In this document: positions 1-64,000 of the stretch, in pieces
Position numbering within the stretch: position 1 is the stretch's first letter
Layout: each line of letters opens with the position of its first letter
From: Rhodothermus sp.
GTDB lineage: Bacteria; Bacteroidota; Rhodothermia; Rhodothermales; Rhodothermaceae
Assembly (NCBI GenBank): GCA_030950375.1
Contig: JAUZRN010000019.1
Span: 1-64,000, forward strand
Direction of reading: 5' to 3'
DNA: 64,000 nt
Notes under the pieces: generated by a model
Database searches by the model: none
Told to the model about the DNA's origin: nothing
What the model saw: only the letters and a program-made list of their open reading frames with translations
Position numbers and translations under genes: made by a program

Positions 1-107
1 CGCAGCGCTCTGGGCAGTTCTTCTCTGATAGCCTGCCGGACTTCGCGACGGACCAGCGCCGCGAAACTTTCGGTGACGGCTTCTTTAAAAATTTCACGAA
101 GATCCAT
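1..107 (-). CDS. N-terminus of a small helical protein, possibly the excisionase/HTH partner of the adjacent integrase (partial)
   Basis: The gene runs off the left edge of the window, so only the first 35 or so residues are visible. They read MDLREIFKEAVTESF and continue as a charged amphipathic helix rich in E, R, A and L. The ATG at 107 is preceded by a purine-rich AGGGGTG about 7 bases upstream. Short helical leaders of this kind often precede a helix-turn-helix in excisionase-like proteins encoded beside Bacteroidota tyrosine recombinases. The integrase gene at 235-1440 lies on the same strand immediately upstream. The HTH itself is outside the window, so the function is inference only. 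Confidence 0.5.
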   Translation of the reverse strand, partial: MDLREIFKEAVTESFAALVRREVRQAIREELPRAL

Positions 108-154
108 AGAGTTGCACCCCTGTTTTTTTCTCGCATCTTAATGGTGCAGCGATT

Positions 155-200
155 TTAGCGCTAACACATGACGTGCGAAAAATGCACGACTATGCATGCA
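155..200. promoter_or_regulatory. Cluster of three short palindromes between integrase and the partial gene
   Basis: Within 46 bases lie a perfect 10-base palindrome TTAGCGCTAA (155-164), an inverted pair CGTGC/GCACG with a 7-base spacer (172-188) and the palindrome TGCATGCA (193-200). The surrounding DNA is AT-rich. They sit upstream of the partial gene starting at 107 and downstream of the integrase stop. This is a plausible place for a repressor or excisionase site, or for part of an attachment region. No flanking direct repeat that would prove an att site was seen. Confidence 0.3.
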
Positions 201-234
201 AATCATTTATAAACAAAATATTCTACCAAAAAAT

Positions 235-1440
235 TTATTCTGACCAGAGTCTGCATGCCAGCTCCTCCAATGCCTGGCGGTCAAAGCTTGCCAGGTAGCG
301 CTCGGTGATCCTAACGTTGGCGTGCCCAAGTAGCTTAGAAATCGTGTACAGATCGCCAAATCGACGGGCTAAGTCGGCAACACTGTGGCGCGCTACGTGC
401 ATCGAAAGGGTCTCGGGGCGTTCAATGCCGGCCATGCGTGCCAGGCGCTTCAGCTGCTGGTTTACTATCGCATTTGCCGAAGAAATGCGCCGCCTAATCG
501 CGTTTTCGTCGCGCAGGTCATGCGGCCTCAAGAACGGAAAAATGAACGGGCGCCATGGACCATCCCACCGACGGATAATCTCAAGGGCCACAGGGGGCAA
601 AGGAACTTCGAGCAATCGGCCGGTCTTGCGCATGCGATAGCAGAGCCAGCATCGATCTGATTCCAACCCTCGAAGGTTATTTAGGGTAAGCCGGCACAGG
701 TCTCCAAAGCGCACGCCGCCGCTATAGGTTGCCAGCAAAAAGGCATCGCGGGCCAGAGCTTCCACCGCCGGCGGTGGCGGAAGCTCCAGCTGGGCAAGCC
801 GCTTAAGATCCTCAAAGGAAAGCCGGCGCCGCTCCGGAATAACCTCCTTGGGCAGTTGCACGCCCCGAAAAGGATCATGCGCCGGGTCAAGCAACCCCTG
901 TTCGACCGTATAGCGCCATAACCGACGCAGGCATTGAAGATTCTTTCGAATGGTGTTAGGCCCATTGCCAATGCGCTCCAGAAACCGTTGAAAGCCTTTC
1001 ACAAAGGTAGGCGTAAGGTCTTCCAAGCGAGCATTGGGCTGGTAAGCCTTAAGCTTGGCCAGAAGTACGCGCTGCTGCTTGTACGACCAAAAACGCCCCG
1101 CCTCTAATAGTCGGTCGGCCTGCTCCTGGCCCAACTCAAGCAGCAGACGGTGGCCGCCTCCTTTGAGCAGTAGCTTGGCTCGATCCGCCGATCCGGTTTC
1201 AAGCAGCGCTTTTTCGGCCTGAAGTTTCCAATTTCGCAGATGCCGGTTGTAGGTAGCGTGCAGCGGATGCGTTCTTCGAACCTCTTGGCGCTCCGCGTTC
1301 CAGTCTTCCGGCCTCACGTAAATGCCTGTTGCCAGAAAGCGCACACGTCGATTGCGTGTGAGACGCAGGTAGATCGGCACACTACCGTCTGAGCGTCGCC
1401 TGTTGAGGCGTAATACCAGCTTAACCGTTCCTACCCCCAT
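235..1440 (-). CDS. Tyrosine recombinase / phage-type integrase
   Basis: A 401-residue site-specific recombinase of the kind carried by Bacteroidota mobile elements. The N-terminus (VKLVLRLNRRRSDGSVPIYL) matches an arm-DNA-binding domain. A SAM-like core-binding domain follows at about 115-195, then the catalytic domain. All catalytic residues are present: Arg244 (GGVRFGDL), Lys272 (MRKTG), His348-x-x-Arg351 (HVARHS), His373 (LLGHAN) and the nucleophile Tyr382 (TERYL). An upstream in-frame TTG at 1470 exists, but the ATG at 1440 has AGGG about 6 bases before it and begins at the domain, so I use it. The gene appears intact and lies in an AT-rich accessory region beside a decayed gene, so this edge may belong to an integrated element. 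Confidence 0.93.
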   Translation of the reverse strand: MGVGTVKLVLRLNRRRSDGSVPIYLRLTRNRRVRFLATGIYVRPEDWNAERQEVRRTHPLHATYNRHLRNWKLQAEKALLETGSADRAKLLLKGGGHRLLLELGQEQADRLLEAGRFWSYKQQRVLLAKLKAYQPNARLEDLTPTFVKGFQRFLERIGNGPNTIRKNLQCLRRLWRYTVEQGLLDPAHDPFRGVQLPKEVIPERRRLSFEDLKRLAQLELPPPPAVEALARDAFLLATYSGGVRFGDLCRLTLNNLRGLESDRCWLCYRMRKTGRLLEVPLPPVALEIIRRWDGPWRPFIFPFLRPHDLRDENAIRRRISSANAIVNQQLKRLARMAGIERPETLSMHVARHSVADLARRFGDLYTISKLLGHANVRITERYLASFDRQALEELACRLWSE

Positions 1441-1540
1441 CTTAACCCTGGATTGGATGGTACAACCCAAGGACTAATAAAAATTTGCCTCTAATGCAAT
1501 GAGGAGTTGATAAAAAGATGACCATAAGGTATTGAAAAGA

Positions 1541-1572
1541 AACAGGATGCATTAAACGCTATACATCCTGTT
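1541..1572. repeat. Inverted repeat upstream of the integrase
   Basis: Perfect 9-base arms AACAGGATG (1541-1549) and CATCCTGTT (1564-1572) enclose a 14-base loop. The repeat lies about 100 bases upstream of the integrase start. It could be a weak hairpin or a binding site for the recombinase or its regulator. No T-run follows, so a terminator is unlikely. Confidence 0.35.
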
Positions 1573-2164
1573 AGAAAATTAAGAGTCCTGCCGTGGGCAC
1601 CGGTGACAACGTGCGGCTTTCCCCGACGGATTTCAGGCACCACCACGTGCTGCCAGCCCGCCAGAGAGGTGCGGGGGGTGTATTGCCCTGTATAAATGCC
1701 GATTTGCCGCCAAACCTGACACTTCTATCAGGGTCTTAGAATTGTCGCCAGGCAATCGCAATGACGGGCACTTTGCTGTAGCACAGCTCCTGGCTGATCA
1801 GCAATCAAGTCCCACGACTCCTGCAATTCACACCCCTGATCCTGCCTTCAACGGCAAACGGCCTTCCCTCCAATCCCACCCCTTCATTTATGCCCCGGCA
1901 TATGTCGGGCTCTGCCTCCTCTGCTCAAGCTCTGCTACTTTCATCAAGCCGCAATAACTTCCGTGTCACTCCTCATCAACTTCACGGCTTTTTTATATAT
2001 AGAAGATTTGTTCCAGAAAGTCAAGCCTTGATCTGAAGATGATGCTTTCCGACCGCCGGCCGGACAATGTCTCAAAGTTTCAGACTCTCGGTTAAACCGT
2101 ACATAATCCTGAACAATGTCTCTTTTTCTTTGTCCTGGTGGTCGTCTACTGCTCTTCTCTTCAC
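1573..2164. other. Gene-free stretch, no supported feature
   Basis: About 590 bases between the integrase promoter region and the decayed serine-hydrolase region. Short frames occur on both strands (for example 1742-1957 plus and 1944-2174 minus) but none has a ribosome-binding site, a recognisable motif or a family-like composition. A minus-strand frame near 1590-1690 reads like protein (WQHVVVPEIRRG) but is interrupted and unrecognised. It may be a remnant. Confidence 0.4.
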
Positions 2165-2347
2165 TTATCGCCAAGCGAAGTAAAATGCCCTATTAACCGG
2201 TTCGTAGGATTCGGACAGTACGATAAAAACTATGTGCGTAATCCCTGTGTACTTTTCGCTGACAGCTTTGATTAATCTCCGGGCTTCTCCGCCGGCTGTA
2301 TTTACAAACTGAACAACAACAGCATCAAGATCTCTGTGATCGCGCGC
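2165..2347 (-). pseudogene. C-terminal remnant resembling the tail of the neighbouring serine hydrolase
   Basis: A minus-strand frame ending at 2165 contains RDLDAVVVQFVN followed by EARRLIKAVSEKY (about 2249-2347). This parallels the tail of the serine hydrolase just upstream, which reads RDGTAVVLFVN then GLRDIIVTAYEKSY. Upstream of 2347 the similarity stops and the frame has no family features. The best reading is a decayed tandem paralogue or a duplicated 3' end. It carries no complete domain and is unlikely to make a functional product. Confidence 0.35.
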
Positions 2348-2495
2348 AAAGCACGTGGTTCGGAATGGCCACAAAGGCGCGACCGCCCGCGCTGACGTTG
2401 TCCAGAAGCGCACGCTGCTATTAACTGCCCACCATGTTACCCACGTAGCGCTCCCGGATAGGAGAGAGCAGCGGCTTTTTAAGTCGAATACCTCA

Positions 2496-3713
2496 TCAAC
2501 TGGAAGGGCAACCACCGTAGGATTTTTCGTAGGCCGTTACAATGATGTCCCGAAGCCCCCGCGCGGAAGGCGAATTGACGAAAAGCACGACGGCTGTACC
2601 ATCGCGAAATTCTATTGCAGCACTGCGTAGCGCGTGCTTCAGACCGTTTGAATCAGGAGGATCCACCCGAAACCACCCGCCGAGCTTGCCATAGTAGGGG
2701 CCGGTGATCGTATTGCCAGAGTTCCATAATCCCACTAAGCTGCTGCGCATCTGCTGGCGCTGCTCCTCATCAAGCAGTTCATTAGAATGCCAGAGGTAAG
2801 CCCAGAATTTAGCTACATCATACGCGGAGAGTACCTATCCGTAGCCGCCAGCACGCAGCCTGTAGTCGAAGGTTTCGAAAACTCCCGAAAGATCCGAGGC
2901 TGAGCTGTAGGCCAGTACGCCTGCATTAGGGTCATTATCCTGAAGCGCTGCTCCTCCAATGCCCAGTGGGACAAAAACCTGGAGCTTCACGATCTGCTCG
3001 TAGCGGCGGGCAGTACGGGCTTCATCGTAAATGGCACCACCCGTGTAAGGATGGTCCTCAAGGATGGGTAGAATGATGCGTAACAGCGCGTGGTGCACAT
3101 TTGAATATTTCCGCGTCTTCATTCCATTGGCTCCCCGGGCAACCATGGTGTTCAGCCTATCATAGACGGTAGACAGGGTTGTGTCTTCATTGACCACATC
3201 AAGGAATTGAGCATCTCGGGCCAAACCGGAGCGCTGCGATCGAGTTGTGTCTTCATTGACCACATCAAGGAATCCAGTACGGTGACTCATCAAATCCCTG
3301 AAGGAAAGACTTGAAACGTTGCGGCCAATTTCCCAATCAGGTGGCAGGTACTTGGAAAACTTTTCATCCAAGCTCAGGCCTTTCACCTTCAAAAGACGCA
3401 TGGTGGCCACCGTAGTGATGGTCTTGCTGATGGAAGCCACATGCATTTTTTGAAATTCATCCCAGTATTGCAGGCCATCGCTTGGACTGCGCGCATACCC
3501 CTTGGAGCGTGTGAACTTTACCTGTCCGTTTTTCATAATCAAGTAGGTATATCCTTTAAGCCCGCTGGGTAATTCCTGCTTCAATTGCGTATGCAGTTTT
3601 TCTAGATCAATACCGGGTAGACACAGGTTATCAGAAATCAAATCCTGACACGCAGTAAAAAGCAGCATACAGAGTAAGGCAGATGCCAGAACGAGCAAAA
3701 CAGATCCCTTCAT
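2496..3713 (-). pseudogene. Serine hydrolase (beta-lactamase/penicillin-binding-protein fold) lipoprotein, interrupted by an amber stop
   Basis: The reading frame has 406 codons but carries an in-frame TAG at 2835-2837 (codon 293). Past it the same frame continues with VLSAYDVAKFWAYL to a natural end at 2496. The N-terminus is a lipoprotein signal with lipobox LFTAC. The SxxK motif (ASISK, about residue 94) and the YxN motif (KYSN, about residue 203) lie before the stop. A KLG sequence, possibly the third (KTG-like) box, lies after it. I chose the ATG at 3713 over the ATG at 3725 because GGAAGGA sits directly before it. The flanking sequence GGYG-stop-VLSAY suggests a former Trp (TGG to TAG). 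A truncated product would lack the end of the active site. Known family members act on peptidoglycan, beta-lactams or esters. The substrate here is unknown. Confidence 0.8.
3178..3273 (-). repeat. In-frame 30-base direct repeat inside the serine hydrolase pseudogene
   Basis: The 30 bases at 3178-3207 recur exactly at 3244-3273, offset by 66 bases (22 codons). The protein therefore contains FLDVVNEDTT twice, about ten residues apart, directly after the SHRTGF segment. The identity stops sharply outside the 30 bases. This looks like a recent local duplication and is a second sign, besides the nonsense codon, that the gene is decaying. Confidence 0.85.
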
Positions 3714-4012
3714 TGTTCCTTCCATGTTGTTGAAGTAAGGAATTATGGCTGTTCTCCCAGCCAGTATCTATGCAGATAGGCTTCCGAAAGACTGCCGACA
3801 CCTCCTCCGTTTTTCATGGGCCACATCCTGACCGAGAAAAGGGAGATCAGCGTAGGGAAATTCGGAAGGCTATAAGCAATCGGTACGTTTACCAAATAAA
3901 AGCATTACTTTCCCAAGAATGGGATCACTTTGACGCAATGTAGGTGTGTCTCTGACTCATTAGCCGGCGATAAGTCTTCTAATAGAAATGACTATACAGG
4001 TATACCTTTGGA
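3714..4012. other. Intergenic stretch, no supported feature
   Basis: About 300 AT-rich bases between the serine-hydrolase start and the TerB-like gene's stop. It should contain the upstream region of the pseudogene, but no promoter of acceptable spacing, hairpin terminator or small gene could be supported. Confidence 0.35.
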
Positions 4013-4822
4013 CTAAGCTGGTGCCAGGCCGGAGGTATGCACGTGTGGTGCCAGTTCCCAGAGATGGACCAGCTCGTTGAGCAGGTCTTCCTCGGTGTCC
4101 AGGAAGGTGCCGTCGGCATTGGCGATCTGCACCAGGTCGTGAAAGGCTGTCAACCGCTGCGCAGGTGTAAGAGCCAGCTTGACCGCCTCGGCTGCAGCCC
4201 GAAGATCCGCGTCCGTCAGGCCTTCGGCGTAGCGATCGATGGCCTCCTGCAACACGGCCGCCAGTTGCTGTTCGGTCAGCTTCGGACACCAGGCGCGCAG
4301 CTTACGCACGATGATCTGCCGCTCCTGACGGGTTAGCTCATGATCGACCCCATGCGCCAGTACCAGGTAGAGCAGAGCCAGAGGGATAAGTACCTCTGGA
4401 ATATCCTCCTGTCCTGGGTCAAGGACGCGTCCACGCTCGTAAGGCGGTTCGAGTCCCCAGCGGCGGGCTATCAGGTTCAACAGCTGGCGTTCGCTTTCCA
4501 TTACGATGCCGTCGGCCTCCACAATACGCAGCAGATCGTGCAGCACCGCCTGACGCTGCGCCCGGGAGAGGTGAGGTTCAACGGCTTCCAGGGTAGCCTG
4601 CAGCAGCGCCTCTGGATCTTCAGCGGCCAACAGCACATCGAAGGCCTCCAGGACCAGCGTCCGTAGCTGGTCCGGGGGCATGGTGGGACAACGCGCCTGC
4701 AACTGGTCGATCACCGCCTCCAGGCGTCCATCACCAACCGGCAGCCCTTCCCGCGACGCCGCAATCAGATACAAGAGGGCCAGCTCCTGCAGCCGGCCGG
4801 CCATGCAGTGCAATGTAGACAT
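4013..4822 (-). CDS. TerB-like protein with two tandem all-helical domains
   Basis: A 269-residue, wholly alpha-helical, acidic protein with no signal peptide or membrane segment. It consists of two similar halves. Each carries a stretch of the type L.D..rI..ADG....E..LLN.I.r.WGLEPP (HDLLRIVEADGIVMESE in the first half, HDLVQIANADGTFLDTEE in the second). These acidic ADG/E clusters are typical of the TerB/DUF533 fold, in which they bind metal. The ATG at 4822 is preceded by AGGGGA at good spacing. A longer frame to 4885 has no such site. TerB-like domains occur in tellurite-resistance and stress-related modules, but there is no ter operon around it here, so the cellular role is open. Codon use and GC resemble the core genes to its right. 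Confidence 0.7.
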   Translation of the reverse strand: MSTLHCMAGRLQELALLYLIAASREGLPVGDGRLEAVIDQLQARCPTMPPDQLRTLVLEAFDVLLAAEDPEALLQATLEAVEPHLSRAQRQAVLHDLLRIVEADGIVMESERQLLNLIARRWGLEPPYERGRVLDPGQEDIPEVLIPLALLYLVLAHGVDHELTRQERQIIVRKLRAWCPKLTEQQLAAVLQEAIDRYAEGLTDADLRAAAEAVKLALTPAQRLTAFHDLVQIANADGTFLDTEEDLLNELVHLWELAPHVHTSGLAPA

Positions 4823-4964
4823 GCCAGATCCCCTTTTCGTTCTGAAAGATCTTCTATGGTCAGCCCAGCGGGATGGTATTTTCAACCTGGCCGGTATCGG
4901 CCAGCCGGCTGTGTTTCTTTAACAAATTTCAGAAAGCGAAGTGCTTAGATGCAAGTCCAGTTTG

Positions 4965-7754
4965 TTACGCTTTTGCAAGGGATTCATGTTCGGCCGATAC
5001 ACGTAACACTTTAACCGCCTTGACCATTGGATCGGCTGGATCATCGCCTCGGAGAATACGGAAACCCAGCTTCTGACACACGTGCTGCATGGCCTGGTTC
5101 TGTACCAGAATGTCAGCTACGATGCGTTCCAGTCCTTCGACCTCGCCGATCTGGATGAGCCGTCGCAGGAGCTCGGTACCCAGCCCTTTGCCCTGCACAT
5201 CGTCACGCACAAGCATAGCGAATTCGCCGTCGTTCGTGCCGTAGATTTTGGTCAGGCGAGCCACAGCCAGAATCTCAGGACGACCGGTCTGGGGGCTTCG
5301 CCACTCAGCCACCAGGGCCATCTCCCGGTCGTAGTCGATGAAACAGAGGCGGGCCAGTCGCTCGTGGGCCACCCGCTGGCTGAGCTTGAGCAGGCTGGCG
5401 TAGCGCAGGTAAACGCTACGCTCTGAAAGCTTGTGGTGAAAATCTACCAGCAGCGGCTCATCTTCTGGGCGAATGGGACGAATCAGCACCGGCGAGCCAT
5501 CCTTGAGCCGCCAGGTGCCCATGTACTGGCGGGGATAGGGACGAATGGCCGGACGCGGTAGCTCCTCCTCGTGCATTTCCGGCGGATGCAGCACGATTCG
5601 GGCATCCAATGCTACGATCTGGTCGGGCGCGGCCAGCAGCGGATTTACGTCGATCTCCCGGATCCAGGGCTGCTCGACCACCAGCTGGCTAAAGCGCACC
5701 ATAAGCTTCTCCAACCGGTCGAGGTTGACGGGCGGCCGTCCGCGTACGCCCCGCAACGCCCGATACACCTTTGTCTGTTCCATCATGCGTCGCGCCAGCG
5801 TAGTATTGAGCGGCGGCAAACCGAGCGCCCGGTCGCGGTAGACCTCTACAAGCGTCCCGCCTGCCCCGAAGAGCAAGACGGGCCCGAATTGCGGATCGAT
5901 CGTGCTTCCGATGATCAGCTCATAGCCATCCCGCACAGACACCATTGGCTGCACCGTAACGCCATCGAATGCGTCGGACAGACCGCGAGCTTCCAGACTA
6001 TGCCGGATTGTTTCAAATGCCTGCTGTACTTCGTCGGGCGTACGCAGGTTGAGCTGCACTCCGCCTACGTCTGTCTTATGCGTAATCTGAAGCGAATGCA
6101 ATTTCAACACCACCGGATAGCCCAGCTCTCCGGCAGCCGCAATGGCCTCCTCGGCCGTACGTGCCAGACGGGTGGGGGTAACGGGCAGGCGGTAGGCGGC
6201 AAGTACCTGTTTGGCCTCATGTTCGGTCAGCAGCGTGCGTCCTTCCCGGCGGACTTTTTCAATAACCTGGCGAGCCTGCTCTCGATCGGGGCCTCCATCG
6301 ATTTCGTCATCGGGCAGCGACGGCGTTTCATAAAGGGCCCGCAGGTTGTAACTGTAGCGCCACATGTAGTTGAACACGCGCGTGGCGGTATCAGGGTACT
6401 GGAAGGTAGGGATGCCAGCACGGTTCAGGATCTTTCGTCCGGCGGCCACCTCTACCCCACCCATCCAGCTGGCCAGGATCGGTTTGCGGCTCTGAGCAAA
6501 ACGGCGGAGTTGTTCTGCCGTCTGGGTAGGCTCGGTCATCGCCTGCGGCGTCAGAATAACCAGCAGGCCGTCACTGTTTTTATCGACCAACGTCACCTCC
6601 AGGGCCTTCGCGTAGCGTTCCGGATTGGCATCGCCGAGGATGTCCACCGGATTGCTACGGCTCCAGTGCGGCGGCAGGAATTCATTGAGTCGCTTTACCG
6701 TCTCCTCCGAGAGCTCAGCCAGCTGGCCGCCCCCCTGGACAAGCGTGTCGGTGGCCAGTACACCAGCGCCCCCTGCGTTGGTCAGAATGGTCAACCGGGG
6801 GCCTTCCGGACGAGGCTGTTTGGCCAGCACTTCAGCCATGTAGAACAGGTCGGCAATACTATCGACGCGTAGCACCCCCGTCCGCCGAAACGCTGCGCTG
6901 AGCACCTCGTCGCTCCCGGCCAACGAGCCGGTATGCGAAAGCGCCGCTTTTGCCGCTTCTTCGGTACGCCCGGCCTTGATGACAATGATCGGCTTCTGGA
7001 GCGCCACTTCGCGAGCAGCTGACAGAAACGACCGGGCATCGCCGATCGACTCCATGTAGAGGATAATGCTCTTCGTGTACGGGTCATTGCCCAGATAGTA
7101 GATCAGGTCGCCCCAGCCTACATCCAGCATCGAGCCAATCGAGATGAAGGCGCTGAAACCGACGTTCTCTTCCAGGCTCCAGTCCAGAATCGATGTCAGC
7201 AGCGCTCCGCTCTGGCTGATGAAACCCACTGTACCCGGCCGTGCCATGGTGCTGGCAAAGGTGGCATTCAGCCCGGTGACAGGCCGCATCACGCCCAGAC
7301 AGTTCGGTCCGATAATGCGCATGCCCCCTTTGCGCGCAATCGTCAGGAGCTGTTCCTCCAGCCGCCGTCCCTCGTCGCCGATCTCTTTAAAGCCGGCCGA
7401 GATGATCACGGCCCCCTGAACCCCGGCTTCCACACACTCCTGCACAACGCCGGGCACCGTAGGGGCAGGCGTGGCAATGACAGCCAGATCCACCGGCTCA
7501 GGAATCGCCTTCACCGAAGGATAAGCCCGAATGCCCAGCACATTCGTGCGGCGAGGATTGACCGGATAGACCGTGCCGCCAAATGGATTGCTGATCAGAT
7601 TCCAGAGCAGCATCCGTCCTACACTGCCCGGACGCTCACTCGCACCGATAACAGCCACGCTGTGCGGTTTAAAAATGGCATCCAGATGCAGACGAGGCGG
7701 CTGAAACAACTCATGAGAGGGATCGTGCTGATCGGTCGCAGGCCGGACTTCCAT
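4965..7754 (-). CDS. NDP-forming acyl-CoA synthetase fused to a GNAT acetyltransferase (Pat-like protein lysine acetyltransferase)
   Basis: A 929-residue cytoplasmic protein. Residues about 30-160 form a CoA-binding Rossmann domain ([14 protein letters not shown]). Residues 170-490 are the succinyl-CoA-synthetase-like flavodoxin domains with the conserved SHTGSLAG, giving a candidate phospho-His at 274. Residues about 505-725 are an ATP-grasp domain ([29 protein letters not shown]). Residues about 760-925 are a GNAT domain with an acetyl-CoA loop ([11 protein letters not shown]). This arrangement is that of Pat/YfiQ enzymes, which acetylate acetyl-CoA synthetase and other proteins. In enterobacterial Pat the synthetase half is generally regarded as inactive, yet here the His motif is intact, so ADP-forming acyl-CoA synthesis is also possible. 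It lies 98 bases downstream of the phosphohexomutase gene on the same strand. Confidence 0.85.
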
Positions 7755-7852
7755 GGCGCTCTACGGGTTAAGGATTGGGTCATAATTTATACCAGAACTT
7801 CTACCATAGCCAGCGCGGGAAGTTGAACGGATTCGATAAATTGATCATTTCC

Positions 7853-9232
7853 TTACCGAATTGTCTGCAATTCCTCAACGAAACGCTGGACCAGGGAGAT
7901 TGCCTCGTCAGGCGTTCGCGCTTCGGCATAGATGCGAAGGATGGGTTCGGTGTTAGATTTTCGCAAATGCACCCAGCCTTCTTCCAGGTCAATTTTCAGT
8001 CCGTCGATGGTCGTGATGCGAGCATGCGCGTAGCGCTCAGCCAGCCGCTGCAGGATCTGATCGGCCTCCAGGTGGTCGAGGGGAAGCTTGTGCTTGACCA
8101 TCGCGTAGCGGGGCAACGTGGCTACCAGTTCCGAGAGCGACTGTTCCAGATTGGCCAGATGCTGAAGTACCATGGCTGCCCCCACCAGCGCATCGCGCCC
8201 GTAGTGCACCTCAGGCAGAATTACCCCACCATTGCCTTCACCCCCCAGGACAGCGCCAACCTCTTTCATTTTCTGAACCACATGGATTTCGCCAACGGCT
8301 GCCCGATAGACAGGCATGCCGTAACGGGTAGCCACTTCATCGATGGCCCGTGAAGAAGATAGGTTGGTGACAAATGGCCCCTCCCGGAAGCGCCACAGAA
8401 AATCGGCCGCAATCACCTGGGTCAGTTCCTCGCTGACATACACGCCGCCATCGGCAATGAGTGCCAGACGATCGGCGTCGGGATCCACGACCAATCCCAG
8501 GTCGGCGTCGGTGTCGGCCACCGCCTGCATGGTCTCCTGCAGATGCTCGGGCAGTGGTTCGGGGGGATGTGCGAAGCGACCATTCGGCTCGCCGTTGACC
8601 AGCATCACTTCGGCCACTCCCAACCGCCGCAGCAATACGGGCAATGCCACGGCTCCTACCGAGTTGATGCCATCCACCACTACCCGGAACTGCCGGCGTC
8701 GAATGCGTTCGGGATCGATAAAATCCAGCGCCAGAATTCGTTGAATGTGTTCATCCAGAAAATCGCGCACGGCGTAGCTTCCCAGCTGCTCCCAGGTCAC
8801 CAGCGGCAGGGTTCTGGCTTCAGCCAGCATCAGCACCTGACGGGCCTCGTCTGGCGTCAGGAACTCCCCCTTACGGTTGAGCAGCTTCAGCGCATTCCAT
8901 TCGGCCGGATTGTGTGAGGCTGAAAGCACAATGCCTCCATCGGCAGCGACCACCTGCACGGCCACTTCGACGGTTGGCGTCGTAGCCATTCCGGCATCAA
9001 TCACCTCACACCCCACGCTTTGAAGCGTCGCCGTTACAATGCGGGCACAGACTGGTCCAGTTACACGTCCGTCACGCCCCACTACGACACGAGGGCACCG
9101 CTTTGCTGTCTGCCGATGCAGCCAGGCTCCAAAAGCACCCGCATAACGCACCAGCTCCTCAGGTCCCAACCCGGCTCCAAAAATACCCCGAATGCCAGAA
9201 ATCGACGCAATCAAAACGGGCTTCTCAGACAT
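7853..9232 (-). CDS. glmM: Phosphohexomutase, probably phosphoglucosamine mutase (or phosphomannomutase/phosphoglucomutase)
   Basis: A 459-residue member of the alpha-D-phosphohexomutase family, with all four domains present. The phosphoserine loop is SASHNP (Ser106). The metal loop is DPDADR (250-255). The sugar-binding loop is GEGNGG (about 331-336) followed by a GRDAL segment. The phosphate-binding loop is RKSNTEP near residue 415. These enzymes interconvert hexose 6- and 1-phosphates. The GlmM type makes glucosamine-1-phosphate for UDP-GlcNAc and cell-wall synthesis. Members with this GEGNGG loop are commonly called GlmM in Bacteroidota, but the loop does not by itself separate GlmM from PMM/PGM. 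The ATG at 9232 gives the usual start ISGIRGIFG. It is the first gene of a probable pair with the downstream acyl-CoA synthetase fusion. Confidence 0.85.
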   Translation of the reverse strand: MSEKPVLIASISGIRGIFGAGLGPEELVRYAGAFGAWLHRQTAKRCPRVVVGRDGRVTGPVCARIVTATLQSVGCEVIDAGMATTPTVEVAVQVVAADGGIVLSASHNPAEWNALKLLNRKGEFLTPDEARQVLMLAEARTLPLVTWEQLGSYAVRDFLDEHIQRILALDFIDPERIRRRQFRVVVDGINSVGAVALPVLLRRLGVAEVMLVNGEPNGRFAHPPEPLPEHLQETMQAVADTDADLGLVVDPDADRLALIADGGVYVSEELTQVIAADFLWRFREGPFVTNLSSSRAIDEVATRYGMPVYRAAVGEIHVVQKMKEVGAVLGGEGNGGVILPEVHYGRDALVGAAMVLQHLANLEQSLSELVATLPRYAMVKHKLPLDHLEADQILQRLAERYAHARITTIDGLKIDLEEGWVHLRKSNTEPILRIYAEARTPDEAISLVQRFVEELQTIR

Positions 9233-9409
9233 GATCCTCGCGTGTTCATGAGCTTGTGATATTGTCAGTAATTTCGCACAGAATCGACCTAAAAGTCGAG
9301 CTTTTCAAAAGAAGTCCATTGACAATGTAGACTTTCAAGTCGTTTTTATGAAACAGCCCCTGCAGGGCAACGTTCGGCAGGATAGGAACGCGTTTTTGGT
9401 AGATTGATC

Positions 9410-10426
9410 ATGATGGGTTTACGCTGGAGCATTCCGGTTTCTCCGTACGATCACCGGGCGCGTGCACGCTGGTGGTTTGCCCTACTGACAGCCTTTTTCA
9501 CGCTGGCACTGATCTCTTGGGGCGGCTTTGTAACCACGATCGATGCTGGCATGGCGGTACCCGACTGGCCTTCGTCATTTGGCTCGTACGACCCGTTTAA
9601 AACAGGTTTTCATGACCCCACCGATCCCTCAGCACAATGGTGGGATCGCACGCCGATTCTGGCCGAACACGGCCATCGGCTGTTGGGTGCCCTGGTGGGA
9701 TTGCTGACCATAGGGCTGGCGGTGTGGACCTGGCGGCGCGATCCTCGCCGCTGGATGCACCAGGTGGGCTTCGCCGCGCTGGGACTCGTCATCTTTCAAG
9801 GCATCCTGGGCGGCCTACGAGTCACTGAAAATTCGCTTACGCTGGCGGCCGTACATGGCGCGACGGCTCAGCTCTTCTTCTCGCTCATCGTAGCCATAGC
9901 CCTCTTTACCTCACCAGCCTGGCTGGAAGCCCGTGCTATACCGGCTGAGGCGCCTCCTCTGGAACGGTTGCGTCATCTGGCCCTGTGGACGATCGGCGCA
10001 CTTTACGGGCAGATTATTCTGGGCGTACTGCTGCGTCATCCCGGTCAGGGGATTGCCATTAACTTTGCTGTAGTGCATATTGCTGGCGCCTTTGTGGTAA
10101 CCGGACTGGTGCTGGCTGTATTCATCCACGTGCAGAAACACTTTGAGGACAACCTGTTGCTCAGCCGGGCAGCCTGGGCTATGCTCTGGATCGTAGCGCT
10201 ACAGTTTGCGCTGGGCCTTTCGGCCTACCTGGTGCTGCTGTATGAGACACCGGTAGCGCTGCGCAGTGCGCTGCAGGTGACGCTGCGCACAGCCCACGTT
10301 GCCACTGGAGCACTACTCATGGGTAGTACCGTGGTGCTGGCCCTGTTGGCTCTTCGTCGCCGTGCTGCGGCAACGGCTTCGGTGGTCATCCCTGAGCTAA
10401 CCACTACCCCACAAACCAACCTCTGA
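9410..10426 (+). CDS. ctaA: Haem A synthase (COX15/CtaA family)
   Basis: A 338-residue integral membrane protein with about eight hydrophobic segments. It hydroxylates and oxidises the C8 methyl of haem O to make haem A for aa3/caa3-type cytochrome oxidases. Both halves of the internal repeat carry their haem-ligand histidines. The first has an E-x-x-H-R motif (EHGHR, about residues 86-90) and His149 (AVHGAT). The second has His223 (VVHIAG) and His296 (RTAHVA). An extended loop after the first helix contains the conserved DAGMAVPDWP. A TTG at 9404 is in frame, but the ATG at 9410 is the more likely start. It begins a four-gene operon and is followed by ctaB after one base. The tight linkage to ctaB strongly supports the assignment. 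Confidence 0.95.
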   Translation: MMGLRWSIPVSPYDHRARARWWFALLTAFFTLALISWGGFVTTIDAGMAVPDWPSSFGSYDPFKTGFHDPTDPSAQWWDRTPILAEHGHRLLGALVGLLTIGLAVWTWRRDPRRWMHQVGFAALGLVIFQGILGGLRVTENSLTLAAVHGATAQLFFSLIVAIALFTSPAWLEARAIPAEAPPLERLRHLALWTIGALYGQIILGVLLRHPGQGIAINFAVVHIAGAFVVTGLVLAVFIHVQKHFEDNLLLSRAAWAMLWIVALQFALGLSAYLVLLYETPVALRSALQVTLRTAHVATGALLMGSTVVLALLALRRRAAATASVVIPELTTTPQTNL

Positions 10427-10427
10427 A

Positions 10428-11348
10428 ATGGCCGAGACCGATCAATCGCGCTCCCTGCTGGCTACATTACCGCTATCGGCCAGACGTCGTCTCCAGCTCC
10501 AAGCCGTCTGGGAGCTGACTAAGCCGGAGATTACCTTTCAGGTAACGCTCTCGGCACTGGCCGGCTATCTGCTGGGTACCCCGGGCGCGCTCAACGGATG
10601 GCACCTGCTGGGCACGCTGACCGGCACCGGGTTGACGGCGGCGGGCGTCGGGGTACTGAATCATTACATGGAGCGGGACTACGACGCCGCCATGCGGCGG
10701 ACAGCCCGTCGTCCGCTGCCATCGGGGCGTATTTCTCCCACAACAGCCCGCTATCTGGGCATGCTGCTCGTCTTTGCCGGCATAGGGCTGCTCTGTCCGG
10801 TAGCCAACGCATTGACCGCCGCGCTGGCCATTGCTACCGTCCTGCTCTACCTGTACGTGTACACCCCGCTCAAACGCCGCACCAAGTACAATACCCTGAT
10901 CGGTACCATTCCAGGTGCCCTGCCTGCGCTGGGCGGCTGGACAGCCGCCACAAACAACCTGGAAATTGGCGGCTGGACGCTCTTTGCTATCCTGGCCGTC
11001 TGGCAGATGCCTCATTTTCTGTCGCTGGCCTGGATGTACCGCAAAGATTATGAACGGGCTCACTACCAAATGCTCCCTGTCGTGGAGCCGGATGGCCGCT
11101 CAACCGCCCGGCAAACCCTCGGCTTTACCGCCCTACTACTGCCTCTGGGCATCAGCCCTTACCTGGCCGGCGTGGCCGGTCCGATCTACCTGGTCGGCGC
11201 CGTGATACTGGGACTGTACTTTCTGAGACCGGCGATCGCCTTCTTCCGGACGCGCCATGTACAGGAGGCCCGCCGCGTCCTCATCGCGTCGGTCGTCTAT
11301 ATTCCCGCTCTGACGGGCCTGATAGTGGTGGACTGGTTGTTGCGATGA
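10428..11348 (+). CDS. ctaB: Protohaem IX farnesyltransferase (haem O synthase)
   Basis: A 306-residue UbiA-superfamily membrane prenyltransferase. It attaches a farnesyl chain to haem B to give haem O, the substrate of the CtaA enzyme encoded just upstream. The N-terminal LTKPEIT matches the family LTKPR box. The first Asp-rich motif, N-x-x-x-E-R-D-x-D-x-x-M-x-R-T, occupies residues 78-92. The second polar loop (YTPLKRRTKYNTLIG) is near 145-160. About nine transmembrane helices can be drawn. The ATG lies one base after the ctaA stop, and the stop overlaps the next ATG in an ATGA, so translation of the operon is coupled. Confidence 0.96.
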   Translation: MAETDQSRSLLATLPLSARRRLQLQAVWELTKPEITFQVTLSALAGYLLGTPGALNGWHLLGTLTGTGLTAAGVGVLNHYMERDYDAAMRRTARRPLPSGRISPTTARYLGMLLVFAGIGLLCPVANALTAALAIATVLLYLYVYTPLKRRTKYNTLIGTIPGALPALGGWTAATNNLEIGGWTLFAILAVWQMPHFLSLAWMYRKDYERAHYQMLPVVEPDGRSTARQTLGFTALLLPLGISPYLAGVAGPIYLVGAVILGLYFLRPAIAFFRTRHVQEARRVLIASVVYIPALTGLIVVDWLLR

Positions 11349-12295
11349 AGACGTCTGAAGCTGCTATCGAAGTTGAAGCGCTGACGTTCCGCTACGGCTC
11401 TCGTACTGCTCTCCGGTCGCTCTCGCTACGCATCCCCTCTGGTTGCTGCTTTGGCCTGCTGGGCCCCAACGGCAGCGGCAAAACCACCCTGATGCGTCTG
11501 CTGGCAACGTTACTTCGCCCTACTGCAGGACGCCTTCGGGTATGTGGCCATGATACGACCGAAGCGGCCAGCACGGTTCGCCGTTGCCTGGGCGTGGTCT
11601 TCCAGCAACCTGCTCTCGACGGCGACCTGACCGTCGAAGAAAATCTGCGCCTGCACGGCGCTTTCTATGGCCTGCGAGGCGCGGCGCTGATGCACCGCAT
11701 CGACGAGCTGCTGACACGCTTCGATCTCCAAAATCGCCGACACGAATTGGTGCGTCGCCTCTCGGGCGGACAACAACGGCGCGTAGATCTGATACGTGGC
11801 CTGCTGCATCGCCCTCGGATACTGCTACTCGATGAACCCACGACAGGCCTGGATCCACTGGCCCGCTATGCTTTCTGGCAGATGTTACGCCAGCTACGCC
11901 AGACGGACCGGCTGACGCTGGTCGTGGCCACGCACTTGCTGGAAGAAGCTGAACTATGTGACAAAGTGGCTTTGCTCGATGAAGGGCGCCTGGTGGCGAT
12001 CGGTGCACCTGAATCTCTGGCCCGGGCACTGGGCGACGAGGTGCTCTGGCTCGAAACCCCCGAGCCCGAAGCGATTGCCGAGCTTGTTCGGACGCACTTC
12101 GGTATCGAAGCCCGTGTGACCGGTTCTTCGGTGCGTGTGGCAGCGCCTGATGTCCATACGCTACTCCCTCACCTCTACGAAGCCCTGGGCGACCGTCTGC
12201 GCAGCGCTACCATACGCCGTCCGACCCTCGAAGATGTGTTCCTGGTACACACTGGCCACCATCTACACGCCCGGGAGACTGCTTCGCCTTCATGA
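11345..12295 (+). CDS. ABC transporter ATP-binding protein
   Basis: A 316-residue ATPase subunit of the CcmA/NatA-like drug and polysaccharide exporter class. Walker A is GPNGSGKTT (40-48), the Q-loop is VVFQQP (about 84-89), the signature is LSGGQQ (139-144), Walker B is ILLLDEP (159-165) and the switch His is in VVATHLLEE. A C-terminal extension of about 85 residues follows, as in DrrA/NatA types. The gene overlaps ctaB by 4 bases and the permease by 4 bases, so it belongs to the same transcription and translation unit. The cargo is unknown. The context suggests a role in haem-copper oxidase maturation, for example moving haem, copper or an assembly factor, but that is inference from position only. 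Confidence 0.9.
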   Translation: MKTSEAAIEVEALTFRYGSRTALRSLSLRIPSGCCFGLLGPNGSGKTTLMRLLATLLRPTAGRLRVCGHDTTEAASTVRRCLGVVFQQPALDGDLTVEENLRLHGAFYGLRGAALMHRIDELLTRFDLQNRRHELVRRLSGGQQRRVDLIRGLLHRPRILLLDEPTTGLDPLARYAFWQMLRQLRQTDRLTLVVATHLLEEAELCDKVALLDEGRLVAIGAPESLARALGDEVLWLETPEPEAIAELVRTHFGIEARVTGSSVRVAAPDVHTLLPHLYEALGDRLRSATIRRPTLEDVFLVHTGHHLHARETASPS

Positions 12296-13077
12296 ATACC
12301 ATGCTACAGACCATCCGTATGCTCTGGTGGCGCGAACTGGTCAAGTTCGTGCGTGACCGGGCCCGACTGTCTGGCGCACTGGTTCAACCGCTGGTCTTCT
12401 GGTTATTGCTGGGACTGGGCTTTCATGGATCGATCCGTCTGGCCGGACCCGCCACGCCTGGCTCTTATCTGGCCTATCTACTACCCGGTATCGTGGTGCT
12501 GACGATCCTGTTCACAGCTATCTTTTCCACCATGGCCATCGTCGAGGAACGCAAAAGCGGGTTGCTCCAGGCGGCACTGGTAGCACCCGTACCACGCATG
12601 GCGCTGGTCCTCGGCTATGGGCTGGGGGGCACCACGCTGGCGCTGCTGGAAGCCGTACTTCTACTGGGACTGCTTCCCTTTGTCAATGGCGTCCGTCTGA
12701 CACCGTCCGGTCTGGCTCTGACCCTGGGCGTCAGTGTACTGACCGGATTAGCCTTTGCAGTGCTGGGTTTTGTAGTGGCCTGGCACGCTACTTCCACGCG
12801 CGGCTACCATGCCGTGATGAACGTAGCCCTGCTGCCCCTCTGGGCGCTTTCGGGTGCTGTCTTCCCCATCGAAGGCGCCGCGCCAGTTCTGCAGGTGCTT
12901 ATGCGGCTCAATCCTGTTACGTACATGGTCAGCGCCCTGCGCCAGGGACTGTTCGGTCCAGATGCTGCCGGATCGGTCAGTACCCCCGAAGCCTGCCTGT
13001 TTATCACAGGGCTCTTTACCGTGGCGCTGTTGCTGCTGGCCGTGCGTACCGTACGCCAGCCGCTTCCACGCCTCTGA
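12292..13077 (+). CDS. ABC-2 type transporter permease
   Basis: A 261-residue membrane protein with six hydrophobic segments. It has the ABC-2 hallmarks of an amphipathic N-terminal segment followed by QPLVFWLLLGLGF, a long extracytoplasmic loop starting GSIRLAGP, and an NPVTYMVSALR motif before the last helix. It would pair with the ATPase encoded immediately upstream, with a 4-base ATGA overlap. It is the last gene of the ctaA-ctaB-ABC operon and ends 3 bases before the stop of the convergent amidohydrolase gene, with no separate terminator visible between them. Confidence 0.88.
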   Translation: MNTMLQTIRMLWWRELVKFVRDRARLSGALVQPLVFWLLLGLGFHGSIRLAGPATPGSYLAYLLPGIVVLTILFTAIFSTMAIVEERKSGLLQAALVAPVPRMALVLGYGLGGTTLALLEAVLLLGLLPFVNGVRLTPSGLALTLGVSVLTGLAFAVLGFVVAWHATSTRGYHAVMNVALLPLWALSGAVFPIEGAAPVLQVLMRLNPVTYMVSALRQGLFGPDAAGSVSTPEACLFITGLFTVALLLLAVRTVRQPLPRL

Positions 13078-13080
13078 GCA

Positions 13081-14403
13081 CTACCGCGCATAACGCGCAG
13101 CAATCTCGTCCAGCTTTGTCTGCAACTCTGATGCAGACAGCCAGCGCCCCCGCACCATAACCCCCACGCGACGTCTCAGGTGGTCCAGGTCTTCAAGCGG
13201 ATTCTTTTCGAGCAGGATCAGATCGGCCCGGTGGCCGACAGCCACCACCCCAAAGCTATCGTGCCGCTGAAAGTAGCGACCGACGTTGTAGGTAGCCGAA
13301 CGCAGAATCTGATAGGGGGTCAACCCGGCTGCCTCCATACGTTCGATCTCCCGATACACCGAAAAACCTGGCACGCTGAACTGCTGGGGAGAATCGGTAC
13401 CAAATAGAATGCCCACTCCCCCATCGGCCAGTGCCTTGAGCAGTCGCATTCGATTGGCGATATGCTGGCGCGCCGCCTTCCGGTCAAGCTGCGGATTGGC
13501 CAGCCGGCGCTCGTGCGCCTGCACCCATCGTGCGACAATATCCGGCGGCATGTAGCGCAACTCGTCATAGGCCTGCACCGTCTCCAACTCCAACGCACCC
13601 ATCAACACCTCCCAGAGCGCCATCGTTGGCACCACCCAGGCCCGCGCCTCCCGCGTGAGACGCACAATCTCTGCCATACGGGCTTCGTCCACAGGCCGGT
13701 CGAACGCATCCAGATAAGCGATAAAACCGTCCAGGTGGTCAAACGTCTCCTGTCCCATCTCCAGGGCATGGCGTAGTCCGACAGCGTCCGGCACATGCCC
13801 GGCAAAGCGGATCCCCACCTCATGCGCGGTACGTGCCATGGCATCGTAGACTTCAGGACGAAGCCCTTCTTGCACTTTCAGCAGATCCCAGCCTTCGGCT
13901 TTCTGGCGGCGGACCATTTCCGCTGCTTCCTCCGGCGTGCGCACGGTTCGTCCACTAAACGCAGGCCCGGCCAGGTAAAGCGTCGGCCCTATCAGTTCCC
14001 CTCGCTGAATGCGTTCCCTGAGCTCCAATTGGGCAGGATTACCCAGCATCCCACGCACGGTCGTGACCCCATTGGCCACATAGAGCCACATCACGTCTTC
14101 AATGTACTGTGCTGGCGCGTTGCCGCCAGGTACGTGCCCATGCATTTCGGCCAACCCCGGCATTAAGTAGCGCCCTCTGCCGTCGATGCGCCGCGCGTTC
14201 TCCGGTATCTCAACAGCAGCCGCCGGCCCTACCGCCACGATACGCGTGCCACGCACCAGTACCGTCTGATCAGCCAACACCGTGTCCCGATCCATCGGCA
14301 GCACGTTCACCTGAACAAAGGCCGTAACCGGCTCATCAGTCGGCTGCGCCTGGCAGGCCAGCACTCCCCAGAAGAGCACGCCCAACAGCTTGTAGATCTT
14401 CAT
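13081..14403 (-). CDS. Exported amidohydrolase (imidazolonepropionase/prolidase-like, metal-dependent)
   Basis: A 440-residue amidohydrolase-superfamily protein with a short signal and a possible lipobox (WGVLAC, Cys17), so probably periplasmic or membrane-anchored. The metal-site residues are all visible: HGH (88-90), a candidate carboxylated Lys176 (DLLKVQEG), His203 (FAGHVPD), His223 (FDHLDG) and Asp337 (FGTDSPQ). The C-terminal beta-sandwich closes with the family sequence GHRADLILLEKNPLED. Enzymes of this subgroup hydrolyse dipeptides, lactams or cyclic imides. The substrate cannot be told. It is transcribed alone, convergent with the ctaAB-ABC operon. Confidence 0.85.
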   Translation of the reverse strand: MKIYKLLGVLFWGVLACQAQPTDEPVTAFVQVNVLPMDRDTVLADQTVLVRGTRIVAVGPAAAVEIPENARRIDGRGRYLMPGLAEMHGHVPGGNAPAQYIEDVMWLYVANGVTTVRGMLGNPAQLELRERIQRGELIGPTLYLAGPAFSGRTVRTPEEAAEMVRRQKAEGWDLLKVQEGLRPEVYDAMARTAHEVGIRFAGHVPDAVGLRHALEMGQETFDHLDGFIAYLDAFDRPVDEARMAEIVRLTREARAWVVPTMALWEVLMGALELETVQAYDELRYMPPDIVARWVQAHERRLANPQLDRKAARQHIANRMRLLKALADGGVGILFGTDSPQQFSVPGFSVYREIERMEAAGLTPYQILRSATYNVGRYFQRHDSFGVVAVGHRADLILLEKNPLEDLDHLRRRVGVMVRGRWLSASELQTKLDEIAARYAR

Positions 14404-14943
14404 GGCGGTCTTTCACTCTTTCGTGGACAGGACTACTTAAAGCATACGAAAGCAAAGGCCTGAAAGAAAGGGGGCATGCCTCTTCTTGAAAACTGTTTGA
14501 TGCTTTCGCATGTTGCACGGCCTGTCTTTTTCGCCCGCGCATCATACAGACAGAACCCCGCGTTCCCAGTCGAACTGGCCCAACAACGTGTCGATCCGAT
14601 TGACGCCCCGGCCGTACCGACCACGACGTCCGTCTGGTTGAACGCGATCCTCACCCAAGAACCTCTGCAGACGGATCCGTCCGATGCTCATCAGGATTCG
14701 GATGACAGATGCTCCCGAGACAACACGCCTCTGCCACGCGTAATGTGCCCCATGCCGTTTCCAATGCCATACGTCAACCGTGTTCCAGCTCCATGTGTTC
14801 ATCACCGAGAAACCCTGACAAAGAAACAACTCTTTTCCTCCCTGGCTATATAAAAGCGGAAATGTCCGATCGACGCACGAAGGGCTCATGCATGACGGAA
14901 CGTTAACCCTTATCCCAAAAATGATCCAACAAGGTAGTTAAAC
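14404..14943. other. Gene-free stretch before the ATPase/DUF4276 pair
   Basis: 540 bases with no supported gene. Frames at 14476-14853 (plus) and 14542-14889 (minus) are open but lack recognisable motifs or credible ribosome-binding sites. The minus one ends RIDTLLGQFDWERGV and could be an eroded gene. A TATATAAAAG string at about 14847 lies 90 bases before the ATPase start but has no matching upstream promoter element. The stretch may mark the left border of a transferred segment. Confidence 0.4.
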
Positions 14944-16179
14944 ATGCGGAATCAACAGGATCAAAAAACAGGCAGTCCTCCTCGCATTCAGTCCCTTAAG
15001 GTTCAGAACTTCCGGGCGTTACGGAATGTGGAATTTAAAGATTTATCGCCTCTTACCGTTCTGCTCGGGCCTAATGGTAGTGGGAAATCCACGGTTTTTG
15101 ACATTTTTGCCTTTCTTTCAGAGTGTTTTGAGTTAGGGCTCCGCCGCGCCTGGGACAAACGAGGACGTGCTCGGGAACTTAAAACACGCGATTCCAAAGG
15201 ACCTATCACCATTGAGATTAAATACAAAGAGCCAGGATATCCTGTGATTACCTATCACCTCAGCGTGGATGAAAAGGAAGGGAAGCCCGTTGTCATTGAA
15301 GAATGGTTACAGTGGCGCCGTGGGCAGAGAGGACGTCCCTTCCGATTCCTTGAGTTCCATGAAGGAAAGGGCCGGGCCATCAGCGGAGAACGGCCTGACG
15401 AGAAAGACCATCGGGTAGAAATTCCGCTCAAAAGCCCTGATCTTCTGGCTGTGAATGCCCTTGGCCAGTTCGAAGATCATCCACGCGTAGCAGCACTACG
15501 CGAATTCATTACCGGCTGGTATGTCTCGTACCTGTCGGTGGATGATGCACGCGGACAGCCAGAAGCTGGTCCGCAAGAACGGTTATCACGCACCGGAGAT
15601 AACCTGGCCAATGTCATTCAATACCTGGCCGAACAACATCCGGACCGGTTGGAAAAGATCTTTGAAGTATTGCGTCAGCGCGTTCCCCACATCGAAAAAG
15701 TGCTGGCTGAGATGATGCCCGATGGCCGCCTCCTACTTCAAATCAAGGATGCGCCTTTTTCACATCCTATTCTTTCCCGGTTCGCTTCGGACGGTACCTT
15801 GAAAATGCTTGCCTACCTGGTACTTCTCTATGATCCCACTCCCCCACCGTTCATCGGCATTGAAGAGCCGGAAAACTTCTTACACCCGCGCCTTCTACCA
15901 GAACTTGCCGAGGAATGCCGTAACGCAACGGAGCGAACGCAACTGCTCGTTACAACTCATTCTCCTTATTTCGTCAATGCACTCCGTCCGGAAGAAGTTT
16001 GGGTGCTTTGGCGGGATGAGCAGGGATACACCCGAACAAAACGCGTTTCACAGATCCAGGGGATACCCGAATTTGTCAAGCAGGGTGCCCAGCTTGGAGA
16101 TCTGTGGATGGAGGGATTCTTCGGTATGGGAGACCCGCTGGTAAACGAAGGGATGCTCTCAACAGCGAAGACAGAGTAG
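14944..16179 (+). CDS. AAA-family ATPase (AAA15/AAA21, SMC/OLD-like), probable defence component
   Basis: A 411-residue cytoplasmic ABC-type ATPase resembling the ATPase of OLD-like and PARIS-like systems. It starts with the family sequence [15 protein letters not shown]. Walker A is GPNGSGKST (42-50), the signature-like segment is FASDGTLK (280-287), Walker B is [12 protein letters not shown] (304-315) and the switch is LVTTHSPYF (335-343). The middle (about 60-230) is a lid/coiled region. No nuclease domain is fused. Instead, a DUF4276 gene follows after 9 bases, a pairing known from many genomes. Base composition is clearly more AT-rich than the flanking ctaA-ABC and rlmN genes, which suggests horizontal arrival. 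Its target and trigger are unknown. Confidence 0.85.
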
Positions 16180-16188
16180 CTCTCAGAA

Positions 16189-16815
16189 ATGACGCAGCAC
16201 TTCGAATTTCTTGTCGAGGACCAGTCTATGGAGGTCTTTCTACGTGGTTTGCTTCCGCGCTTGTTACCACCTAACGTAACTTTTAAAATCCATTCATTTC
16301 AGGGCAAGCATCATCTATTAAAAAGACTGGAGCAGCGACTTCGGGGATACGCAACCTGGCTGCCACCTAACTGGCGCCTCATGGTTATCGTGGACCGAGA
16401 TCATGACGATTGTCAAGAACTGAAAAGCCGTCTGGAGCAGATTGCAGCGAATGCCGGGATACGCACGCGCAGTCGGCCACCTATATGCTGGCAACTTGTA
16501 AATCGGATTGCTATAGAAGAACTGGAGGCCTGGTATTTCGGCGAATGGGACGCCGTCCGATGTGCCTTTCCCGGAGTTGGGAAGAATGTTCCTCGTCAAA
16601 AACGGTTTCGCAATCCCGATGCAATTACGGATACGTGGGAAGCATTTGAACGGATTTTGCAACGCTATGGCTATTTCAAAGGGGGATTACCAAAGATTCG
16701 CGTCGCAAAAAAGATAGGTCAGCACTTCGACCCTACGCGTTGCCGATCGCAAAGCTTTATCTGCTTCCACAACGCCTTGAAGGATGCCCTCCAAAAATCA
16801 AAGGACTGTATGTAA
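16189..16815 (+). CDS. DUF4276 protein (probable TOPRIM-like effector paired with the ATPase)
   Basis: A 208-residue protein matching the DUF4276 pattern throughout. It opens FEFLVEDQSMEVFLRGLLP with acidic Glu10 and Glu15, and has a GKHHLLKRL segment (39-47). A DRDHDDC cluster at 69-75 resembles the metal-binding DxD of TOPRIM folds. Next come NRIAIEELEAW (105-115), RNPDAI and a C-terminal SQSFICF block. The order E, then DxD, then acidic EEL is consistent with a metal-dependent nuclease, although this activity is not shown for this protein. Its start is 9 bases after the ATPase stop, and the two genes share low GC. By analogy with ATPase plus TOPRIM pairs such as PARIS and AbiL, I infer an abortive-infection or phage-defence role. 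Confidence 0.82.
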   Translation: MTQHFEFLVEDQSMEVFLRGLLPRLLPPNVTFKIHSFQGKHHLLKRLEQRLRGYATWLPPNWRLMVIVDRDHDDCQELKSRLEQIAANAGIRTRSRPPICWQLVNRIAIEELEAWYFGEWDAVRCAFPGVGKNVPRQKRFRNPDAITDTWEAFERILQRYGYFKGGLPKIRVAKKIGQHFDPTRCRSQSFICFHNALKDALQKSKDCM

Positions 16816-17025
16816 TTTTTTTAAATTCGAGCACTTCGTCCAGGGTCACTTCGTCTGAACGATCCCGATAAGTACAGCGAATCTTCACCCCCTCCAGAAG
16901 ACCTCATAAAAGGTACCTGGATCTCTTTTCGCTCATAGCATGGTATGCTCCTGCGCCCCCGAACCCTTCCGCAGACCCCGCGTTGGAATGGTGCCGATGA
17001 ATGAAAGCCCGGTCGGATCGTGCCC

Positions 17026-18114
17026 ATGCCCACGCCTGTTGATCTGCGGACGCTCAGTCGCGAGGAGCTGGAGCGGCTGGCCGAACAGCTGGGCGAGCCG
17101 CGTTATCGGGGCCGTCAGCTCTTTAAATGGCTCTATGGAAAAGGCGTCGCGTCTGTCGAGCAGATGACAGACCTGCCGAAAGCCTTTCGGGCCGAACTGG
17201 CCCGATGCACTCGCATCACACACCTGATACCGGTACGTCAGCTCACGGCCAGCGACCAGACCATCAAGGTGCTTTTCCGCTTGCCCTCAGGTCGTTATGT
17301 CGAATCGGTGCTGATTCCTGATTTCGACCGGGAAACCGGCCGGGTTCGTCGGTTAACCGTGTGCGTCTCCAGCCAGGTAGGCTGTGCGATGGGCTGCGCT
17401 TTCTGCGCGACCGGTCTGATGGGATTCCAGCAGAACCTGACGGCCGGCGAGATCTACGACCAGGTCTGGCAACTCAACCGGCTGGCCGAGGAACGCTTCG
17501 GACGGCGCATCACCAACGTCGTCTACATGGGCATGGGCGAACCGCTCCTGAACTACGAAGCCGTCCTCCGAAGCGTAGCACTGCTGACCGATCGGGATGG
17601 ACTGGGTCTCTCACCCCGTCGCATCACGGTTTCTACCGTTGGACTGGCCCGTCGCATCCGCCAACTGGCGGACGACGGTGTACGTTTCCGGCTGGCTGTT
17701 TCGCTACACGCCCCTACCAATGCCCAGCGTTCGGCCATTATGCCGATCAATCGCAGCGAGCAGACCGACCTTGATGATCTTATCGACGCCATTCGCTACT
17801 TCGAGACGCGTACCGGCCAGACGATCACCTACGAATACTGTCTGTTCGAAGGCTTTAACGATCGCCCGGAAGATGCGCACCGCCTGGCCGACCTCACCGA
17901 ACAGGCGCCCGGCAAGGTCAACCTGATTCTTTACAACCCCGTCGAAGGTCTGCCTTTCCGACGTCCCTCCGAGGAACGTCTGCAGGCCTTTATCCGCGTG
18001 TTGGTAGCCCGCGGCGTCACGGTCACCGTACGCCGAAGCCGGGGACAGGACATCAAGGCAGCCTGTGGCCAACTGGCCATCTACGAACAGACAACTTCAG
18101 AAGCAGTGACATAA
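17026..18114 (+). CDS. rlmN: 23S rRNA (adenine2503-C2)/tRNA methyltransferase RlmN
   Basis: A radical-SAM methylase of 362 residues. It methylates A2503 of 23S rRNA and A37 of some tRNAs. The iron-sulphur cluster cysteines are in the CAMGCAFC motif (about residues 120-127). The two catalytic cysteines are also present: one in LTVCVSSQ (about 113) and the methyl-carrying one in KAACGQLA (about 347). MGMGEPLLNY is the SAM-binding GGE-like segment. The N-terminal helical domain (GEPRYRGRQLFKWLY) recognises RNA. A GTG at 17020 is in frame. I take the ATG at 17026, but the two cannot be separated on sequence alone. Regained higher GC compared with the two preceding genes marks the right border of the transferred pair. 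Confidence 0.95.
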   Translation: MPTPVDLRTLSREELERLAEQLGEPRYRGRQLFKWLYGKGVASVEQMTDLPKAFRAELARCTRITHLIPVRQLTASDQTIKVLFRLPSGRYVESVLIPDFDRETGRVRRLTVCVSSQVGCAMGCAFCATGLMGFQQNLTAGEIYDQVWQLNRLAEERFGRRITNVVYMGMGEPLLNYEAVLRSVALLTDRDGLGLSPRRITVSTVGLARRIRQLADDGVRFRLAVSLHAPTNAQRSAIMPINRSEQTDLDDLIDAIRYFETRTGQTITYEYCLFEGFNDRPEDAHRLADLTEQAPGKVNLILYNPVEGLPFRRPSEERLQAFIRVLVARGVTVTVRRSRGQDIKAACGQLAIYEQTTSEAVT

Positions 18115-18162
18115 TGCTGTCATGCTTCCTGGGGCAACTTATTCATCAGACCGTATGGGGCC

Positions 18163-18456
18163 ATGAATAACCGACATGCTGAGCCCATGGTCGATTCCCG
18201 GGCCGAGCTGCAATGGAGTTTGCTGCGTTGGATGGGTGGTTTTGTCACAGGCGCACTGGCTGTGCTGCTTCTGCCCAGAGCCGTGCGTCTGTTCATCCGG
18301 CGTATCCTGCCTGGTCTGTTGCTCGACGTGATCCTGGCTGTCACCATCGGGCTGATCACTGAAAAAGCGATCGAGTGGTTGCAGCACCATCCAGAAGCTT
18401 CACCAACCGCACCAGAACCGCATGGAGCCGCTTCGTCGACCGAACGAACGTCCTGA
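18163..18456 (+). CDS. Small membrane protein of unknown function overlapping the HerA-type gene
   Basis: A 97-residue protein with two hydrophobic segments (about 24-44 and 50-68, the second reading LLLDVILAVTIGLITE). They are separated by a basic stretch (RAVRLFIRR), and a hydrophilic Pro/Glu-rich C-terminal tail follows. No family was recognised. Its last 35 bases overlap the start of the HerA-type ATPase in another frame, so the two are probably co-translated. The start ATG (MNNRHAEP) lacks a strong ribosome-binding site. The M at 18187 is an alternative. The overlap and the absence of stops support it as real, with moderate confidence. Confidence 0.55.
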   Translation: MNNRHAEPMVDSRAELQWSLLRWMGGFVTGALAVLLLPRAVRLFIRRILPGLLLDVILAVTIGLITEKAIEWLQHHPEASPTAPEPHGAASSTERTS

Positions 18457-20080
18457 TCGCCTGGGCGTCATCACGCATGGATCGCTCACAAAAGGCGTCG
18501 AGATGAAGCTTGATGCCAGTGAGTCGATCGAAGACATTGTGGCAGGCACGTTCGTGGTCATTCAGGGCGAAAAGTACGACTTTTTTTCGATGATCACGGA
18601 CGTGCGCATTGATGCTGCCAATGAAAACATTCTGCTCCATCCACCGCCGCCCGGCGATGGCCTGCTGCGTCAGATCCTGAAGGGCTCGGGCACCTATGCG
18701 ACCGTCACGCTCAAGCCCATGCTTATGATGCGTAATGACGGCCTGCAGGAGCTGGCCGAAATTCTACCCGTCAAGACCGTGCCCAGCCACTTTGCACCAG
18801 TGGCCCGGGCCACTGCCGAAGATGTCGCCCGCATTTTCGGAAACGAGGCTAACGAAGGCGGCAATCGTTACTTTCAGATCGGCGAACCGCTGGGTATGCC
18901 CGGCATTCCTGTCTGCATGGACCTGGACCGATTTGTGGAGCGCTCCAATGCTGTCTTTGGCAAAACGGGCACCGGTAAGACCTTTCTGACCCGGCTGCTT
19001 CTATGTGGCACGATCAAAACCGGCAGGGCCGTCAATCTGGTGTTCGACATGCACTCGGAGTATGGCTACAATGCCCGCAAAGAAGATGGCACGTTTGTTC
19101 AGGGGCTGCGCGAACTGTTTCCCCAACGGGTGCAGGTCTTCTCACTGGATCCGCACGGCACGCGCAAGCGCACGGGCCGCGATCCGGACTGTGCCGTTTA
19201 TCTATATGCTGATCAGATCGAACCCGAAGATATTCTACCCCTGCAGGATACGCTCAACCTGAACGAAACGGCGGCCGAAAGCAGCTTTCTGCTCCAGAAA
19301 CACTTCGGACGCAACTGGCTGCGCACGCTTTTGCATCCGCCCGAAAACGACCTGAACAAACTGGCCGAACAGGTTGGCGCTCATCCGGCTTCGTTGAGTG
19401 CGTTACGGCGTAAGCTGTCCACTTTCGAGCGCTATGACTTTTTCAAGGCCGAGCCGTCCACCGGCAAACGCGATGTGCTGGAAGATTTGCTTGAAGCGCT
19501 GGGCGATGGCAAGTCCGTTGTGCTCGAATTCGGCCGTTACGACGATCTACGCGTCTACCTGCTGGTGGCCAACGTTATCACACGACGCATCCGAACGGCC
19601 TATGAAGAAATGACGGCACGTTACTTGCAGACGCAGGATCCGGCCGACCGTCCACGCCAGCTCATGATCACGATCGAAGAAGCCCACAAATTTCTGATGC
19701 CGGGCATTGCCCGCGAAACCCCCTTTGGGAAGATCGCGCGGGAAATGCGGAAGTACTTCGTCTCGCTGCTGGTGGTGGACCAGCGGCCCAGTGCCATCGA
19801 TGAAGAAGTACTCAGCCAGATTGGCACCCGCATCATCGCTCAGCTTAACGACGACAAAGATATCACGGCAGCGCTGGTAGGCACGCGCGATGCAGGCGCG
19901 CTACGGCAGGTGCTGACCTCGCTCGACTCCAGGCAACAGGCGCTCATTCTGGGCCACGCCGTCCCTATGCCGGTAGTCGTGCAGACGCGTTCCTACGACG
20001 ATGCCTTTTATCAGGCCATGCGTGGTCCGGAACGGTCCTTCGAGGAACTGGATGATGAAATGCAAAACCTGTTCGGTTAA
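18422..20080 (+). CDS. HerA-type DNA-translocating ATPase (HAS barrel + DUF87)
   Basis: A 552-residue hexameric-type ATPase. An N-terminal HAS beta-barrel (LGVITHGSLTKGVEM to about residue 120) precedes the FtsK/HerA motor. Walker A is GKTGTGKT (180-187), the sensor/Walker B strand is LMITIEEAHKF (about 414-424), and an arginine-rich segment (VVDQRPSAIDEE) follows. A C-terminal GHAVPMPVVVQTRSYDD closes the fold, as in archaeal HerA. The barrel begins right after the start, so the ATG at 18422 is right even though it overlaps the preceding gene. HerA motors usually work with the NurA nuclease in end resection, or with other effectors in defence. No nuclease gene is adjacent here. The only close partner is the small membrane protein. 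Confidence 0.88.
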   Translation: MEPLRRPNERPDRLGVITHGSLTKGVEMKLDASESIEDIVAGTFVVIQGEKYDFFSMITDVRIDAANENILLHPPPPGDGLLRQILKGSGTYATVTLKPMLMMRNDGLQELAEILPVKTVPSHFAPVARATAEDVARIFGNEANEGGNRYFQIGEPLGMPGIPVCMDLDRFVERSNAVFGKTGTGKTFLTRLLLCGTIKTGRAVNLVFDMHSEYGYNARKEDGTFVQGLRELFPQRVQVFSLDPHGTRKRTGRDPDCAVYLYADQIEPEDILPLQDTLNLNETAAESSFLLQKHFGRNWLRTLLHPPENDLNKLAEQVGAHPASLSALRRKLSTFERYDFFKAEPSTGKRDVLEDLLEALGDGKSVVLEFGRYDDLRVYLLVANVITRRIRTAYEEMTARYLQTQDPADRPRQLMITIEEAHKFLMPGIARETPFGKIAREMRKYFVSLLVVDQRPSAIDEEVLSQIGTRIIAQLNDDKDITAALVGTRDAGALRQVLTSLDSRQQALILGHAVPMPVVVQTRSYDDAFYQAMRGPERSFEELDDEMQNLFG

Positions 20081-20139
20081 AGGTGCATTCCTGCGAAGGA
20101 TTTTATAAACTTTGGCCTTCGGAGAATCGAACTGTACCC

Positions 20140-23046
20140 ATGCCCATGCGCCTGTTTTTGTTACTGCTTGTTGTCAGTAGCCTGACCTTTCCAGCCTTTT
20201 CGCCACGCACCCTCCCGGCAAGTTCGGGTACAGATGCTCCTCCTCTGGGGGCGTGGGCAGAAAGGCAGCTCCGCATGCTGACGCTGGAGCAACAGGTCGG
20301 CCAGCTCTTTGCCGTGCGGGCCCGCGGGGTGTTTCAGAGCGTGGACGACCCCGACTATCGGGAGCTGGTACGTCTGGTTGAAACCTTTCAAGTGGGGGGT
20401 ATCATCTTCTTTCGGGGTGACCCCTATAGCCAGGCCATGCTGGCCAACGACCTGCAACGACGTAGCCGGTTGCCCTTGCTCATCGCTCAGGATACCGAAT
20501 GGGGCGTGGCCATGCGTGTTAGCCGTACTACAAGCTTTCCGCGGGCCATGGCCATCGGTGCAACCGGTAACCCTGACTATGCCTACGCTGTCGGCTACAT
20601 AACCGCTCGTGAGGCGCGTGCCCTGGGGGTGCACCAGCTCTACGCCCCGGTGGCTGACGTGAATAACAACCCGTTTAACCCGATCATCAACGTCCGCGCC
20701 TTTGGCGAGGACCCGGTGTTTGTGGCCTCCATGGTGCGCGCGTTCGTACGGGGCGTGCAGGATGCTGGCGCCATCGCGACGGCCAAGCACTTTCCCGGCC
20801 ACGGAGACACGTCCATCGACTCGCACAGCGACCTGCCCGTACTGCCTTTCGATCGCCAGCGCCTGGATACGCTGGAGCTGATTCCCTTTCGCGCCGCGAT
20901 CAAAGCAGGCGTGCGCAGCATCATGACCGGCCACCTGGCGCTTCCCCGCCTGGATTCCATACCCAACCTGCCGGCTTCGCTTTCACGCCGAATTACGCAC
21001 GAGCTGCTACGCAAAGCGCTGGGCTTTGATGGACTGGTGGTTACCGATGCGCTGGAAATGGAAGGGGTCGCGAAACACTTTGGCGTGGGGGAAGCAGCCA
21101 TCCGTGCGTTGGAAGCCGGCGCTGACATGCTCCTGCTATCGGAAGACGTCGAAGCGGCCCGGGCAGCCATCCTGGAAGCGATCGCCCGGGGGCGGTTGTC
21201 GCGAGAACGCATCGAAACCTCGGTGCGCCGTATCCTGCTCCTCAAAGAATGGTTGGGCCTGCATCGGGAACGGACGGTCGATCTGAACGCCTTGCCCTAT
21301 ATGGTGGGCATCGCCTCCCATCAGGCACTCAGTCAGACGATTGCCCGTGCTTCGTTGACGCTGCTGCGCAATGAAAACCACCTGTTGCCCTTACCCGACG
21401 TGCCGGAAGCGCCCCGCCAATTACAGGTTCTCATTCTCAGCGATAGCGACGACCCGGCTACCGGTCGTTTCTTTGTACAGACGCTGCGTGAGCTTGTACC
21501 CGACGACCACGTCACTTCCCGGCTGCTGGACGTACGGTCTCATCCGGACGACTACCGCGCCGCGCTGCAGGCGGCCACCCGCGCCGACGTCGTGCTGGTT
21601 CCTGCCTATCTGTTTGTTCGCTCCGGCACTGGCCGCATCCGTCTGCCTGAACGCCAGCGGACGTTTCTGGATGCGCTCATCGCACAGGGACGGCCTGTCA
21701 TATTGATTGCCTTCGGCAATCCGTACATGATCATGGATCTGAAGCGTCCGCCAGCGGTCTACCTGGCCGCTTACGGAGGCAACACGTCGACACAGCGGGC
21801 TGTCGCGCAGGCACTTTTCGGACAGGCACCGCTGACCGGCCGCCTTCCGATCACCATTCCGGGCCACTTCAAACGGGGCGATGGCCTACAGCTTGCGCAG
21901 GTTGCCCCACGCCTGGCCTACCCCGAAGAGGTGGGCATGAGCACGCAGCGGCTCTATCGCGTTGACTCGCTGCTCGAAGCAGCTATCGCCGAAGGAGCCT
22001 TCCCGGGCGCAGCCGTCGCCATTGGTCGGGGTTCAGCTATCGTATGGCTCAAGGGCTACGGACACTTTACCTACACCTCCGACCAGCGCATTACGCCCAC
22101 CTCAGTTTTTGATCTGGCCTCGCTGACCAAGGTGGTGGTTACCACCACAGCTGTCATGCAGCTGTATGAAGCCGGAAAGCTGGACCTGGATGCACCTGTG
22201 GTCCGTTACCTGCCCGAGTTCGGTCAGAACGGCAAAGAACGGGTGACCATTCGCCAGCTACTGTCGCACACAGCCGGTCTGGCTCCATTTCACCCCTTCC
22301 ATCGCATGGGCATGACTTCGGCCGAGGCCGTGCGCCAAGCCATCCTCGCCGACTCCCTGATCTACGAACCCGGTACACAGTCGCGCTACAGCGACCTGGG
22401 CATGATTGTGCTGGGCTGGGTCATCGAACGTATCACGGGCCAACCCCTGGATCAGTACGCAACAGCCCACATCTTTCGGCCGCTGGGCATGCGCCATACC
22501 GGTTTTCGGTCCGTCGGACAACCCGATACGACCGTGGTGCCCACAGAGGTCGACACGGTCTTTCGGCACCGCCTTATCCAGGGCGAAGTGCATGACGAGA
22601 CCGCCTGGATCCTGGGTGGGGTAGCCGGACATGCCGGGCTGTTCTCGACAGCTGAAGACCTGGCTCGCTTTGCCTACATGCTCATCAACGAAGGCCGCAT
22701 TGGCGGACGCCAGTTCCTGCAACCCGAAACCATTCGTCTTTTCACTACGCCGGTCGACCCAGAGCGGGCAGGCACCCGGGCCCTGGGCTGGGACACCCGA
22801 AGCCCGAAAGGCTACTCCTCGGCAGGCCAGTTTTTCGGTCCCCGTAGCTTTGGCCATACCGGCTTTACGGGCACCTCGATCTGGATCGATCCGGACCAGC
22901 AGCTGTTCGTCATTCTGCTGACCAACCGTGTCTACCCCACCCGCGAAAACCGCAAGCACCTGGCCGTACGTGCCCGGCTGGCCGACCTGGCCTACCAGGC
23001 TATCATCGGCCCCCCCACGCTGAACCTGGACGCCCTCCTGCCGTAA
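20140..23046 (+). CDS. Glycoside hydrolase family 3 (beta-N-acetylhexosaminidase type) fused to a serine hydrolase
   Basis: A 968-residue exported fusion. After a signal peptide (MPMRLFLLLLVVSSLTF), residues about 40-370 are a GH3 catalytic domain. They carry the NagZ-type KHFPGHGDT motif (about 216-224), the downstream DSHSDLP general-acid loop and the nucleophile Asp303 in VVTDALEME. A GH3 C-terminal sandwich spans about 390-600. From about 610 a class-C-beta-lactamase-like domain follows with SxxK (SLTK, Ser661), YSD and a final HTG box (GHTGFTG). It probably trims beta-N-acetylglucosaminides from peptidoglycan or chitin fragments, while the serine domain acts on peptide or ester groups. 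The ATG at 20140 (or 20146) fits the signal peptide, whereas a frame start at 20083 does not. Confidence 0.88.
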   Translation: MPMRLFLLLLVVSSLTFPAFSPRTLPASSGTDAPPLGAWAERQLRMLTLEQQVGQLFAVRARGVFQSVDDPDYRELVRLVETFQVGGIIFFRGDPYSQAMLANDLQRRSRLPLLIAQDTEWGVAMRVSRTTSFPRAMAIGATGNPDYAYAVGYITAREARALGVHQLYAPVADVNNNPFNPIINVRAFGEDPVFVASMVRAFVRGVQDAGAIATAKHFPGHGDTSIDSHSDLPVLPFDRQRLDTLELIPFRAAIKAGVRSIMTGHLALPRLDSIPNLPASLSRRITHELLRKALGFDGLVVTDALEMEGVAKHFGVGEAAIRALEAGADMLLLSEDVEAARAAILEAIARGRLSRERIETSVRRILLLKEWLGLHRERTVDLNALPYMVGIASHQALSQTIARASLTLLRNENHLLPLPDVPEAPRQLQVLILSDSDDPATGRFFVQTLRELVPDDHVTSRLLDVRSHPDDYRAALQAATRADVVLVPAYLFVRSGTGRIRLPERQRTFLDALIAQGRPVILIAFGNPYMIMDLKRPPAVYLAAYGGNTSTQRAVAQALFGQAPLTGRLPITIPGHFKRGDGLQLAQVAPRLAYPEEVGMSTQRLYRVDSLLEAAIAEGAFPGAAVAIGRGSAIVWLKGYGHFTYTSDQRITPTSVFDLASLTKVVVTTTAVMQLYEAGKLDLDAPVVRYLPEFGQNGKERVTIRQLLSHTAGLAPFHPFHRMGMTSAEAVRQAILADSLIYEPGTQSRYSDLGMIVLGWVIERITGQPLDQYATAHIFRPLGMRHTGFRSVGQPDTTVVPTEVDTVFRHRLIQGEVHDETAWILGGVAGHAGLFSTAEDLARFAYMLINEGRIGGRQFLQPETIRLFTTPVDPERAGTRALGWDTRSPKGYSSAGQFFGPRSFGHTGFTGTSIWIDPDQQLFVILLTNRVYPTRENRKHLAVRARLADLAYQAIIGPPTLNLDALLP

Positions 23047-23140
23047 AAGAGCGCCGTCCGACAGATTGTCGGCATGGAATGCGATTTGTTGCGTTCTGTA
23101 CGCCAGCTTTGCAAGCCGTCAAACCAGAAGGGGTGTCACT

Positions 23141-23392
23141 ATGCCGACCTACGTATATCGTCGTGAGGATGGAACCACCTTCGAAATTGAACAACGCATT
23201 ACCGATCCGCCGCTGACGCATTGTCCGACCACCGGCCAGCGCGTGGAGCGCATTATCACGGGATCGGCCGGGCTGATCTTCAAGGGTAGTGGCTTTTACC
23301 TGACTGATTACGCTCGCAAGGATAGCCGTAACGGTTCGAATGGCGCCAAGGCAAAAAGTGAAGCTTCCAGTTCAAAAAGCCAGCAAGACTGA
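23141..23392 (+). CDS. FmdB-like small protein lacking the zinc-ribbon cysteines
   Basis: An 83-residue protein starting MPTYVYRREDGTTFEIEQ, which is the FmdB/zinc-ribbon regulatory-protein fold in register. Family members carry two CxxC pairs. Here the first pair is replaced (YRREDG) and the second retains only one Cys (HCPTTG), so zinc binding is doubtful. The conserved GLIFKGSGFYLTDY segment is intact, and the tail is Lys/Ser-rich and low-complexity as usual. GAAGGGG lies 7 bases before the ATG. It is followed by a strong bidirectional terminator. The function of the family is unsettled. FmdB was named from a formamidase operon. Confidence 0.82.
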   Translation: MPTYVYRREDGTTFEIEQRITDPPLTHCPTTGQRVERIITGSAGLIFKGSGFYLTDYARKDSRNGSNGAKAKSEASSSKSQQD

Positions 23393-23420
23393 TTCGTCTT
23401 TCTACAATGCTACCCTTCCG

Positions 23421-23446
23421 AAAAAGCCGGACATTTCCGGCTTTTT
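23421..23446. terminator. Bidirectional rho-independent terminator
   Basis: AAAAAGCCGG (23421-23430) and CCGGCTTTTT (23437-23446) form a perfect 10-base-pair stem with a 6-base loop and T-runs on both strands. It sits between the plus-strand FmdB-like gene and the end of the minus-strand seven-gene operon, 5 bases from the latter's last stop, so it can serve both. Confidence 0.92.
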
Positions 23447-23450
23447 CTAT

Positions 23451-24311
23451 TCAGGGGCGGCGCGCACGAGCCATCTGCTGACGGAGCCACGATAACGCCC
23501 CCGGTGTGTTCTTCCAGTAAGGCTGCGCTACCGATACATAATCGACCGCCTCTTCCACACTACCAGGCTCAATGTATTCGGGCAACGGACGTGGTAGCTT
23601 TTTACGTCCCAGCAGATAATCCGGCACGTGTGGATTGGCCAGACGTGCCTCGCGCAGGGCCTGGCGGGCAGCCAGCGTATCCCCTTCGCTTCGATACAGA
23701 ACAAGCGCCCGGCTGTAGCACCAGGCAGCTCCGCTATCGTCCGGGTACATGTCGATCAACCGGCGGAGCGCCTTCAGATCATTGCGGATCAGCAGTGCCT
23801 CCAGCAAAAGGTACCGCACCCGCAGATGGTCGCTGGCATCCAACCGAAGCAGTGCCCAGAAGTGTTCAAGGGCCGCCTCCTGTTCGCCCAGTAACCACAG
23901 ACACTGCGCCAATCCTACGCGAGCGCGCAGATACGGACGGGCCTCTGGAATCTGCCAGAAGCACCCACAATCCTGCTCGAACAGTGCAGGCGAAAGGACA
24001 CGCTCGCCAGCCGCCACTCCCTCCCGGTAGCAGCGCAACGCCTCGGCCACCTCGTCGGCCTCCTCGGCCAGGATCACCCAGGCATCGGCACAATCAGGTG
24101 AACGAGCCAGTGCCTGCCGGGCCAGCTCAAGCCGTCGCGAGCGGTCCGGCTCATGCCAGGCCTGATAGATCAAGGCCTGAGCCTGCTCCAGTGGAGTACT
24201 ACCGGGTGGTATCAGTTCCACCTCCTGCAGCAGCTTGTCGATCCATGCCTCCCAGTCGACTGCGCCATTCTGCGCCGGATCATCCCGCACACGTCGCTTG
24301 CTGTCAGCCAT
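23451..24311 (-). CDS. ST7-like tetratricopeptide protein
   Basis: A 286-residue soluble, helical protein of TPR type. The central block (RARVGLAQCLWLLGEQEAALEHF) and the C-terminal block (NPHVPDYLLGRKKLP, then EYIEPGSVEEAVDY and GALSWL) are characteristic of a conserved family related to the ST7/TPR group of unknown biochemical function. The ATG at 24311 begins MADSKRRV, and the frame upstream to 24410 runs into the preceding gene and is not used. It is the last gene before the terminator at 23421 and 74 bases downstream of the ThuA-like gene. It may therefore be a passenger of the sugar operon rather than a pathway member. Confidence 0.72.
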   Translation of the reverse strand: MADSKRRVRDDPAQNGAVDWEAWIDKLLQEVELIPPGSTPLEQAQALIYQAWHEPDRSRRLELARQALARSPDCADAWVILAEEADEVAEALRCYREGVAAGERVLSPALFEQDCGCFWQIPEARPYLRARVGLAQCLWLLGEQEAALEHFWALLRLDASDHLRVRYLLLEALLIRNDLKALRRLIDMYPDDSGAAWCYSRALVLYRSEGDTLAARQALREARLANPHVPDYLLGRKKLPRPLPEYIEPGSVEEAVDYVSVAQPYWKNTPGALSWLRQQMARARRP

Positions 24312-24385
24312 TCGAAAAAGATGGTTAGTTTGGTTGCAAACAGGCCCGTTGCCAGCTCCAACCCGTGATGTTCTGGAAGGTTCGA

Positions 24386-25147
24386 TCAGGGGGTCCGGCC
24401 CGCCGCCCACAGAATGCCCCCCAGCAGATGCTGCCGGAAAAGCGGCTCGGCATAGCTTTGTTTTGTATGCCCCATGGCCGTGTACCAGGCCCTGCCGCCA
24501 TCATAGATGTGATACCACGAGATCGGATGATCCTCGCCCATCTCGCCGCCTTCGTAGGTAGCTTCGTCCAGTATGGCCAACACCTGCACGCCTTTTGTAC
24601 GTGGATTTACGCGAAAGTTGTACCACTCATCTGTGCGCGTCCACACCTCGGGCAATTCCTTCGTGGACAAATGCGTGCGATCCGTCACGCGCACAACCGC
24701 CCTCTGAATATGTGGGTGGTTTTTAAAATACGCGCCTACCAGATTGCCATACCAGGGCCAGTCGTACTCCGTGTCGCTGGCGGCGTGGACGCCCACAAAT
24801 CCTCCGCCTTGCTGGATGTAGGCGCGAAAGGCTTCTTGCTGTAGTGAATCAAGCACGTCTCCCGAGGTATTCAGAAAAATCACCACCGCAAACTGAACCA
24901 GCGAGTCGGGTTGAAAGTAGGTCGGGTCTTCGGTGGCCGTCACCTGAAAGCCATGCGCTGTGCCCAGCTCTTGAATCGCCGCGATACCATCCGGTATCGA
25001 AGCATGCCGATAGCCGGCGGTCCGGCTGAAAACCAACGCCCGAAAGGCACCTTCATTGTCAGCAGGCTGGTCATTGCCCGACATCGAACAGGCGCTCAGC
25101 AAAAGCAAGGTCCCCTGGAGTAGATATGCAAGCCGCCAGCGCATCAT
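24386..25147 (-). CDS. ThuA-like lipoprotein (trehalose-utilisation type glutamine-amidotransferase fold)
   Basis: A 253-residue protein. The lipobox LLLLSAC places it at a membrane facing the periplasm. The ThuA fold is recognisable from RALVFSRTAGYRHASI, FVGVHAASDTEYDWPWYG, EWYNF and the C-terminal ISWYHIYDGGRAWYTAMGH. In rhizobia ThuA and ThuB act in the use of trehalose-type disaccharides through 3-keto derivatives, but the reaction of bacterial ThuA domains is not settled. I take the ATG at 25147 (or 25144) because the signal peptide starts there. Sequence further upstream in the frame is not family-like. Its place in an operon with GMC, Gfo/Idh/MocA and isomerase genes fits a 3-keto-sugar route. 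Confidence 0.85.
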   Translation of the reverse strand: MMRWRLAYLLQGTLLLLSACSMSGNDQPADNEGAFRALVFSRTAGYRHASIPDGIAAIQELGTAHGFQVTATEDPTYFQPDSLVQFAVVIFLNTSGDVLDSLQQEAFRAYIQQGGGFVGVHAASDTEYDWPWYGNLVGAYFKNHPHIQRAVVRVTDRTHLSTKELPEVWTRTDEWYNFRVNPRTKGVQVLAILDEATYEGGEMGEDHPISWYHIYDGGRAWYTAMGHTKQSYAEPLFRQHLLGGILWAAGRTP

Positions 25148-25286
25148 TTTTAACGGGTTGAGGATAGACCATACACAGCCCGTACTGTTACCTCCTGGAA
25201 CAGCACCGATCGAGCCCGACACCTTACACTGGTTTGAGCAGGCCGACTGGATGTCGCTGGATGTAAGTACGGCAACGGTTGGTAGC

Positions 25287-26300
25287 TCACGAAGCCTGAC
25301 GCTCACGTGCGAAGGCCGCATCAAAGGCAGCGGCGGAGGGCGGAAAGTCCAGCGCCTTCACACGCGCGCAGGCCTCCCGGGCTCCGTGCTCACGGTCCAT
25401 ACCAATGTCCTCCCATTCGATTGAGAGTGGGCCGTTGTAGCCGATCCGATTCAGAGCCCGGATGATTTCTTCAAAGCGAATGTTGCCACGGCCAATCGAA
25501 CGAAAGTCCCAGTAGCGGTCACGGTGGCCAAAGTCCAGGTGTCCTCCGAAGACGCCAGAGCGTCTGGGCACGGACGACCACCAGACATCCTTCATGTGCA
25601 CATGATAGATGCGATCCGCAAAGCGCTCAATGAAGGCTACGTAATCGACCCCCTGGTAGCCCAGGTGGCTTGGATCGTAGTTAAACCCGAAGGATTCGCG
25701 ATAGCCGATGGCTTCCAGGGTGCGCTCGGCCGACGAAATGTCAAAGGCAATTTCTGTCGGATGCACTTCGAGTGCGAAGCGCACCCCTACTTCTTCGAAC
25801 ACGTCCAAGATGGGATGCCAGCGGCGTGCGAAGTCCTCGTAGCCTTTTTCGATCATACCGGGCAGCAGCGGCGGAAAAGCATAAAGCAGATGCCAGATGC
25901 TGCTGCCCGTAAAACCGTTAACAACCTTAACGCCCAGCCTGGCCGCTGCCCGGGCTGTGTCCATCATCTCCCGGGCTGCCCGCTGGCGCACCCCTTCGGG
26001 CGCACCATCGCCCCAGACGTGTGGAGGCAGAATGGCCCGGTGTCGCTCGTCGATGTTGTCGCAAACGGCCTGGCCTACCAGATGGTTACTGATCGCCCAG
26101 ACTTTCAGCCCGTAGCGCGCCAGCAGCTCCAGCCGTTCTTCGCAATACCCCTCTTCTTTAAGCGCACGCTGTACATCGAAGTGATCTCCCCAGCAGGCCA
26201 GTTCCAGTCCGTCGTATCCCCATTCAGCTGCTTTTTTGGCAAGCGTCTCCAGGGGCAGGTCTGCCCATTGTCCTGTAAACAGCGTAACCGGTCGTGCCAT
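25287..26300 (-). CDS. Sugar phosphate isomerase/epimerase-type TIM barrel protein
   Basis: A 337-residue cytoplasmic TIM barrel of the AP-endonuclease-2 / xylose-isomerase-like superfamily. Metal-site residues lie in [12 protein letters not shown], in NYDPSHLGY (Asp and His), in [10 protein letters not shown] (His) and in [11 protein letters not shown] (Glu). It probably isomerises or epimerises a keto-sugar or inositol-like intermediate. No signal peptide is present, unlike its paralogues at 27517 and 34886. An in-frame GTG at 26309 is possible, but the ATG at 26300 ([12 protein letters not shown]) is favoured. It lies 29 bases downstream of the Gfo/Idh/MocA gene. Confidence 0.87.
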
Positions 26301-26329
26301 CGTTTGCACAGCGTTTTATCGTTGGCGGC

Positions 26330-27502
26330 TCATGCTCCAGGTGGTGTGTAGCGTGCATCGACCCAGGTGCGTCGGCGACCACTTTCGAGGGCGGTCAGGA
26401 TAAAGTGCACGCCACGTGCGCCATCCTGCACAGTCGGGAAGTCCAGGTCAAGCGGATCGGGCTTTTCACCGGCCAGCCGTGCCCTGAGCGTTCGGGCAAA
26501 ATTCAGGTAGATGTTGGCAAACGCTTCGATAAAAGCCTCTGGATGCCCCGAAGGCAGCCGAGAAGCCCGACGGGCGGCTGGAGCCAGATACGCATTACCC
26601 CGCGTATAAACCTCCGCGGGCCGGTCGGGATAGCGCACGTACAGATAGTTGGGCGCTTCCTGATGCCATTCGAGCGACGCCTTGGTGCCATAGACCCGGA
26701 TGCGCAGGTTATTTTCTTCGCCGACCGACACCTGCGAAGCGTAAAGAATACCCCGGGCACCGTTCTGGTAGTGGACGAGCAGGTTGGCGTCGTCTTCCAC
26801 TTTGCGTCCGGGCACAAACGTAGTAACGTCTGCGCAAAGGCGATCCAGCTCAAGGCCAGTGATGTAGCGGGCCAGGTGCTCGGCGTGCGAGCCGATGTCG
26901 CCCAGCGCACCAGCTCCGGCCAGCTTGGGATCGGTGCGCCAGGTAGCCTGTTTCTGGCCGGTCTGTTCCAGGGGAGTAGCCAGCCAGCCCTGCGGATATT
27001 CAACCACAATCTTGCGAATCTCACCCAGCAATCCCTCCTGCACCATGGCTCGCGCCTGTTTGACCATGGGATAGCCCGAGTAGTTGTGCGTCAGCGCAAA
27101 AAGCACATGGTGGCGGGCCACCAGACGACATAGATCCTCGGCCTCTTCCAGCGAAGTGGTCATGGGCTTGTCGCACACCACATGGAAACCAGCCTCAATA
27201 AACGCTTTGGCGATGGGATAGTGCAGGTAGTTGGGCGTGACAATGGATACGAAATCGATGCGTTCCTCGGGCGGCAATGCCGCCTCTTTTTCCACCATTT
27301 CCTCGTAGGAGCGATAGACGCGCCGCGGATCCAGATGCAACTGGGCCCCCATCTGACGCGATTTTTCCGGATCCGACGAAAACGCCCCGGCGACCAGCTC
27401 AATTGCTCCATCCAGCGCAGCCGCCTTGCGGTGCACGGCGCCGATAAAAGCTCCGGGACCGCCACCGACCATGCCATAGCGAAGCTTTCGGTTTACCGAC
27501 AT
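26330..27502 (-). CDS. Gfo/Idh/MocA-family sugar oxidoreductase
   Basis: A 390-residue NAD(P)-dependent oxidoreductase. The Rossmann fold begins [11 protein letters not shown], the catalytic lysine is in the CDKPMTT box (EKP type), and a substrate-domain GDIGSHAEH follows with the conserved His of the active site. Enzymes of this family oxidise or reduce hydroxyls of sugars, glycosides and inositols, often at C3. It lacks an export signal, so it is cytoplasmic. It is 14 bases from the Tat-exported isomerase gene upstream and 29 bases from the cytoplasmic isomerase gene downstream. This places it centrally in the operon that starts with the GMC oxidoreductase. Confidence 0.9.
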
Positions 27503-27516
27503 CGTCTTCCGTGGCT

Positions 27517-28380
27517 TTAGAAGGTCAATTGCGACAGATATGCGTAACTGTGCCGAATACTGGCCAGTGGATTCTCAGGCCGGTCGTGCTCCACAAAATA
27601 GTGCTGGAACTGCCCCTGTGCAAAGATCTTCGCGAAATCAATAATCCCCTGGCCGACATCGGTCATCTGGCGGTTGGCCGTCATGTCTTTCACATGGCAA
27701 AGCAAAAAACGCCCGGGATCCTGCTGGAGATACGTCAGCGGATCGTGTCCGGCGTAGGTGATCCAGTACAGGTCCAGTTCCATCTTGACCAGCTCCGGAT
27801 CTGTCTCGGCCAGCAACACCTCATAGGGCACCTGGTTGTTGACCCGGGCAAATTCGAAGTCGTGATTGTGATAGGCGAATTGTATTCCTGCTGCCCGGCA
27901 GGCCTCCCCCCAGCGATTGAAGCGTTCGGCCCAGCGGCGGTAGTCGTCCAGCGTCTGACGCTGCTCGGGCGGAAGCCAGGGGACCACCACATAGCGGTGC
28001 CCCAGCACCTGTGCGGTCTCCAGCGTGGTTTCCAGGTCGGCCTCGAGCGCCTGGTAAGACACATGCGTGGCCGGCGCCGACAGCCCCAGCTGATCAAGCA
28101 TCTGGCGCAGCTCCTGCGGGGTGTAGTGGTAGTAGCCGGCAAACTCCACCTCCCGGTAGCCAACCTCAGCGACATGTTCCAGCGTACGCGGCACGTTTTG
28201 CTCCATCAGCGTCCGTACCGTGTAGAGCTGTAGACCGATTCGTTCCAGCTGGCGCGCGCCGGCCGGTGCGTCTCCAGTCTGCGCCACCTGCCTGTCGGAT
28301 GGACGACATCCTGCCACGACCGTAGCCAGACTACCCAGCGCCAACTCACCGGCCGTCCGCAGAAAATCACGACGATCCAT
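27517..28380 (-). CDS. Tat-exported sugar isomerase/epimerase-type TIM barrel protein
   Basis: 287 residues. The start [16 protein letters not shown] is a twin-arginine signal ending near a Cys (VAGCRPS), so the protein folds in the cytoplasm and acts in the periplasm, possibly as a lipoprotein. The barrel begins [11 protein letters not shown]. Likely metal ligands are in [40 protein letters not shown] and FVEHDRP. The Tyr-rich YYHYTPQEL is typical of Bacteroidota members linked to 3-keto-glycoside use. The ATG at 28380 is supported by the Tat motif. The longer frame to 28461 overlaps the preceding gene. Spacing to the gluconate-dehydrogenase-like subunit gene is 37 bases. Confidence 0.88.
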
Positions 28381-28417
28381 GACACAACGGGTTGGATGAG
28401 GATGCGATGCCAAAACG

Positions 28418-29083
28418 TCAGGCCCAGGCGCGGCCGATCTGGTCATAGGGCACACAGGCATCGTAACGTCCGGGCACCAGATGCAAGCGCAGCTCCTGCG
28501 TGGCTCCTACCTCCGACGTGTAATAGCCCACCACAGTCAGCTCCTTCATCACCCGGAAAAACGGCCGCAGTTCGACTGTCAACGTACGCGGGGGACGGCC
28601 CTGCGCAATGTCTTCGGCCGACGTATCGGGGCCATCGACGATCTGTCCTGTCGCCCGCTCGATCACAACACGGCGCGGTTCGGCTTCTTTTGCCTCCCGC
28701 TCCAGCTCCTGCAGTAACTGTACCTGCTGCTCCGGCGACGCCTGCACAAATGACCTGCCAAACCGCTCTTGCGCCCGTGCATCTACCCGGGAAAGCTCCT
28801 GGAGGAAGTGCTCACGCTCAGCCGCATACATCCAGTGCGTAAGCATTCGGTCGATAAACTCCGGCACGCCTGCCGCGCGAGCGCCCGGTGTATCGGTCTC
28901 TGGAATAATCAGCTCGGCAATTGTGGCCACCAGTTCGTGTTGGTCGGACGAAAGCGTCTGCGGTTGATAGGTGCCCGGCGCCGAGCCGGCCCGACAACCG
29001 CCCAGGACACCCGCAATGGTCGACATCGACAACGCCCCACCCGTCAACAGCGCCAGGTGCTTTAAAGCTTCCCGTCGATCCAT
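28418..29083 (-). CDS. Gluconate 2-dehydrogenase subunit 3-like protein (Tat-exported partner of the GMC oxidoreductase)
   Basis: 221 residues. It starts MDRREALKHLALLTGG with a twin-arginine signal and a possible lipobox (LGGC). The body matches the helical subunit-3 family: LVATIAELIIPETDTPGA near the start, VPEFIDRML, then FFRVMKELTVVGYYTSEVG near the end. This subunit assists export and assembly of the flavin subunit, which often lacks its own signal and hitch-hikes through Tat. The GMC gene ends 13 bases upstream. The pair resembles membrane-linked sugar 3-dehydrogenases and gluconate/2-keto-gluconate dehydrogenases. No cytochrome c subunit is encoded next to it. Confidence 0.9.
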   Translation of the reverse strand: MDRREALKHLALLTGGALSMSTIAGVLGGCRAGSAPGTYQPQTLSSDQHELVATIAELIIPETDTPGARAAGVPEFIDRMLTHWMYAAEREHFLQELSRVDARAQERFGRSFVQASPEQQVQLLQELEREAKEAEPRRVVIERATGQIVDGPDTSAEDIAQGRPPRTLTVELRPFFRVMKELTVVGYYTSEVGATQELRLHLVPGRYDACVPYDQIGRAWA

Positions 29084-29096
29084 AGGTCTACGCAAT

Positions 29097-30815
29097 TTAC
29101 AGGTTGCCTTTTTTAAGCTGCGCGACGGCATAGTGCGCAGCACGCGCCGTCAGCGCCATGTACGTAAGTGATGGGTTCTGACAGGCCGATGAAGTCATGC
29201 ACGCCCCATCCGTCACAAACACATTCGGCACCTCGTGCATCTGATTGTAAGCGTTTAACACCGACGTTTTCGGATCTCGCCCCATCCGTGCCGTTCCCAT
29301 CTCATGGATCCCCTCGCCCGGCCTATAGTCATCCATGAAAGGCCGCACATTTTTTCCACCGGCCGCCTCCAGCATTTCGGCCGCCGCATTGGCCATATCC
29401 TCCCGCATCTTAAGCTCGTTCTCGCTCAACGTGCAGTGAATGCGCAGTACCGGTATGCCCCATGCATCGGTCACCTCCGGGTCCAGCTCCACATAGTTCT
29501 CATAGCGTGGCAACATCTCCCCAAATCCGGTCAATCCCATCCGCCAGGGCCCCGGATCACGCAGTGCCTGCTTGAGTGAAACCCCAAATCCGTCCATTTC
29601 AGCCCCACGCCACCAGCTCCCTCGACTGGCACCGCCCTGGTACCCGTATCCGCCTAAAAAGTCCGGATGTCGCGTCGCCCTGTCTCCCAGATTGCGAAAT
29701 CGGGGAATGTAAATCCCGTTAGGCCGGTTGCCAAAGTAATACCTATCCTCAAACCCAGGAAATTCAGCCACCGCTCCTACTTTGAAGTGGTGATCCATAA
29801 GATAGTGACCAAGCACCCCGCTCGAATTGCCGAGCCCGTTTGGGAATCGTCGCGACTTCGAATTCAACAAAATCTGCGTCGTCCCCAGCGTCGAAGCACA
29901 CAGAAAAATAATCCGGCCGTAAAACTCCAGCATCTCCTTCGTCTCCCGGTCGATCACCCGCACTCCTATGGCCCGGTCCTTCTCCTCGTCGTAAATCACA
30001 CTGTGCACGATGCTGTTGGGCCGCAACGTCAGATTCCCCGTTGCACGCGCCGCTGGCAGCGTACTGCTCAAGCTGCAGAAATAGGCGCCCGGCGTGCATC
30101 CCCGGCTACAGGGCCCACAGTAGTGACAGGCGCCTCGCCCATTGTGGGGCACAGTCAACACCGCACAACGCCCGATGGTCATCCTACGGCCGGGAAACGC
30201 CTTTTCAATCCGTTCCTTGACGTGACGCTCCACGCAATTCATTGGCATCGGCGGCAAAAACTGACCATCTGGAAGCTGCGGCAACCCTTCGGCCTGACCG
30301 CTGATGCCCGCAAAACGCTCCACATAGTCGTACCATGGCGCAAGGTCCCGATACCGGATCGGCCAGTCAATGGCGATGCCCTCACGCGCGTTAGCCTCAA
30401 AGTCCAGATCGCTCCAACGATAGCTCTGCCGGCCCCACATGATAGAACGGCCTCCGACCTGATCCCCGCGAATCCATAGAAAAGGCCTGTCCGGATCATA
30501 GGTGTAAGGATTCTCCCGGTCATTGATAAAAAAGTGGATATTGTACTCATTGACCGGCCCCGCCTGCATCTGGATGTAGTGATCCTCAAGCATACGCCTG
30601 CGATCCTCCAATCCCCGGAAAGGTGTCTGCCACGGCGGCATGTGTTCGGTAATGTAATCCTTACCGTGCTCGATCGGCCGGCCACGTTCCAACACAAGCG
30701 TCTTCAGCCCCAGCTCACAGAGCTCCTTGGCTGCCCATCCCCCCGAAATACCCGAGCCTACCACAATCGCATCATACACCTCCGGAGGCCGCGCTACAAA
30801 TACACGCTTCTTCAT
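29097..30815 (-). CDS. FAD-dependent GMC oxidoreductase (sugar/glucoside dehydrogenase catalytic subunit)
   Basis: 572 residues. The FAD-binding dinucleotide fold is at the N-terminus (VVGSGISGGWAAKEL), followed by GDQVGGRSIMWGR. A cysteine cluster CHYCGPCSRGC at about 230-240 recalls the Fe-S motif of sorbitol and glucoside 3-dehydrogenases. The C-terminal active-site motif HEMGTARMG and the SACQNPSLTYMALTARAA end are intact. No signal peptide is seen, consistent with export bound to the Tat-tagged small subunit encoded next. AAGGGGG lies 6 bases before the ATG at 30815, so the GTG at 30821 is not needed. It is the first gene of the seven-gene operon and probably oxidises a sugar hydroxyl, plausibly C3 of a glycoside. 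That specificity is inferred from the neighbours. Confidence 0.92.
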   Translation of the reverse strand: MKKRVFVARPPEVYDAIVVGSGISGGWAAKELCELGLKTLVLERGRPIEHGKDYITEHMPPWQTPFRGLEDRRRMLEDHYIQMQAGPVNEYNIHFFINDRENPYTYDPDRPFLWIRGDQVGGRSIMWGRQSYRWSDLDFEANAREGIAIDWPIRYRDLAPWYDYVERFAGISGQAEGLPQLPDGQFLPPMPMNCVERHVKERIEKAFPGRRMTIGRCAVLTVPHNGRGACHYCGPCSRGCTPGAYFCSLSSTLPAARATGNLTLRPNSIVHSVIYDEEKDRAIGVRVIDRETKEMLEFYGRIIFLCASTLGTTQILLNSKSRRFPNGLGNSSGVLGHYLMDHHFKVGAVAEFPGFEDRYYFGNRPNGIYIPRFRNLGDRATRHPDFLGGYGYQGGASRGSWWRGAEMDGFGVSLKQALRDPGPWRMGLTGFGEMLPRYENYVELDPEVTDAWGIPVLRIHCTLSENELKMREDMANAAAEMLEAAGGKNVRPFMDDYRPGEGIHEMGTARMGRDPKTSVLNAYNQMHEVPNVFVTDGACMTSSACQNPSLTYMALTARAAHYAVAQLKKGNL

Positions 30816-30866
30816 GAGCACCCCCTTGTAAAGGTAGAAACGAAAGCCCTTTCATCAGACAAATTG

Positions 30867-30895
30867 AAGATAACGTGGAGGCTACCATTTTGCAA
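30867..30895 (-). promoter_or_regulatory. Sigma-70-like promoter of the GMC operon
   Basis: On the minus strand TTGCAA (30895-30890) and TATCTT (30872-30867) are separated by exactly 17 bases. They lie about 50-80 bases upstream of the GMC start at 30815. The match is good but not perfect. A palindromic site abuts the upstream side of the -35 box. Confidence 0.5.
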
Positions 30896-30900
30896 ATAAT

Positions 30901-30912
30901 GGGACCGGTTCC
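30901..30912. promoter_or_regulatory. Near-palindrome with ACCGGT core in the divergent promoter region
   Basis: GGGACCGGTTCC is symmetrical around CC|GG except for one base pair. It lies 5 bases upstream of the proposed -35 of the GMC operon and 50 bases upstream of the divergent Gfo/Idh/MocA promoter, a position suited to a shared regulator. Similar ACCGGT palindromes occur at 51058-51069 and 62780-62791. Confidence 0.4.
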
Positions 30913-30961
30913 AGCCCCACCCTATGTGTTACCTTTACTATTTTAGAAGAAATACATGGAA

Positions 30962-30990
30962 TTCTTGAGTATCCACTTTTATCTGATAAT
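30962..30990 (+). promoter_or_regulatory. Possible promoter of the divergent Gfo/Idh/MocA gene
   Basis: TTCTTG (30962-30967) and GATAAT (30985-30990) have 17-base spacing and end 28 bases before the ATG at 31019. The -10 is good and the -35 weak. Confidence 0.35.
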
Positions 30991-31018
30991 TTTACCCTCC
31001 AAACTCTCGAACACCACT

Positions 31019-32263
31019 ATGAAACGACTCGGTGTAGGCTTTATCGGCAGTGGTTTTATCACGCGCTTCCATATTCAGTCCTGGCAGGCTGTTCGGGATG
31101 CCGACATCCGGGGCATCTGGAGTCCGAACCGCGCCCATGCCGAAGCGGCGGCCACGCTGGCCCGCGAGCTGCACGTAGGCGAAGCACGGGTGTTCGATTC
31201 CATCGAGGCAATGGTGGCTGACCCTTCGATCGATGCCATCTGGATCTGTGGCCCCAATCATACCCGCCTTGAAAATCTGGAAGCCATCGTTGATGCAGTG
31301 GAACGCGGCCAAGGCGAGCTGGTCGGCGTGGCCTGCGAAAAACCGCTGGCCCGCAATGTGGCTGAAGCACGGCGTATGGTCGCGCTGGTCGATCGCGTCG
31401 GCATTCTGCACGGCTACCTGGAGGATCAACTCTTTACGCCAGCGATCCGACGTGGCCGGGAAATCATCTGGAAGCGCGGGGCTGCGCTGACCGGCCGCCC
31501 TTACCTGGCACGCGCCGCCGAAGAACACAGCGGCCCACATGCCCCGTGGTTCTGGTTTGGCAACCTGCAGGGAGGCGGTGTACTCAACGACATGATGTGT
31601 CATAGCGTCGAGGTCGCTCGTTTTCTTCTGACCGAACCAGGTAAGCCCCGCCAGAGCATTCGGCCAGTCAAGGTTACAGCCCAGATTGCCAGCCTAAAGT
31701 GGTCGCGTCCGGAATATGCGGCCTGGCTTCGCGAGCATATGGATCCGCGCCTGGACTACGAGCACCATCCGGCCGAAGACTTTGCCCGGGCGACGATCGA
31801 GTTTGTGGACGAAACCGGCCGTCCACTCATTGCCGAAACCACCACTTCCTGGAGTTACATAGGTCCCGGCCTGCGCCTGACCGCCGAACTGCTGGGTCCT
31901 GAGTACTCTCTACAGGTCAACTCGCTGGACACTGGCGCTCGCCTGTTTTTCAGCCGGCGCGTTCGGGGGGAAGCCGGCGAGGAGCTTGTCGAAAAGCAGA
32001 ATGCCGAACAGGGATGGATGCCGCTGGTGGGCAATGAAGCGGCCGAGTACGGCTACGAATGGGAAAACCGCTACTTCGTGCGCTGCTTCCTTGAAAGACG
32101 CCAGCCAGAAGAAGACTTCCACGCCGGACTGGAAGTGGTCGAACTGCTCATGACCGCCTATATGAGCGCCGAGCAGGAACGCACCCTTCCGTGGAAGCCT
32201 GAGGGACTGGAAACGTTCGTACCGGCCGTCGCCCGTGGTACCTGGCAGCCCCACCGCTTATAA
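31019..32263 (+). CDS. Gfo/Idh/MocA-family oxidoreductase
   Basis: 414 residues. The Rossmann start LGVGFIGSGFITRFHIQSW, a CGPNHTRLENL motif and the catalytic lysine box ACEKPLARN are present. The substrate domain has GGVLNDMMCHSVEVARF, with the conserved His of the family near 200. No export signal is visible. The ATG at 31019 starts directly at the Rossmann strand. A frame extension to 30956 is hydrophobic but runs through the proposed promoter, so I reject it. It is the only plus-strand gene between 23.4 kb and the window end, divergent from the GMC operon, and presumably works in the same sugar pathway. Confidence 0.9.
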   Translation: MKRLGVGFIGSGFITRFHIQSWQAVRDADIRGIWSPNRAHAEAAATLARELHVGEARVFDSIEAMVADPSIDAIWICGPNHTRLENLEAIVDAVERGQGELVGVACEKPLARNVAEARRMVALVDRVGILHGYLEDQLFTPAIRRGREIIWKRGAALTGRPYLARAAEEHSGPHAPWFWFGNLQGGGVLNDMMCHSVEVARFLLTEPGKPRQSIRPVKVTAQIASLKWSRPEYAAWLREHMDPRLDYEHHPAEDFARATIEFVDETGRPLIAETTTSWSYIGPGLRLTAELLGPEYSLQVNSLDTGARLFFSRRVRGEAGEELVEKQNAEQGWMPLVGNEAAEYGYEWENRYFVRCFLERRQPEEDFHAGLEVVELLMTAYMSAEQERTLPWKPEGLETFVPAVARGTWQPHRL

Positions 32264-32663
32264 AAGCGCACTTTTGTTGCGTCATAATACTGCGGCGTTG
32301 CTTTTCCGAGGCTTTTTATCCGGCCCTGGATTTCCCGAGCTCGTTGTTTGGCTGGTGGGCTTTTGGTCAAGGGCAACCTGGGTCTTCGCTTGATGCATTG
32401 CTACTGTCGGCGGAGCAGCAAATGGACCCGGGCCGCGCACATGCGCCCACTCATCTGATAGGCTTCACCTACCAGGTCGAAAAGAGTGCCCAATTCCACG
32501 CAACACAACCCGCCTACCTACACTGGAAAGGATCGAATCAAAACGGCGCATAGCAACAATGACCGCCCCTCGGCACCTGTCTCTCATCTGTTGCCAGCCG
32601 ACACGCACCCGGGTAACATCGAAGTAGTTGGAAATATGCCAGCCTGGCTGACGGCCGACATAT
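32264..32663. other. Gene-free stretch between convergent oxidoreductase genes
   Basis: 400 bases between two convergently oriented Gfo/Idh/MocA genes. Short frames on both strands are shadows of the flanking genes or uninformative. A weak AAAAG/CTTTT hairpin right after the plus-strand gene (about 32265-32280) is too AT-rich and short to call a terminator with confidence. Confidence 0.4.
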
Positions 32664-33998
32664 TCACAATTGCCACCCGCGGCGATAGGTGGGACGGATG
32701 TATTCCACCGGCACTTCCCTGTTGGTCACGCGCATGGCGGACGCATCCCATTCGATCGTTCCTCCTACCCGAACAGCCAGGTTTCCCAGCAACACCATCT
32801 CGGTCAGCGGTCCTGCATAGTCCGGAAAGTTCGATCCTGCCTGTCCTCCGCTTTTGCAGGCCGCGATCCATTCCTGATAGACGCCTGGTGAACGGGGGTA
32901 ACGCGGTGCGGGTGCCGACGCCATCCACTCCTGGTGTCGTTTCTCGGGTACCAGCCGTGGATTTTCACCATAGGTTCCAGCAATGAGTACGCCTTCGTCG
33001 CCAATGTATAGCTGTCCGTTGTCCATCGGCGGCCAGGGTCGATCTTTTTCCCACTGCGGCGGACGAGGCGGGGCCAGCCTGCCATCGCGCCAGATTAGCC
33101 GCAGGGCTGGCCGATTCCCCCGGGCCGCAAACTCGTAGGTCACGCGCGACACCAGCGGTGCCGTCTCCGGAAAAACCGGTGTTGTCTCGGCTGTTATTCG
33201 CACCGGGTCGCGCAGATCGAACGTCCAGAAGGCCGCGTCCATAATATGACAGCCCATGTCGCCCAACGCGCCGGTTCCGAAGTCCCACCAACCCCGCCAC
33301 TTGAATGGCACATAAGCTGGATGGTAGGGCCGCTCCGGTGCTGGCCCCAGCCACAGGTCCCAGGCCAGCGTCGGGGGCACATGGTAAGCTTCCAGGGGTC
33401 GCTCGATGGCCTGTGGCCAGATGGGCCGGTTCGTCCAGCAATGAATTTCCCGCACCGTCCCGATTGCCCCTGCCTCAATCCATTCGCGAATCTGACGCGT
33501 CCCTTCTCCTGCATGCCCCTGATTGCCCATCTGTGTTACGACGTCCTTTTCACGAGCCACCTCGGCCAGTCATCGGGCCTCGTAGATCGTACGCGTGAGC
33601 GGCTTCTCGCAGTAGACATGCTTGCCCATCTGCATGGCCATCATCGCCGCTACAGCGTGCGTGTGGTCGGGCGTCGAAATCACCACCGCGTCGATGCGAC
33701 TGGCCTCTCGTTCCAGCATCACCCGAAAGTCCCTGTAGCGCGGCACGTTCGGAAAGGCCCGATATGTGTCGGCCGCACGCTCATCGTCCACGTCACAAAA
33801 AGCCACCAGGTTTTCGCCGGCCACGCCGCGTACGTTCCAGGCGCCCCGGCCTCCCACGCCGATGCAGGCAATGTTCAGCTTATCGCTGGGTGGCACGAAC
33901 CCGCGTCCGAGCACATGCCGAGGCACGATCGTAAAGGCCGCTCCGGCCATAGCCATTGTTCCCAGAAACCTGCGGCGAGACATTGCTTGTGCTGCCAT
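32664..33998 (-). pseudogene. Tat-exported Gfo/Idh/MocA oxidoreductase interrupted by one in-frame TGA
   Basis: 444 codons in one frame, broken only by TGA at 33570-33572 (codon 143). The front part has a twin-arginine signal (MSRRRFLGTMAMAGAAF), the Rossmann GVGGRGAWNV and the CEKPLTRTIYEAR box, and ends at the stop. The rest resumes at once with LAEVAREK and reads [34 protein letters not shown] and on to a normal C-terminus. GAGGGG precedes the ATG at 33998. Homologues of this exported type work with DUF1080 and isomerase proteins. A single base change (for example TGG or CGA to TGA) explains it, so this is either a very recent inactivation or a sequencing error. Restart at a GTG at 33560 would lack the NAD domain. 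Confidence 0.85.
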
Positions 33999-34169
33999 AG
34001 CCCCTCTCTGGATGATTTTCAGGTCTGGCACATGGTTGCTTCCTCCTCAGCGGATAGCCCTGACTGAAAGACCGTCCGGCCAGGCGTCAGACTGTGAAGG
34101 CTCGGATCAAGCCCGTCGTAGTCAGCACTCCTCCAGCAAATTGCATCGCTGCGTATCCACCGTGTCTTT

Positions 34170-34889
34170 TCAGTTCAGCAGGCGGATGCGGATATTGCGA
34201 TACCAGACCGGATCGCCGTGATTCTGGAGGGCGATATGGCCCTGGCGCGCTTTGCCGAAGTTCGGATAGACCCTGAACTTGCTGGCTGCTACACGGGCGT
34301 TCCAGTCGTCGCTACCGAGTTCGTATGCCACCACCTTCTGACCGTTGAGCCAGTGTTCCACGTGCGTGCTGTCGACCACAATGCGCGCAGCGTTCCATTC
34401 CCCGGCTGGACGCACCGCCGTTGGATCCGTCGGGTAGAGTGCGTAGCAGGCACCGGCACTTGTTTTTGGATCATTTCCGTTGGGATGGCCGGCATTGTCC
34501 AGCACCTGATACTCCGGCCCGCTCATCCATGGCGCATCGTACTCCTCAGTTACCCGGTACATAATCCCACTGTTACCGCCCGGCGCCACCTTCCATTCCA
34601 ACTCCAGCACAAAGTCGGCAAACTGCGCCTGCGTGATCAGATCGCCGCTCCCCTCACCCGTACAGTGCAGCGTTCCGTCTTCAGCGATTCGCCAGCAGGG
34701 TGGAATTGTCTCACTCCGATAGCCTCGCCAGGCGTCCAGGTTGCTGCCGTCAAACAGTACAATCCAGCCGTCGGAAGTGTCGGCTACAGCTGCTGGCGGC
34801 GACGCGGGCGTCTCTGAACGCGGCATTCCGCACCCGATCGCCAGCAGCATGAGCCCCGGCAGTGCGATCACGCAAAGCTTTCGTTTCAT
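34170..34889 (-). CDS. DUF1080 lipoprotein (3-keto-disaccharide hydrolase family)
   Basis: 239 residues. A lipoprotein signal ends at LLAIGC, followed by a Pro/Ala linker. A single jelly-roll domain then begins [17 protein letters not shown]. Family landmarks follow: [71 protein letters not shown] and the C-terminal [20 protein letters not shown]. Proteins of this family cleave glycosides that have been oxidised at C3, by an elimination-type route rather than classical hydrolysis. It overlaps the upstream isomerase gene by 4 bases (ATGA) and is followed by the exported oxidoreductase pseudogene, so the oxidising partner in this operon may be lost. Confidence 0.9.
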
Positions 34890-35818
34890 CGCGGTCCTCC
34901 CTGATCTTCCTGGTGCTCTTCAGCCAGTAACGTACGCACCCGCTCCAGCAGCGCCTTTGTGGCCCGAATGCCTGCCGGCTCCTCCAGCCGATTCCCCTCA
35001 TACTCGATCCCGATGTAGCCTTGATAGCCGGCATCGCGCACGATACGCAAAAGCCGCACGTAGTCCAGCCGCGTCTCGTTGCCCTCCGCGTCAAAATCAT
35101 ACGACTTAGCGCTCACGCCTTTCGCGAAGGGCATCAGCTCAGCCAGTCCCTGGTACGGATCATACTGGGACTTTTCGTCAACGCGCCAGTTGCCAAAGTC
35201 CGGCAACGTGCCACACCGCGGGTGATCCACCAGGCGAATGACCCCGGCCAGCCAGGCACCGTTACTCGACAGCCCTCCATGGTTTTCCACCAGCACGTTC
35301 AGTTCGTGCTCGGCGGAAAACTCCACAAGCCGGCGCAACCCGTCAGCTGCCAGCTTCTGCTGCTCCTCATAGGTTCCCTCACTGGCCGCGTTGACCCGGA
35401 TCGAGTGACACCCCAGAAAACGTGCAGCTTCTACCCATTTGTAATGATTTTCGACCGCCTGTCGGCGCCGGCCTGGATCCGGATCGCCCAGGCGTCCTTC
35501 ACGATCGCACATAATCAGCAGGCTGCGCACGCCTTCCCCTTCAGCTCGTCGTTTCAGCTCCCCAAGATAGGCCCGATCGCGTGCCCGGTCGAAAAAGAAC
35601 TGATTCACGTACTCAACCGCCTCAATTCCGAATTCGCGCCGGGCCACCACCGGAAAGTCCAGTGCATCCAGCTTTCCGCCGAAGATTGTCCGGTGCAGCG
35701 ACCACTGGGCCAGTGAAATCCGAAACCACGGCCTGCGATCTGCCATGCCGGCTGGTGTCCAGCCCAGACCAACCGCCAGTAAAGCAGAAGCGCGCTCGAG
35801 AAAGTCCCGTCGATTCAT
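34886..35818 (-). CDS. Tat-exported sugar isomerase/epimerase-type TIM barrel protein
   Basis: 310 residues starting [19 protein letters not shown], a twin-arginine signal. The barrel starts [17 protein letters not shown]. Probable metal and active-site residues lie in [44 protein letters not shown] and YIGIEYEGN. It is a paralogue of the protein encoded at 27517, with a different N-terminal half. It would act on a keto-sugar in the periplasm. The gene is 8 bases downstream of the MFS transporter gene and overlaps the DUF1080 gene by 4 bases, so the operon order is transporter, isomerase, cleaving enzyme, oxidoreductase. Confidence 0.88.
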
Positions 35819-35826
35819 GGTATGCC

Positions 35827-37092
35827 TTACTTTTCAACCGGAGCAGACGCGTCGGCTGTCGTCACCGGCATACGCTCTACGCGGTCGTTGAACAGCAGAC
35901 CGAACAGCACCATCACCACCGCGGCAAACACTGCCGGAATAAACCAGAACTGCTGCCAGGCTCCCAGAGTCAGAGACCCGGCCTCGCCCAGGAAGCTGTT
36001 GTACAGATTCCCCGCCAACTGTGCCCCAATGAGCATCCCCAGCCCGTAGGTCACCAGCACGAGCATGCCCTGCGCCTGTCCCCGAATTGCAGGCGTGGAC
36101 TTCTTATCCACGTAGATCTGACCTGTCACAAAGAAGAAATCGTAGCAGATGCCGTGCAACAGAATGCCCAGGATGATCATCCAGAAGATAGACGCCGGAG
36201 CAGCCAGCGCAAACAACACGTAGCGCAACACCCAGGCCCCCATTCCTACCAGCAACATCCACTTAACACCCAACCGTGCAAAGAATACCGGCATCAGCAG
36301 CATGAAAACCACCTCCGACATCTGTCCGAGCGTCTGCGTGCCCGCGATGTTCTGAAAGCCCGTCGCCTCCAGGAAAAGCTGCGTAAAGTTGTAGTAAGCG
36401 GCCAGTGGAATGCTGATCAAAAACGAACTGATCAGGAACACGTAAAACGGCTTACTACCCAGCTGTTCAAGCGCATCCAACCCCACGATACTCCGGATTG
36501 AAACGCGCTGGCCGGCAGCCGGCGGAGGCGTATGTGGCAGTGTGAAGCTGAAAAAACCCAGGAGCATGCTGGCCACGGCCGCCGTATAGATCGGCAGTGG
36601 TGTCTGCTCGGGCAGGCGCCCCTCCGCAACGAAAAACTTCAACACAAAGCTTACAAATAGCCCGGCCACAATCCAACCAATAGTGCCGAACACCCGGATC
36701 AGCGGAAACTGCTTTTCCTGGCTCTGAATGTGATGGAACGCCAGCGAGTTGGCCAGTCCCAGCGTGGGCATGTAGCACAGATTATAGAGCAGCAACAGTA
36801 GAATAAATACTACAGGCGCGCTGCTAAACTGAGGCACCAGTAGCAAGACCACACCGCCCAGCAGGTGCAACACACCCAGCACTTTTTCCGTGGCAAAGTA
36901 GCGGTCAGCCACCAGTCCCAGAAAGAACGGCGCAGCAATTGCCGCAATCGGGTTGACCGTATAGGGCCAGTGCGTAAGCGTGCCCATACCCTCGGCGGTC
37001 ATATAGACAGCCACTGACGTATACCAGGCACCCCAGATAAAGAACTCCAGAAACATCATGGCGCTGAGGCGCATGCCCAGGAAACGCGTCAT
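35827..37092 (-). CDS. MFS transporter of the nucleoside:H+ symporter (NupG/XapB) type
   Basis: 421 residues with twelve hydrophobic segments. It begins [18 protein letters not shown], as do NupG-like symporters of Bacteroidota. The motif [16 protein letters not shown] after the second helix and [13 protein letters not shown] in the middle are typical. Members cluster with Gfo/Idh/MocA and DUF1080 genes and are likely importers of sugars or keto-sugars rather than nucleosides in that setting. That is inference from context. It is the first gene of the operon. A promoter and a LacI-type palindrome lie directly upstream. Confidence 0.87.
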
Positions 37093-37152
37093 AGCTACAG
37101 GGAGACTGTTGGTGGAGAAAACGCTTACTTTTCACGTACAGAAGTTTCGCAC

Positions 37153-37181
37153 AAAATAATGGAAAAATTCAAGCCTGCCAA
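37153..37181 (-). promoter_or_regulatory. Sigma-70-like promoter of the transporter operon
   Basis: On the minus strand TTGGCA (37181-37176) and TATTTT (37158-37153) are separated by 17 bases, about 60-90 bases before the ATG at 37092. The LacI-type palindrome at 37196-37209 lies 14 bases upstream of the -35. Confidence 0.45.
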
Positions 37182-37195
37182 CTGGCTTTTCTGAA

Positions 37196-37209
37196 TGGAA
37201 GCGCTCCCA
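37196..37209. promoter_or_regulatory. LacI-family operator-like palindrome
   Basis: TGGAAGCGCTCCCA differs by one base from the perfect palindrome TGGGAGCGCTCCCA, the site type bound by LacI-family cellobiose regulators such as CelR/CebR in actinobacteria. Related sites lie at 51075-51090 and 62711-62724, each upstream of a transport gene. Its position upstream of the -35 would suit activation or looping better than simple promoter blocking. Confidence 0.65.
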
Positions 37210-37251
37210 TCTTCAAAACAAGATGCGGGCTGATCTACCCTCTCTTTTTTC

Positions 37252-38448
37252 TCATTGAAGACCAGACAGATAACGACGGGGTTCTGGACGATCAGGTGCC
37301 AGCCGCAGGGCTTGTTGCCAGGCACGGCGAGCGGCTTCCCGGCGCCCCTGTCGCGCATACAGAATCCCCAGGTTGATCCAGCCATCCACAAACGTCGTGT
37401 CGCGCTGCACAGCAGCCTCTAACAGTCCAATGGCCTGATCTTCGCGCCCCATAAGCAGATACAGCACCGCGATATTATTCTGGAATTCCAGATTGTCCGG
37501 CTCCAGAAAATGGGCTACCTGATAGGCATACAGGGCTTCCTGGTACTGCCCCAGTTGCCGCAGAAGTGATCCCAGTGTGGCGTAGGCATACGGATCGCGT
37601 GGCGTATTGGCCACCAGTAGCTCGGCCTGCTCCACTTTTGCCTGCAGTGCACGCAACACTTCGGCCCGCTCCAGTAGGCGACGGGCGGCTTCGAGGGCGC
37701 CCAGTTGCTGTAGTGCCCGACCCAGGCTGTAGTGAGCGGCCTGGTGCCAGGGTGCCTCCTGCACCACCGCTTCGAGCAGGGAACGTGCCTGCTCTGGCTG
37801 TCCGGTCCGCAGCAGCAGATTGCCCAATCGATAGCGCGCCGCCAGACTTTGCGGGACCAGCTCCCAGGCGCGATGGGCAGCCTGCAGGGCTTCGTCATAG
37901 CGGCCTTCGTTTTCATACAGTTTGGCCAGATCAAGCCAGGCTTCGGCATAGGTGCTGTCCTGCCGGAGCGCCATTTCATAGGCGATCCGTGCGCTGTCAG
38001 GCTGTCCCAGTTCCATGTAAGCCCGTCCGATGCCTCGCCAAGAGAGGGCATTGGGGTGCAACGCCAGCTCTTTCCGGAACAGGGCAATCGCTTTCCGAAA
38101 CTGTCCACGCCGGGCCGCATTGTTGGCCAGGTTGTGCCACACGCCGGTATAGTCGGGCACGTAGCGAGCGATCTGTCGGTACAGGCTGTCGGCTGTGTCA
38201 AGCAGACGCATGTGCGTGTAGAGGCGCCCCTTGAAAAACAGAATATCCGGATGGTCGGGCTGAAGCCCAGTGGCACTGTCTGCCAGTTGAACGGCGCGGA
38301 CAAACTGTTGCTGCTGGAATGCCTGTTCGGCCTGGATAAGGAGCTGCTGCGTCTCAGGCAGGAGCGGTGGATACGGCTCCTGTCGATCTCGACACGCTCC
38401 CAGGCACGTTATCAGCAACAAAAGCCTCGGCCATGCCCGACCAATCAT
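37252..38448 (-). CDS. TPR lipoprotein
   Basis: 398 residues. A lipobox (TCLGAC) is followed by about ten tetratricopeptide repeats, for example GVWHNLANNAARRGQFRKAI, AEAWLDLAKLYENEGRYDEA and GWINLGILYARQGRREAA. It is a scaffold protein anchored to a membrane, probably on the periplasmic side. It is clearly paralogous to the lipoprotein encoded at 42938, sharing the order of repeats and the FLEPDN/FWEPNN and AARRAW.QALR elements. Its ATG overlaps the stop of the ASPIC/UnbV gene by 4 bases. It is the last gene of a four-gene coupled set with the pentahaem cytochrome. Confidence 0.85.
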   Translation of the reverse strand: MIGRAWPRLLLLITCLGACRDRQEPYPPLLPETQQLLIQAEQAFQQQQFVRAVQLADSATGLQPDHPDILFFKGRLYTHMRLLDTADSLYRQIARYVPDYTGVWHNLANNAARRGQFRKAIALFRKELALHPNALSWRGIGRAYMELGQPDSARIAYEMALRQDSTYAEAWLDLAKLYENEGRYDEALQAAHRAWELVPQSLAARYRLGNLLLRTGQPEQARSLLEAVVQEAPWHQAAHYSLGRALQQLGALEAARRLLERAEVLRALQAKVEQAELLVANTPRDPYAYATLGSLLRQLGQYQEALYAYQVAHFLEPDNLEFQNNIAVLYLLMGREDQAIGLLEAAVQRDTTFVDGWINLGILYARQGRREAARRAWQQALRLAPDRPEPRRYLSGLQ

Positions 38449-40196
38449 AACGTCCCCGGGCTTCCGGAACGTCCCTGGGCCAGCATCCCTATCGGTCGGC
38501 CGGTCCCCTCTACCAGCTGCACCTCCTGATCGGCTTCAAACGGACCGAAGCGCTCGCGTAATCCGGTCGCCCATTCGACCTCGACGGCTTCCACCCATCG
38601 GACTGCCCCCAACCCGAACGTCAGTGTCTTTTCAGAGACGGCCAGATAGCTGCCTCCGGTACGCACCCACTGCTCCAATCGCCGACCACCGGCCCACACA
38701 ATCACCCGGCTACTGATGCCCTGCGGGTGGCTTTTTGTACCGACCAGTTGCACACGCAGGTAATGCCCGACCTTTCTGGTATCATTGCGCCACAGATGTA
38801 CCGGTCCGTTGTTTTCGATCACAAGGATGTCCACCAGCCCATCCCGATTAAAATCGCCGTAGGCAGCTCCACGCGCAACGATCGGTTGCGCCAGCACTCC
38901 CCCGGCCCGGGGGGCGACATCCTCGAAGAAACCGTAGCCGTCATTCAGAAAGAGGTGAGGCGGTTGCGCATAGGTGATGCCATCCTGCACGCGTTCAATC
39001 TCGTCCTGCACATGCCCGTTGGCCGCAAACAGATCCAGATCACCATCCAGATCGACATCAAACAGAAACAGCCCGAAGGTGAGCGTCTGCAGGCTCTGGC
39101 GTCCGATCTTTGAAATGGCAGCACGATCGATAAACAGGTCGTTGCCAATGTAGCGGTAGACGCCAATCATTTCTTTGGAGAAGTTCCCTACGAACAGGCT
39201 GATCTGGCCGGTTGTGTCGACCACACCCGCATCGAGCCCCATACCAGCACGCGCTTTTCCATTTTCATCATAAGCTACTCCACTCGTCAATCCAATGTCG
39301 GTGAAAGTCCCATCGCAATTGTTTCGGTAGAGTTGATCTGGCTGTGTATCGTTGGCCACGTAGAGATCCGGGCATCCATCGCGGTTGTAGTCGGTTTCGG
39401 CAACCCCCAGCGTTTTGCCGGGTGCTGGTACGAATCCGGCTTTTTTGCTTTCGTCGGTAAACGTCCCATCGCCGTTGTTACGGAAAAAGTAAGGTGGCAC
39501 ACCCTTATAGGCTTCGGGCGTGCAGTAGCCCTTGGTTTTCTCATCAAGCGAACACCAGAGGTCGGTCTCTGGTGTCCAGTAGACGTAGTTGCCCACAAAC
39601 AGGTCCAGATCGCCGTCGCGGTCCGCGTCGAAGAAGATGGCCGAGCTGCTCCAGACTGAATCGCCGGCCACCCCTGCTTCCTCGGTTACATCTGTAAACG
39701 TGCCGTCACCGTTGTTGCGCAGCAAGATGTTCTTCCACAGGGTGGTCAGGTACAGGTCTTCGTCGCCGTCGTTATCGTAGTCAGCCGCCGTAATGCCGAT
39801 AGCATAGGCATGCAACTTACTGAGCCCTGCCTCGTCCGTTACGTCCGTGAACGTGCCATCACCGTTGTTGCGAAAAAGCCACAGCGGCCGTACCCAGTCC
39901 TTGTCGCTGTAGCCAGGCCAGACTCCACCGCCCACCAGCACGATATCCAGCCAGCCATCGCCGTTGTAATCGAAAAAGCCACATCCTGGTCCCATGGATT
40001 CCGGGAACCACTTCTTCCCGAACGCTCCTGTCTCATGTCGGAAGGCTCCCAGTCCGGCTGCCTCGGTCACATCGGTGAAGGCAATCTGCACGGTCTCTAT
40101 GGAGGCCGCTTCCTCTACGGGCCTTTGCACCTGCTCAGCCCGCTCGCAGCCGACCATCAGTAGCGCCAGCAGGCCATATGTCATACATTTTCTCAT
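38445..40196 (-). CDS. CRTAC1-type lipoprotein (FG-GAP/VCBS repeats with ASPIC/UnbV domain)
   Basis: 583 residues. A lipobox (LLMVGC) is followed by seven-bladed-propeller-like FG-GAP repeats. Each carries a calcium loop of the form D-x-N/D-x-D-G-x-x-D (DYNGDGWLD, DYDNDGDED, DADRDGDLD, DVDLDGDLD, DFNRDGLVD) and an RNNGDGTFTDVT blade edge. An ASPIC/UnbV domain closes the protein: HYLRVQLVGTKSHPQGISSRV, then GGSYLAVSEKTLTFGLG and VEVEWATGLRERF. Two CxxxxxC-like cysteine pairs in the middle may form disulphides. Such proteins are extracellular or periplasmic and often co-occur with TPR proteins. Their reaction is unknown. The gene overlaps both its neighbours by 4 bases. Confidence 0.88.
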   Translation of the reverse strand: MRKCMTYGLLALLMVGCERAEQVQRPVEEAASIETVQIAFTDVTEAAGLGAFRHETGAFGKKWFPESMGPGCGFFDYNGDGWLDIVLVGGGVWPGYSDKDWVRPLWLFRNNGDGTFTDVTDEAGLSKLHAYAIGITAADYDNDGDEDLYLTTLWKNILLRNNGDGTFTDVTEEAGVAGDSVWSSSAIFFDADRDGDLDLFVGNYVYWTPETDLWCSLDEKTKGYCTPEAYKGVPPYFFRNNGDGTFTDESKKAGFVPAPGKTLGVAETDYNRDGCPDLYVANDTQPDQLYRNNCDGTFTDIGLTSGVAYDENGKARAGMGLDAGVVDTTGQISLFVGNFSKEMIGVYRYIGNDLFIDRAAISKIGRQSLQTLTFGLFLFDVDLDGDLDLFAANGHVQDEIERVQDGITYAQPPHLFLNDGYGFFEDVAPRAGGVLAQPIVARGAAYGDFNRDGLVDILVIENNGPVHLWRNDTRKVGHYLRVQLVGTKSHPQGISSRVIVWAGGRRLEQWVRTGGSYLAVSEKTLTFGLGAVRWVEAVEVEWATGLRERFGPFEADQEVQLVEGTGRPIGMLAQGRSGSPGTL

Positions 40197-42922
40197 GGTT
40201 TACGGCGTTCGTTTTGCCAGGCCATCGCCGTCATGCGCGGTAACAGTCCCCGGTCGTCCACCCGGTGCAACTCGTGTTCATGGATAGGCTGTGCTTCGCG
40301 GTTAGCCATAGGATGACGGTGCTTGTAAGGCGTACTCCAGGCCGAAGCCTCTTCGTCTACTTTGTGATATTCGTAGCGGGCTTTTGCGGCACGGAATTCC
40401 TCGGTACGTCCCAGCGCGCCCAGCGTTAGCATTCGGTTGTAGAGCCCCCCCAGGTCCTCCGGATCGATCGCCAGAATACGATCGAACCAGCGAAGCGCCT
40501 CTTCGTAGCGGCCGGACAGGTAATGAATACGTCCGATTTCCTGCAGCAGGACCCGGTCAAGTGGATAGCGAGCGGCCACCTTCATCCACTCCCGCAGAGC
40601 CAGGTCGTATTCGCCGCGGCGCTGGTAGATTTTGCCCCGGAAATAAGCGGTTTTCAGGTAGCCGGGACGCCGCCGTTCGGCCTCGGCCAGCGCCTCCATA
40701 GCACGGTCGAGCTGGCCTTCAGCGATCAGAACACGAGCCAGGTTAATGGGACCTTCGGGACTGTCGGGTGCCAGTCGACTCACCTGCTCGAAGGCCTCCA
40801 GGGCCCTACGCGTGTTGCCCTCCAGAAAGAGGCCGATACCATAGTCATTCCAGCGCTCCCAGAGCGGCACGTTGCTTTCGGGTACCTGTCCGGCTATGCG
40901 ACGTGCTGAAGCAATGACGGTTACCGGTAGTGCTGGCGCGCTGCGGTCTTCGGCCAGGATCCACCGCCGATAGTCCACTTCGGGTGTAGCCAGCGAGTCG
41001 GGCTCGCCCGGCGCCACCTTTCCCCGAAATGTCCAGTTATGGAAGTACCACTTGAACTTGCGGTGCTTGAAAGCCACCGCGAGTTCGGTTATTGGACGGC
41101 CGGGAGGCACAGTAAACCGGTAGTGAACCGTACGGGCGGTGCCGGGATTGATCACGTTCACATAGACCGGCGTGCGAAAATCGTGCGGATTCCGCTTGTT
41201 GGCTTCCTGTCCGGCCCGGTCTACGAAAACAGCTCCGAAGAAGTGCGCGGTAGAATCGACGCGGCCTTCCGAGTCGAGCAACCCGGAGGCTACCACAGCC
41301 TGTCCGTTCCGGTCGCGTCCGATCACCTCCAGCCAGAGCTCATTCGAGTCGTTCGTGCCACCAGGCAGGGCATGGCCCACCTTTCGGTTGCGCACGACCA
41401 CGGTCAGTTCTACCTGATCCCCGGCCCGAAGCACCGGCATCGGCTCATCAGGGCCATAGGTGTGACCGTTCACCCGCACCCGAAACAGGTCGACCGTGGC
41501 AATGGAGTCCTGCAAAAACGCCTGCGTCGCCCGGAGTTGTTCGTCGTGTCCTTTGAGAAACGGCAGTGCCGTATTCGCGGCCAGAAAGCGGTGACTCCGT
41601 ACGAAGCCGCCGTCGTTTCCCTGATCATTGGAAGGTACCAGGGGCATATGGCAGTCGATGCACGTGCGTGGTTGCTCGGGCAGATAGAATGACCGAACCG
41701 TATTGCCCGAGACACCGCTCATCTGCCAGGCGTCGTATTCATTCTGTCCACGCAACCAGCGGTAGTAATTAACCGCGGGGGGCAACCCGACCTTGTGGCA
41801 ACTGCTGCAGAATTGTTCAGTGCGATGCACCGGACGGAGCATCGCTTCCCGATGGGGTTCTGGCTTGGCGAGGATCAGCTGGCGGTGTAGCCACTGTCCG
41901 ATTGGATTCGTGCTCCGGGCAAACGGATATTCATCAGGTCGGGCAATCACATAGCGTCCGTTACCCCGCAGGTCGCGTAGTCCCGTAATTGCGTGGCAGG
42001 AAAGACAGGTAATCCCCTCATGCGCCGTCCAGTGCGTGGTGTCAAGCGGCATGCGATGCCCAAAGCGTCCGGAAAAGAGCATAACCGGATCGTGACAGGA
42101 GGCGCACCAGCGAGCGGCTTCAACCGGCCGACGCTGGAGCATGTATTCGATGGAGCGGCGGTAATACGGATTATTGAACGAAGAGAAGTGATGGGCAGAA
42201 GCTGCCCACTGCGCGTAAATATCAGGATGGCAACCAGCCTGTCCACATGTCCTGGAGCCCGACAGCGTGGCCTCTTCAAAGAACTTTTCATGCGCCAGCA
42301 ATGCTTCAGCAGCCGCCAGCGGGTTTTCGGAACCCGTATCGAGATAGACCGGGCCGGACTGTTTCAGCCAAGGCACCAGAAAGAAGGCCATAGAAACCAC
42401 CACCCCCGCACTGAAGGTCAGCGTCAACGGATGGTACAGCAACCGCCCCCAATGCCGGACAGCCTCCCCTCTGGGCAGCAAGAATCGAAAGCGAGCACCC
42501 CGTTTGAGCGATACGTGTACGAGAAAGCCCAGCAGCGAGGTGAACATGGTCACCACATGGAGTGTCAGCAGCCAGCGCCGATTCAGCGTGGCTTCGCCCC
42601 AGAATAGCAGAATGCCACTCAGCAGCAGCAACAACATGGAAAGCGCCGTAAACGCACCAGCAGCCGTAGCACGAAGATTCCAGCGCAGCGGCATCGTACG
42701 AAGGTGCGCCAGCAGAAACAGTAACAATGGAATGATCAGAAGCAGCCCGAGCCCGACATGCAGCAACACGTTGCTCATATAGATGAGCGCCGTTGAACGA
42801 TCAAATAGCACGAGCACCAGGCTGTTGAGCAGCAGTACGAGAAAGCCTCCCAGCAGGATGCTCACCAGCCGACGTTGTCCGTGAGGCAGATGAAATAGCT
42901 GCTTATTACGCGAACGCAGCAT
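40193..42922 (-). CDS. Membrane-anchored pentahaem cytochrome c fused to a TPR domain
   Basis: 909 residues in three parts. Residues 1-190 hold five membrane helices with several His (55, 73, 122, 136), in the style of a cytochrome b561-like anchor. Residues about 200-430 carry five haem-binding motifs: CGQAGCH at 226-232 (a CX4CH spacing), CASCH (273), CLSCH (306), CSSCH (372) and CIDCH (421), resembling cytochrome c554-type domains. A beta-rich domain (about 460-650) follows, with VGHALPGGTNDSNELWLEV. The C-terminus (about 690-880) is a run of TPRs. The first part could pass electrons between the quinone pool and extracytoplasmic haems. Partners are the flanking TPR and ASPIC lipoproteins. 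No known enzyme domain is present, so the substrate is open. Confidence 0.87.
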   Translation of the reverse strand: MLRSRNKQLFHLPHGQRRLVSILLGGFLVLLLNSLVLVLFDRSTALIYMSNVLLHVGLGLLLIIPLLLFLLAHLRTMPLRWNLRATAAGAFTALSMLLLLLSGILLFWGEATLNRRWLLTLHVVTMFTSLLGFLVHVSLKRGARFRFLLPRGEAVRHWGRLLYHPLTLTFSAGVVVSMAFFLVPWLKQSGPVYLDTGSENPLAAAEALLAHEKFFEEATLSGSRTCGQAGCHPDIYAQWAASAHHFSSFNNPYYRRSIEYMLQRRPVEAARWCASCHDPVMLFSGRFGHRMPLDTTHWTAHEGITCLSCHAITGLRDLRGNGRYVIARPDEYPFARSTNPIGQWLHRQLILAKPEPHREAMLRPVHRTEQFCSSCHKVGLPPAVNYYRWLRGQNEYDAWQMSGVSGNTVRSFYLPEQPRTCIDCHMPLVPSNDQGNDGGFVRSHRFLAANTALPFLKGHDEQLRATQAFLQDSIATVDLFRVRVNGHTYGPDEPMPVLRAGDQVELTVVVRNRKVGHALPGGTNDSNELWLEVIGRDRNGQAVVASGLLDSEGRVDSTAHFFGAVFVDRAGQEANKRNPHDFRTPVYVNVINPGTARTVHYRFTVPPGRPITELAVAFKHRKFKWYFHNWTFRGKVAPGEPDSLATPEVDYRRWILAEDRSAPALPVTVIASARRIAGQVPESNVPLWERWNDYGIGLFLEGNTRRALEAFEQVSRLAPDSPEGPINLARVLIAEGQLDRAMEALAEAERRRPGYLKTAYFRGKIYQRRGEYDLALREWMKVAARYPLDRVLLQEIGRIHYLSGRYEEALRWFDRILAIDPEDLGGLYNRMLTLGALGRTEEFRAAKARYEYHKVDEEASAWSTPYKHRHPMANREAQPIHEHELHRVDDRGLLPRMTAMAWQNERRKP

Positions 42923-42937
42923 ATGTTCACCGTATGG

Positions 42938-44188
42938 TTAGAAGTCACGCTGCCGTTCCAGTTCAGCCAGATACTGTCGCAAGGTAGCATCCTGTGGGCG
43001 ATAGCGCAAGGCCTGTAACCATGCCCGACGTGCCGCTTCGTACTGATGCAGCCTGGCCAGTACTACGCCCAGGTTGAACCATACGTCGGCCAGTGTCGAA
43101 TCATGTTGCAGCAGCTGGTAGTAGCGCCGCACGGCATCCAGGGTATCGCCCAGCAGTAACGACAGATTGGCCCGATCGTTTTGCAGCGCCGGGTTGTTTG
43201 GCTCCCAGAAAATGGCCACATCCAGCGCTTTTCGCGCCTCCTGCAATTGCCCTACCTGAAGCAGCAGCCTGGCCAGTTCCTGCCAGGGACGCGCACGCTG
43301 GCTCTGATAGGCATTTAGCTTTGCCTGACCGATCTTTCCGGAGAGTTGCTGAATCTGCCGTGCACGCTCCAGAAAAAGCTGACCGGCTTCACGTTCTCCC
43401 ATTAACATCAGGACCCGCCCCAGGTTGTAATTGGCCCCCCGATGCATGGGCTGCCGCTCCAACACCAGACGTAAAAAGTGTGCGGCATCTTCCAGATAAC
43501 CATTTTGCAGCAGCAAGCGTCCAAACGTATAGATATTCTCCGGATGGCCTGGATTCAGCCGCATAGCCTGCTCTGCAAAGGCCAGAGCCCGCGACATATT
43601 GCCCTCCTGCTCCTCGAGCTCGGCCAGCCAGCGATAGGTTTCGCTTTCGGACGAGTCGACCTGTAACGCTTTCTGGTAAAACTGACGCGCTGCCTTCAAG
43701 CTATCCAGCAAGAAGCAGGCACGGCCAGCCTGCCGATAGACAGCCGCCAGCATGGTCCGGTCTGCCTGCGGCCTTGAAGGTGACGCCCGAATTGCCTCCA
43801 GTTCCTGCAGATAGTAATCCAGCGCTTTTCGATACGCCCCCTGCAGAAAAGCGGCATGTCCCAGTTGAAAATAGATGCCGCGTAGCAGAGGGTCTCTCGC
43901 CCGTGCTTGTTGAAAAGCAGTTATTGCCTGTTCAAAGGCATTCGCATCGAGCAGGATACGTCCTTTCAGCAAATAGGCTTCGGCAGCGTCCACCTCAGCG
44001 AGCACGCTATCGACCAGTTGCATTGCCTGACCGTAATCTCCTGCGCCATATGCCTGCCACGCTGCCTGTAACTGGGCTCGCTGCGCCGCTGGAAGTAGTG
44101 GTCGCGGAGGCGATTCTTTTCCCCCACACCCGATTCCCCAGACGGTCAGTACAACTACCAGCCCGCCATGTATCGCAGTCCGCAGCAC
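42938..44188 (-). CDS. TPR lipoprotein, paralogue of the one at 37252
   Basis: 416 residues with a lipobox (VWGIGC) and about ten TPR units (AYLLKGRILLDANAFEQAI, IYFQLGHAAFLQGAYRKAL, NIYTFGRLLLQNGYLEDAA, WFNLGVVLARLHQYEAA). The start is GTG, with AGAG about 8 bases upstream. No ATG fits the signal peptide. It lies 15 bases upstream of the cytochrome gene and is the first gene of the four-gene set TPR, cytochrome, ASPIC, TPR. The two TPR lipoproteins align over their whole length, which points to an old duplication bracketing the cytochrome and ASPIC genes. Confidence 0.85.
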   Translation of the reverse strand: MLRTAIHGGLVVVLTVWGIGCGGKESPPRPLLPAAQRAQLQAAWQAYGAGDYGQAMQLVDSVLAEVDAAEAYLLKGRILLDANAFEQAITAFQQARARDPLLRGIYFQLGHAAFLQGAYRKALDYYLQELEAIRASPSRPQADRTMLAAVYRQAGRACFLLDSLKAARQFYQKALQVDSSESETYRWLAELEEQEGNMSRALAFAEQAMRLNPGHPENIYTFGRLLLQNGYLEDAAHFLRLVLERQPMHRGANYNLGRVLMLMGEREAGQLFLERARQIQQLSGKIGQAKLNAYQSQRARPWQELARLLLQVGQLQEARKALDVAIFWEPNNPALQNDRANLSLLLGDTLDAVRRYYQLLQHDSTLADVWFNLGVVLARLHQYEAARRAWLQALRYRPQDATLRQYLAELERQRDF

Positions 44189-44229
44189 GGTGGTGCTCTC
44201 TGATTTTTTGTGGCCAGCGATACGGGAAA

Positions 44230-44263
44230 GACCCCGGAACCGTGCCTGCGCGATCCCGGGGCC
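44230..44263 (-). terminator. GC-rich hairpin after the PorV-like gene
   Basis: The segments at 44230-44242 and 44251-44263 pair over about 13 positions, with GU wobbles, around the core CCCCGG/CCGGGG. On the minus strand the stem is followed by TTTCCC. It lies 35 bases downstream of the PorV-like gene's stop and upstream of the TPR lipoprotein start, and is probably a terminator separating the two sets. Confidence 0.5.
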
Positions 44264-44297
44264 AGCTTAACCAGCTTCCTACCTTTCCCCAGTAGCG

Positions 44298-45332
44298 TCA
44301 GAAGGCAAGTTGGAGCCCAAGGCGATGTACGTTATCGAAGATACCGAATGAGGTATAGGCGTAGTCGATCCCGATGCGGAAGGTTCGTGCGCCCAACCGC
44401 AGCCCAGCTCCCAGGTTGAGCCCCTGCTCATCGGTTGGATTCACGTAGCCTGCCCGCAGGAAAAACAGATCCATGAAGGAATACTCTGCTCCTACCTTGA
44501 TCTGCTCCGGATAGTCGCGGGGCCGGACAGCCTCCACGTTGAGCCAGAGCGCATGCATGCCATTGCCGGGCGCGACCAGGTCCATAAGGTTATAAGTAGC
44601 CCCGATCTGAAAGCTCAACGGTAGCTCAAAGCTTTCTTCCACGTAAGTGAGCTCACGGGAAAAGTTACGCACGCTCATGGCGAAGGTGAGGCTCTGAAGG
44701 GCCGTCCGGTAGAGCACCCCAAAGTCCACAGCTATGGTTGACTTGGTGTAGCGCTGGGTACGGCCATCCAGTCCAATCTGGGCAGCTCCCAGATCCTGAC
44801 GGGCCAAGCGAGCATGGCCTCCCACGGCAAAGCGGTCGGTGATGGCCCGTGCGTAGCCGATTCCGATAGCCAGCGCGCTGGGGCTATAAGTCCCCTGCTC
44901 CTCATAGCCCTGCTCGTTGGTAGCAAAGACGGTTCGGATCACCTCGGGATAGCTGACGGCCACTACACTCAGACCAATCACGCCGTACTGTCCATCGGCC
45001 GGCCGGTAGGCCAGGCTGGCGTAGCTGTAATCGGTGTTGTTGATCCACTGGGTCTGTCCGACTGCAAAGTGGAAGGTCTGCTCGAAATAGGCCATCCCGG
45101 CCGGATTGTAAAAGAGCGAGAGGGAGGCGTTGTCGTCGCGGGCCGTAAGCGCATCGCCCAACGCTGCTGCTCGCGGATCGAGCGAAACGCTGAGGAACTT
45201 AAAGCCGGTCTGCGCCAGTTTTCTGGTTTCGATGTCCGTTATCGGTCCGGTATCCTGGGCGTGGAGCTGACCGACCTGCAACAAGCAAGCGGTCAGCAGG
45301 ATACCCATGCCTGTATATAGCAACCGTTTCAT
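44298..45332 (-). CDS. PorV/PorQ-family outer-membrane beta-barrel protein
   Basis: 344 residues with a signal peptide (cleavage near LHAQD). The mature start GFKFLSVSLDPRAAALGDA followed by LFYNPAGMAYF is the signature of the PorV/PorQ family. The rest alternates short beta strands, ends with aromatic residues and closes on Phe (LGLQLAF), as outer-membrane barrels do. PorV shuttles cargo of the type IX secretion system and PorQ is related. No other por genes are in the window. It follows the gene for a secreted protein with a sorting-like C-terminus after 40 bases, so this may be a dedicated helper for that cargo or a lineage-specific barrel. Confidence 0.85.
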   Translation of the reverse strand: MKRLLYTGMGILLTACLLQVGQLHAQDTGPITDIETRKLAQTGFKFLSVSLDPRAAALGDALTARDDNASLSLFYNPAGMAYFEQTFHFAVGQTQWINNTDYSYASLAYRPADGQYGVIGLSVVAVSYPEVIRTVFATNEQGYEEQGTYSPSALAIGIGYARAITDRFAVGGHARLARQDLGAAQIGLDGRTQRYTKSTIAVDFGVLYRTALQSLTFAMSVRNFSRELTYVEESFELPLSFQIGATYNLMDLVAPGNGMHALWLNVEAVRPRDYPEQIKVGAEYSFMDLFFLRAGYVNPTDEQGLNLGAGLRLGARTFRIGIDYAYTSFGIFDNVHRLGLQLAF

Positions 45333-45372
45333 TGTCTTCCTCGGGTTGGCTGTTCGTTCATAAAAGCGCTGA

Positions 45373-47598
45373 TTATCGAATAATCACGATGGTCCGGGTT
45401 GTCTGCGCACCGGTTTCTTTGTCGGTGATCACGGCGAAGTAGATGCCGCTGGCCACCACCTGACGCGATGAGGTGGTCAGGTCCCAGAATTCATCGCCGC
45501 TACCATCGGTATGCTCAATCACCTTCACCAGCTCGCCCAGCTCGGTATAGATACGGATGGTAGCCTGGGCAGGCAGTCCATAGAAGGCGATTTTGTCCTG
45601 GATGTCGGGGAAGCGCACCCCCAGATCCGCTTCCAGCACGTAGGGATTGGGGACCACGCGTACCTCATCCAGCGAAGCGCCCGGTGGCCGTCGGAGCACA
45701 GCAGGCAGATACGTCTGGGTCCAGTATCGATTACTCTTCAGGCCATTGCTGCCCACAGCCTGGATATAGTAGAAATAATTGACTCCCCGGCTCACCTCAG
45801 TGTCGGTATACGAACGAGCATTCCCGGGGAGCTCGGCAATTTTCTGATAGACGGTTGAGCTATCCGGTAAGGGGATCCCATAGTAGTAATTCTGAGCCCG
45901 CCAGATTTCCCACTTCTCCGGATCCGGCTCGCCGGCATAGGATTCCCACTCCAGCGTAATCTTATCAGTCCCTGAGGTTACCACAAACCGTCGGGGCGGC
46001 CTGGGAGGTTGTGGCACCTGCATGCCGTTGTCCCAGACCTCCAGGATCTGATCAAAAAGCTGGAAGAGCGAGTCGCGGGCCGTCATGACCCACTCGTTTT
46101 TCGTCATGCCAAGGCATCCGGGATCGCCCGCGTTGCAGTAGGTATTGGTCGTAGGATTCCAGTAGAAGACGGCCTGATCGGCAGCATCACGACCCAGCTG
46201 GCGGACCTGTTGCTTATACCAGCGTCCCAGCGCATAGGCCAGCTTATCGTTCAGCCCCGCAATTGCTTCAGCGATCACGATGCGAACGTTCTCCCCCGGT
46301 CCCAGCGTGTAGGGGCCGAAGCTCTGGACGTATCCGTAGCCGCCTTCGCTGGGCTGTGGCGGGGCCGTCTGTCGGGCAAAGTCGCCGTCGGGTTGAATCC
46401 GCCAGGCATGCGGTGGCTTTTCCTCATTGTAGCGCGGCGGCCCACTGCCGCTTTTCTTCCCATCTACCAGCCAGTCTCGCTCAAATTGCATCTGGCTAAT
46501 GTCATTGTGATCATTGCGGCTGGTCAGGTCGGCATCGTCTGAGTCAAGGATGTCCATCATGCTGGGCTGTCCCTCATCATGCGACTCATCCGAGGCTGAC
46601 CGATCGGCATGAACGGTCAGGGTACCGAACATCGCAGCCGCTCCCAGGCGCCCGGTTGTATCTCCACCGATATGGGCAATCCAGGGCTGCAACTCAAACC
46701 ACATGGGATTGCCGATAGTGTTAAAGTTCTGTTGATCCGGCACATGTCCGATCCAGGAAAACTGGGCCGCATGCGCTTTCCAGAATTCATAGCCCTGCGC
46801 AAAGCGCTCGCTGAACTGCTCACCGGGCATGTCGTCCCAGTCCGGCACCAGCGCATCATTCATGGTATACTTGCCCCATGCGGCTCCTCCATGGCTATTG
46901 TCCCAGGCACCAGCCGGCGCATTAGCCTTGTTGCGGTAGAAGAACGTGAAGTAAACGTTCTGGAGGGTCTGATCGGGCAACTCTACTTCTTCATCCTCGT
47001 CCACGTTGCCCGTGTTGGTAAAGACATATTCAATAATGTGATAGTCCTGGTGCTGCTCGTTGCTGAACTGATAGGCCCGTCGCTGCACTTCAATGCCCAT
47101 GGCCGTATGGGCAATGTTTTCGACCATGGCATCAGCGGGAATATCCGGATTGACTTCGTCCGGCACAGCGGGCTTATCAAAGGATTTGAGTCCATCGACC
47201 AGCACTTCGGGGGGCTCGAACTTGTAAACCAGCTTGATCACGTCCTGGAAGTATTCACCAAGCCCGTTAAAACGAGGCCCGATGTGCTCAATGCGTACCG
47301 GAAACGTCTGTCCGTCTGGCGACCGCCAGTTCTGTGCACTGATCCATAGCCCACGCCAGTGCCCCCAGTATGTGCCAATCAGATGCCCAGGCCAGGTGTG
47401 AGTCCCATTATTCCCGATACCGGCCATGTTTTCCGGCTCGGCCCCACCACCCAGGTAGGGCGACTGGAGTCGTCCAATCGCCAACCATCGGGTGCTCCAC
47501 TGGGCCTGGACAGGCCCAGCGCACAGGAACAGCAGCAGGCAAAGCCCCAAGCTGCTCCGCCAACCGTTTGTCATGTTTTGCTGCATCAGCGTACTCAT
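45373..47598 (-). CDS. Large secreted protein with fibronectin-III-like and T9SS-type C-terminal domains
   Basis: 741 residues with an N-terminal signal (LGLCLLLFLCAGPVQAQ). The body has no recognised catalytic family and contains WYKQQVRQLGRDAADQA and acidic low-complexity stretches. A fibronectin-III-like domain (about 575-665, FVVTSGTDKITLEWESY) precedes the last 95 residues. Those read VRVVPNPYVLEADL, ATIRIYTELGELVKVIEHT, GIYFAVITD and TRTIVIIR, the pattern of T9SS type-A sorting/FlgD-like domains. I use the ATG at 47598, just after the stop of the TonB receptor gene, though Met codons at 47586 and 47574 are possible. It is probably surface-exposed or released, and sits between the TonB receptor and PorV-like genes. 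Confidence 0.8.
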   Translation of the reverse strand: MSTLMQQNMTNGWRSSLGLCLLLFLCAGPVQAQWSTRWLAIGRLQSPYLGGGAEPENMAGIGNNGTHTWPGHLIGTYWGHWRGLWISAQNWRSPDGQTFPVRIEHIGPRFNGLGEYFQDVIKLVYKFEPPEVLVDGLKSFDKPAVPDEVNPDIPADAMVENIAHTAMGIEVQRRAYQFSNEQHQDYHIIEYVFTNTGNVDEDEEVELPDQTLQNVYFTFFYRNKANAPAGAWDNSHGGAAWGKYTMNDALVPDWDDMPGEQFSERFAQGYEFWKAHAAQFSWIGHVPDQQNFNTIGNPMWFELQPWIAHIGGDTTGRLGAAAMFGTLTVHADRSASDESHDEGQPSMMDILDSDDADLTSRNDHNDISQMQFERDWLVDGKKSGSGPPRYNEEKPPHAWRIQPDGDFARQTAPPQPSEGGYGYVQSFGPYTLGPGENVRIVIAEAIAGLNDKLAYALGRWYKQQVRQLGRDAADQAVFYWNPTTNTYCNAGDPGCLGMTKNEWVMTARDSLFQLFDQILEVWDNGMQVPQPPRPPRRFVVTSGTDKITLEWESYAGEPDPEKWEIWRAQNYYYGIPLPDSSTVYQKIAELPGNARSYTDTEVSRGVNYFYYIQAVGSNGLKSNRYWTQTYLPAVLRRPPGASLDEVRVVPNPYVLEADLGVRFPDIQDKIAFYGLPAQATIRIYTELGELVKVIEHTDGSGDEFWDLTTSSRQVVASGIYFAVITDKETGAQTTRTIVIIR

Positions 47599-47623
47599 AT
47601 CTTCAACCGAATGGTTTGCCCGG

Positions 47624-50600
47624 TTAAAAGGAAATTCGAAGCCCGAAGAATACGCGCCGCGGATTAAAGAAGGTGAAGAAGTCGGCATTGGGCATATCAA
47701 TGTATGCTTTCTCTTCCAGCACCTTCTTCACAAAGTCTGGATCGGCTTCCACGAATTCGCTCCCGTTATAGCGGTAGTACGTCCCGTTCTGGTAGTAAAG
47801 CGGTCGTGTGGGGTCATTCGGATCGTCATTGGAGCCCACTGCTGGCGTGCAACCACTGGGTGGACACACGACAATGGGCACAAACTCGACGCCCGGCTTG
47901 CGGTAATCGCCAGGTCGATCGTTGCCCGGCACAAACAGGTAGGGCGGGTTTTCCAATCCTTCGAATGTGCTTTCAGGCAGATGTAACGACTGCAGATAGT
48001 CACGCAGGTCGTCCGGCCCGGTAAAGCCACTCCATCGGTTCATGTGCCGGATGTTGAACACGTTTGTTACGTCCATGAAGAACTGGACCTCGCCCAGATT
48101 CGTGGTGAAGGTCTTGCTCAGACGCAGATCAAAGTTGTAGTAATCCTTCCAGCGCACATTGTGCTCAATGCCTCGCACCGGACTGATACCCTCAACCAGT
48201 TGCTGTCCGGTCCACGTGAGCACCTGTCCGGCCCGCCATTCGCCCAGCAGGCTCACCCGCCAACCGGCCAGCGGACGGAAGCCGTTGTAGTTCGGCCCGT
48301 AATCCTCCGGGATGACGAAGTCCAGATTGAAACGGGCGAACGGTTCAGGAATTGGCTTACTTTGATAGTGGTCTACTGTGGTCAGCAGATACTGCTGTTG
48401 CTGTACCGGGTTTTCATAGTTGTAGGTAAAACCAAAATTCCCGCTCTTTCGGGACAGGTAGGTGTAGTTCACAAAGCCCTGAATCCAGCGGCCTCGGTTC
48501 TTGGCAATGGAGATTTCGAAACCACGCACATCGCCGTAATTCCAGGGCCGGGCTACCCAGTAATTTACCTCTCCGTCAATGCTTTCAAAGTTGATATTGC
48601 GTGCCTGCAGCGACACGTCGCGATAGTAGCCAGCAATACGCAGCAGGAACATGTCGAACAGATTCTGCTCGAAGCCCAGCTCATACGCGACAGTCTTCTG
48701 CAACGGCAGATTCGGGTTACCGATACGGCCCACGGCGCCGCTGGAGATCCGCTCTATCTCAAAGAGGGGTACCGGATCGGGCATCTGGCGGAAATGGCCA
48801 TAGTTGAAGTATAGCTTACTGTTTGCAGACACGGGAAAGGAAATCCCCAGCCGCGGGCTCAGCGTTAGCTGCTTATCGACCTGTTCTTCTGGTAAAACCT
48901 CGTCCAGTTTGTCCACGCCGAAAACCGGCGTAAAGGCCCGATCGTATGGCTCATAGACGTACCATTTACCGCTTGGATTGAAGTAGTCAAGGCGCACGCC
49001 CAGGTTGGCAATCAATCCCTTGAATTCCAGCTTGCTCTGCAGGTACGCAGCGCCCTGCTGAGGTTTGCGGCGCCAGCGATACTTCGGATTGGCATGATGA
49101 ACAAAGAAGGGATCCTCCTCTCCGTAGTTCATATTGTAGTCGCTCAGGTGCAACTCAAAGCCGCCTTTCACCTGCAGGTAGCGGTTGAGCTGGCTCGTAA
49201 TCGAAGCGCCAAACACCCACCGGGACACGTTCGACGTGTCGTAGGCAACCCCCCCGTGTCCTCCGATGCGTAGCCCGTTGGCACTCAGTCCATCCTGCAT
49301 GCCTTTGGGCTCATAGCCAAACGGCGCTTCGTTCAGACGGATAACATTGGGTGCCTGGCAGGCCGGATCGTCAATGGGTCGGATCTCCGGCTCGGGCGTC
49401 ACACAAACGATGGGATCCGGGTTCCGATAGGGCACAGGCCCTGTCGTATAGTTGGTCTGTACCCGCTGCAACTGTACCTCGTAGAACGTATTCGGGGTAA
49501 GTGCATGGGTAAACTTCGCCCCATAGAGCGTGTAGTCGATATCCATGGGGTTGATCACCCAGTCGCCGTAGAGCGCAGCCCGCGCCACATGGCCCTCAAT
49601 CCCCTCACCGCCCGCAAAGATCATATTTTCCAGGTAAGGACGGCCATCCCAGGGGTAGACAGGTGTACTCCCGTCCACCATGTCGGCTGTTGCTCCTTCC
49701 GCAATGGATACCGGGCGCACCAATCCTCTGCGCTTTGACCAGAGGCTGACCAGCTCCAACCTGGCTCCGGCCGCTACATCTGCAACCACTTTGGCTTGCG
49801 TCGTATAGTCTTTGTAGGCCCGGCGGCGCTGCGGAATGACGAAAGCACTCTGCGTGCGTCGGTGCGAAATCAGAAAGCGCAGATTGCCCAGATACGCGCC
49901 AATCCCCGGTACCGGCCCCGTGATCGTTCCGTCTATCTGATAATCCGGATCGTCGATGCGATTGTTTTTCCGAACCATCCACTCGTAAGCCTTCTGGAGC
50001 TGCTGCGGCGTTATGTCGTTGTCTGGATCGCTGTCGGTATTGGCCGGATAGGCCGCAGCCGCTGCTTCCCAGCCCTCAAAGTCGGGAAACTGATTCTCTG
50101 TCCAGTCATCCCAGGCGGCATCCGTACCGATCATGGCCACCGCCGGATCGAAATACGGCCGAATCCAGAAGGCATCGGGGTCATTAGGCGTGCCCTCGAA
50201 CGTCTTGGCCTGCGGCGGCGCATAGCGCAAGATCAGGTCAACCGTGTAGCGGTTTGTGCGCGGCTCTTTCATGACCACATTAATCAAGCCGGAACGCACG
50301 TTTCCGTATTCTGCTGTAAACCCCCCCGTCTGGGCCTGCACCTCCTCAACGGCCGTGAAGCTTACCCCCGTAAACGGTGCATTTGTGCGCGGATCGGCCA
50401 GATTCATCCCGTCAAGCAGAAAGGCTATCTGATTACCGCCATAGCCACGTACGACCAGCCCTGGCTCAAAGCCCGGTTGCAATCCGATCACCTGCACCAC
50501 ATCGGTAGCAACCGGCAGGGCCTCGATCACGGCCGCATCAATGTTGACAATACTGGCTGAGATGTCCGGCTGCACAATCGGTCGTGTGGCCTGCACCACC

Positions 50601-50941
50601 ACCTCCTGTAGCCCAATAGCCGTCTCCTGCAGCGCAAAATTCACCTCCGTGGTCAGCCCCACATCCACCTGCACGTTTTCCACTATCTGCGGGACATAGC
50701 CCACAAAAGAGGCGCGAAGCGTATAGGTACCCGGCCGAACATTAAGGATCGTGTAGTAACCGTCAATGTCTGTCGTGGCCCCTATGGTGGTGCCTTCGAT
50801 TACCACGTTTACGCCGGGCAGGGGCTCTCCGGTGGCGGCCTCAACCACGCGACCGGTAATCTTGCCGGTCTGCGCCCACACCCCACTCGTCCAGAGACTG
50901 CCCAGCAGCAGCGTGCCCAGAATGCGTAGCGCGCGTCTCAT
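47624..50941 (-). CDS. TonB-dependent outer-membrane receptor with N-terminal carboxypeptidase-D-like domain
   Basis: 1105 residues. After the signal peptide (GVWAQTG) comes a CarboxypepD-regulatory-like domain (GKITGRVVEAATGEPLPGVNV to about 110). The plug follows (LQEVVVQATRPIVQ, VVQVIGLQPGFE, LVVRGYGGNQIAFLLDGM), then a 22-strand barrel ending in the aromatic FFGLRISF. No SusD gene follows, so it is an OmpW/CirA-like receptor rather than a SusC/D pair member. The upstream DNA has a near-consensus promoter and two palindromes. It is the first gene of a three-gene set with the secreted protein and the PorV-like protein. The ligand is unknown. The shared operator suggests a carbohydrate or its derivative. 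Confidence 0.92.
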   Translation of the reverse strand: MRRALRILGTLLLGSLWTSGVWAQTGKITGRVVEAATGEPLPGVNVVIEGTTIGATTDIDGYYTILNVRPGTYTLRASFVGYVPQIVENVQVDVGLTTEVNFALQETAIGLQEVVVQATRPIVQPDISASIVNIDAAVIEALPVATDVVQVIGLQPGFEPGLVVRGYGGNQIAFLLDGMNLADPRTNAPFTGVSFTAVEEVQAQTGGFTAEYGNVRSGLINVVMKEPRTNRYTVDLILRYAPPQAKTFEGTPNDPDAFWIRPYFDPAVAMIGTDAAWDDWTENQFPDFEGWEAAAAAYPANTDSDPDNDITPQQLQKAYEWMVRKNNRIDDPDYQIDGTITGPVPGIGAYLGNLRFLISHRRTQSAFVIPQRRRAYKDYTTQAKVVADVAAGARLELVSLWSKRRGLVRPVSIAEGATADMVDGSTPVYPWDGRPYLENMIFAGGEGIEGHVARAALYGDWVINPMDIDYTLYGAKFTHALTPNTFYEVQLQRVQTNYTTGPVPYRNPDPIVCVTPEPEIRPIDDPACQAPNVIRLNEAPFGYEPKGMQDGLSANGLRIGGHGGVAYDTSNVSRWVFGASITSQLNRYLQVKGGFELHLSDYNMNYGEEDPFFVHHANPKYRWRRKPQQGAAYLQSKLEFKGLIANLGVRLDYFNPSGKWYVYEPYDRAFTPVFGVDKLDEVLPEEQVDKQLTLSPRLGISFPVSANSKLYFNYGHFRQMPDPVPLFEIERISSGAVGRIGNPNLPLQKTVAYELGFEQNLFDMFLLRIAGYYRDVSLQARNINFESIDGEVNYWVARPWNYGDVRGFEISIAKNRGRWIQGFVNYTYLSRKSGNFGFTYNYENPVQQQQYLLTTVDHYQSKPIPEPFARFNLDFVIPEDYGPNYNGFRPLAGWRVSLLGEWRAGQVLTWTGQQLVEGISPVRGIEHNVRWKDYYNFDLRLSKTFTTNLGEVQFFMDVTNVFNIRHMNRWSGFTGPDDLRDYLQSLHLPESTFEGLENPPYLFVPGNDRPGDYRKPGVEFVPIVVCPPSGCTPAVGSNDDPNDPTRPLYYQNGTYYRYNGSEFVEADPDFVKKVLEEKAYIDMPNADFFTFFNPRRVFFGLRISF

Positions 50942-51012
50942 AGATGCTCCGGTATTGGTTCTTAAGGTGAATTATTTAATTCATCATTTCTATTTATCCA
51001 ATATTTTGCCTA

Positions 51013-51041
51013 ATTATACACGCTTCTTTCCGTTTCTTCAA
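51013..51041 (-). promoter_or_regulatory. Near-consensus sigma-70 promoter of the TonB receptor gene
   Basis: On the minus strand TTGAAG (51041-51036) and a perfect TATAAT (51018-51013) are separated by 17 bases, giving a start near 51006 and a leader of about 65 bases. This is a conventional promoter rather than the TTTG/TAnnTTTG type of classical Bacteroidota. Confidence 0.75.
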
Positions 51042-51057
51042 GGGATTTTTTAATACC

Positions 51058-51069
51058 TTTACCGGTTAA
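51058..51069. promoter_or_regulatory. ACCGGT-core near-palindrome
   Basis: TTTACCGGTTAA is symmetrical except for one pair. It lies 17 bases upstream of the -35 of the TonB receptor gene and 19 bases centre-to-centre from the LacI-type palindrome at 51075. It resembles 62780-62791 (TTAACCGGTTTA). Confidence 0.4.
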
Positions 51070-51074
51070 GTTAA

Positions 51075-51090
51075 TTGGAAGCGCTTCCAA
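51075..51090. promoter_or_regulatory. LacI-family operator-like perfect palindrome
   Basis: TTGGAAGCGCTTCCAA is a perfect 16-base palindrome with the central CG typical of LacI-family operators. It is centred about 76 bases upstream of the predicted transcription start of the TonB receptor gene and about 47 bases from the end of the convergently placed lipoprotein gene. It shares the core TGGAAGCGCT with 37196. Confidence 0.72.
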
Positions 51091-51136
51091 TGTAGTTTTT
51101 TTCTTTGACCATCAGGAGCAAGCGCCACCGGCCAGT

Positions 51137-54100
51137 TTAGCGTCCGCGCCGCTGCAGGACAAGGGTTGTTATGGAAGTGTCGTTACGGGCAGCCAGCAAC
51201 CAACGTTGACCATCTGGCCGTTGTAACCAGGCAAGATGCCGCACCTGACCCCGCAGCCTTAATCCAGAAGTGCCCGGCCGTAAGGGAGTGAATGTACCTG
51301 CTGCCGTCTGCACCAGCACGACCCCCGGGCCGTGGCCGTAGTGGCCCAGCGCCGGATTGGCCTCGTCAAAGTTGCCGGCTGCGATCACGTCGGGGCGACC
51401 ATCTCCCGTAATGTCGCCGACGTATAATGCACGTACCGGAAACCACTGAGCTGCTTCGGGGAGCGGATGCCACGTAAACTGTCCCTGCCCGTCATTCTCC
51501 GCCCAGATCGACGCAAAGGTGCGGGCCACCAGCACAGTGGCTTGCCGTATGGCCTCCTGGCCAAAGAGCGCTGTCAGCGTTTGCGCTCCCCAGGCATGGT
51601 AGCTTTCGAAGCGCCGTCCCAGCTCTGGAAAACGCCGGGCCAGCAGATCGATCGTTGCCACTGGATAAGCTTTTTCGCCCCAGTAAGCTACCAACACCGG
51701 ATCGGTCTGTCCATCCCGATCGAAGTCATGCAGATAGAGCTGCACCGGTCGTTCGGGTGTTGCTTGCAACGTCGCATTTAATCCCAGATTACCGGCCACG
51801 AAGTCCAGGTCACCATCCCCATCCAGATCGGCTGCCTGCACACGAAACCACCAGCCTTCCGTGTCTTGCAGATGCGTAGGTGTCAGCCGACCATCTGGTT
51901 GCTGGAAGAAAACGGTTAGCGGCATCCACTCGCCCACCACCAGCAGATCCATCCGTCCGTCGCCATTGAAATCGCCCCAGGCTGCGTCGGTTATCATTCC
52001 TGCCCGGACCAGTGCCGGGGCGCGCCGTTCGGTAACATCCACGAACGTGCCATCGCCTTGATTTTCCAACAGGTAGCTACGCGGTGCTACGCCGTAGCGA
52101 CGGGCTTCGACGCGCCCCCCCACAAACAGGTCCAGATCGCCATCGCCATCGTAATCGGCCGCCCGTACGCAACAGCCGTTTGCGAACAGGTCGGGCAAGG
52201 CCTGTTCGTCGCGGACGAACTGCCCGCTTCCATCATTGCGGTAGAGGCGGTCACGTAGTGCCTCGGCTGCTCCCCACCATTCATTGCCCGCACTGACCAC
52301 GTACAGATCCAGATCGCCATCGCCATCCGCATCAAAAAAAGCGGCATCTACATCCTCATAACGTCTTTCGCTCTCCCAGAGCGCTTCGTTGGTGGGCTGA
52401 AAGGTTCCGTCGCGTTGCTGCACAAGCAGTTGGGCCGGTTGCCACTTGGCTCCCCCCAGAAACACGTCGTCCAGACCATCACCGTTTACGTCGCCCACAG
52501 CCAGCGCCGGCCCTTCGCGCGAGAGCCGATGGGGTTGGAGGGGTTCGCGGGTAAAATCCACAAACGCATTTTCCTGGTGGCGATACGGCAGCGCCTCGGG
52601 CACTTCTCGAAAAAGGGGCAAAGGGGCTGCCGGCGGGCGATACCATGCCTGTGCTTCAACCTGGCGAAAGGTCAACGTCTGATTGGCTGCCACATGACGG
52701 CGCACCTCGTAGCGGCCGTCGGGCCAGACAACCACCACCGAATCGACGCGTGGGTGCGGCCCCAGTCCGAAGTGCAGCACTGGCTCGACGGACGAAAGCC
52801 AGCCACGTACCGGCTGCTGTTCCCGAAGCTGCAGGCGGTCGCCGTAGTGCACAGTCACCCGGGCACCGATACCCCATCGGTTCAGACCTTCACCTTCCAG
52901 CACCACCCGCAGGTAGTGGGCACCAGTGCGCTCGCGCGTGTGGTTACGGTACACAGCCGCCGGTGCGTTGATTTCACTGGTTACCAGGTCCAGGTCACCA
53001 TCGCGGTCCAGATCCACGTACACCGCGCCGGTGGAGAAGCCGGGCTGCCCCAGTCCCCATGCCTGGGCCCGGTTCGTAAAGGTGCCATCTCCGTTGTTAT
53101 GAAAAGCGAAATTGGGTTGCGGTACCTGCGGCATGCGATGCAGCAGGTCTTCTAAAAGCTCCGGCGTAATGCCCCGGGCCAGTGCTGCCTGAATTTCGGG
53201 TTGACTGACATAGCGAATATAGTCCAGATCATTAGGTCGATGATAGATACCATTGGTCACGAACAGGTCCTGATAGCCATCATTGTCCAGGTCGGCCAGC
53301 AGGGCTGCCCAGCTCCAGTCAGTGGCAGCTATGCCAGCCTGGAAGGCCACGTCCACAAACTGCCAGGAGCCCAGGTTGCGCAGCAACACATTATGGGGAT
53401 ACTGTGGGTAATACCCGAATTGCCGTTTGCGCTGAAATAGTGTAAAAGACTCCGGTCCATCGGCTGTTTTGAAAATCGCAGGGTCAAAAGGCATCATATC
53501 GAGCACCACCAGATCCGGCAGCCCGTCGTTGTCAATATCCCCTGCATCTACCCCCATCGAAGCCTGCGAGGTGTAGGCTGTGGCTACGCGGAGCATATCG
53601 GTGAACGTGCCGTCGCCATTGTTGCGATAGATCCGGTCGTCTTCGTGGAAATCGTTGGCCACGTACAGATCGGGCCAGCCGTCCTGGTCCAGATCGCTTA
53701 CCACGACCCCCAGTCCGTAGCCAATCAACCCGTCTACGATACCGGCCGTAGCTGTTACGTCCACAAAGCGTCCGCCATCGTTGCGGAGCAATCGGTCGCT
53801 GCTGTTAGGATCAAACCGATGGCGGAGGGGCTCAGCCGGCCCAAAGCTTTCGTCGGTGTGCAGCGCTCGATTCACCAGGTACAGGTCCAGATCGCCATCC
53901 CGGTCATAGTCAAAGAAGACAGCCTGCGTACCGTAGGCAGCAAAGTCCAGCCCGTATTCAGCTGCAGCTTCACGGAAACGTGGAATACCCGTGGCATCGG
54001 GTCCCTGATTCAGAAAAAGTTGATTGCGCCCGGTACGGTCCAGGTAGTTACTGAAGGTAACCACGTAGAGGTCGAGCCAGCCGTTGCCGTCCACGTCGGC

Positions 54101-54442
54101 CACAGCGACGCCTGTGTTCCAGTTGCCTGATCCCGCTACGCCAGCCGTTTCGGTGACGTCCTCGAAGCGCCAGTTGCCGCGATTCAAGTACAGGCGATTG
54201 GCCCCCTGGTTAGCGACAAAGTACAGGTCTGGCCAGCCGTCTCCGTTGAAATCGCCGGCCGCCACCCCTGCTCCGTCGTAGTAATACATATAGTTAATGA
54301 TATTGAAAGCCGTATCGAAAGGCACCTCGTTAACGAAAGTGATGCCCGTCCGATCGGGATCCATGCGCTCGAACAGCGGTGGTTCGACGGGCCGGCAGGC
54401 GACCAGCCCCGTAAGCCAGAGTAACAACCAGGTCTTTCGCAT
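51137..54442 (-). CDS. Giant CRTAC1-type lipoprotein with two sets of FG-GAP/VCBS repeats
   Basis: 1101 residues with a lipobox (LTGLVAC). Residues about 25-490 form a first propeller with calcium loops such as DFNGDGWPD, DVDGNGWLD, DYDRDGDLD, DLDQDGWPD and DIDNDGLPD. An ASPIC/UnbV domain follows at about 500-590 (HYLRVVLEGEGLNRWGIGARV, VVVVWPDGRYEVR). Residues about 625-1090 form a second propeller (DVNGDGLDD, DADGDGDLD, DYDGDGDLD, DFNGDGRMD, DLDGDGDLD). It is probably displayed on the cell surface or in the periplasm and bound to calcium. A neighbour of the same architecture (54448) ends 5 bases upstream, and the two appear to be tandem duplicates. The function is not known. Proteins of this kind frequently accompany SusC/SusD pairs. 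Confidence 0.87.
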   Translation of the reverse strand: MRKTWLLLWLTGLVACRPVEPPLFERMDPDRTGITFVNEVPFDTAFNIINYMYYYDGAGVAAGDFNGDGWPDLYFVANQGANRLYLNRGNWRFEDVTETAGVAGSGNWNTGVAVADVDGNGWLDLYVVTFSNYLDRTGRNQLFLNQGPDATGIPRFREAAAEYGLDFAAYGTQAVFFDYDRDGDLDLYLVNRALHTDESFGPAEPLRHRFDPNSSDRLLRNDGGRFVDVTATAGIVDGLIGYGLGVVVSDLDQDGWPDLYVANDFHEDDRIYRNNGDGTFTDMLRVATAYTSQASMGVDAGDIDNDGLPDLVVLDMMPFDPAIFKTADGPESFTLFQRKRQFGYYPQYPHNVLLRNLGSWQFVDVAFQAGIAATDWSWAALLADLDNDGYQDLFVTNGIYHRPNDLDYIRYVSQPEIQAALARGITPELLEDLLHRMPQVPQPNFAFHNNGDGTFTNRAQAWGLGQPGFSTGAVYVDLDRDGDLDLVTSEINAPAAVYRNHTRERTGAHYLRVVLEGEGLNRWGIGARVTVHYGDRLQLREQQPVRGWLSSVEPVLHFGLGPHPRVDSVVVVWPDGRYEVRRHVAANQTLTFRQVEAQAWYRPPAAPLPLFREVPEALPYRHQENAFVDFTREPLQPHRLSREGPALAVGDVNGDGLDDVFLGGAKWQPAQLLVQQRDGTFQPTNEALWESERRYEDVDAAFFDADGDGDLDLYVVSAGNEWWGAAEALRDRLYRNDGSGQFVRDEQALPDLFANGCCVRAADYDGDGDLDLFVGGRVEARRYGVAPRSYLLENQGDGTFVDVTERRAPALVRAGMITDAAWGDFNGDGRMDLLVVGEWMPLTVFFQQPDGRLTPTHLQDTEGWWFRVQAADLDGDGDLDFVAGNLGLNATLQATPERPVQLYLHDFDRDGQTDPVLVAYWGEKAYPVATIDLLARRFPELGRRFESYHAWGAQTLTALFGQEAIRQATVLVARTFASIWAENDGQGQFTWHPLPEAAQWFPVRALYVGDITGDGRPDVIAAGNFDEANPALGHYGHGPGVVLVQTAAGTFTPLRPGTSGLRLRGQVRHLAWLQRPDGQRWLLAARNDTSITTLVLQRRGR

Positions 54443-54447
54443 CGTTT

Positions 54448-57400
54448 TTATTGGCGCACCCCAAAAAACCGAGGGGTATCGTCATTGCGGGCTACCAGAA
54501 TCAGCGAGTGTTGCCCCGGACGATTCAGCTTCTGGATATCCCGCACTTCCCCTCGGACAAAGAAGCCACTGTCACGTGGTAATACTACGGTAAAGTGTCC
54601 GGTCCCGTCGCCTTTGAGCCACAGGCCGTAGATGGCCTCCATCAGGCCCAGACTGGTCTGAGCCCAGCGAAAATTGCCTCCGGCCAGCACGTCCAGATGC
54701 CCATCGCCATCAAAATCATCTACCAGTAGCCCGTAGAGTGGCGCCCATTGTGCCTCTGCCGGTAGCGGATGCAGCCGGAAGTGTCCGTTTCCAAGATTTT
54801 CCACATACAGACTACGCAATTCTTGCACTTCCAGCACCACAGCGCTTTCCAGCTCGTCCGGTTGCATAAAGTCCTCCAGCATCATGCGGGCATAGGTAGC
54901 ATGTGAAGGGATACGCGCGCTCAGGAAAGGCAACTGGCCAAGCAGTTCGCGGCGCAGGTTCAGTGGACGGTGCCGGAGTCCGGTCGCCGTGCTTTCGGGA
55001 CGGACCAGCAGATGATCGGCAAATCCATTCCGGTCGAAATCTTTGACAAAAAGTCGCAGGGGGCTGGCAGGCGATGCTTGCAGCGGCGTATTCAGTCCCA
55101 GGTTTGTGGCGATAAAATCCGGATCACCGTCGCCATCGAAGTCGGCCACAGCCACGCGGTGCCAGATGCCCGAGGTTGCGGCCAGATCGGGGAGTTGCCA
55201 GTGTTTCAGCTGTCCCTCACCGGTATTGCGAAAAATTGTAATTGGCATCCACTCGCCGACCACAAGCAGGTCCAGCCGGCCGTCGTTATCAAGGTCGGTC
55301 CAGGCCGCATCGGTGACCATCCCGATCCGGGACAGGCCGGGAGCCAGGGCATCCGCGACGTTTACAAAGCGGCCCTGGCCATCATTCTGCAGCAGCAGGC
55401 TCTCGGGCGCCATACCGTAGAACCAGGGTTCGACACGCCCCCCGACGAATAGATCCAGATCGCCGTCGCCGTCATAGTCGGCCACAGCCACCGGTCCGCC
55501 GCTACTGCGAATTCGGGGCAGGTGATCCACAGCCTTTCGAAAGCGGCCCTGACCGTCGTTCAGGTACAGTCGGTCCTGTAGTGCCGGGGCTCGGGGCGCA
55601 TAGGCATTGCCCCCGCTGACCACATACAGGTCCAGGTCGCCGTCACCGTCCGCATCAAAAAACACAGCGCCCAGGTCTTCCGAGAGCGCGTCGGCGGCGA
55701 ACAGGGCTTCGTTGGAGCGGACGAAGCGGCCATCGGCCTGTTGCACGAAGAGTGCGCCGGGATAGCCCTTAGCGCCGCCGATGTAGAAATCGTCGCGGCC
55801 ATCACCGTTCACATCGCCTACCGCCACCCGGGGTCCTTCGCGGGAACGCATCCACGGCATGAGTCCTTCCCGCAGGAAGTCTGCGAAGGCGTCCTCTTGA
55901 TGTCGATAGTCCAGGGCCACCTGCTCTGTTACATCGGCAAAGCGTGGGGTTGCACGCGCCGGCAGCAGGGGCAGCTCAGGCTGGCCGCGCGTTGCCTCTT
56001 CCTGGCGGAACACCAGTCGCTGGTTGACGGCCACCTGATAGCGCACCTCGTAACGTCCATCAGGCCAGCCCACCATCACAGCATCGACCGTGTCGTGGGC
56101 CCCCACTCCAAAGGTCAGTACTGGATCGACCGACGACTGGAATCCCCGGTTGGGCATCTGCTCCTGGTAAAGGCGTTGATCCCCGACCAGCACGGTCACC
56201 TGGGCACCGATGCCCTGAGTATTGGGCGGTATACCGATCAGCTGCACCTGCAGGAAATGCCCACCGAGCCGTTCACGTGCCTGATTACGATAGACGCGGA
56301 CCGGTCCATTCACATCGTTGACAATCAGATCCAGATCGCCGTCGCCATCCAGATCACCATAAGCGGCGCCGCTGGAAAAGCCTGGCTGTCCAAGCCCCCA
56401 GGCCTGGGCCCGGTTGGTAAACGTCCGGTCGCCGTTGTTGTGGAAAGCATAGTTCGGGAGCGGATGCGAGGGCATCTTCCGGATCAACGTCAGATAATCA
56501 ACGCCTTCCTCGCGGATCACCGCACGCATCGTTTCTTCGGCGGAAAGGTACTCCAGATAATCCTGATCGATCACATCCCAGAAGATGCCGTTAGCCACGA
56601 AGATGTCTTTGTAGCCATCCAGATCGATATCAAAGATCAACGCCGCCCAGCTCCAATCGGTCGCAGCCACCCCGGCCCACATACCAATTTCACTGAAGGT
56701 ACCGTCACCGTTGTTGTACTGCAGCGTGTTCCGGGTAAACTGATGGTAAAATCCGTTTTCTACCTTGGTCTGGTAGAGCATCCACCCTTCGAAGGTAGTG
56801 GTTGTTTTCAGCCGGGTATCATCTTCGGGCAGCATGTCTGTTACAAAAAGCTCTGGAAAGCCGTCGTTATCCAGGTCGGCCGCATCCGCACCCATGGAGG
56901 ACAGGCTGATAGCGGCCATGGCGTCCTCCAGCACTTCCTGGAAGGTGCCGTCGCCCTGGTTCAGGTAAAGGTAATCGCGCTCGAAGAAATCGTTGGAGAT
57001 GTACAGATCGGGCCAGCCATCGCGGTTAAGGTCAGCCACGGTCACGCCAAGCCCAAAGGCGATTTCCGGTCCGTAGATGCCGGCCTCGGCGCTGACGTCC
57101 ACAAAGTGCCCCCCGTCGTTTCGGTACAGGCGATCGCCGCCTTCGTGGTTGCGCTCGTGCCGCGTGTTACGGAAATCCAGGCTGATAATCGGCCGCATCG
57201 AATTGTTCAACACGTAGACATCCAGATCGCCATCCCGGTCATAGTCAAAGAAGACGGCGTGGACCGAAAAGCCGGTATCGGCCAGTCCCAGCTCGGCAGC
57301 AGCTTCGCGAAAGCGTGGGATGCCAGCTTCGTCTGGCCCCAGGTTCAGGTAGAGCTCATTGGCACGAAGGCTGTCGGCAAAGGGTCCGGCATAGCACACG

Positions 57401-57816
57401 TACAGATCGAGCCAGCCATTGCCGTCTACATCGGCCACGGCCACACCAGTGGCCCAGGGCTTTGTGCCGGCCACCCCTGCCTTTTCGGTAACATCCTCGA
57501 AGCGCCAGTTGCCCCGGTTCAGATACAGCTGGTTCGCGCCCTGGTTGGCTGTCAGAAAGACGTCGAGTTGCCCATCGCCGTTAAAGTCGCCTAAGCCGAC
57601 GCCTCCGCCGTTATAGAAATTGCGGTAGATGAAGACGTTGAATTCCTGGGTCTCCCGCAGGCGATTTTCAAAACGAAGGCCCGTCTGTCCGGGCGACAGC
57701 CTTTCGAACAGCGTATCGGCCGATTCATCAGCGTTGCGACAGCCGACCAGTCCCAACAGCAGGCACAGGGCTATGCTACCGCGAAGCCAAACGGTACTCC
57801 CTAATGCTGATTGCAT
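54448..57816 (-). CDS. Giant CRTAC1-type lipoprotein, tandem paralogue of the one at 51137
   Basis: 1122 residues with a lipobox (LLGLVGC). The architecture is the same: first propeller (DFNGDGQLD, DVDGNGWLD, DYDRDGDLD, DLNRDGWPD, DLDNDGFPE, DIDLDGYKD), ASPIC/UnbV at about 515-600 (HFLQVQLIGIPPNTQGIGAQV, VMVGWPDGRYEVR), and a second propeller (DVNGDGRDD, DADGDGDLD, DYDGDGDLD, DLDNDGRLD, DFDGDGDPD). Long stretches align with the downstream paralogue, for example RNWRFEDVTE, AGVAATDWSWAAL and TNRAQAWGLGQPGFS. It lies 100 bases downstream of susD, but a strong terminator intervenes, so it needs its own promoter or read-through. The promoter is not evident. Confidence 0.87.
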   Translation of the reverse strand: MQSALGSTVWLRGSIALCLLLGLVGCRNADESADTLFERLSPGQTGLRFENRLRETQEFNVFIYRNFYNGGGVGLGDFNGDGQLDVFLTANQGANQLYLNRGNWRFEDVTEKAGVAGTKPWATGVAVADVDGNGWLDLYVCYAGPFADSLRANELYLNLGPDEAGIPRFREAAAELGLADTGFSVHAVFFDYDRDGDLDVYVLNNSMRPIISLDFRNTRHERNHEGGDRLYRNDGGHFVDVSAEAGIYGPEIAFGLGVTVADLNRDGWPDLYISNDFFERDYLYLNQGDGTFQEVLEDAMAAISLSSMGADAADLDNDGFPELFVTDMLPEDDTRLKTTTTFEGWMLYQTKVENGFYHQFTRNTLQYNNGDGTFSEIGMWAGVAATDWSWAALIFDIDLDGYKDIFVANGIFWDVIDQDYLEYLSAEETMRAVIREEGVDYLTLIRKMPSHPLPNYAFHNNGDRTFTNRAQAWGLGQPGFSSGAAYGDLDGDGDLDLIVNDVNGPVRVYRNQARERLGGHFLQVQLIGIPPNTQGIGAQVTVLVGDQRLYQEQMPNRGFQSSVDPVLTFGVGAHDTVDAVMVGWPDGRYEVRYQVAVNQRLVFRQEEATRGQPELPLLPARATPRFADVTEQVALDYRHQEDAFADFLREGLMPWMRSREGPRVAVGDVNGDGRDDFYIGGAKGYPGALFVQQADGRFVRSNEALFAADALSEDLGAVFFDADGDGDLDLYVVSGGNAYAPRAPALQDRLYLNDGQGRFRKAVDHLPRIRSSGGPVAVADYDGDGDLDLFVGGRVEPWFYGMAPESLLLQNDGQGRFVNVADALAPGLSRIGMVTDAAWTDLDNDGRLDLLVVGEWMPITIFRNTGEGQLKHWQLPDLAATSGIWHRVAVADFDGDGDPDFIATNLGLNTPLQASPASPLRLFVKDFDRNGFADHLLVRPESTATGLRHRPLNLRRELLGQLPFLSARIPSHATYARMMLEDFMQPDELESAVVLEVQELRSLYVENLGNGHFRLHPLPAEAQWAPLYGLLVDDFDGDGHLDVLAGGNFRWAQTSLGLMEAIYGLWLKGDGTGHFTVVLPRDSGFFVRGEVRDIQKLNRPGQHSLILVARNDDTPRFFGVRQ

Positions 57817-57853
57817 ATTGCGCTTGGGCTACACCCGTCCACTCCAAAGAAAA

Positions 57854-57893
57854 CACCGCCGGAGCCCTGCCGCAAGGCAGCGCTCCGGCGGTG
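57854..57893 (-). terminator. Strong rho-independent terminator of the SusC/SusD operon
   Basis: A perfect 12-base-pair stem is formed by CACCGCCGGAGC (57854-57865) and GCTCCGGCGGTG (57882-57893). The loop carries a second CTGCC/GGCAG hairpin. On the minus strand the stem is followed by TTTTCTTT. It lies 26 bases past the susD stop. Confidence 0.9.
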
Positions 57894-57918
57894 AATCATC
57901 GTGCACTTCACCGGCGCA

Positions 57919-59535
57919 TCAGTAGCCGGGATTCTGAACCAGATTCGGGTTAGCGTCGAGCTGTTGCTGCGGAATGGGTAGCAGCAGCACCTTGGGATCG
58001 CTCTGCGGTTTGAACTGGTAGGCCCGCGTGAATTTGCCGTGGCGAATCAGGTCCTGCCGCCGCTTCGCTTCCCAGGTGAATTCGAAAAGCCGTTCATTCA
58101 GGATGGCCTCCCGCATCGCCTCCTTGGTGGGATAATCGGCCAGGCTGATTGGCTTGTCCGGCTCAAAGACCCGATTGCGCACGGCATTAATCAGGTCGAC
58201 CACCTCCTGCGTCGGCCCATTTAGTTCGTTAAGGGCCTCGGCCTTGATCAGGTACATCTCGGGCAGTCGGAACCATGCATAGTCGTTTCCATGATCCCCA
58301 CCTACGTGGTCCGGGTCTGGCCCATACTTAAGCACACGCACTCCCTCGTATTCGGTAGCATTGAAAATGTTTTGAATCTCCGGCGTATAGGCCAGGGGAT
58401 TGCCTGCCCGGTCAGTAAGTGGCTCACCCTGCGAATAGCACTGGCGGCCAATACAATTGCCACGCGGCTCGGCATACTGCTGCCCTTCGAGGAAGATGGT
58501 CTTTCGCAGGTCGTCATCATCGAACAGGTTATAGGTCTCCGCCAGGATGGCATGACCATTCCAGGGCGAAGGCTCCAGCTGGAAATAGTGGAGCGTTCGC
58601 ATCTGGAAGTTCATGCCCAGTCCGGGTTCGGGCAGATGCTGCGTGGCAAAAATGATTTCCGGCGAGTTTTCGTTGTTGGGGAGGAAATTCTGGAACCACT
58701 CCTCGCCCTCGGCTAACCGGAAATAGCCGGAGTTGATCACGTTATCGGCGTGTTGAATAGCAGCCTGGCAGGCGTTCTGGCCGCCGCTTGTCTGCACATC
58801 CATGCAGGAGTTATAGCCATTGGGGTCCAGCTCGGTGCTGTTTTTGGTAAACACGCCCGCATTGAGATACAGGTTGGCCAGCAGCGCCTCCGCCACCCAT
58901 TTGGTTACCCGGCCGGGTAACGGAGGCGTTTCTGGCAGGTTGTCGCGCGCAAAAAGCAGCTCACTTTCCACAAAGCGGAAAACGCTACTGCGCGGCTCTG
59001 TCGCGGGTGGGTTGTTGGGATCCACCACGTATTCATCATCGCCCACAATCGGGACATTGCCAAAGAGATCTAACAGGAAGTAGTAGTAGAGGGCCCGCAA
59101 CAGCCGTACCTCGGCTTCCAGCTGCGCTTCATTCGGCGCCTCAATTTCAGCCAGGGTCTGGAGCAGCCCATTTGCGCGCGCAATACCGGTGTATAGATCC
59201 ACCCAGGCACCGTTGAAGTCCACCTGCGTGGGCTGGAAGTTGTGCTCATGGAGGTTGAGCCAGCGGCGGTCGTCAAACCAGTCCTGCCCGCGCGTTGGCA
59301 CCACCGTCTCGTCGGTGGTTACCTGACTCATGGTCCAGTAGCTCCACTCCAGGGCGCGCAGCTGCGCGTAGATAGGCGCTAACGCGGCGGTGATTTCCTT
59401 GTCGGTCCTATAGAACTTGTCCGGAGTGATCACCGAGAAGGTCTCCTCACTCAGATCCGTACACCCTCCGAACAACAGGAGCGCCAGCAAGGCAACGCCT
59501 GCCACACGCCGCGTGTTATGATTCCATCGCATCAT
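57919..59535 (-). CDS. SusD/RagB-family outer-membrane nutrient-binding lipoprotein
   Basis: 538 residues. A lipobox (LLLFGGC) comes after a signal peptide that starts at the ATG at 59535. A longer frame to 59580 would add 15 residues. The SusD pattern is complete: FYRTDKEITAALAPIYAQLR at the N-terminus, TPR-like helices with RLLRALYYYFLLDLFGNVPIV (the family LRAFYY..L...G..P motif), WVAEALLANLYLN, and the C-terminal RLPEMYLIKAEALN, INAVRNR, ERLFEFTWEAKRRQDLIRHG and LLPIPQQQLDANPNLVQNPGY. It caps the SusC barrel encoded 67 bases upstream and binds the incoming glycan or other nutrient. Confidence 0.93.
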   Translation of the reverse strand: MMRWNHNTRRVAGVALLALLLFGGCTDLSEETFSVITPDKFYRTDKEITAALAPIYAQLRALEWSYWTMSQVTTDETVVPTRGQDWFDDRRWLNLHEHNFQPTQVDFNGAWVDLYTGIARANGLLQTLAEIEAPNEAQLEAEVRLLRALYYYFLLDLFGNVPIVGDDEYVVDPNNPPATEPRSSVFRFVESELLFARDNLPETPPLPGRVTKWVAEALLANLYLNAGVFTKNSTELDPNGYNSCMDVQTSGGQNACQAAIQHADNVINSGYFRLAEGEEWFQNFLPNNENSPEIIFATQHLPEPGLGMNFQMRTLHYFQLEPSPWNGHAILAETYNLFDDDDLRKTIFLEGQQYAEPRGNCIGRQCYSQGEPLTDRAGNPLAYTPEIQNIFNATEYEGVRVLKYGPDPDHVGGDHGNDYAWFRLPEMYLIKAEALNELNGPTQEVVDLINAVRNRVFEPDKPISLADYPTKEAMREAILNERLFEFTWEAKRRQDLIRHGKFTRAYQFKPQSDPKVLLLPIPQQQLDANPNLVQNPGY

Positions 59536-59601
59536 GGCTATTCGATTAGGCACGTTTGATAGACATTCAACTGATCGCATTACTCTCGTTACTGGTCCGT
59601 G

Positions 59602-62600
59602 TTAGAAGCCCAGGCTGACCCCCAGCGTAAAGCTTCGAGCCCGTGGATACTGGGCGTAGTCAATGCCCAGCGAGGCCAGCCCGGCATTGATATTCACCTC
59701 TGGATCGTAGCCCGAGTAAGGCGTAATGACCAGCAGGTTCTGGCCGGTGACGTAGATGCGGGCACGACGCACATAACGTCCCCAGACACCGCCCAGATTG
59801 TTGAAGGTATACCCGATCGTAACGTTGTCCACCCGGAGGAAGGAGCCATCTTCAATCCATCGGGAAGAGTAAATCGCCGGCTCATCAAGGGCATCCGGGT
59901 CGTCCAACGCTGCTTTCAGGAAGTTCTGGTTCTGCAGCACAGCGCTTTTCGTCTGATAGACCAGGGCGGTGTTGTTGAAGACATCACGGCCCTGCTCCCC
60001 ACGGATGAAGATGTTGATGTCAAAGTTACCCCAATAGATATTGGTACGAATACCGTAGGTGAAGTCCGGCTGCGCATTGCCAATGATGGTGCGATCCGCA
60101 TCGGTAATCTGCCCATCCCCATTGAGATCCCGGAACTTCTGGCGACCGTTTTCGACGCCTTCGAAAATCCATCCATAGAAAGTGCCTACCGGCTCGCCAG
60201 GGATCAGCCGCTGTGCAAAGGTGCCGGACTGACCGCGCCCACTGACAATCCCGGTTACGATGAACTCATGGGGGCCCAGGCTGACCACCTCATTTCGGTT
60301 GGCACTGAAGACCAATCCGAAGAGCACGCTCAGGTTCGGCCGGTCAACAGCCAGGGCATCGAGCGAGAGCTCAAAGCCTCGATTGCGCGTCTTACCGATA
60401 TTTTCGATCCGGGTCGGCACGGGCGCCGGTTGTGGCACAGGGATCTCCAGCAAGAGATTACTGGTGTTCTTGACATAGTACTCGATCGTACCGGAAAACT
60501 TGCCGTTGAGCAGGTTATAATCAAGCCCGATGTTAAAGGTCGCGGTTTCCTCCCACTTCAGGTTTGGATTTGCATAGTTAACCGGGGCAAACCCGGTAAA
60601 TGCGGTCTGATTGAAAACTGCCTGAAGATCCTGCCGTGCCCCAAGCTGCGCCAGCGACAGATAATTTCCGATTTCCTGGCTTCCCGTAATCCCATAGCCA
60701 ACTTTCAGGCGCAGGTCTGTAAGCCAATCCAGTCCTTGCAGGAAAGGCTCGGCACTCAAACGCCACGCAGCGGAAATGGCGGGGAATAGTGCCCACTTGT
60801 TGCCCTCACCAAAACGCGAGGAACCATCATAACGGAGCACGCCCGTCAGGTAGTATTTATTCTGATAGTTATAGTTCAGACGCGTAAAGAACGAAACCAA
60901 CCGGCTTTTTTCTTTGAATGAGAAGGTTCCCTCCTTCACCAGCTGAGCGCCTGCCTGCACCGCGTTATACAAGGTAACATCCGTCACATAATCCCGACCC
61001 TCCACACCGAATTCCTCCGTCATATACTCGTTGAACTCATAGCCCCCTAACAGCTCCACATTGTGCACCTGTGCAAATGTACCACGATAGGTCAGATAGC
61101 TCTGGAAGGTCATGGACGAATGCTCCCGGTTGCGCAGCAGGGCCCGCCCACCAAACTCGGCACCGGTTGGATTCTGCTGGGGGAAATACTGGCGCCGGCT
61201 TGACTGGGCCCGGTCGGCTCCAAAGTTTACCTTGACCGTCAGTCCCCGCATCAGGTCCAGCTCAGCCGCAATGTTCCCCAGCGTCCGGGTCGTTTTGGCA
61301 ATATCCTCAACCTGCTCGGCCATGGCCACCGGGTTACGCACCGAGGTGCGGCCATCTGAAACCTCAAAATAGCCATCGGTAGCCGGCGTGCCATCCAGAT
61401 TGCGTTCTGCATAAATGGGATAAGTAGGATTCATCTGGAATACATTCGAAAGCACGCCGCCCTCAAAGCCGGCCGTCTGGTTATAGGGCAACAGGTCATC
61501 AAGCTGAAACGACCCCGTCAGGTTGAGCTGCAAACGGAGCCGCCCATCAAAGGCCTGATGATCCGCATTCAGACGTCCCGTCAGCCGTTCCAGCCCTGAA
61601 TCGATCACCTGCCCCTGCTGATTCAGATAGCTGACCGACGCACGGTAGCGCGTCTGACTGGTCCCTCCTGAAAAAGCCAGATTATGAAACTGGGTGATCG
61701 CCGTACGCATCACGGCCTCCTCCCAGTCTGTATTGGCATTCCCCAGCACATCGCGAGCACTGGCCGGCAGATTCCCGGCTTGAATCTGTTCTTCCACAAA
61801 CCGGCGATATTCTTCGCCATTCAGCACATCCATCTTCTTATAGGGAGAGGCCGCGGTGATATACGCGTCATAATCTACCTGCAACTGTCCCTGGCGTCCT
61901 TTTTTCGTTTCGATGAGAATGACCCCGTTAGCACCCCGCGACCCGTAAATGGCCGTGGCCGCAGCGTCTTTCAATACCGTGATCGACTCAATGTCGTTCG
62001 GATTAATCAGGCTCAGCGGGTTACGCGGTGGTGGCGGCGCGCCATTGATACCGGCCCCCTGCGGCATCAGCGGCACGTTATTAATCGGAACCCCATCGAT
62101 CACAATCAGGGGCTCATTACTGGCACTGATCGAGGTACCACCCCGCAAGCGAATGTTTAATCCAGCCCCCGGCTCCCCATTGTTTGCAAAAATGGTCAGG
62201 CCCGCTACGCGCCCCTGAAGTAGCTGATCCGGTGAAATGTAATTGCCCTGATTCACATCATCAGCACTGATCATGGCCACCGATCCGGTAACGTCTTCAC
62301 GCCGCTGCACGCCATACCCCACCACGACAATCTCTTCCAGCACCTCAACCGTGGGTTGCATACGCACATTAATGACCGTGCGATCTCCTACCACCTCCTG
62401 CACCTGCTCATAGCCCACAAACGAAAAAACCAACACGGCCTCCGGACCGGGCACTTCGATCTGGTAGCGTCCTTCTACATCGGTCGTTGTGCCCGTCATG
62501 GTGCCCAGCACCACGATGTTAACACCGGGCAGCGGTTCACCGGTCGAAGCATCGGTTACCGTCCCGGTTACCGTCCGGGGTTGTCCGATGGCAACGCTTA

Positions 62601-62658
62601 CACTCCAACACATCAGTAACAACCCCAACCAAAGGCTCCGTTGATGCAGCTTGCTCAT
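59602..62658 (-). CDS. SusC/RagA-family TonB-linked outer-membrane protein
   Basis: 1018 residues. A signal peptide (VSVAIGQPR) is followed by a carboxypeptidase-D-like domain (TVTGTVTDASTGEPLPGVNIVV). The SusC box VVVGYGVQRREDVTGSV leads into the plug (QLLQGRVAGL, LRGGTSISASNEPLIVIDG, ITVLKDAAATAIYGSRGANGV). The rest is a 22-strand barrel ending SFTLGVSLGF. It forms the channel of a SusC/SusD importer for a glycan or related nutrient, powered by TonB. A LacI-type palindrome and an ACCGGT palindrome lie upstream. No glycoside hydrolase is encoded in the same operon, so the substrate cannot be named from the context. Confidence 0.94.
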   Translation of the reverse strand: MSKLHQRSLWLGLLLMCWSVSVAIGQPRTVTGTVTDASTGEPLPGVNIVVLGTMTGTTTDVEGRYQIEVPGPEAVLVFSFVGYEQVQEVVGDRTVINVRMQPTVEVLEEIVVVGYGVQRREDVTGSVAMISADDVNQGNYISPDQLLQGRVAGLTIFANNGEPGAGLNIRLRGGTSISASNEPLIVIDGVPINNVPLMPQGAGINGAPPPPRNPLSLINPNDIESITVLKDAAATAIYGSRGANGVILIETKKGRQGQLQVDYDAYITAASPYKKMDVLNGEEYRRFVEEQIQAGNLPASARDVLGNANTDWEEAVMRTAITQFHNLAFSGGTSQTRYRASVSYLNQQGQVIDSGLERLTGRLNADHQAFDGRLRLQLNLTGSFQLDDLLPYNQTAGFEGGVLSNVFQMNPTYPIYAERNLDGTPATDGYFEVSDGRTSVRNPVAMAEQVEDIAKTTRTLGNIAAELDLMRGLTVKVNFGADRAQSSRRQYFPQQNPTGAEFGGRALLRNREHSSMTFQSYLTYRGTFAQVHNVELLGGYEFNEYMTEEFGVEGRDYVTDVTLYNAVQAGAQLVKEGTFSFKEKSRLVSFFTRLNYNYQNKYYLTGVLRYDGSSRFGEGNKWALFPAISAAWRLSAEPFLQGLDWLTDLRLKVGYGITGSQEIGNYLSLAQLGARQDLQAVFNQTAFTGFAPVNYANPNLKWEETATFNIGLDYNLLNGKFSGTIEYYVKNTSNLLLEIPVPQPAPVPTRIENIGKTRNRGFELSLDALAVDRPNLSVLFGLVFSANRNEVVSLGPHEFIVTGIVSGRGQSGTFAQRLIPGEPVGTFYGWIFEGVENGRQKFRDLNGDGQITDADRTIIGNAQPDFTYGIRTNIYWGNFDINIFIRGEQGRDVFNNTALVYQTKSAVLQNQNFLKAALDDPDALDEPAIYSSRWIEDGSFLRVDNVTIGYTFNNLGGVWGRYVRRARIYVTGQNLLVITPYSGYDPEVNINAGLASLGIDYAQYPRARSFTLGVSLGF

Positions 62659-62710
62659 AGCACTTTTTAGATCCAGTTGTTTGAGTAAATAAAAGAGCTT
62701 TCATACATGA

Positions 62711-62724
62711 TGGAAACGCTCCCA
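62711..62724. promoter_or_regulatory. LacI-family operator-like palindrome upstream of SusC
   Basis: TGGAAACGCTCCCA differs by two bases from TGGGAGCGCTCCCA and by one from the site at 37196. It lies 53 bases before the SusC ATG. A weak promoter candidate on the minus strand (TTGCTT at 62752-62747, CAGATT at 62729-62724, 17-base spacing) abuts it. Confidence 0.55.
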
Positions 62725-62779
62725 ATCTGCATGCTTTCTGCCGGAAAAGCAAGCCCTTTTTTAAGGGACACCCGTCAAA

Positions 62780-62791
62780 TTAACCGGTTTA
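62780..62791. promoter_or_regulatory. ACCGGT-core near-palindrome upstream of SusC
   Basis: TTAACCGGTTTA is symmetrical except for one pair. It lies 122 bases before the SusC start and closely resembles the site at 51058. The pairing of this motif with the LacI-type palindrome at two loci suggests a second regulator or a composite control region. Confidence 0.4.
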
Positions 62792-63433
62792 GTTGTAACA
62801 ATCCTGCAACCCTTAACACAATATTCACAATAAAAAGACCAATCGGTGCACAACAAAATGCTATTGATCCGGCCAGCGTCAGTCCCCTTCGCTCTGTCCA
62901 TCCCCCAACCTTTCCGATGAGCCCTTGGTCCAACCGTTCGTGTAAGCCTTTTCTTCTGGGACGTGTCTCACTTTTCGAGCACAATGTCTGATCCTGTCCT
63001 GAGCCTGCAGGGCAAAAATAACTTGTTGACAGGCACGGACAGGGAGCCACACACCATCGTGCGCCCTATCCGCTCTGTGATGCCTCCGTATTGAGATCTA
63101 TGCGATAAAAGGGGCTGCCTGGCTTCGGCGAACCAAGAGCCGTTGGCTAAAAAGGCCTGCTGGCCCCTGGTCCGCCGCCGTCGTCATCATCCGCGGCTTT
63201 ACACCCATCCACGTACCCAGGTCCCCGAAGACTTTCCGGCCGCGCCCACTCGCTGACCGAGGTGATCTCCGCATCCCGGGCGACCTGACGGGTCCCTGCG
63301 GCGTCCATCGCCAGGACTTTCGGTTCGCCCGGACTTCTACAGCTGTCCCTCTCCCTGCGTTTTTCTTTTTCGTACTTTCCGTAGGATTAGCAGGTATGGG
63401 GCCCTTTCTGTACTGCGCTTCTCGTCTCTGGCT
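62792..63433. other. Gene-free stretch with GC-rich inverted repeats
   Basis: About 640 bases between the SusC control region and the partial gene at the right edge. No frame on either strand has a recognisable family or ribosome-binding site. The inner part (about 63120-63340) is GC-rich and self-complementary: CCGGGCG (63276-63282) pairs with CGCCCGG (63326-63332), and inside the loop GGCG/CGCC (about 63299-63311) forms another stem. This may be an RNA element or an eroded gene. I could not assign it. Confidence 0.35.
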
Positions 63434-64000
63434 TCACTGCAACGGCAGACGCAGCACACGCCGCACGTAGCCCGTGCCTTCTTCACCCATGCGTACGTGC
63501 AGGCGATAGCCGTCCGGTGCAGGCTCGAGCTGCACTCCTTCGATAGCCCATAGGCGGCGCGGGGTGCGTACCTGCAATGTGTACGTTCGACCCACACGCC
63601 CCTCCAGCACCAGCAACAGGTGGCCTGCCTCAGCCCGCACGCGCAGCACACGCAGTCCCTGGTTCGCCATACCGGGCACCAGTGGCTCGGGCGCTACATA
63701 CACGTCGGTGCCTGGCTGCATACGGTAGCGGATGGTGGTAGGACCGACTATCGGTATGCGAATGCGCACGCGCTGCAGATCCCCCTCCTCCCGTACCTCG
63801 AACACGGCCGGCTGCTCGTTCACGGTTACGGCTTCCACCTGCGCGTCCAGGGGGAAGGCCGGCGCCAGATCCAGCGAAATGGGTGCTGCTCTGCCTTCGG
63901 GCGTTATCTGTATCTGAAAGGCTTCCGCTGTCCGACGAATACGGATAGCGTACCGATCACTGCCCACAGGTACATGCCGCAGTTGCAACGAATCCCACGT
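63434..64000 (-). CDS. C-terminal part of a larger protein, beta-rich (partial)
   Basis: The frame is open to the window edge and ends at 63434, giving 188 visible residues. They are dominated by beta strands: QVEAVTVNEQPAVFEVREEG, VRIRIPIVGPTTIRYRM, LLVLEGRVGRTYTLQVRTP and a final YVRRVLRLPLQ. This suggests one or two C-terminal beta-sandwich domains such as those closing exported glycoside hydrolases. The visible part has no catalytic motif and no sorting signal. The identity is unknown. A carbohydrate-active enzyme upstream of SusC/SusD would be in keeping with the neighbourhood. Confidence 0.7.
   Translation of the reverse strand, partial: TWDSLQLRHVPVGSDRYAIRIRRTAEAFQIQITPEGRAAPISLDLAPAFPLDAQVEAVTVNEQPAVFEVREEGDLQRVRIRIPIVGPTTIRYRMQPGTDVYVAPEPLVPGMANQGLRVLRVRAEAGHLLLVLEGRVGRTYTLQVRTPRRLWAIEGVQLEPAPDGYRLHVRMGEEGTGYVRRVLRLPLQ

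Follow-up and report, generated by a model that had tools for sequence, protein, structure and literature searches.

In a 64,000-nucleotide stretch of Rhodothermus DNA (the window), we identified a membrane-anchored pentahaem cytochrome c encoded next to a CRTAC1-type lipoprotein, a pairing that recurs in many unrelated phyla and points to a widespread, unstudied electron-handling system. We are inclined to think that the cytochrome is quinone-linked and of b/c type, and that it serves, with its CRTAC1 partner, a periplasmic redox step in substrate breakdown.

A preliminary description of the locus had proposed four coupled genes. All four were recovered as minus-strand ORFs at the same positions, with junction gaps of 15, -4 and -4 bases.

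42938..44188, minus strand: TPR protein A, 416 aa, GTG start, probable lipoprotein (Pfam TPR; lipobox GIGC, weak)
40193..42922, minus strand: membrane-anchored pentahaem cytochrome c with a TPR domain, 909 aa (motifs, Pfam, hydropathy, AlphaFold)
38445..40196, minus strand: CRTAC1-type lipoprotein, 583 aa, FG-GAP propeller and ASPIC/UnbV domain (Pfam, phmmer, tree; lipobox MVGC, good)
37252..38448, minus strand: TPR protein B, 398 aa, lipoprotein (Pfam TPR; lipobox LGAC, good)

The lipoprotein assignments made previously stand for the CRTAC1-type protein and TPR protein B, and are less secure for TPR protein A, with its weak lipobox. The four genes are part of a longer array on the same strand, extending upstream from PorV to SusC (44298-62658) and downstream from an MFS transporter to Gfo/Idh (32664-37092), a continuation that the preliminary description omitted.

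59602..62658, minus strand: SusC/RagA TonB-linked receptor (TIGR04056, 845 bits)
57919..59580, minus strand: SusD family lipoprotein
54448..57816, minus strand: large CRTAC1/ASPIC lipoprotein, 1122 aa
51137..54442, minus strand: large CRTAC1/ASPIC lipoprotein, 1101 aa
47624..50941, minus strand: TonB-dependent receptor with CarboxypepD_reg domain (profile matches)
45373..47700, minus strand: secreted protein with a T9SS-type C-terminal tail, TTG start uncertain (TIGR04183, 21.4 bits, just below the cut-off of 23)
44298..45332, minus strand: PorV/PorQ-family outer membrane protein (NF033709, 202.5 bits, cut-off 90)
32664..37092, minus strand: sugar genes, comprising an MFS transporter, a TIM-barrel protein, a 3-keto-disaccharide hydrolase (DUF1080) and Gfo/Idh (two ORFs)

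The SusC/SusD pair lies 14-18 kb upstream of the four genes, and the DUF1080 product, which matches PF06439 at 196.9 bits, is adjoined by Gfo/Idh. Scanning the locus for promoters and terminators did not define the boundaries of the operon. The Gfo/Idh gene (32664-34031, minus strand) is interrupted at codon 154 by an in-frame TGA, whereas its relative in a Rhodothermus MAG (L056) is a single 444-aa ORF; the split gene would be either a pseudogene or a sequence error.

For the cytochrome, hydropathy, motifs, Pfam and a structural model agree with the membrane anchor, five haem motifs and TPR domain that had been described, and resolve the chain into four regions.

42365..42883, minus strand: five-helix membrane domain, residues 14-186, with H55, H73, H122 and H136 (hydropathy, AF2 helices, histidine conservation)
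41642..42256, minus strand: pentahaem core, residues 223-427, with CX4CH at 226 and CXXCH at 273, 306, 372 and 421 (motifs; profile match to 5ze8)
40883..41500, minus strand: strand-rich Ig-like domain, residues 475-680, with invariant GH517 and G522 (AF2, invariant columns)
40364..40864, minus strand: cytochrome TPR domain, residues 687-853 (Pfam, AF2, Foldseek)

Hydropathy placed five hydrophobic segments within residues 17-187, and an AlphaFold model built with 85 sequences (pLDDT 89.7, pTM 0.86) was confident over almost the entire chain, predicting the haem core between the five membrane helices and a strand-rich Ig-like domain, with the TPR domain last; with just 17 sequences, the haem core was poorly modelled (pLDDT 55). 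The top 50 Foldseek matches to this model in the PDB were all TPR proteins, because the TPR domain dominates the search. In Pfam, the cytochrome matches PF13435 (Cytochrome_C554) at 29.9 bits, above the gathering cut-off of 20.8, and neither a family for its membrane domain nor a NapC/NirT/CymA-type domain was matched; a paralogous cytochrome of the same genome matches DUF4405 weakly (E 0.01).

All ten haem cysteines are invariant among 93 aligned relatives, including those of the first motif, which is CX4CH and not CX2CH (kept in 93/93). Four further histidines, H244, H357, H444 and H517, are likewise kept in 93/93, with H560 found in 88/93 and H346 in 68/93. Since just four further histidines are shared by all relatives, against five haems, a second histidine ligand may be missing from one c haem. 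Within the membrane domain, helix 2 holds H55 and H73, and helix 4 holds H122 and H136. H55 and H122 occur in 83 of 85 aligned rows, the other two rows having no aligned membrane region, and the H73 and H136 pair occurs in 33 of these 83; all four are conserved among near orthologues. H73 and H136 co-vary across rows (p 6e-8), with kinship-corrected comparisons too few to carry weight. Positive loops read from the sequence (the N-terminus, the helix 2-3 loop and the helix 4-5 loop) were placed inside, which would put the H55-H122 pair towards the periplasm and the H73-H136 pair towards the cytoplasm. This pattern would suit a b haem that is always present and a second that is optional.

Sequence profiles relate the haem core distantly to the pentahaem c552/ExtKL group, with a match to cytochrome c552 (5ze8) at E 2e-10. 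The window cytochrome shares with the PHC group (T. tepidum c552 5ze8, Geobacter ExtKL and MccSep) the pentahaem core and an Ig-like domain behind it, this region aligning weakly to 5ze8 296-353 and MccSep 313-347. It is set apart from this group by its five-helix membrane domain, its TPR domain and a first haem motif of the CX4CH form, and both it (19.4 bits) and its paralogue (38.9 bits) score far below the 250-bit cut-off of the ExtKL model NF040886. Compared by layout, it resembles CbcL, MtrH and MtoC, each combining in a single chain membrane histidines fit for b haems with several c haems, and quinone exchange is a likely further likeness. In CbcL, the c haems are N-terminal and the six helices C-terminal (PMC6295460), whereas the window cytochrome is reversed, with the membrane domain first, and has five helices. 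It also joins a quinone-type membrane anchor to a pentahaem group that has until now been considered in the context of extracellular conduction.

The 583-aa neighbour contains FG-GAP_3 and UnbV_ASPIC in Pfam (the latter at 42.8 bits, cut-off 23.4), six FG-GAP calcium-type loops are readable in its sequence, and phmmer matches it to the cartilage acidic protein 1 structure 9etn (E 5e-10), confirming the calcium-loop propeller proposed previously. Environmental bacteria commonly encode CRTAC1/ASPIC proteins, and we know of no function assigned to the bacterial family. A recognisable membrane redox protein as a stable genetic partner makes that function testable.

We investigated the distribution of this partnership by scanning bacterial and archaeal genomes with the cytochrome, which returned at least 580 relatives, of which the best 80 were taken on. 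These 80 come from records named as Rhodothermota, Acidobacteriota, Planctomycetota, Poribacteria, Neomarinimicrobiota, KSB1, Zixibacteria, Calditrichia, Myxococcota, Bacteroidota, Wenzhouxiangella and others, many of them MAGs whose taxon names may be wrong; the nearest named record among the relatives listed is the Rhodothermus MAG L056 (90%). By the profile used, a TPR tail is present on the cytochrome in 65 of the 76 loci read. Leaving Poribacteria aside, an ASPIC gene lies on the same strand within 400 bp of the cytochrome in 43 of 60 loci, which span several phyla (33 of these genes are downstream), compared with 11 ASPIC genes among 360 ORFs more than three genes away. The -4 overlap occurs at 11/33 cytochrome-ASPIC junctions versus 45/522 other gene pairs (p 1e-4). 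On a tree, the ASPIC proteins adjoining cytochromes cluster across phyla, with 9 changes versus 27.6 when shuffled, and the 583-aa protein falls inside this cluster, the window's two large ASPIC proteins being placed outside it. The 583-aa protein shares the FG-GAP loops and ASPIC domain of the wider CRTAC1/ASPIC-UnbV family, and its sub-lineage is the one that accompanies the cytochrome gene in different phyla. The 17 non-Poribacteria loci with no adjacent ASPIC gene include one family (f7) and contig ends, and none of the 16 Poribacteria loci read (L065-L081, L089) has an ASPIC gene beside the cytochrome-TPR gene. The same genome holds a second pair, a 673-aa cytochrome with no TPR domain and a 593-aa ASPIC protein, standing alone.

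L038, G000:C40:1016-4824: paralogous cytochrome-ASPIC pair

Co-inheritance of the two genes is distinct from physical contact, and direct contact between their products is something we infer. In 14 of the 80 loci, TPR and FG-GAP/ASPIC domains are fused into single chains, most of which adjoin the cytochrome; these fusions argue that TPR and CRTAC1 parts act together. Hydrazine-synthase homologue clusters also contain a CRTAC1 family gene (PMC12758564) and, in a likeness of neighbourhood, set it beside multihaem proteins; they differ from the window locus in their cytochrome subunits. A literature search, with most subscription journals outside its scope, found no description of CRTAC1 or UnbV with a multihaem cytochrome and TPR proteins, in line with the earlier statement that no described pathway has such a set.

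The two TPR genes have a narrower distribution. In four other genomes of the genus Rhodothermus, TPR protein A is again encoded upstream of the cytochrome (60-78%), and the order of the four genes is kept in 4/4 of the other genus genomes searched, indicating that the arrangement is not due to chance. The array order in the genus is SusC, SusD, two large ASPICs, TonB, T9SS-tail protein, PorV, TPR, cytochrome, ASPIC and TPR. In G003 and G151, and partly in G008, the last TPR gene is followed by a second TonB-tail-PorV-ASPIC-TPR-TPR set with no cytochrome, and then by the MFS, TIM-barrel, DUF1080 and Gfo/Idh genes; this second set is absent from the window's genome.

L141:5919-16828 and L144:3893-14736: second, cytochrome-free cassette in G003 and G151

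Outside the genus, we found the same succession of four genes in one further family (G215), with extra ASPIC and TPR genes, as three ASPIC-TPR units with the cytochrome among them. The expectation that the genes stay together beyond close relatives thus holds for the cytochrome and CRTAC1 gene, and for the four-gene set only within the genus and G215. In L056, the upstream TPR gene is a fragment and the second is absent; in family f7, the cassette occurs with no cytochrome (L146), which is located elsewhere; and in L038 and most other phyla, cytochrome and ASPIC genes occur with no separate TPR genes. As the cassette also occurs free of the cytochrome, and the f7 cytochrome sits elsewhere, the TPR genes are cassette parts and not obligate cytochrome partners. 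The two TPR genes here are a looser, lineage-specific addition to the cytochrome-CRTAC1 pair.

We propose that the core would be a unit of two proteins, a b/c cytochrome of the inner membrane and the CRTAC1 protein paired with it. With its N-terminus inside and five helices, the cytochrome would hold a b haem at H55-H122 near the periplasmic face and, in the window protein, probably a second at H73-H136 near the cytoplasmic face. Electrons would move between the menaquinone pool, the b haems and the c552/ExtKL-related pentahaem domain in the periplasm, where one haem may be left with an open coordination site; as to direction, we slightly favour oxidation of quinol. Docking to a partner in the periplasm or outer membrane would fall to the Ig-like and TPR domains together with the CRTAC1 lipoprotein. 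The Rhodothermus unit sits in a TonB/T9SS/SusCD array beside periplasmic sugar enzymes and would most likely serve a periplasmic redox step of substrate breakdown, with the TPR lipoproteins as extra scaffold.

The host organisms mostly live by breaking down organic matter, and several neighbourhoods contain enzymes. In family f7, a Tat-type PF12831 flavoprotein lies 3 bases upstream of the cytochrome; in Snuella, the order is SusC-SusD-ASPIC-cytochrome-GH97; and the Rhodothermus array has Gfo/Idh and DUF1080 genes as neighbours. A census of 96 neighbouring genes found no oxidoreductase or enzyme family recurring beside the cytochrome. Despite this, the neighbouring oxidoreductases and degradative genes in several lineages favour periplasmic substrate chemistry. 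DUF1080 proteins have been proposed to act on periplasmic 3-ketoglycosides in other bacteria (PMC9007349), which makes a 3-ketoglycoside route a candidate here, no more. The neighbouring oxidoreductases also include a PQQ dehydrogenase with a cytochrome c domain, encoded within a cytochrome-ASPIC array (L062:11742-13919; 56% identity) of a MAG named Neomarinimicrobiota, possibly misbinned.

The kinship with the PHC group may accommodate either conduction or haem catalysis. Were the pentahaem domain itself the enzyme, its open-site haem would reduce or oxidise a small periplasmic molecule with electrons of the quinone pool; the count of four universal histidines for five haems and the pentacoordinate haem described for the PHC group (PMC11976967) are consistent with this, yet the fifth ligand could be H560, H346 or a non-histidine residue, and we consider this reading unlikely. 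We regard as more improbable still that a CbcL-like quinol oxidase passes electrons outward across the outer membrane, as the preliminary description had suggested. The ExtKL/c552 group, kin to the haem core, has been proposed for extracellular electron transfer (PMC11976967), the b-plus-c layout resembles CbcL and the array includes outer-membrane proteins; however, no cytochrome was found among these outer-membrane genes, gene neighbourhoods in other phyla showed no recurring porin-cytochrome family, and the genome has no match to an MtrB/PioB porin and only two PF13435 cytochromes, which argues against the known outward conduits. The genome-wide CXXCH motif count (218 versus 125 in a control) is uninformative. 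The suggestion of outward transfer therefore gained no specific support.

A fixed complex of exactly the four window products, also proposed previously, seems to us similarly improbable. The tight junctions, the order conserved in four other genus genomes and the TPR-CRTAC1 fusions elsewhere would suit it, but the TPR genes also occur in cytochrome-free cassettes (L146; G003, G151), L056 has no complete TPR genes, and cytochrome-ASPIC pairs with no TPR genes are the rule. Beyond the periplasmic redox step that we favour, we raise tentatively, as a possibility on the doubtful side, that the cytochrome-TPR protein and CRTAC1, with a TPR lipoprotein or as a TPR-CRTAC1 fusion, form an undescribed class of quinone-linked periplasmic oxidoreductases in many phyla, in which the CRTAC1 propeller would be an integral subunit; if true, the bacterial CRTAC1 family would thereby gain a first known function.

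Finally, we noted two further features of the cytochrome family. A conserved tail ending in IHEH (H881 and H883; window 40253-40315, minus strand) lies behind the TPR domain across the family, and in G242 the cytochrome ORF (L050:9144-11813) is broken by one TAA between the membrane and haem domains.
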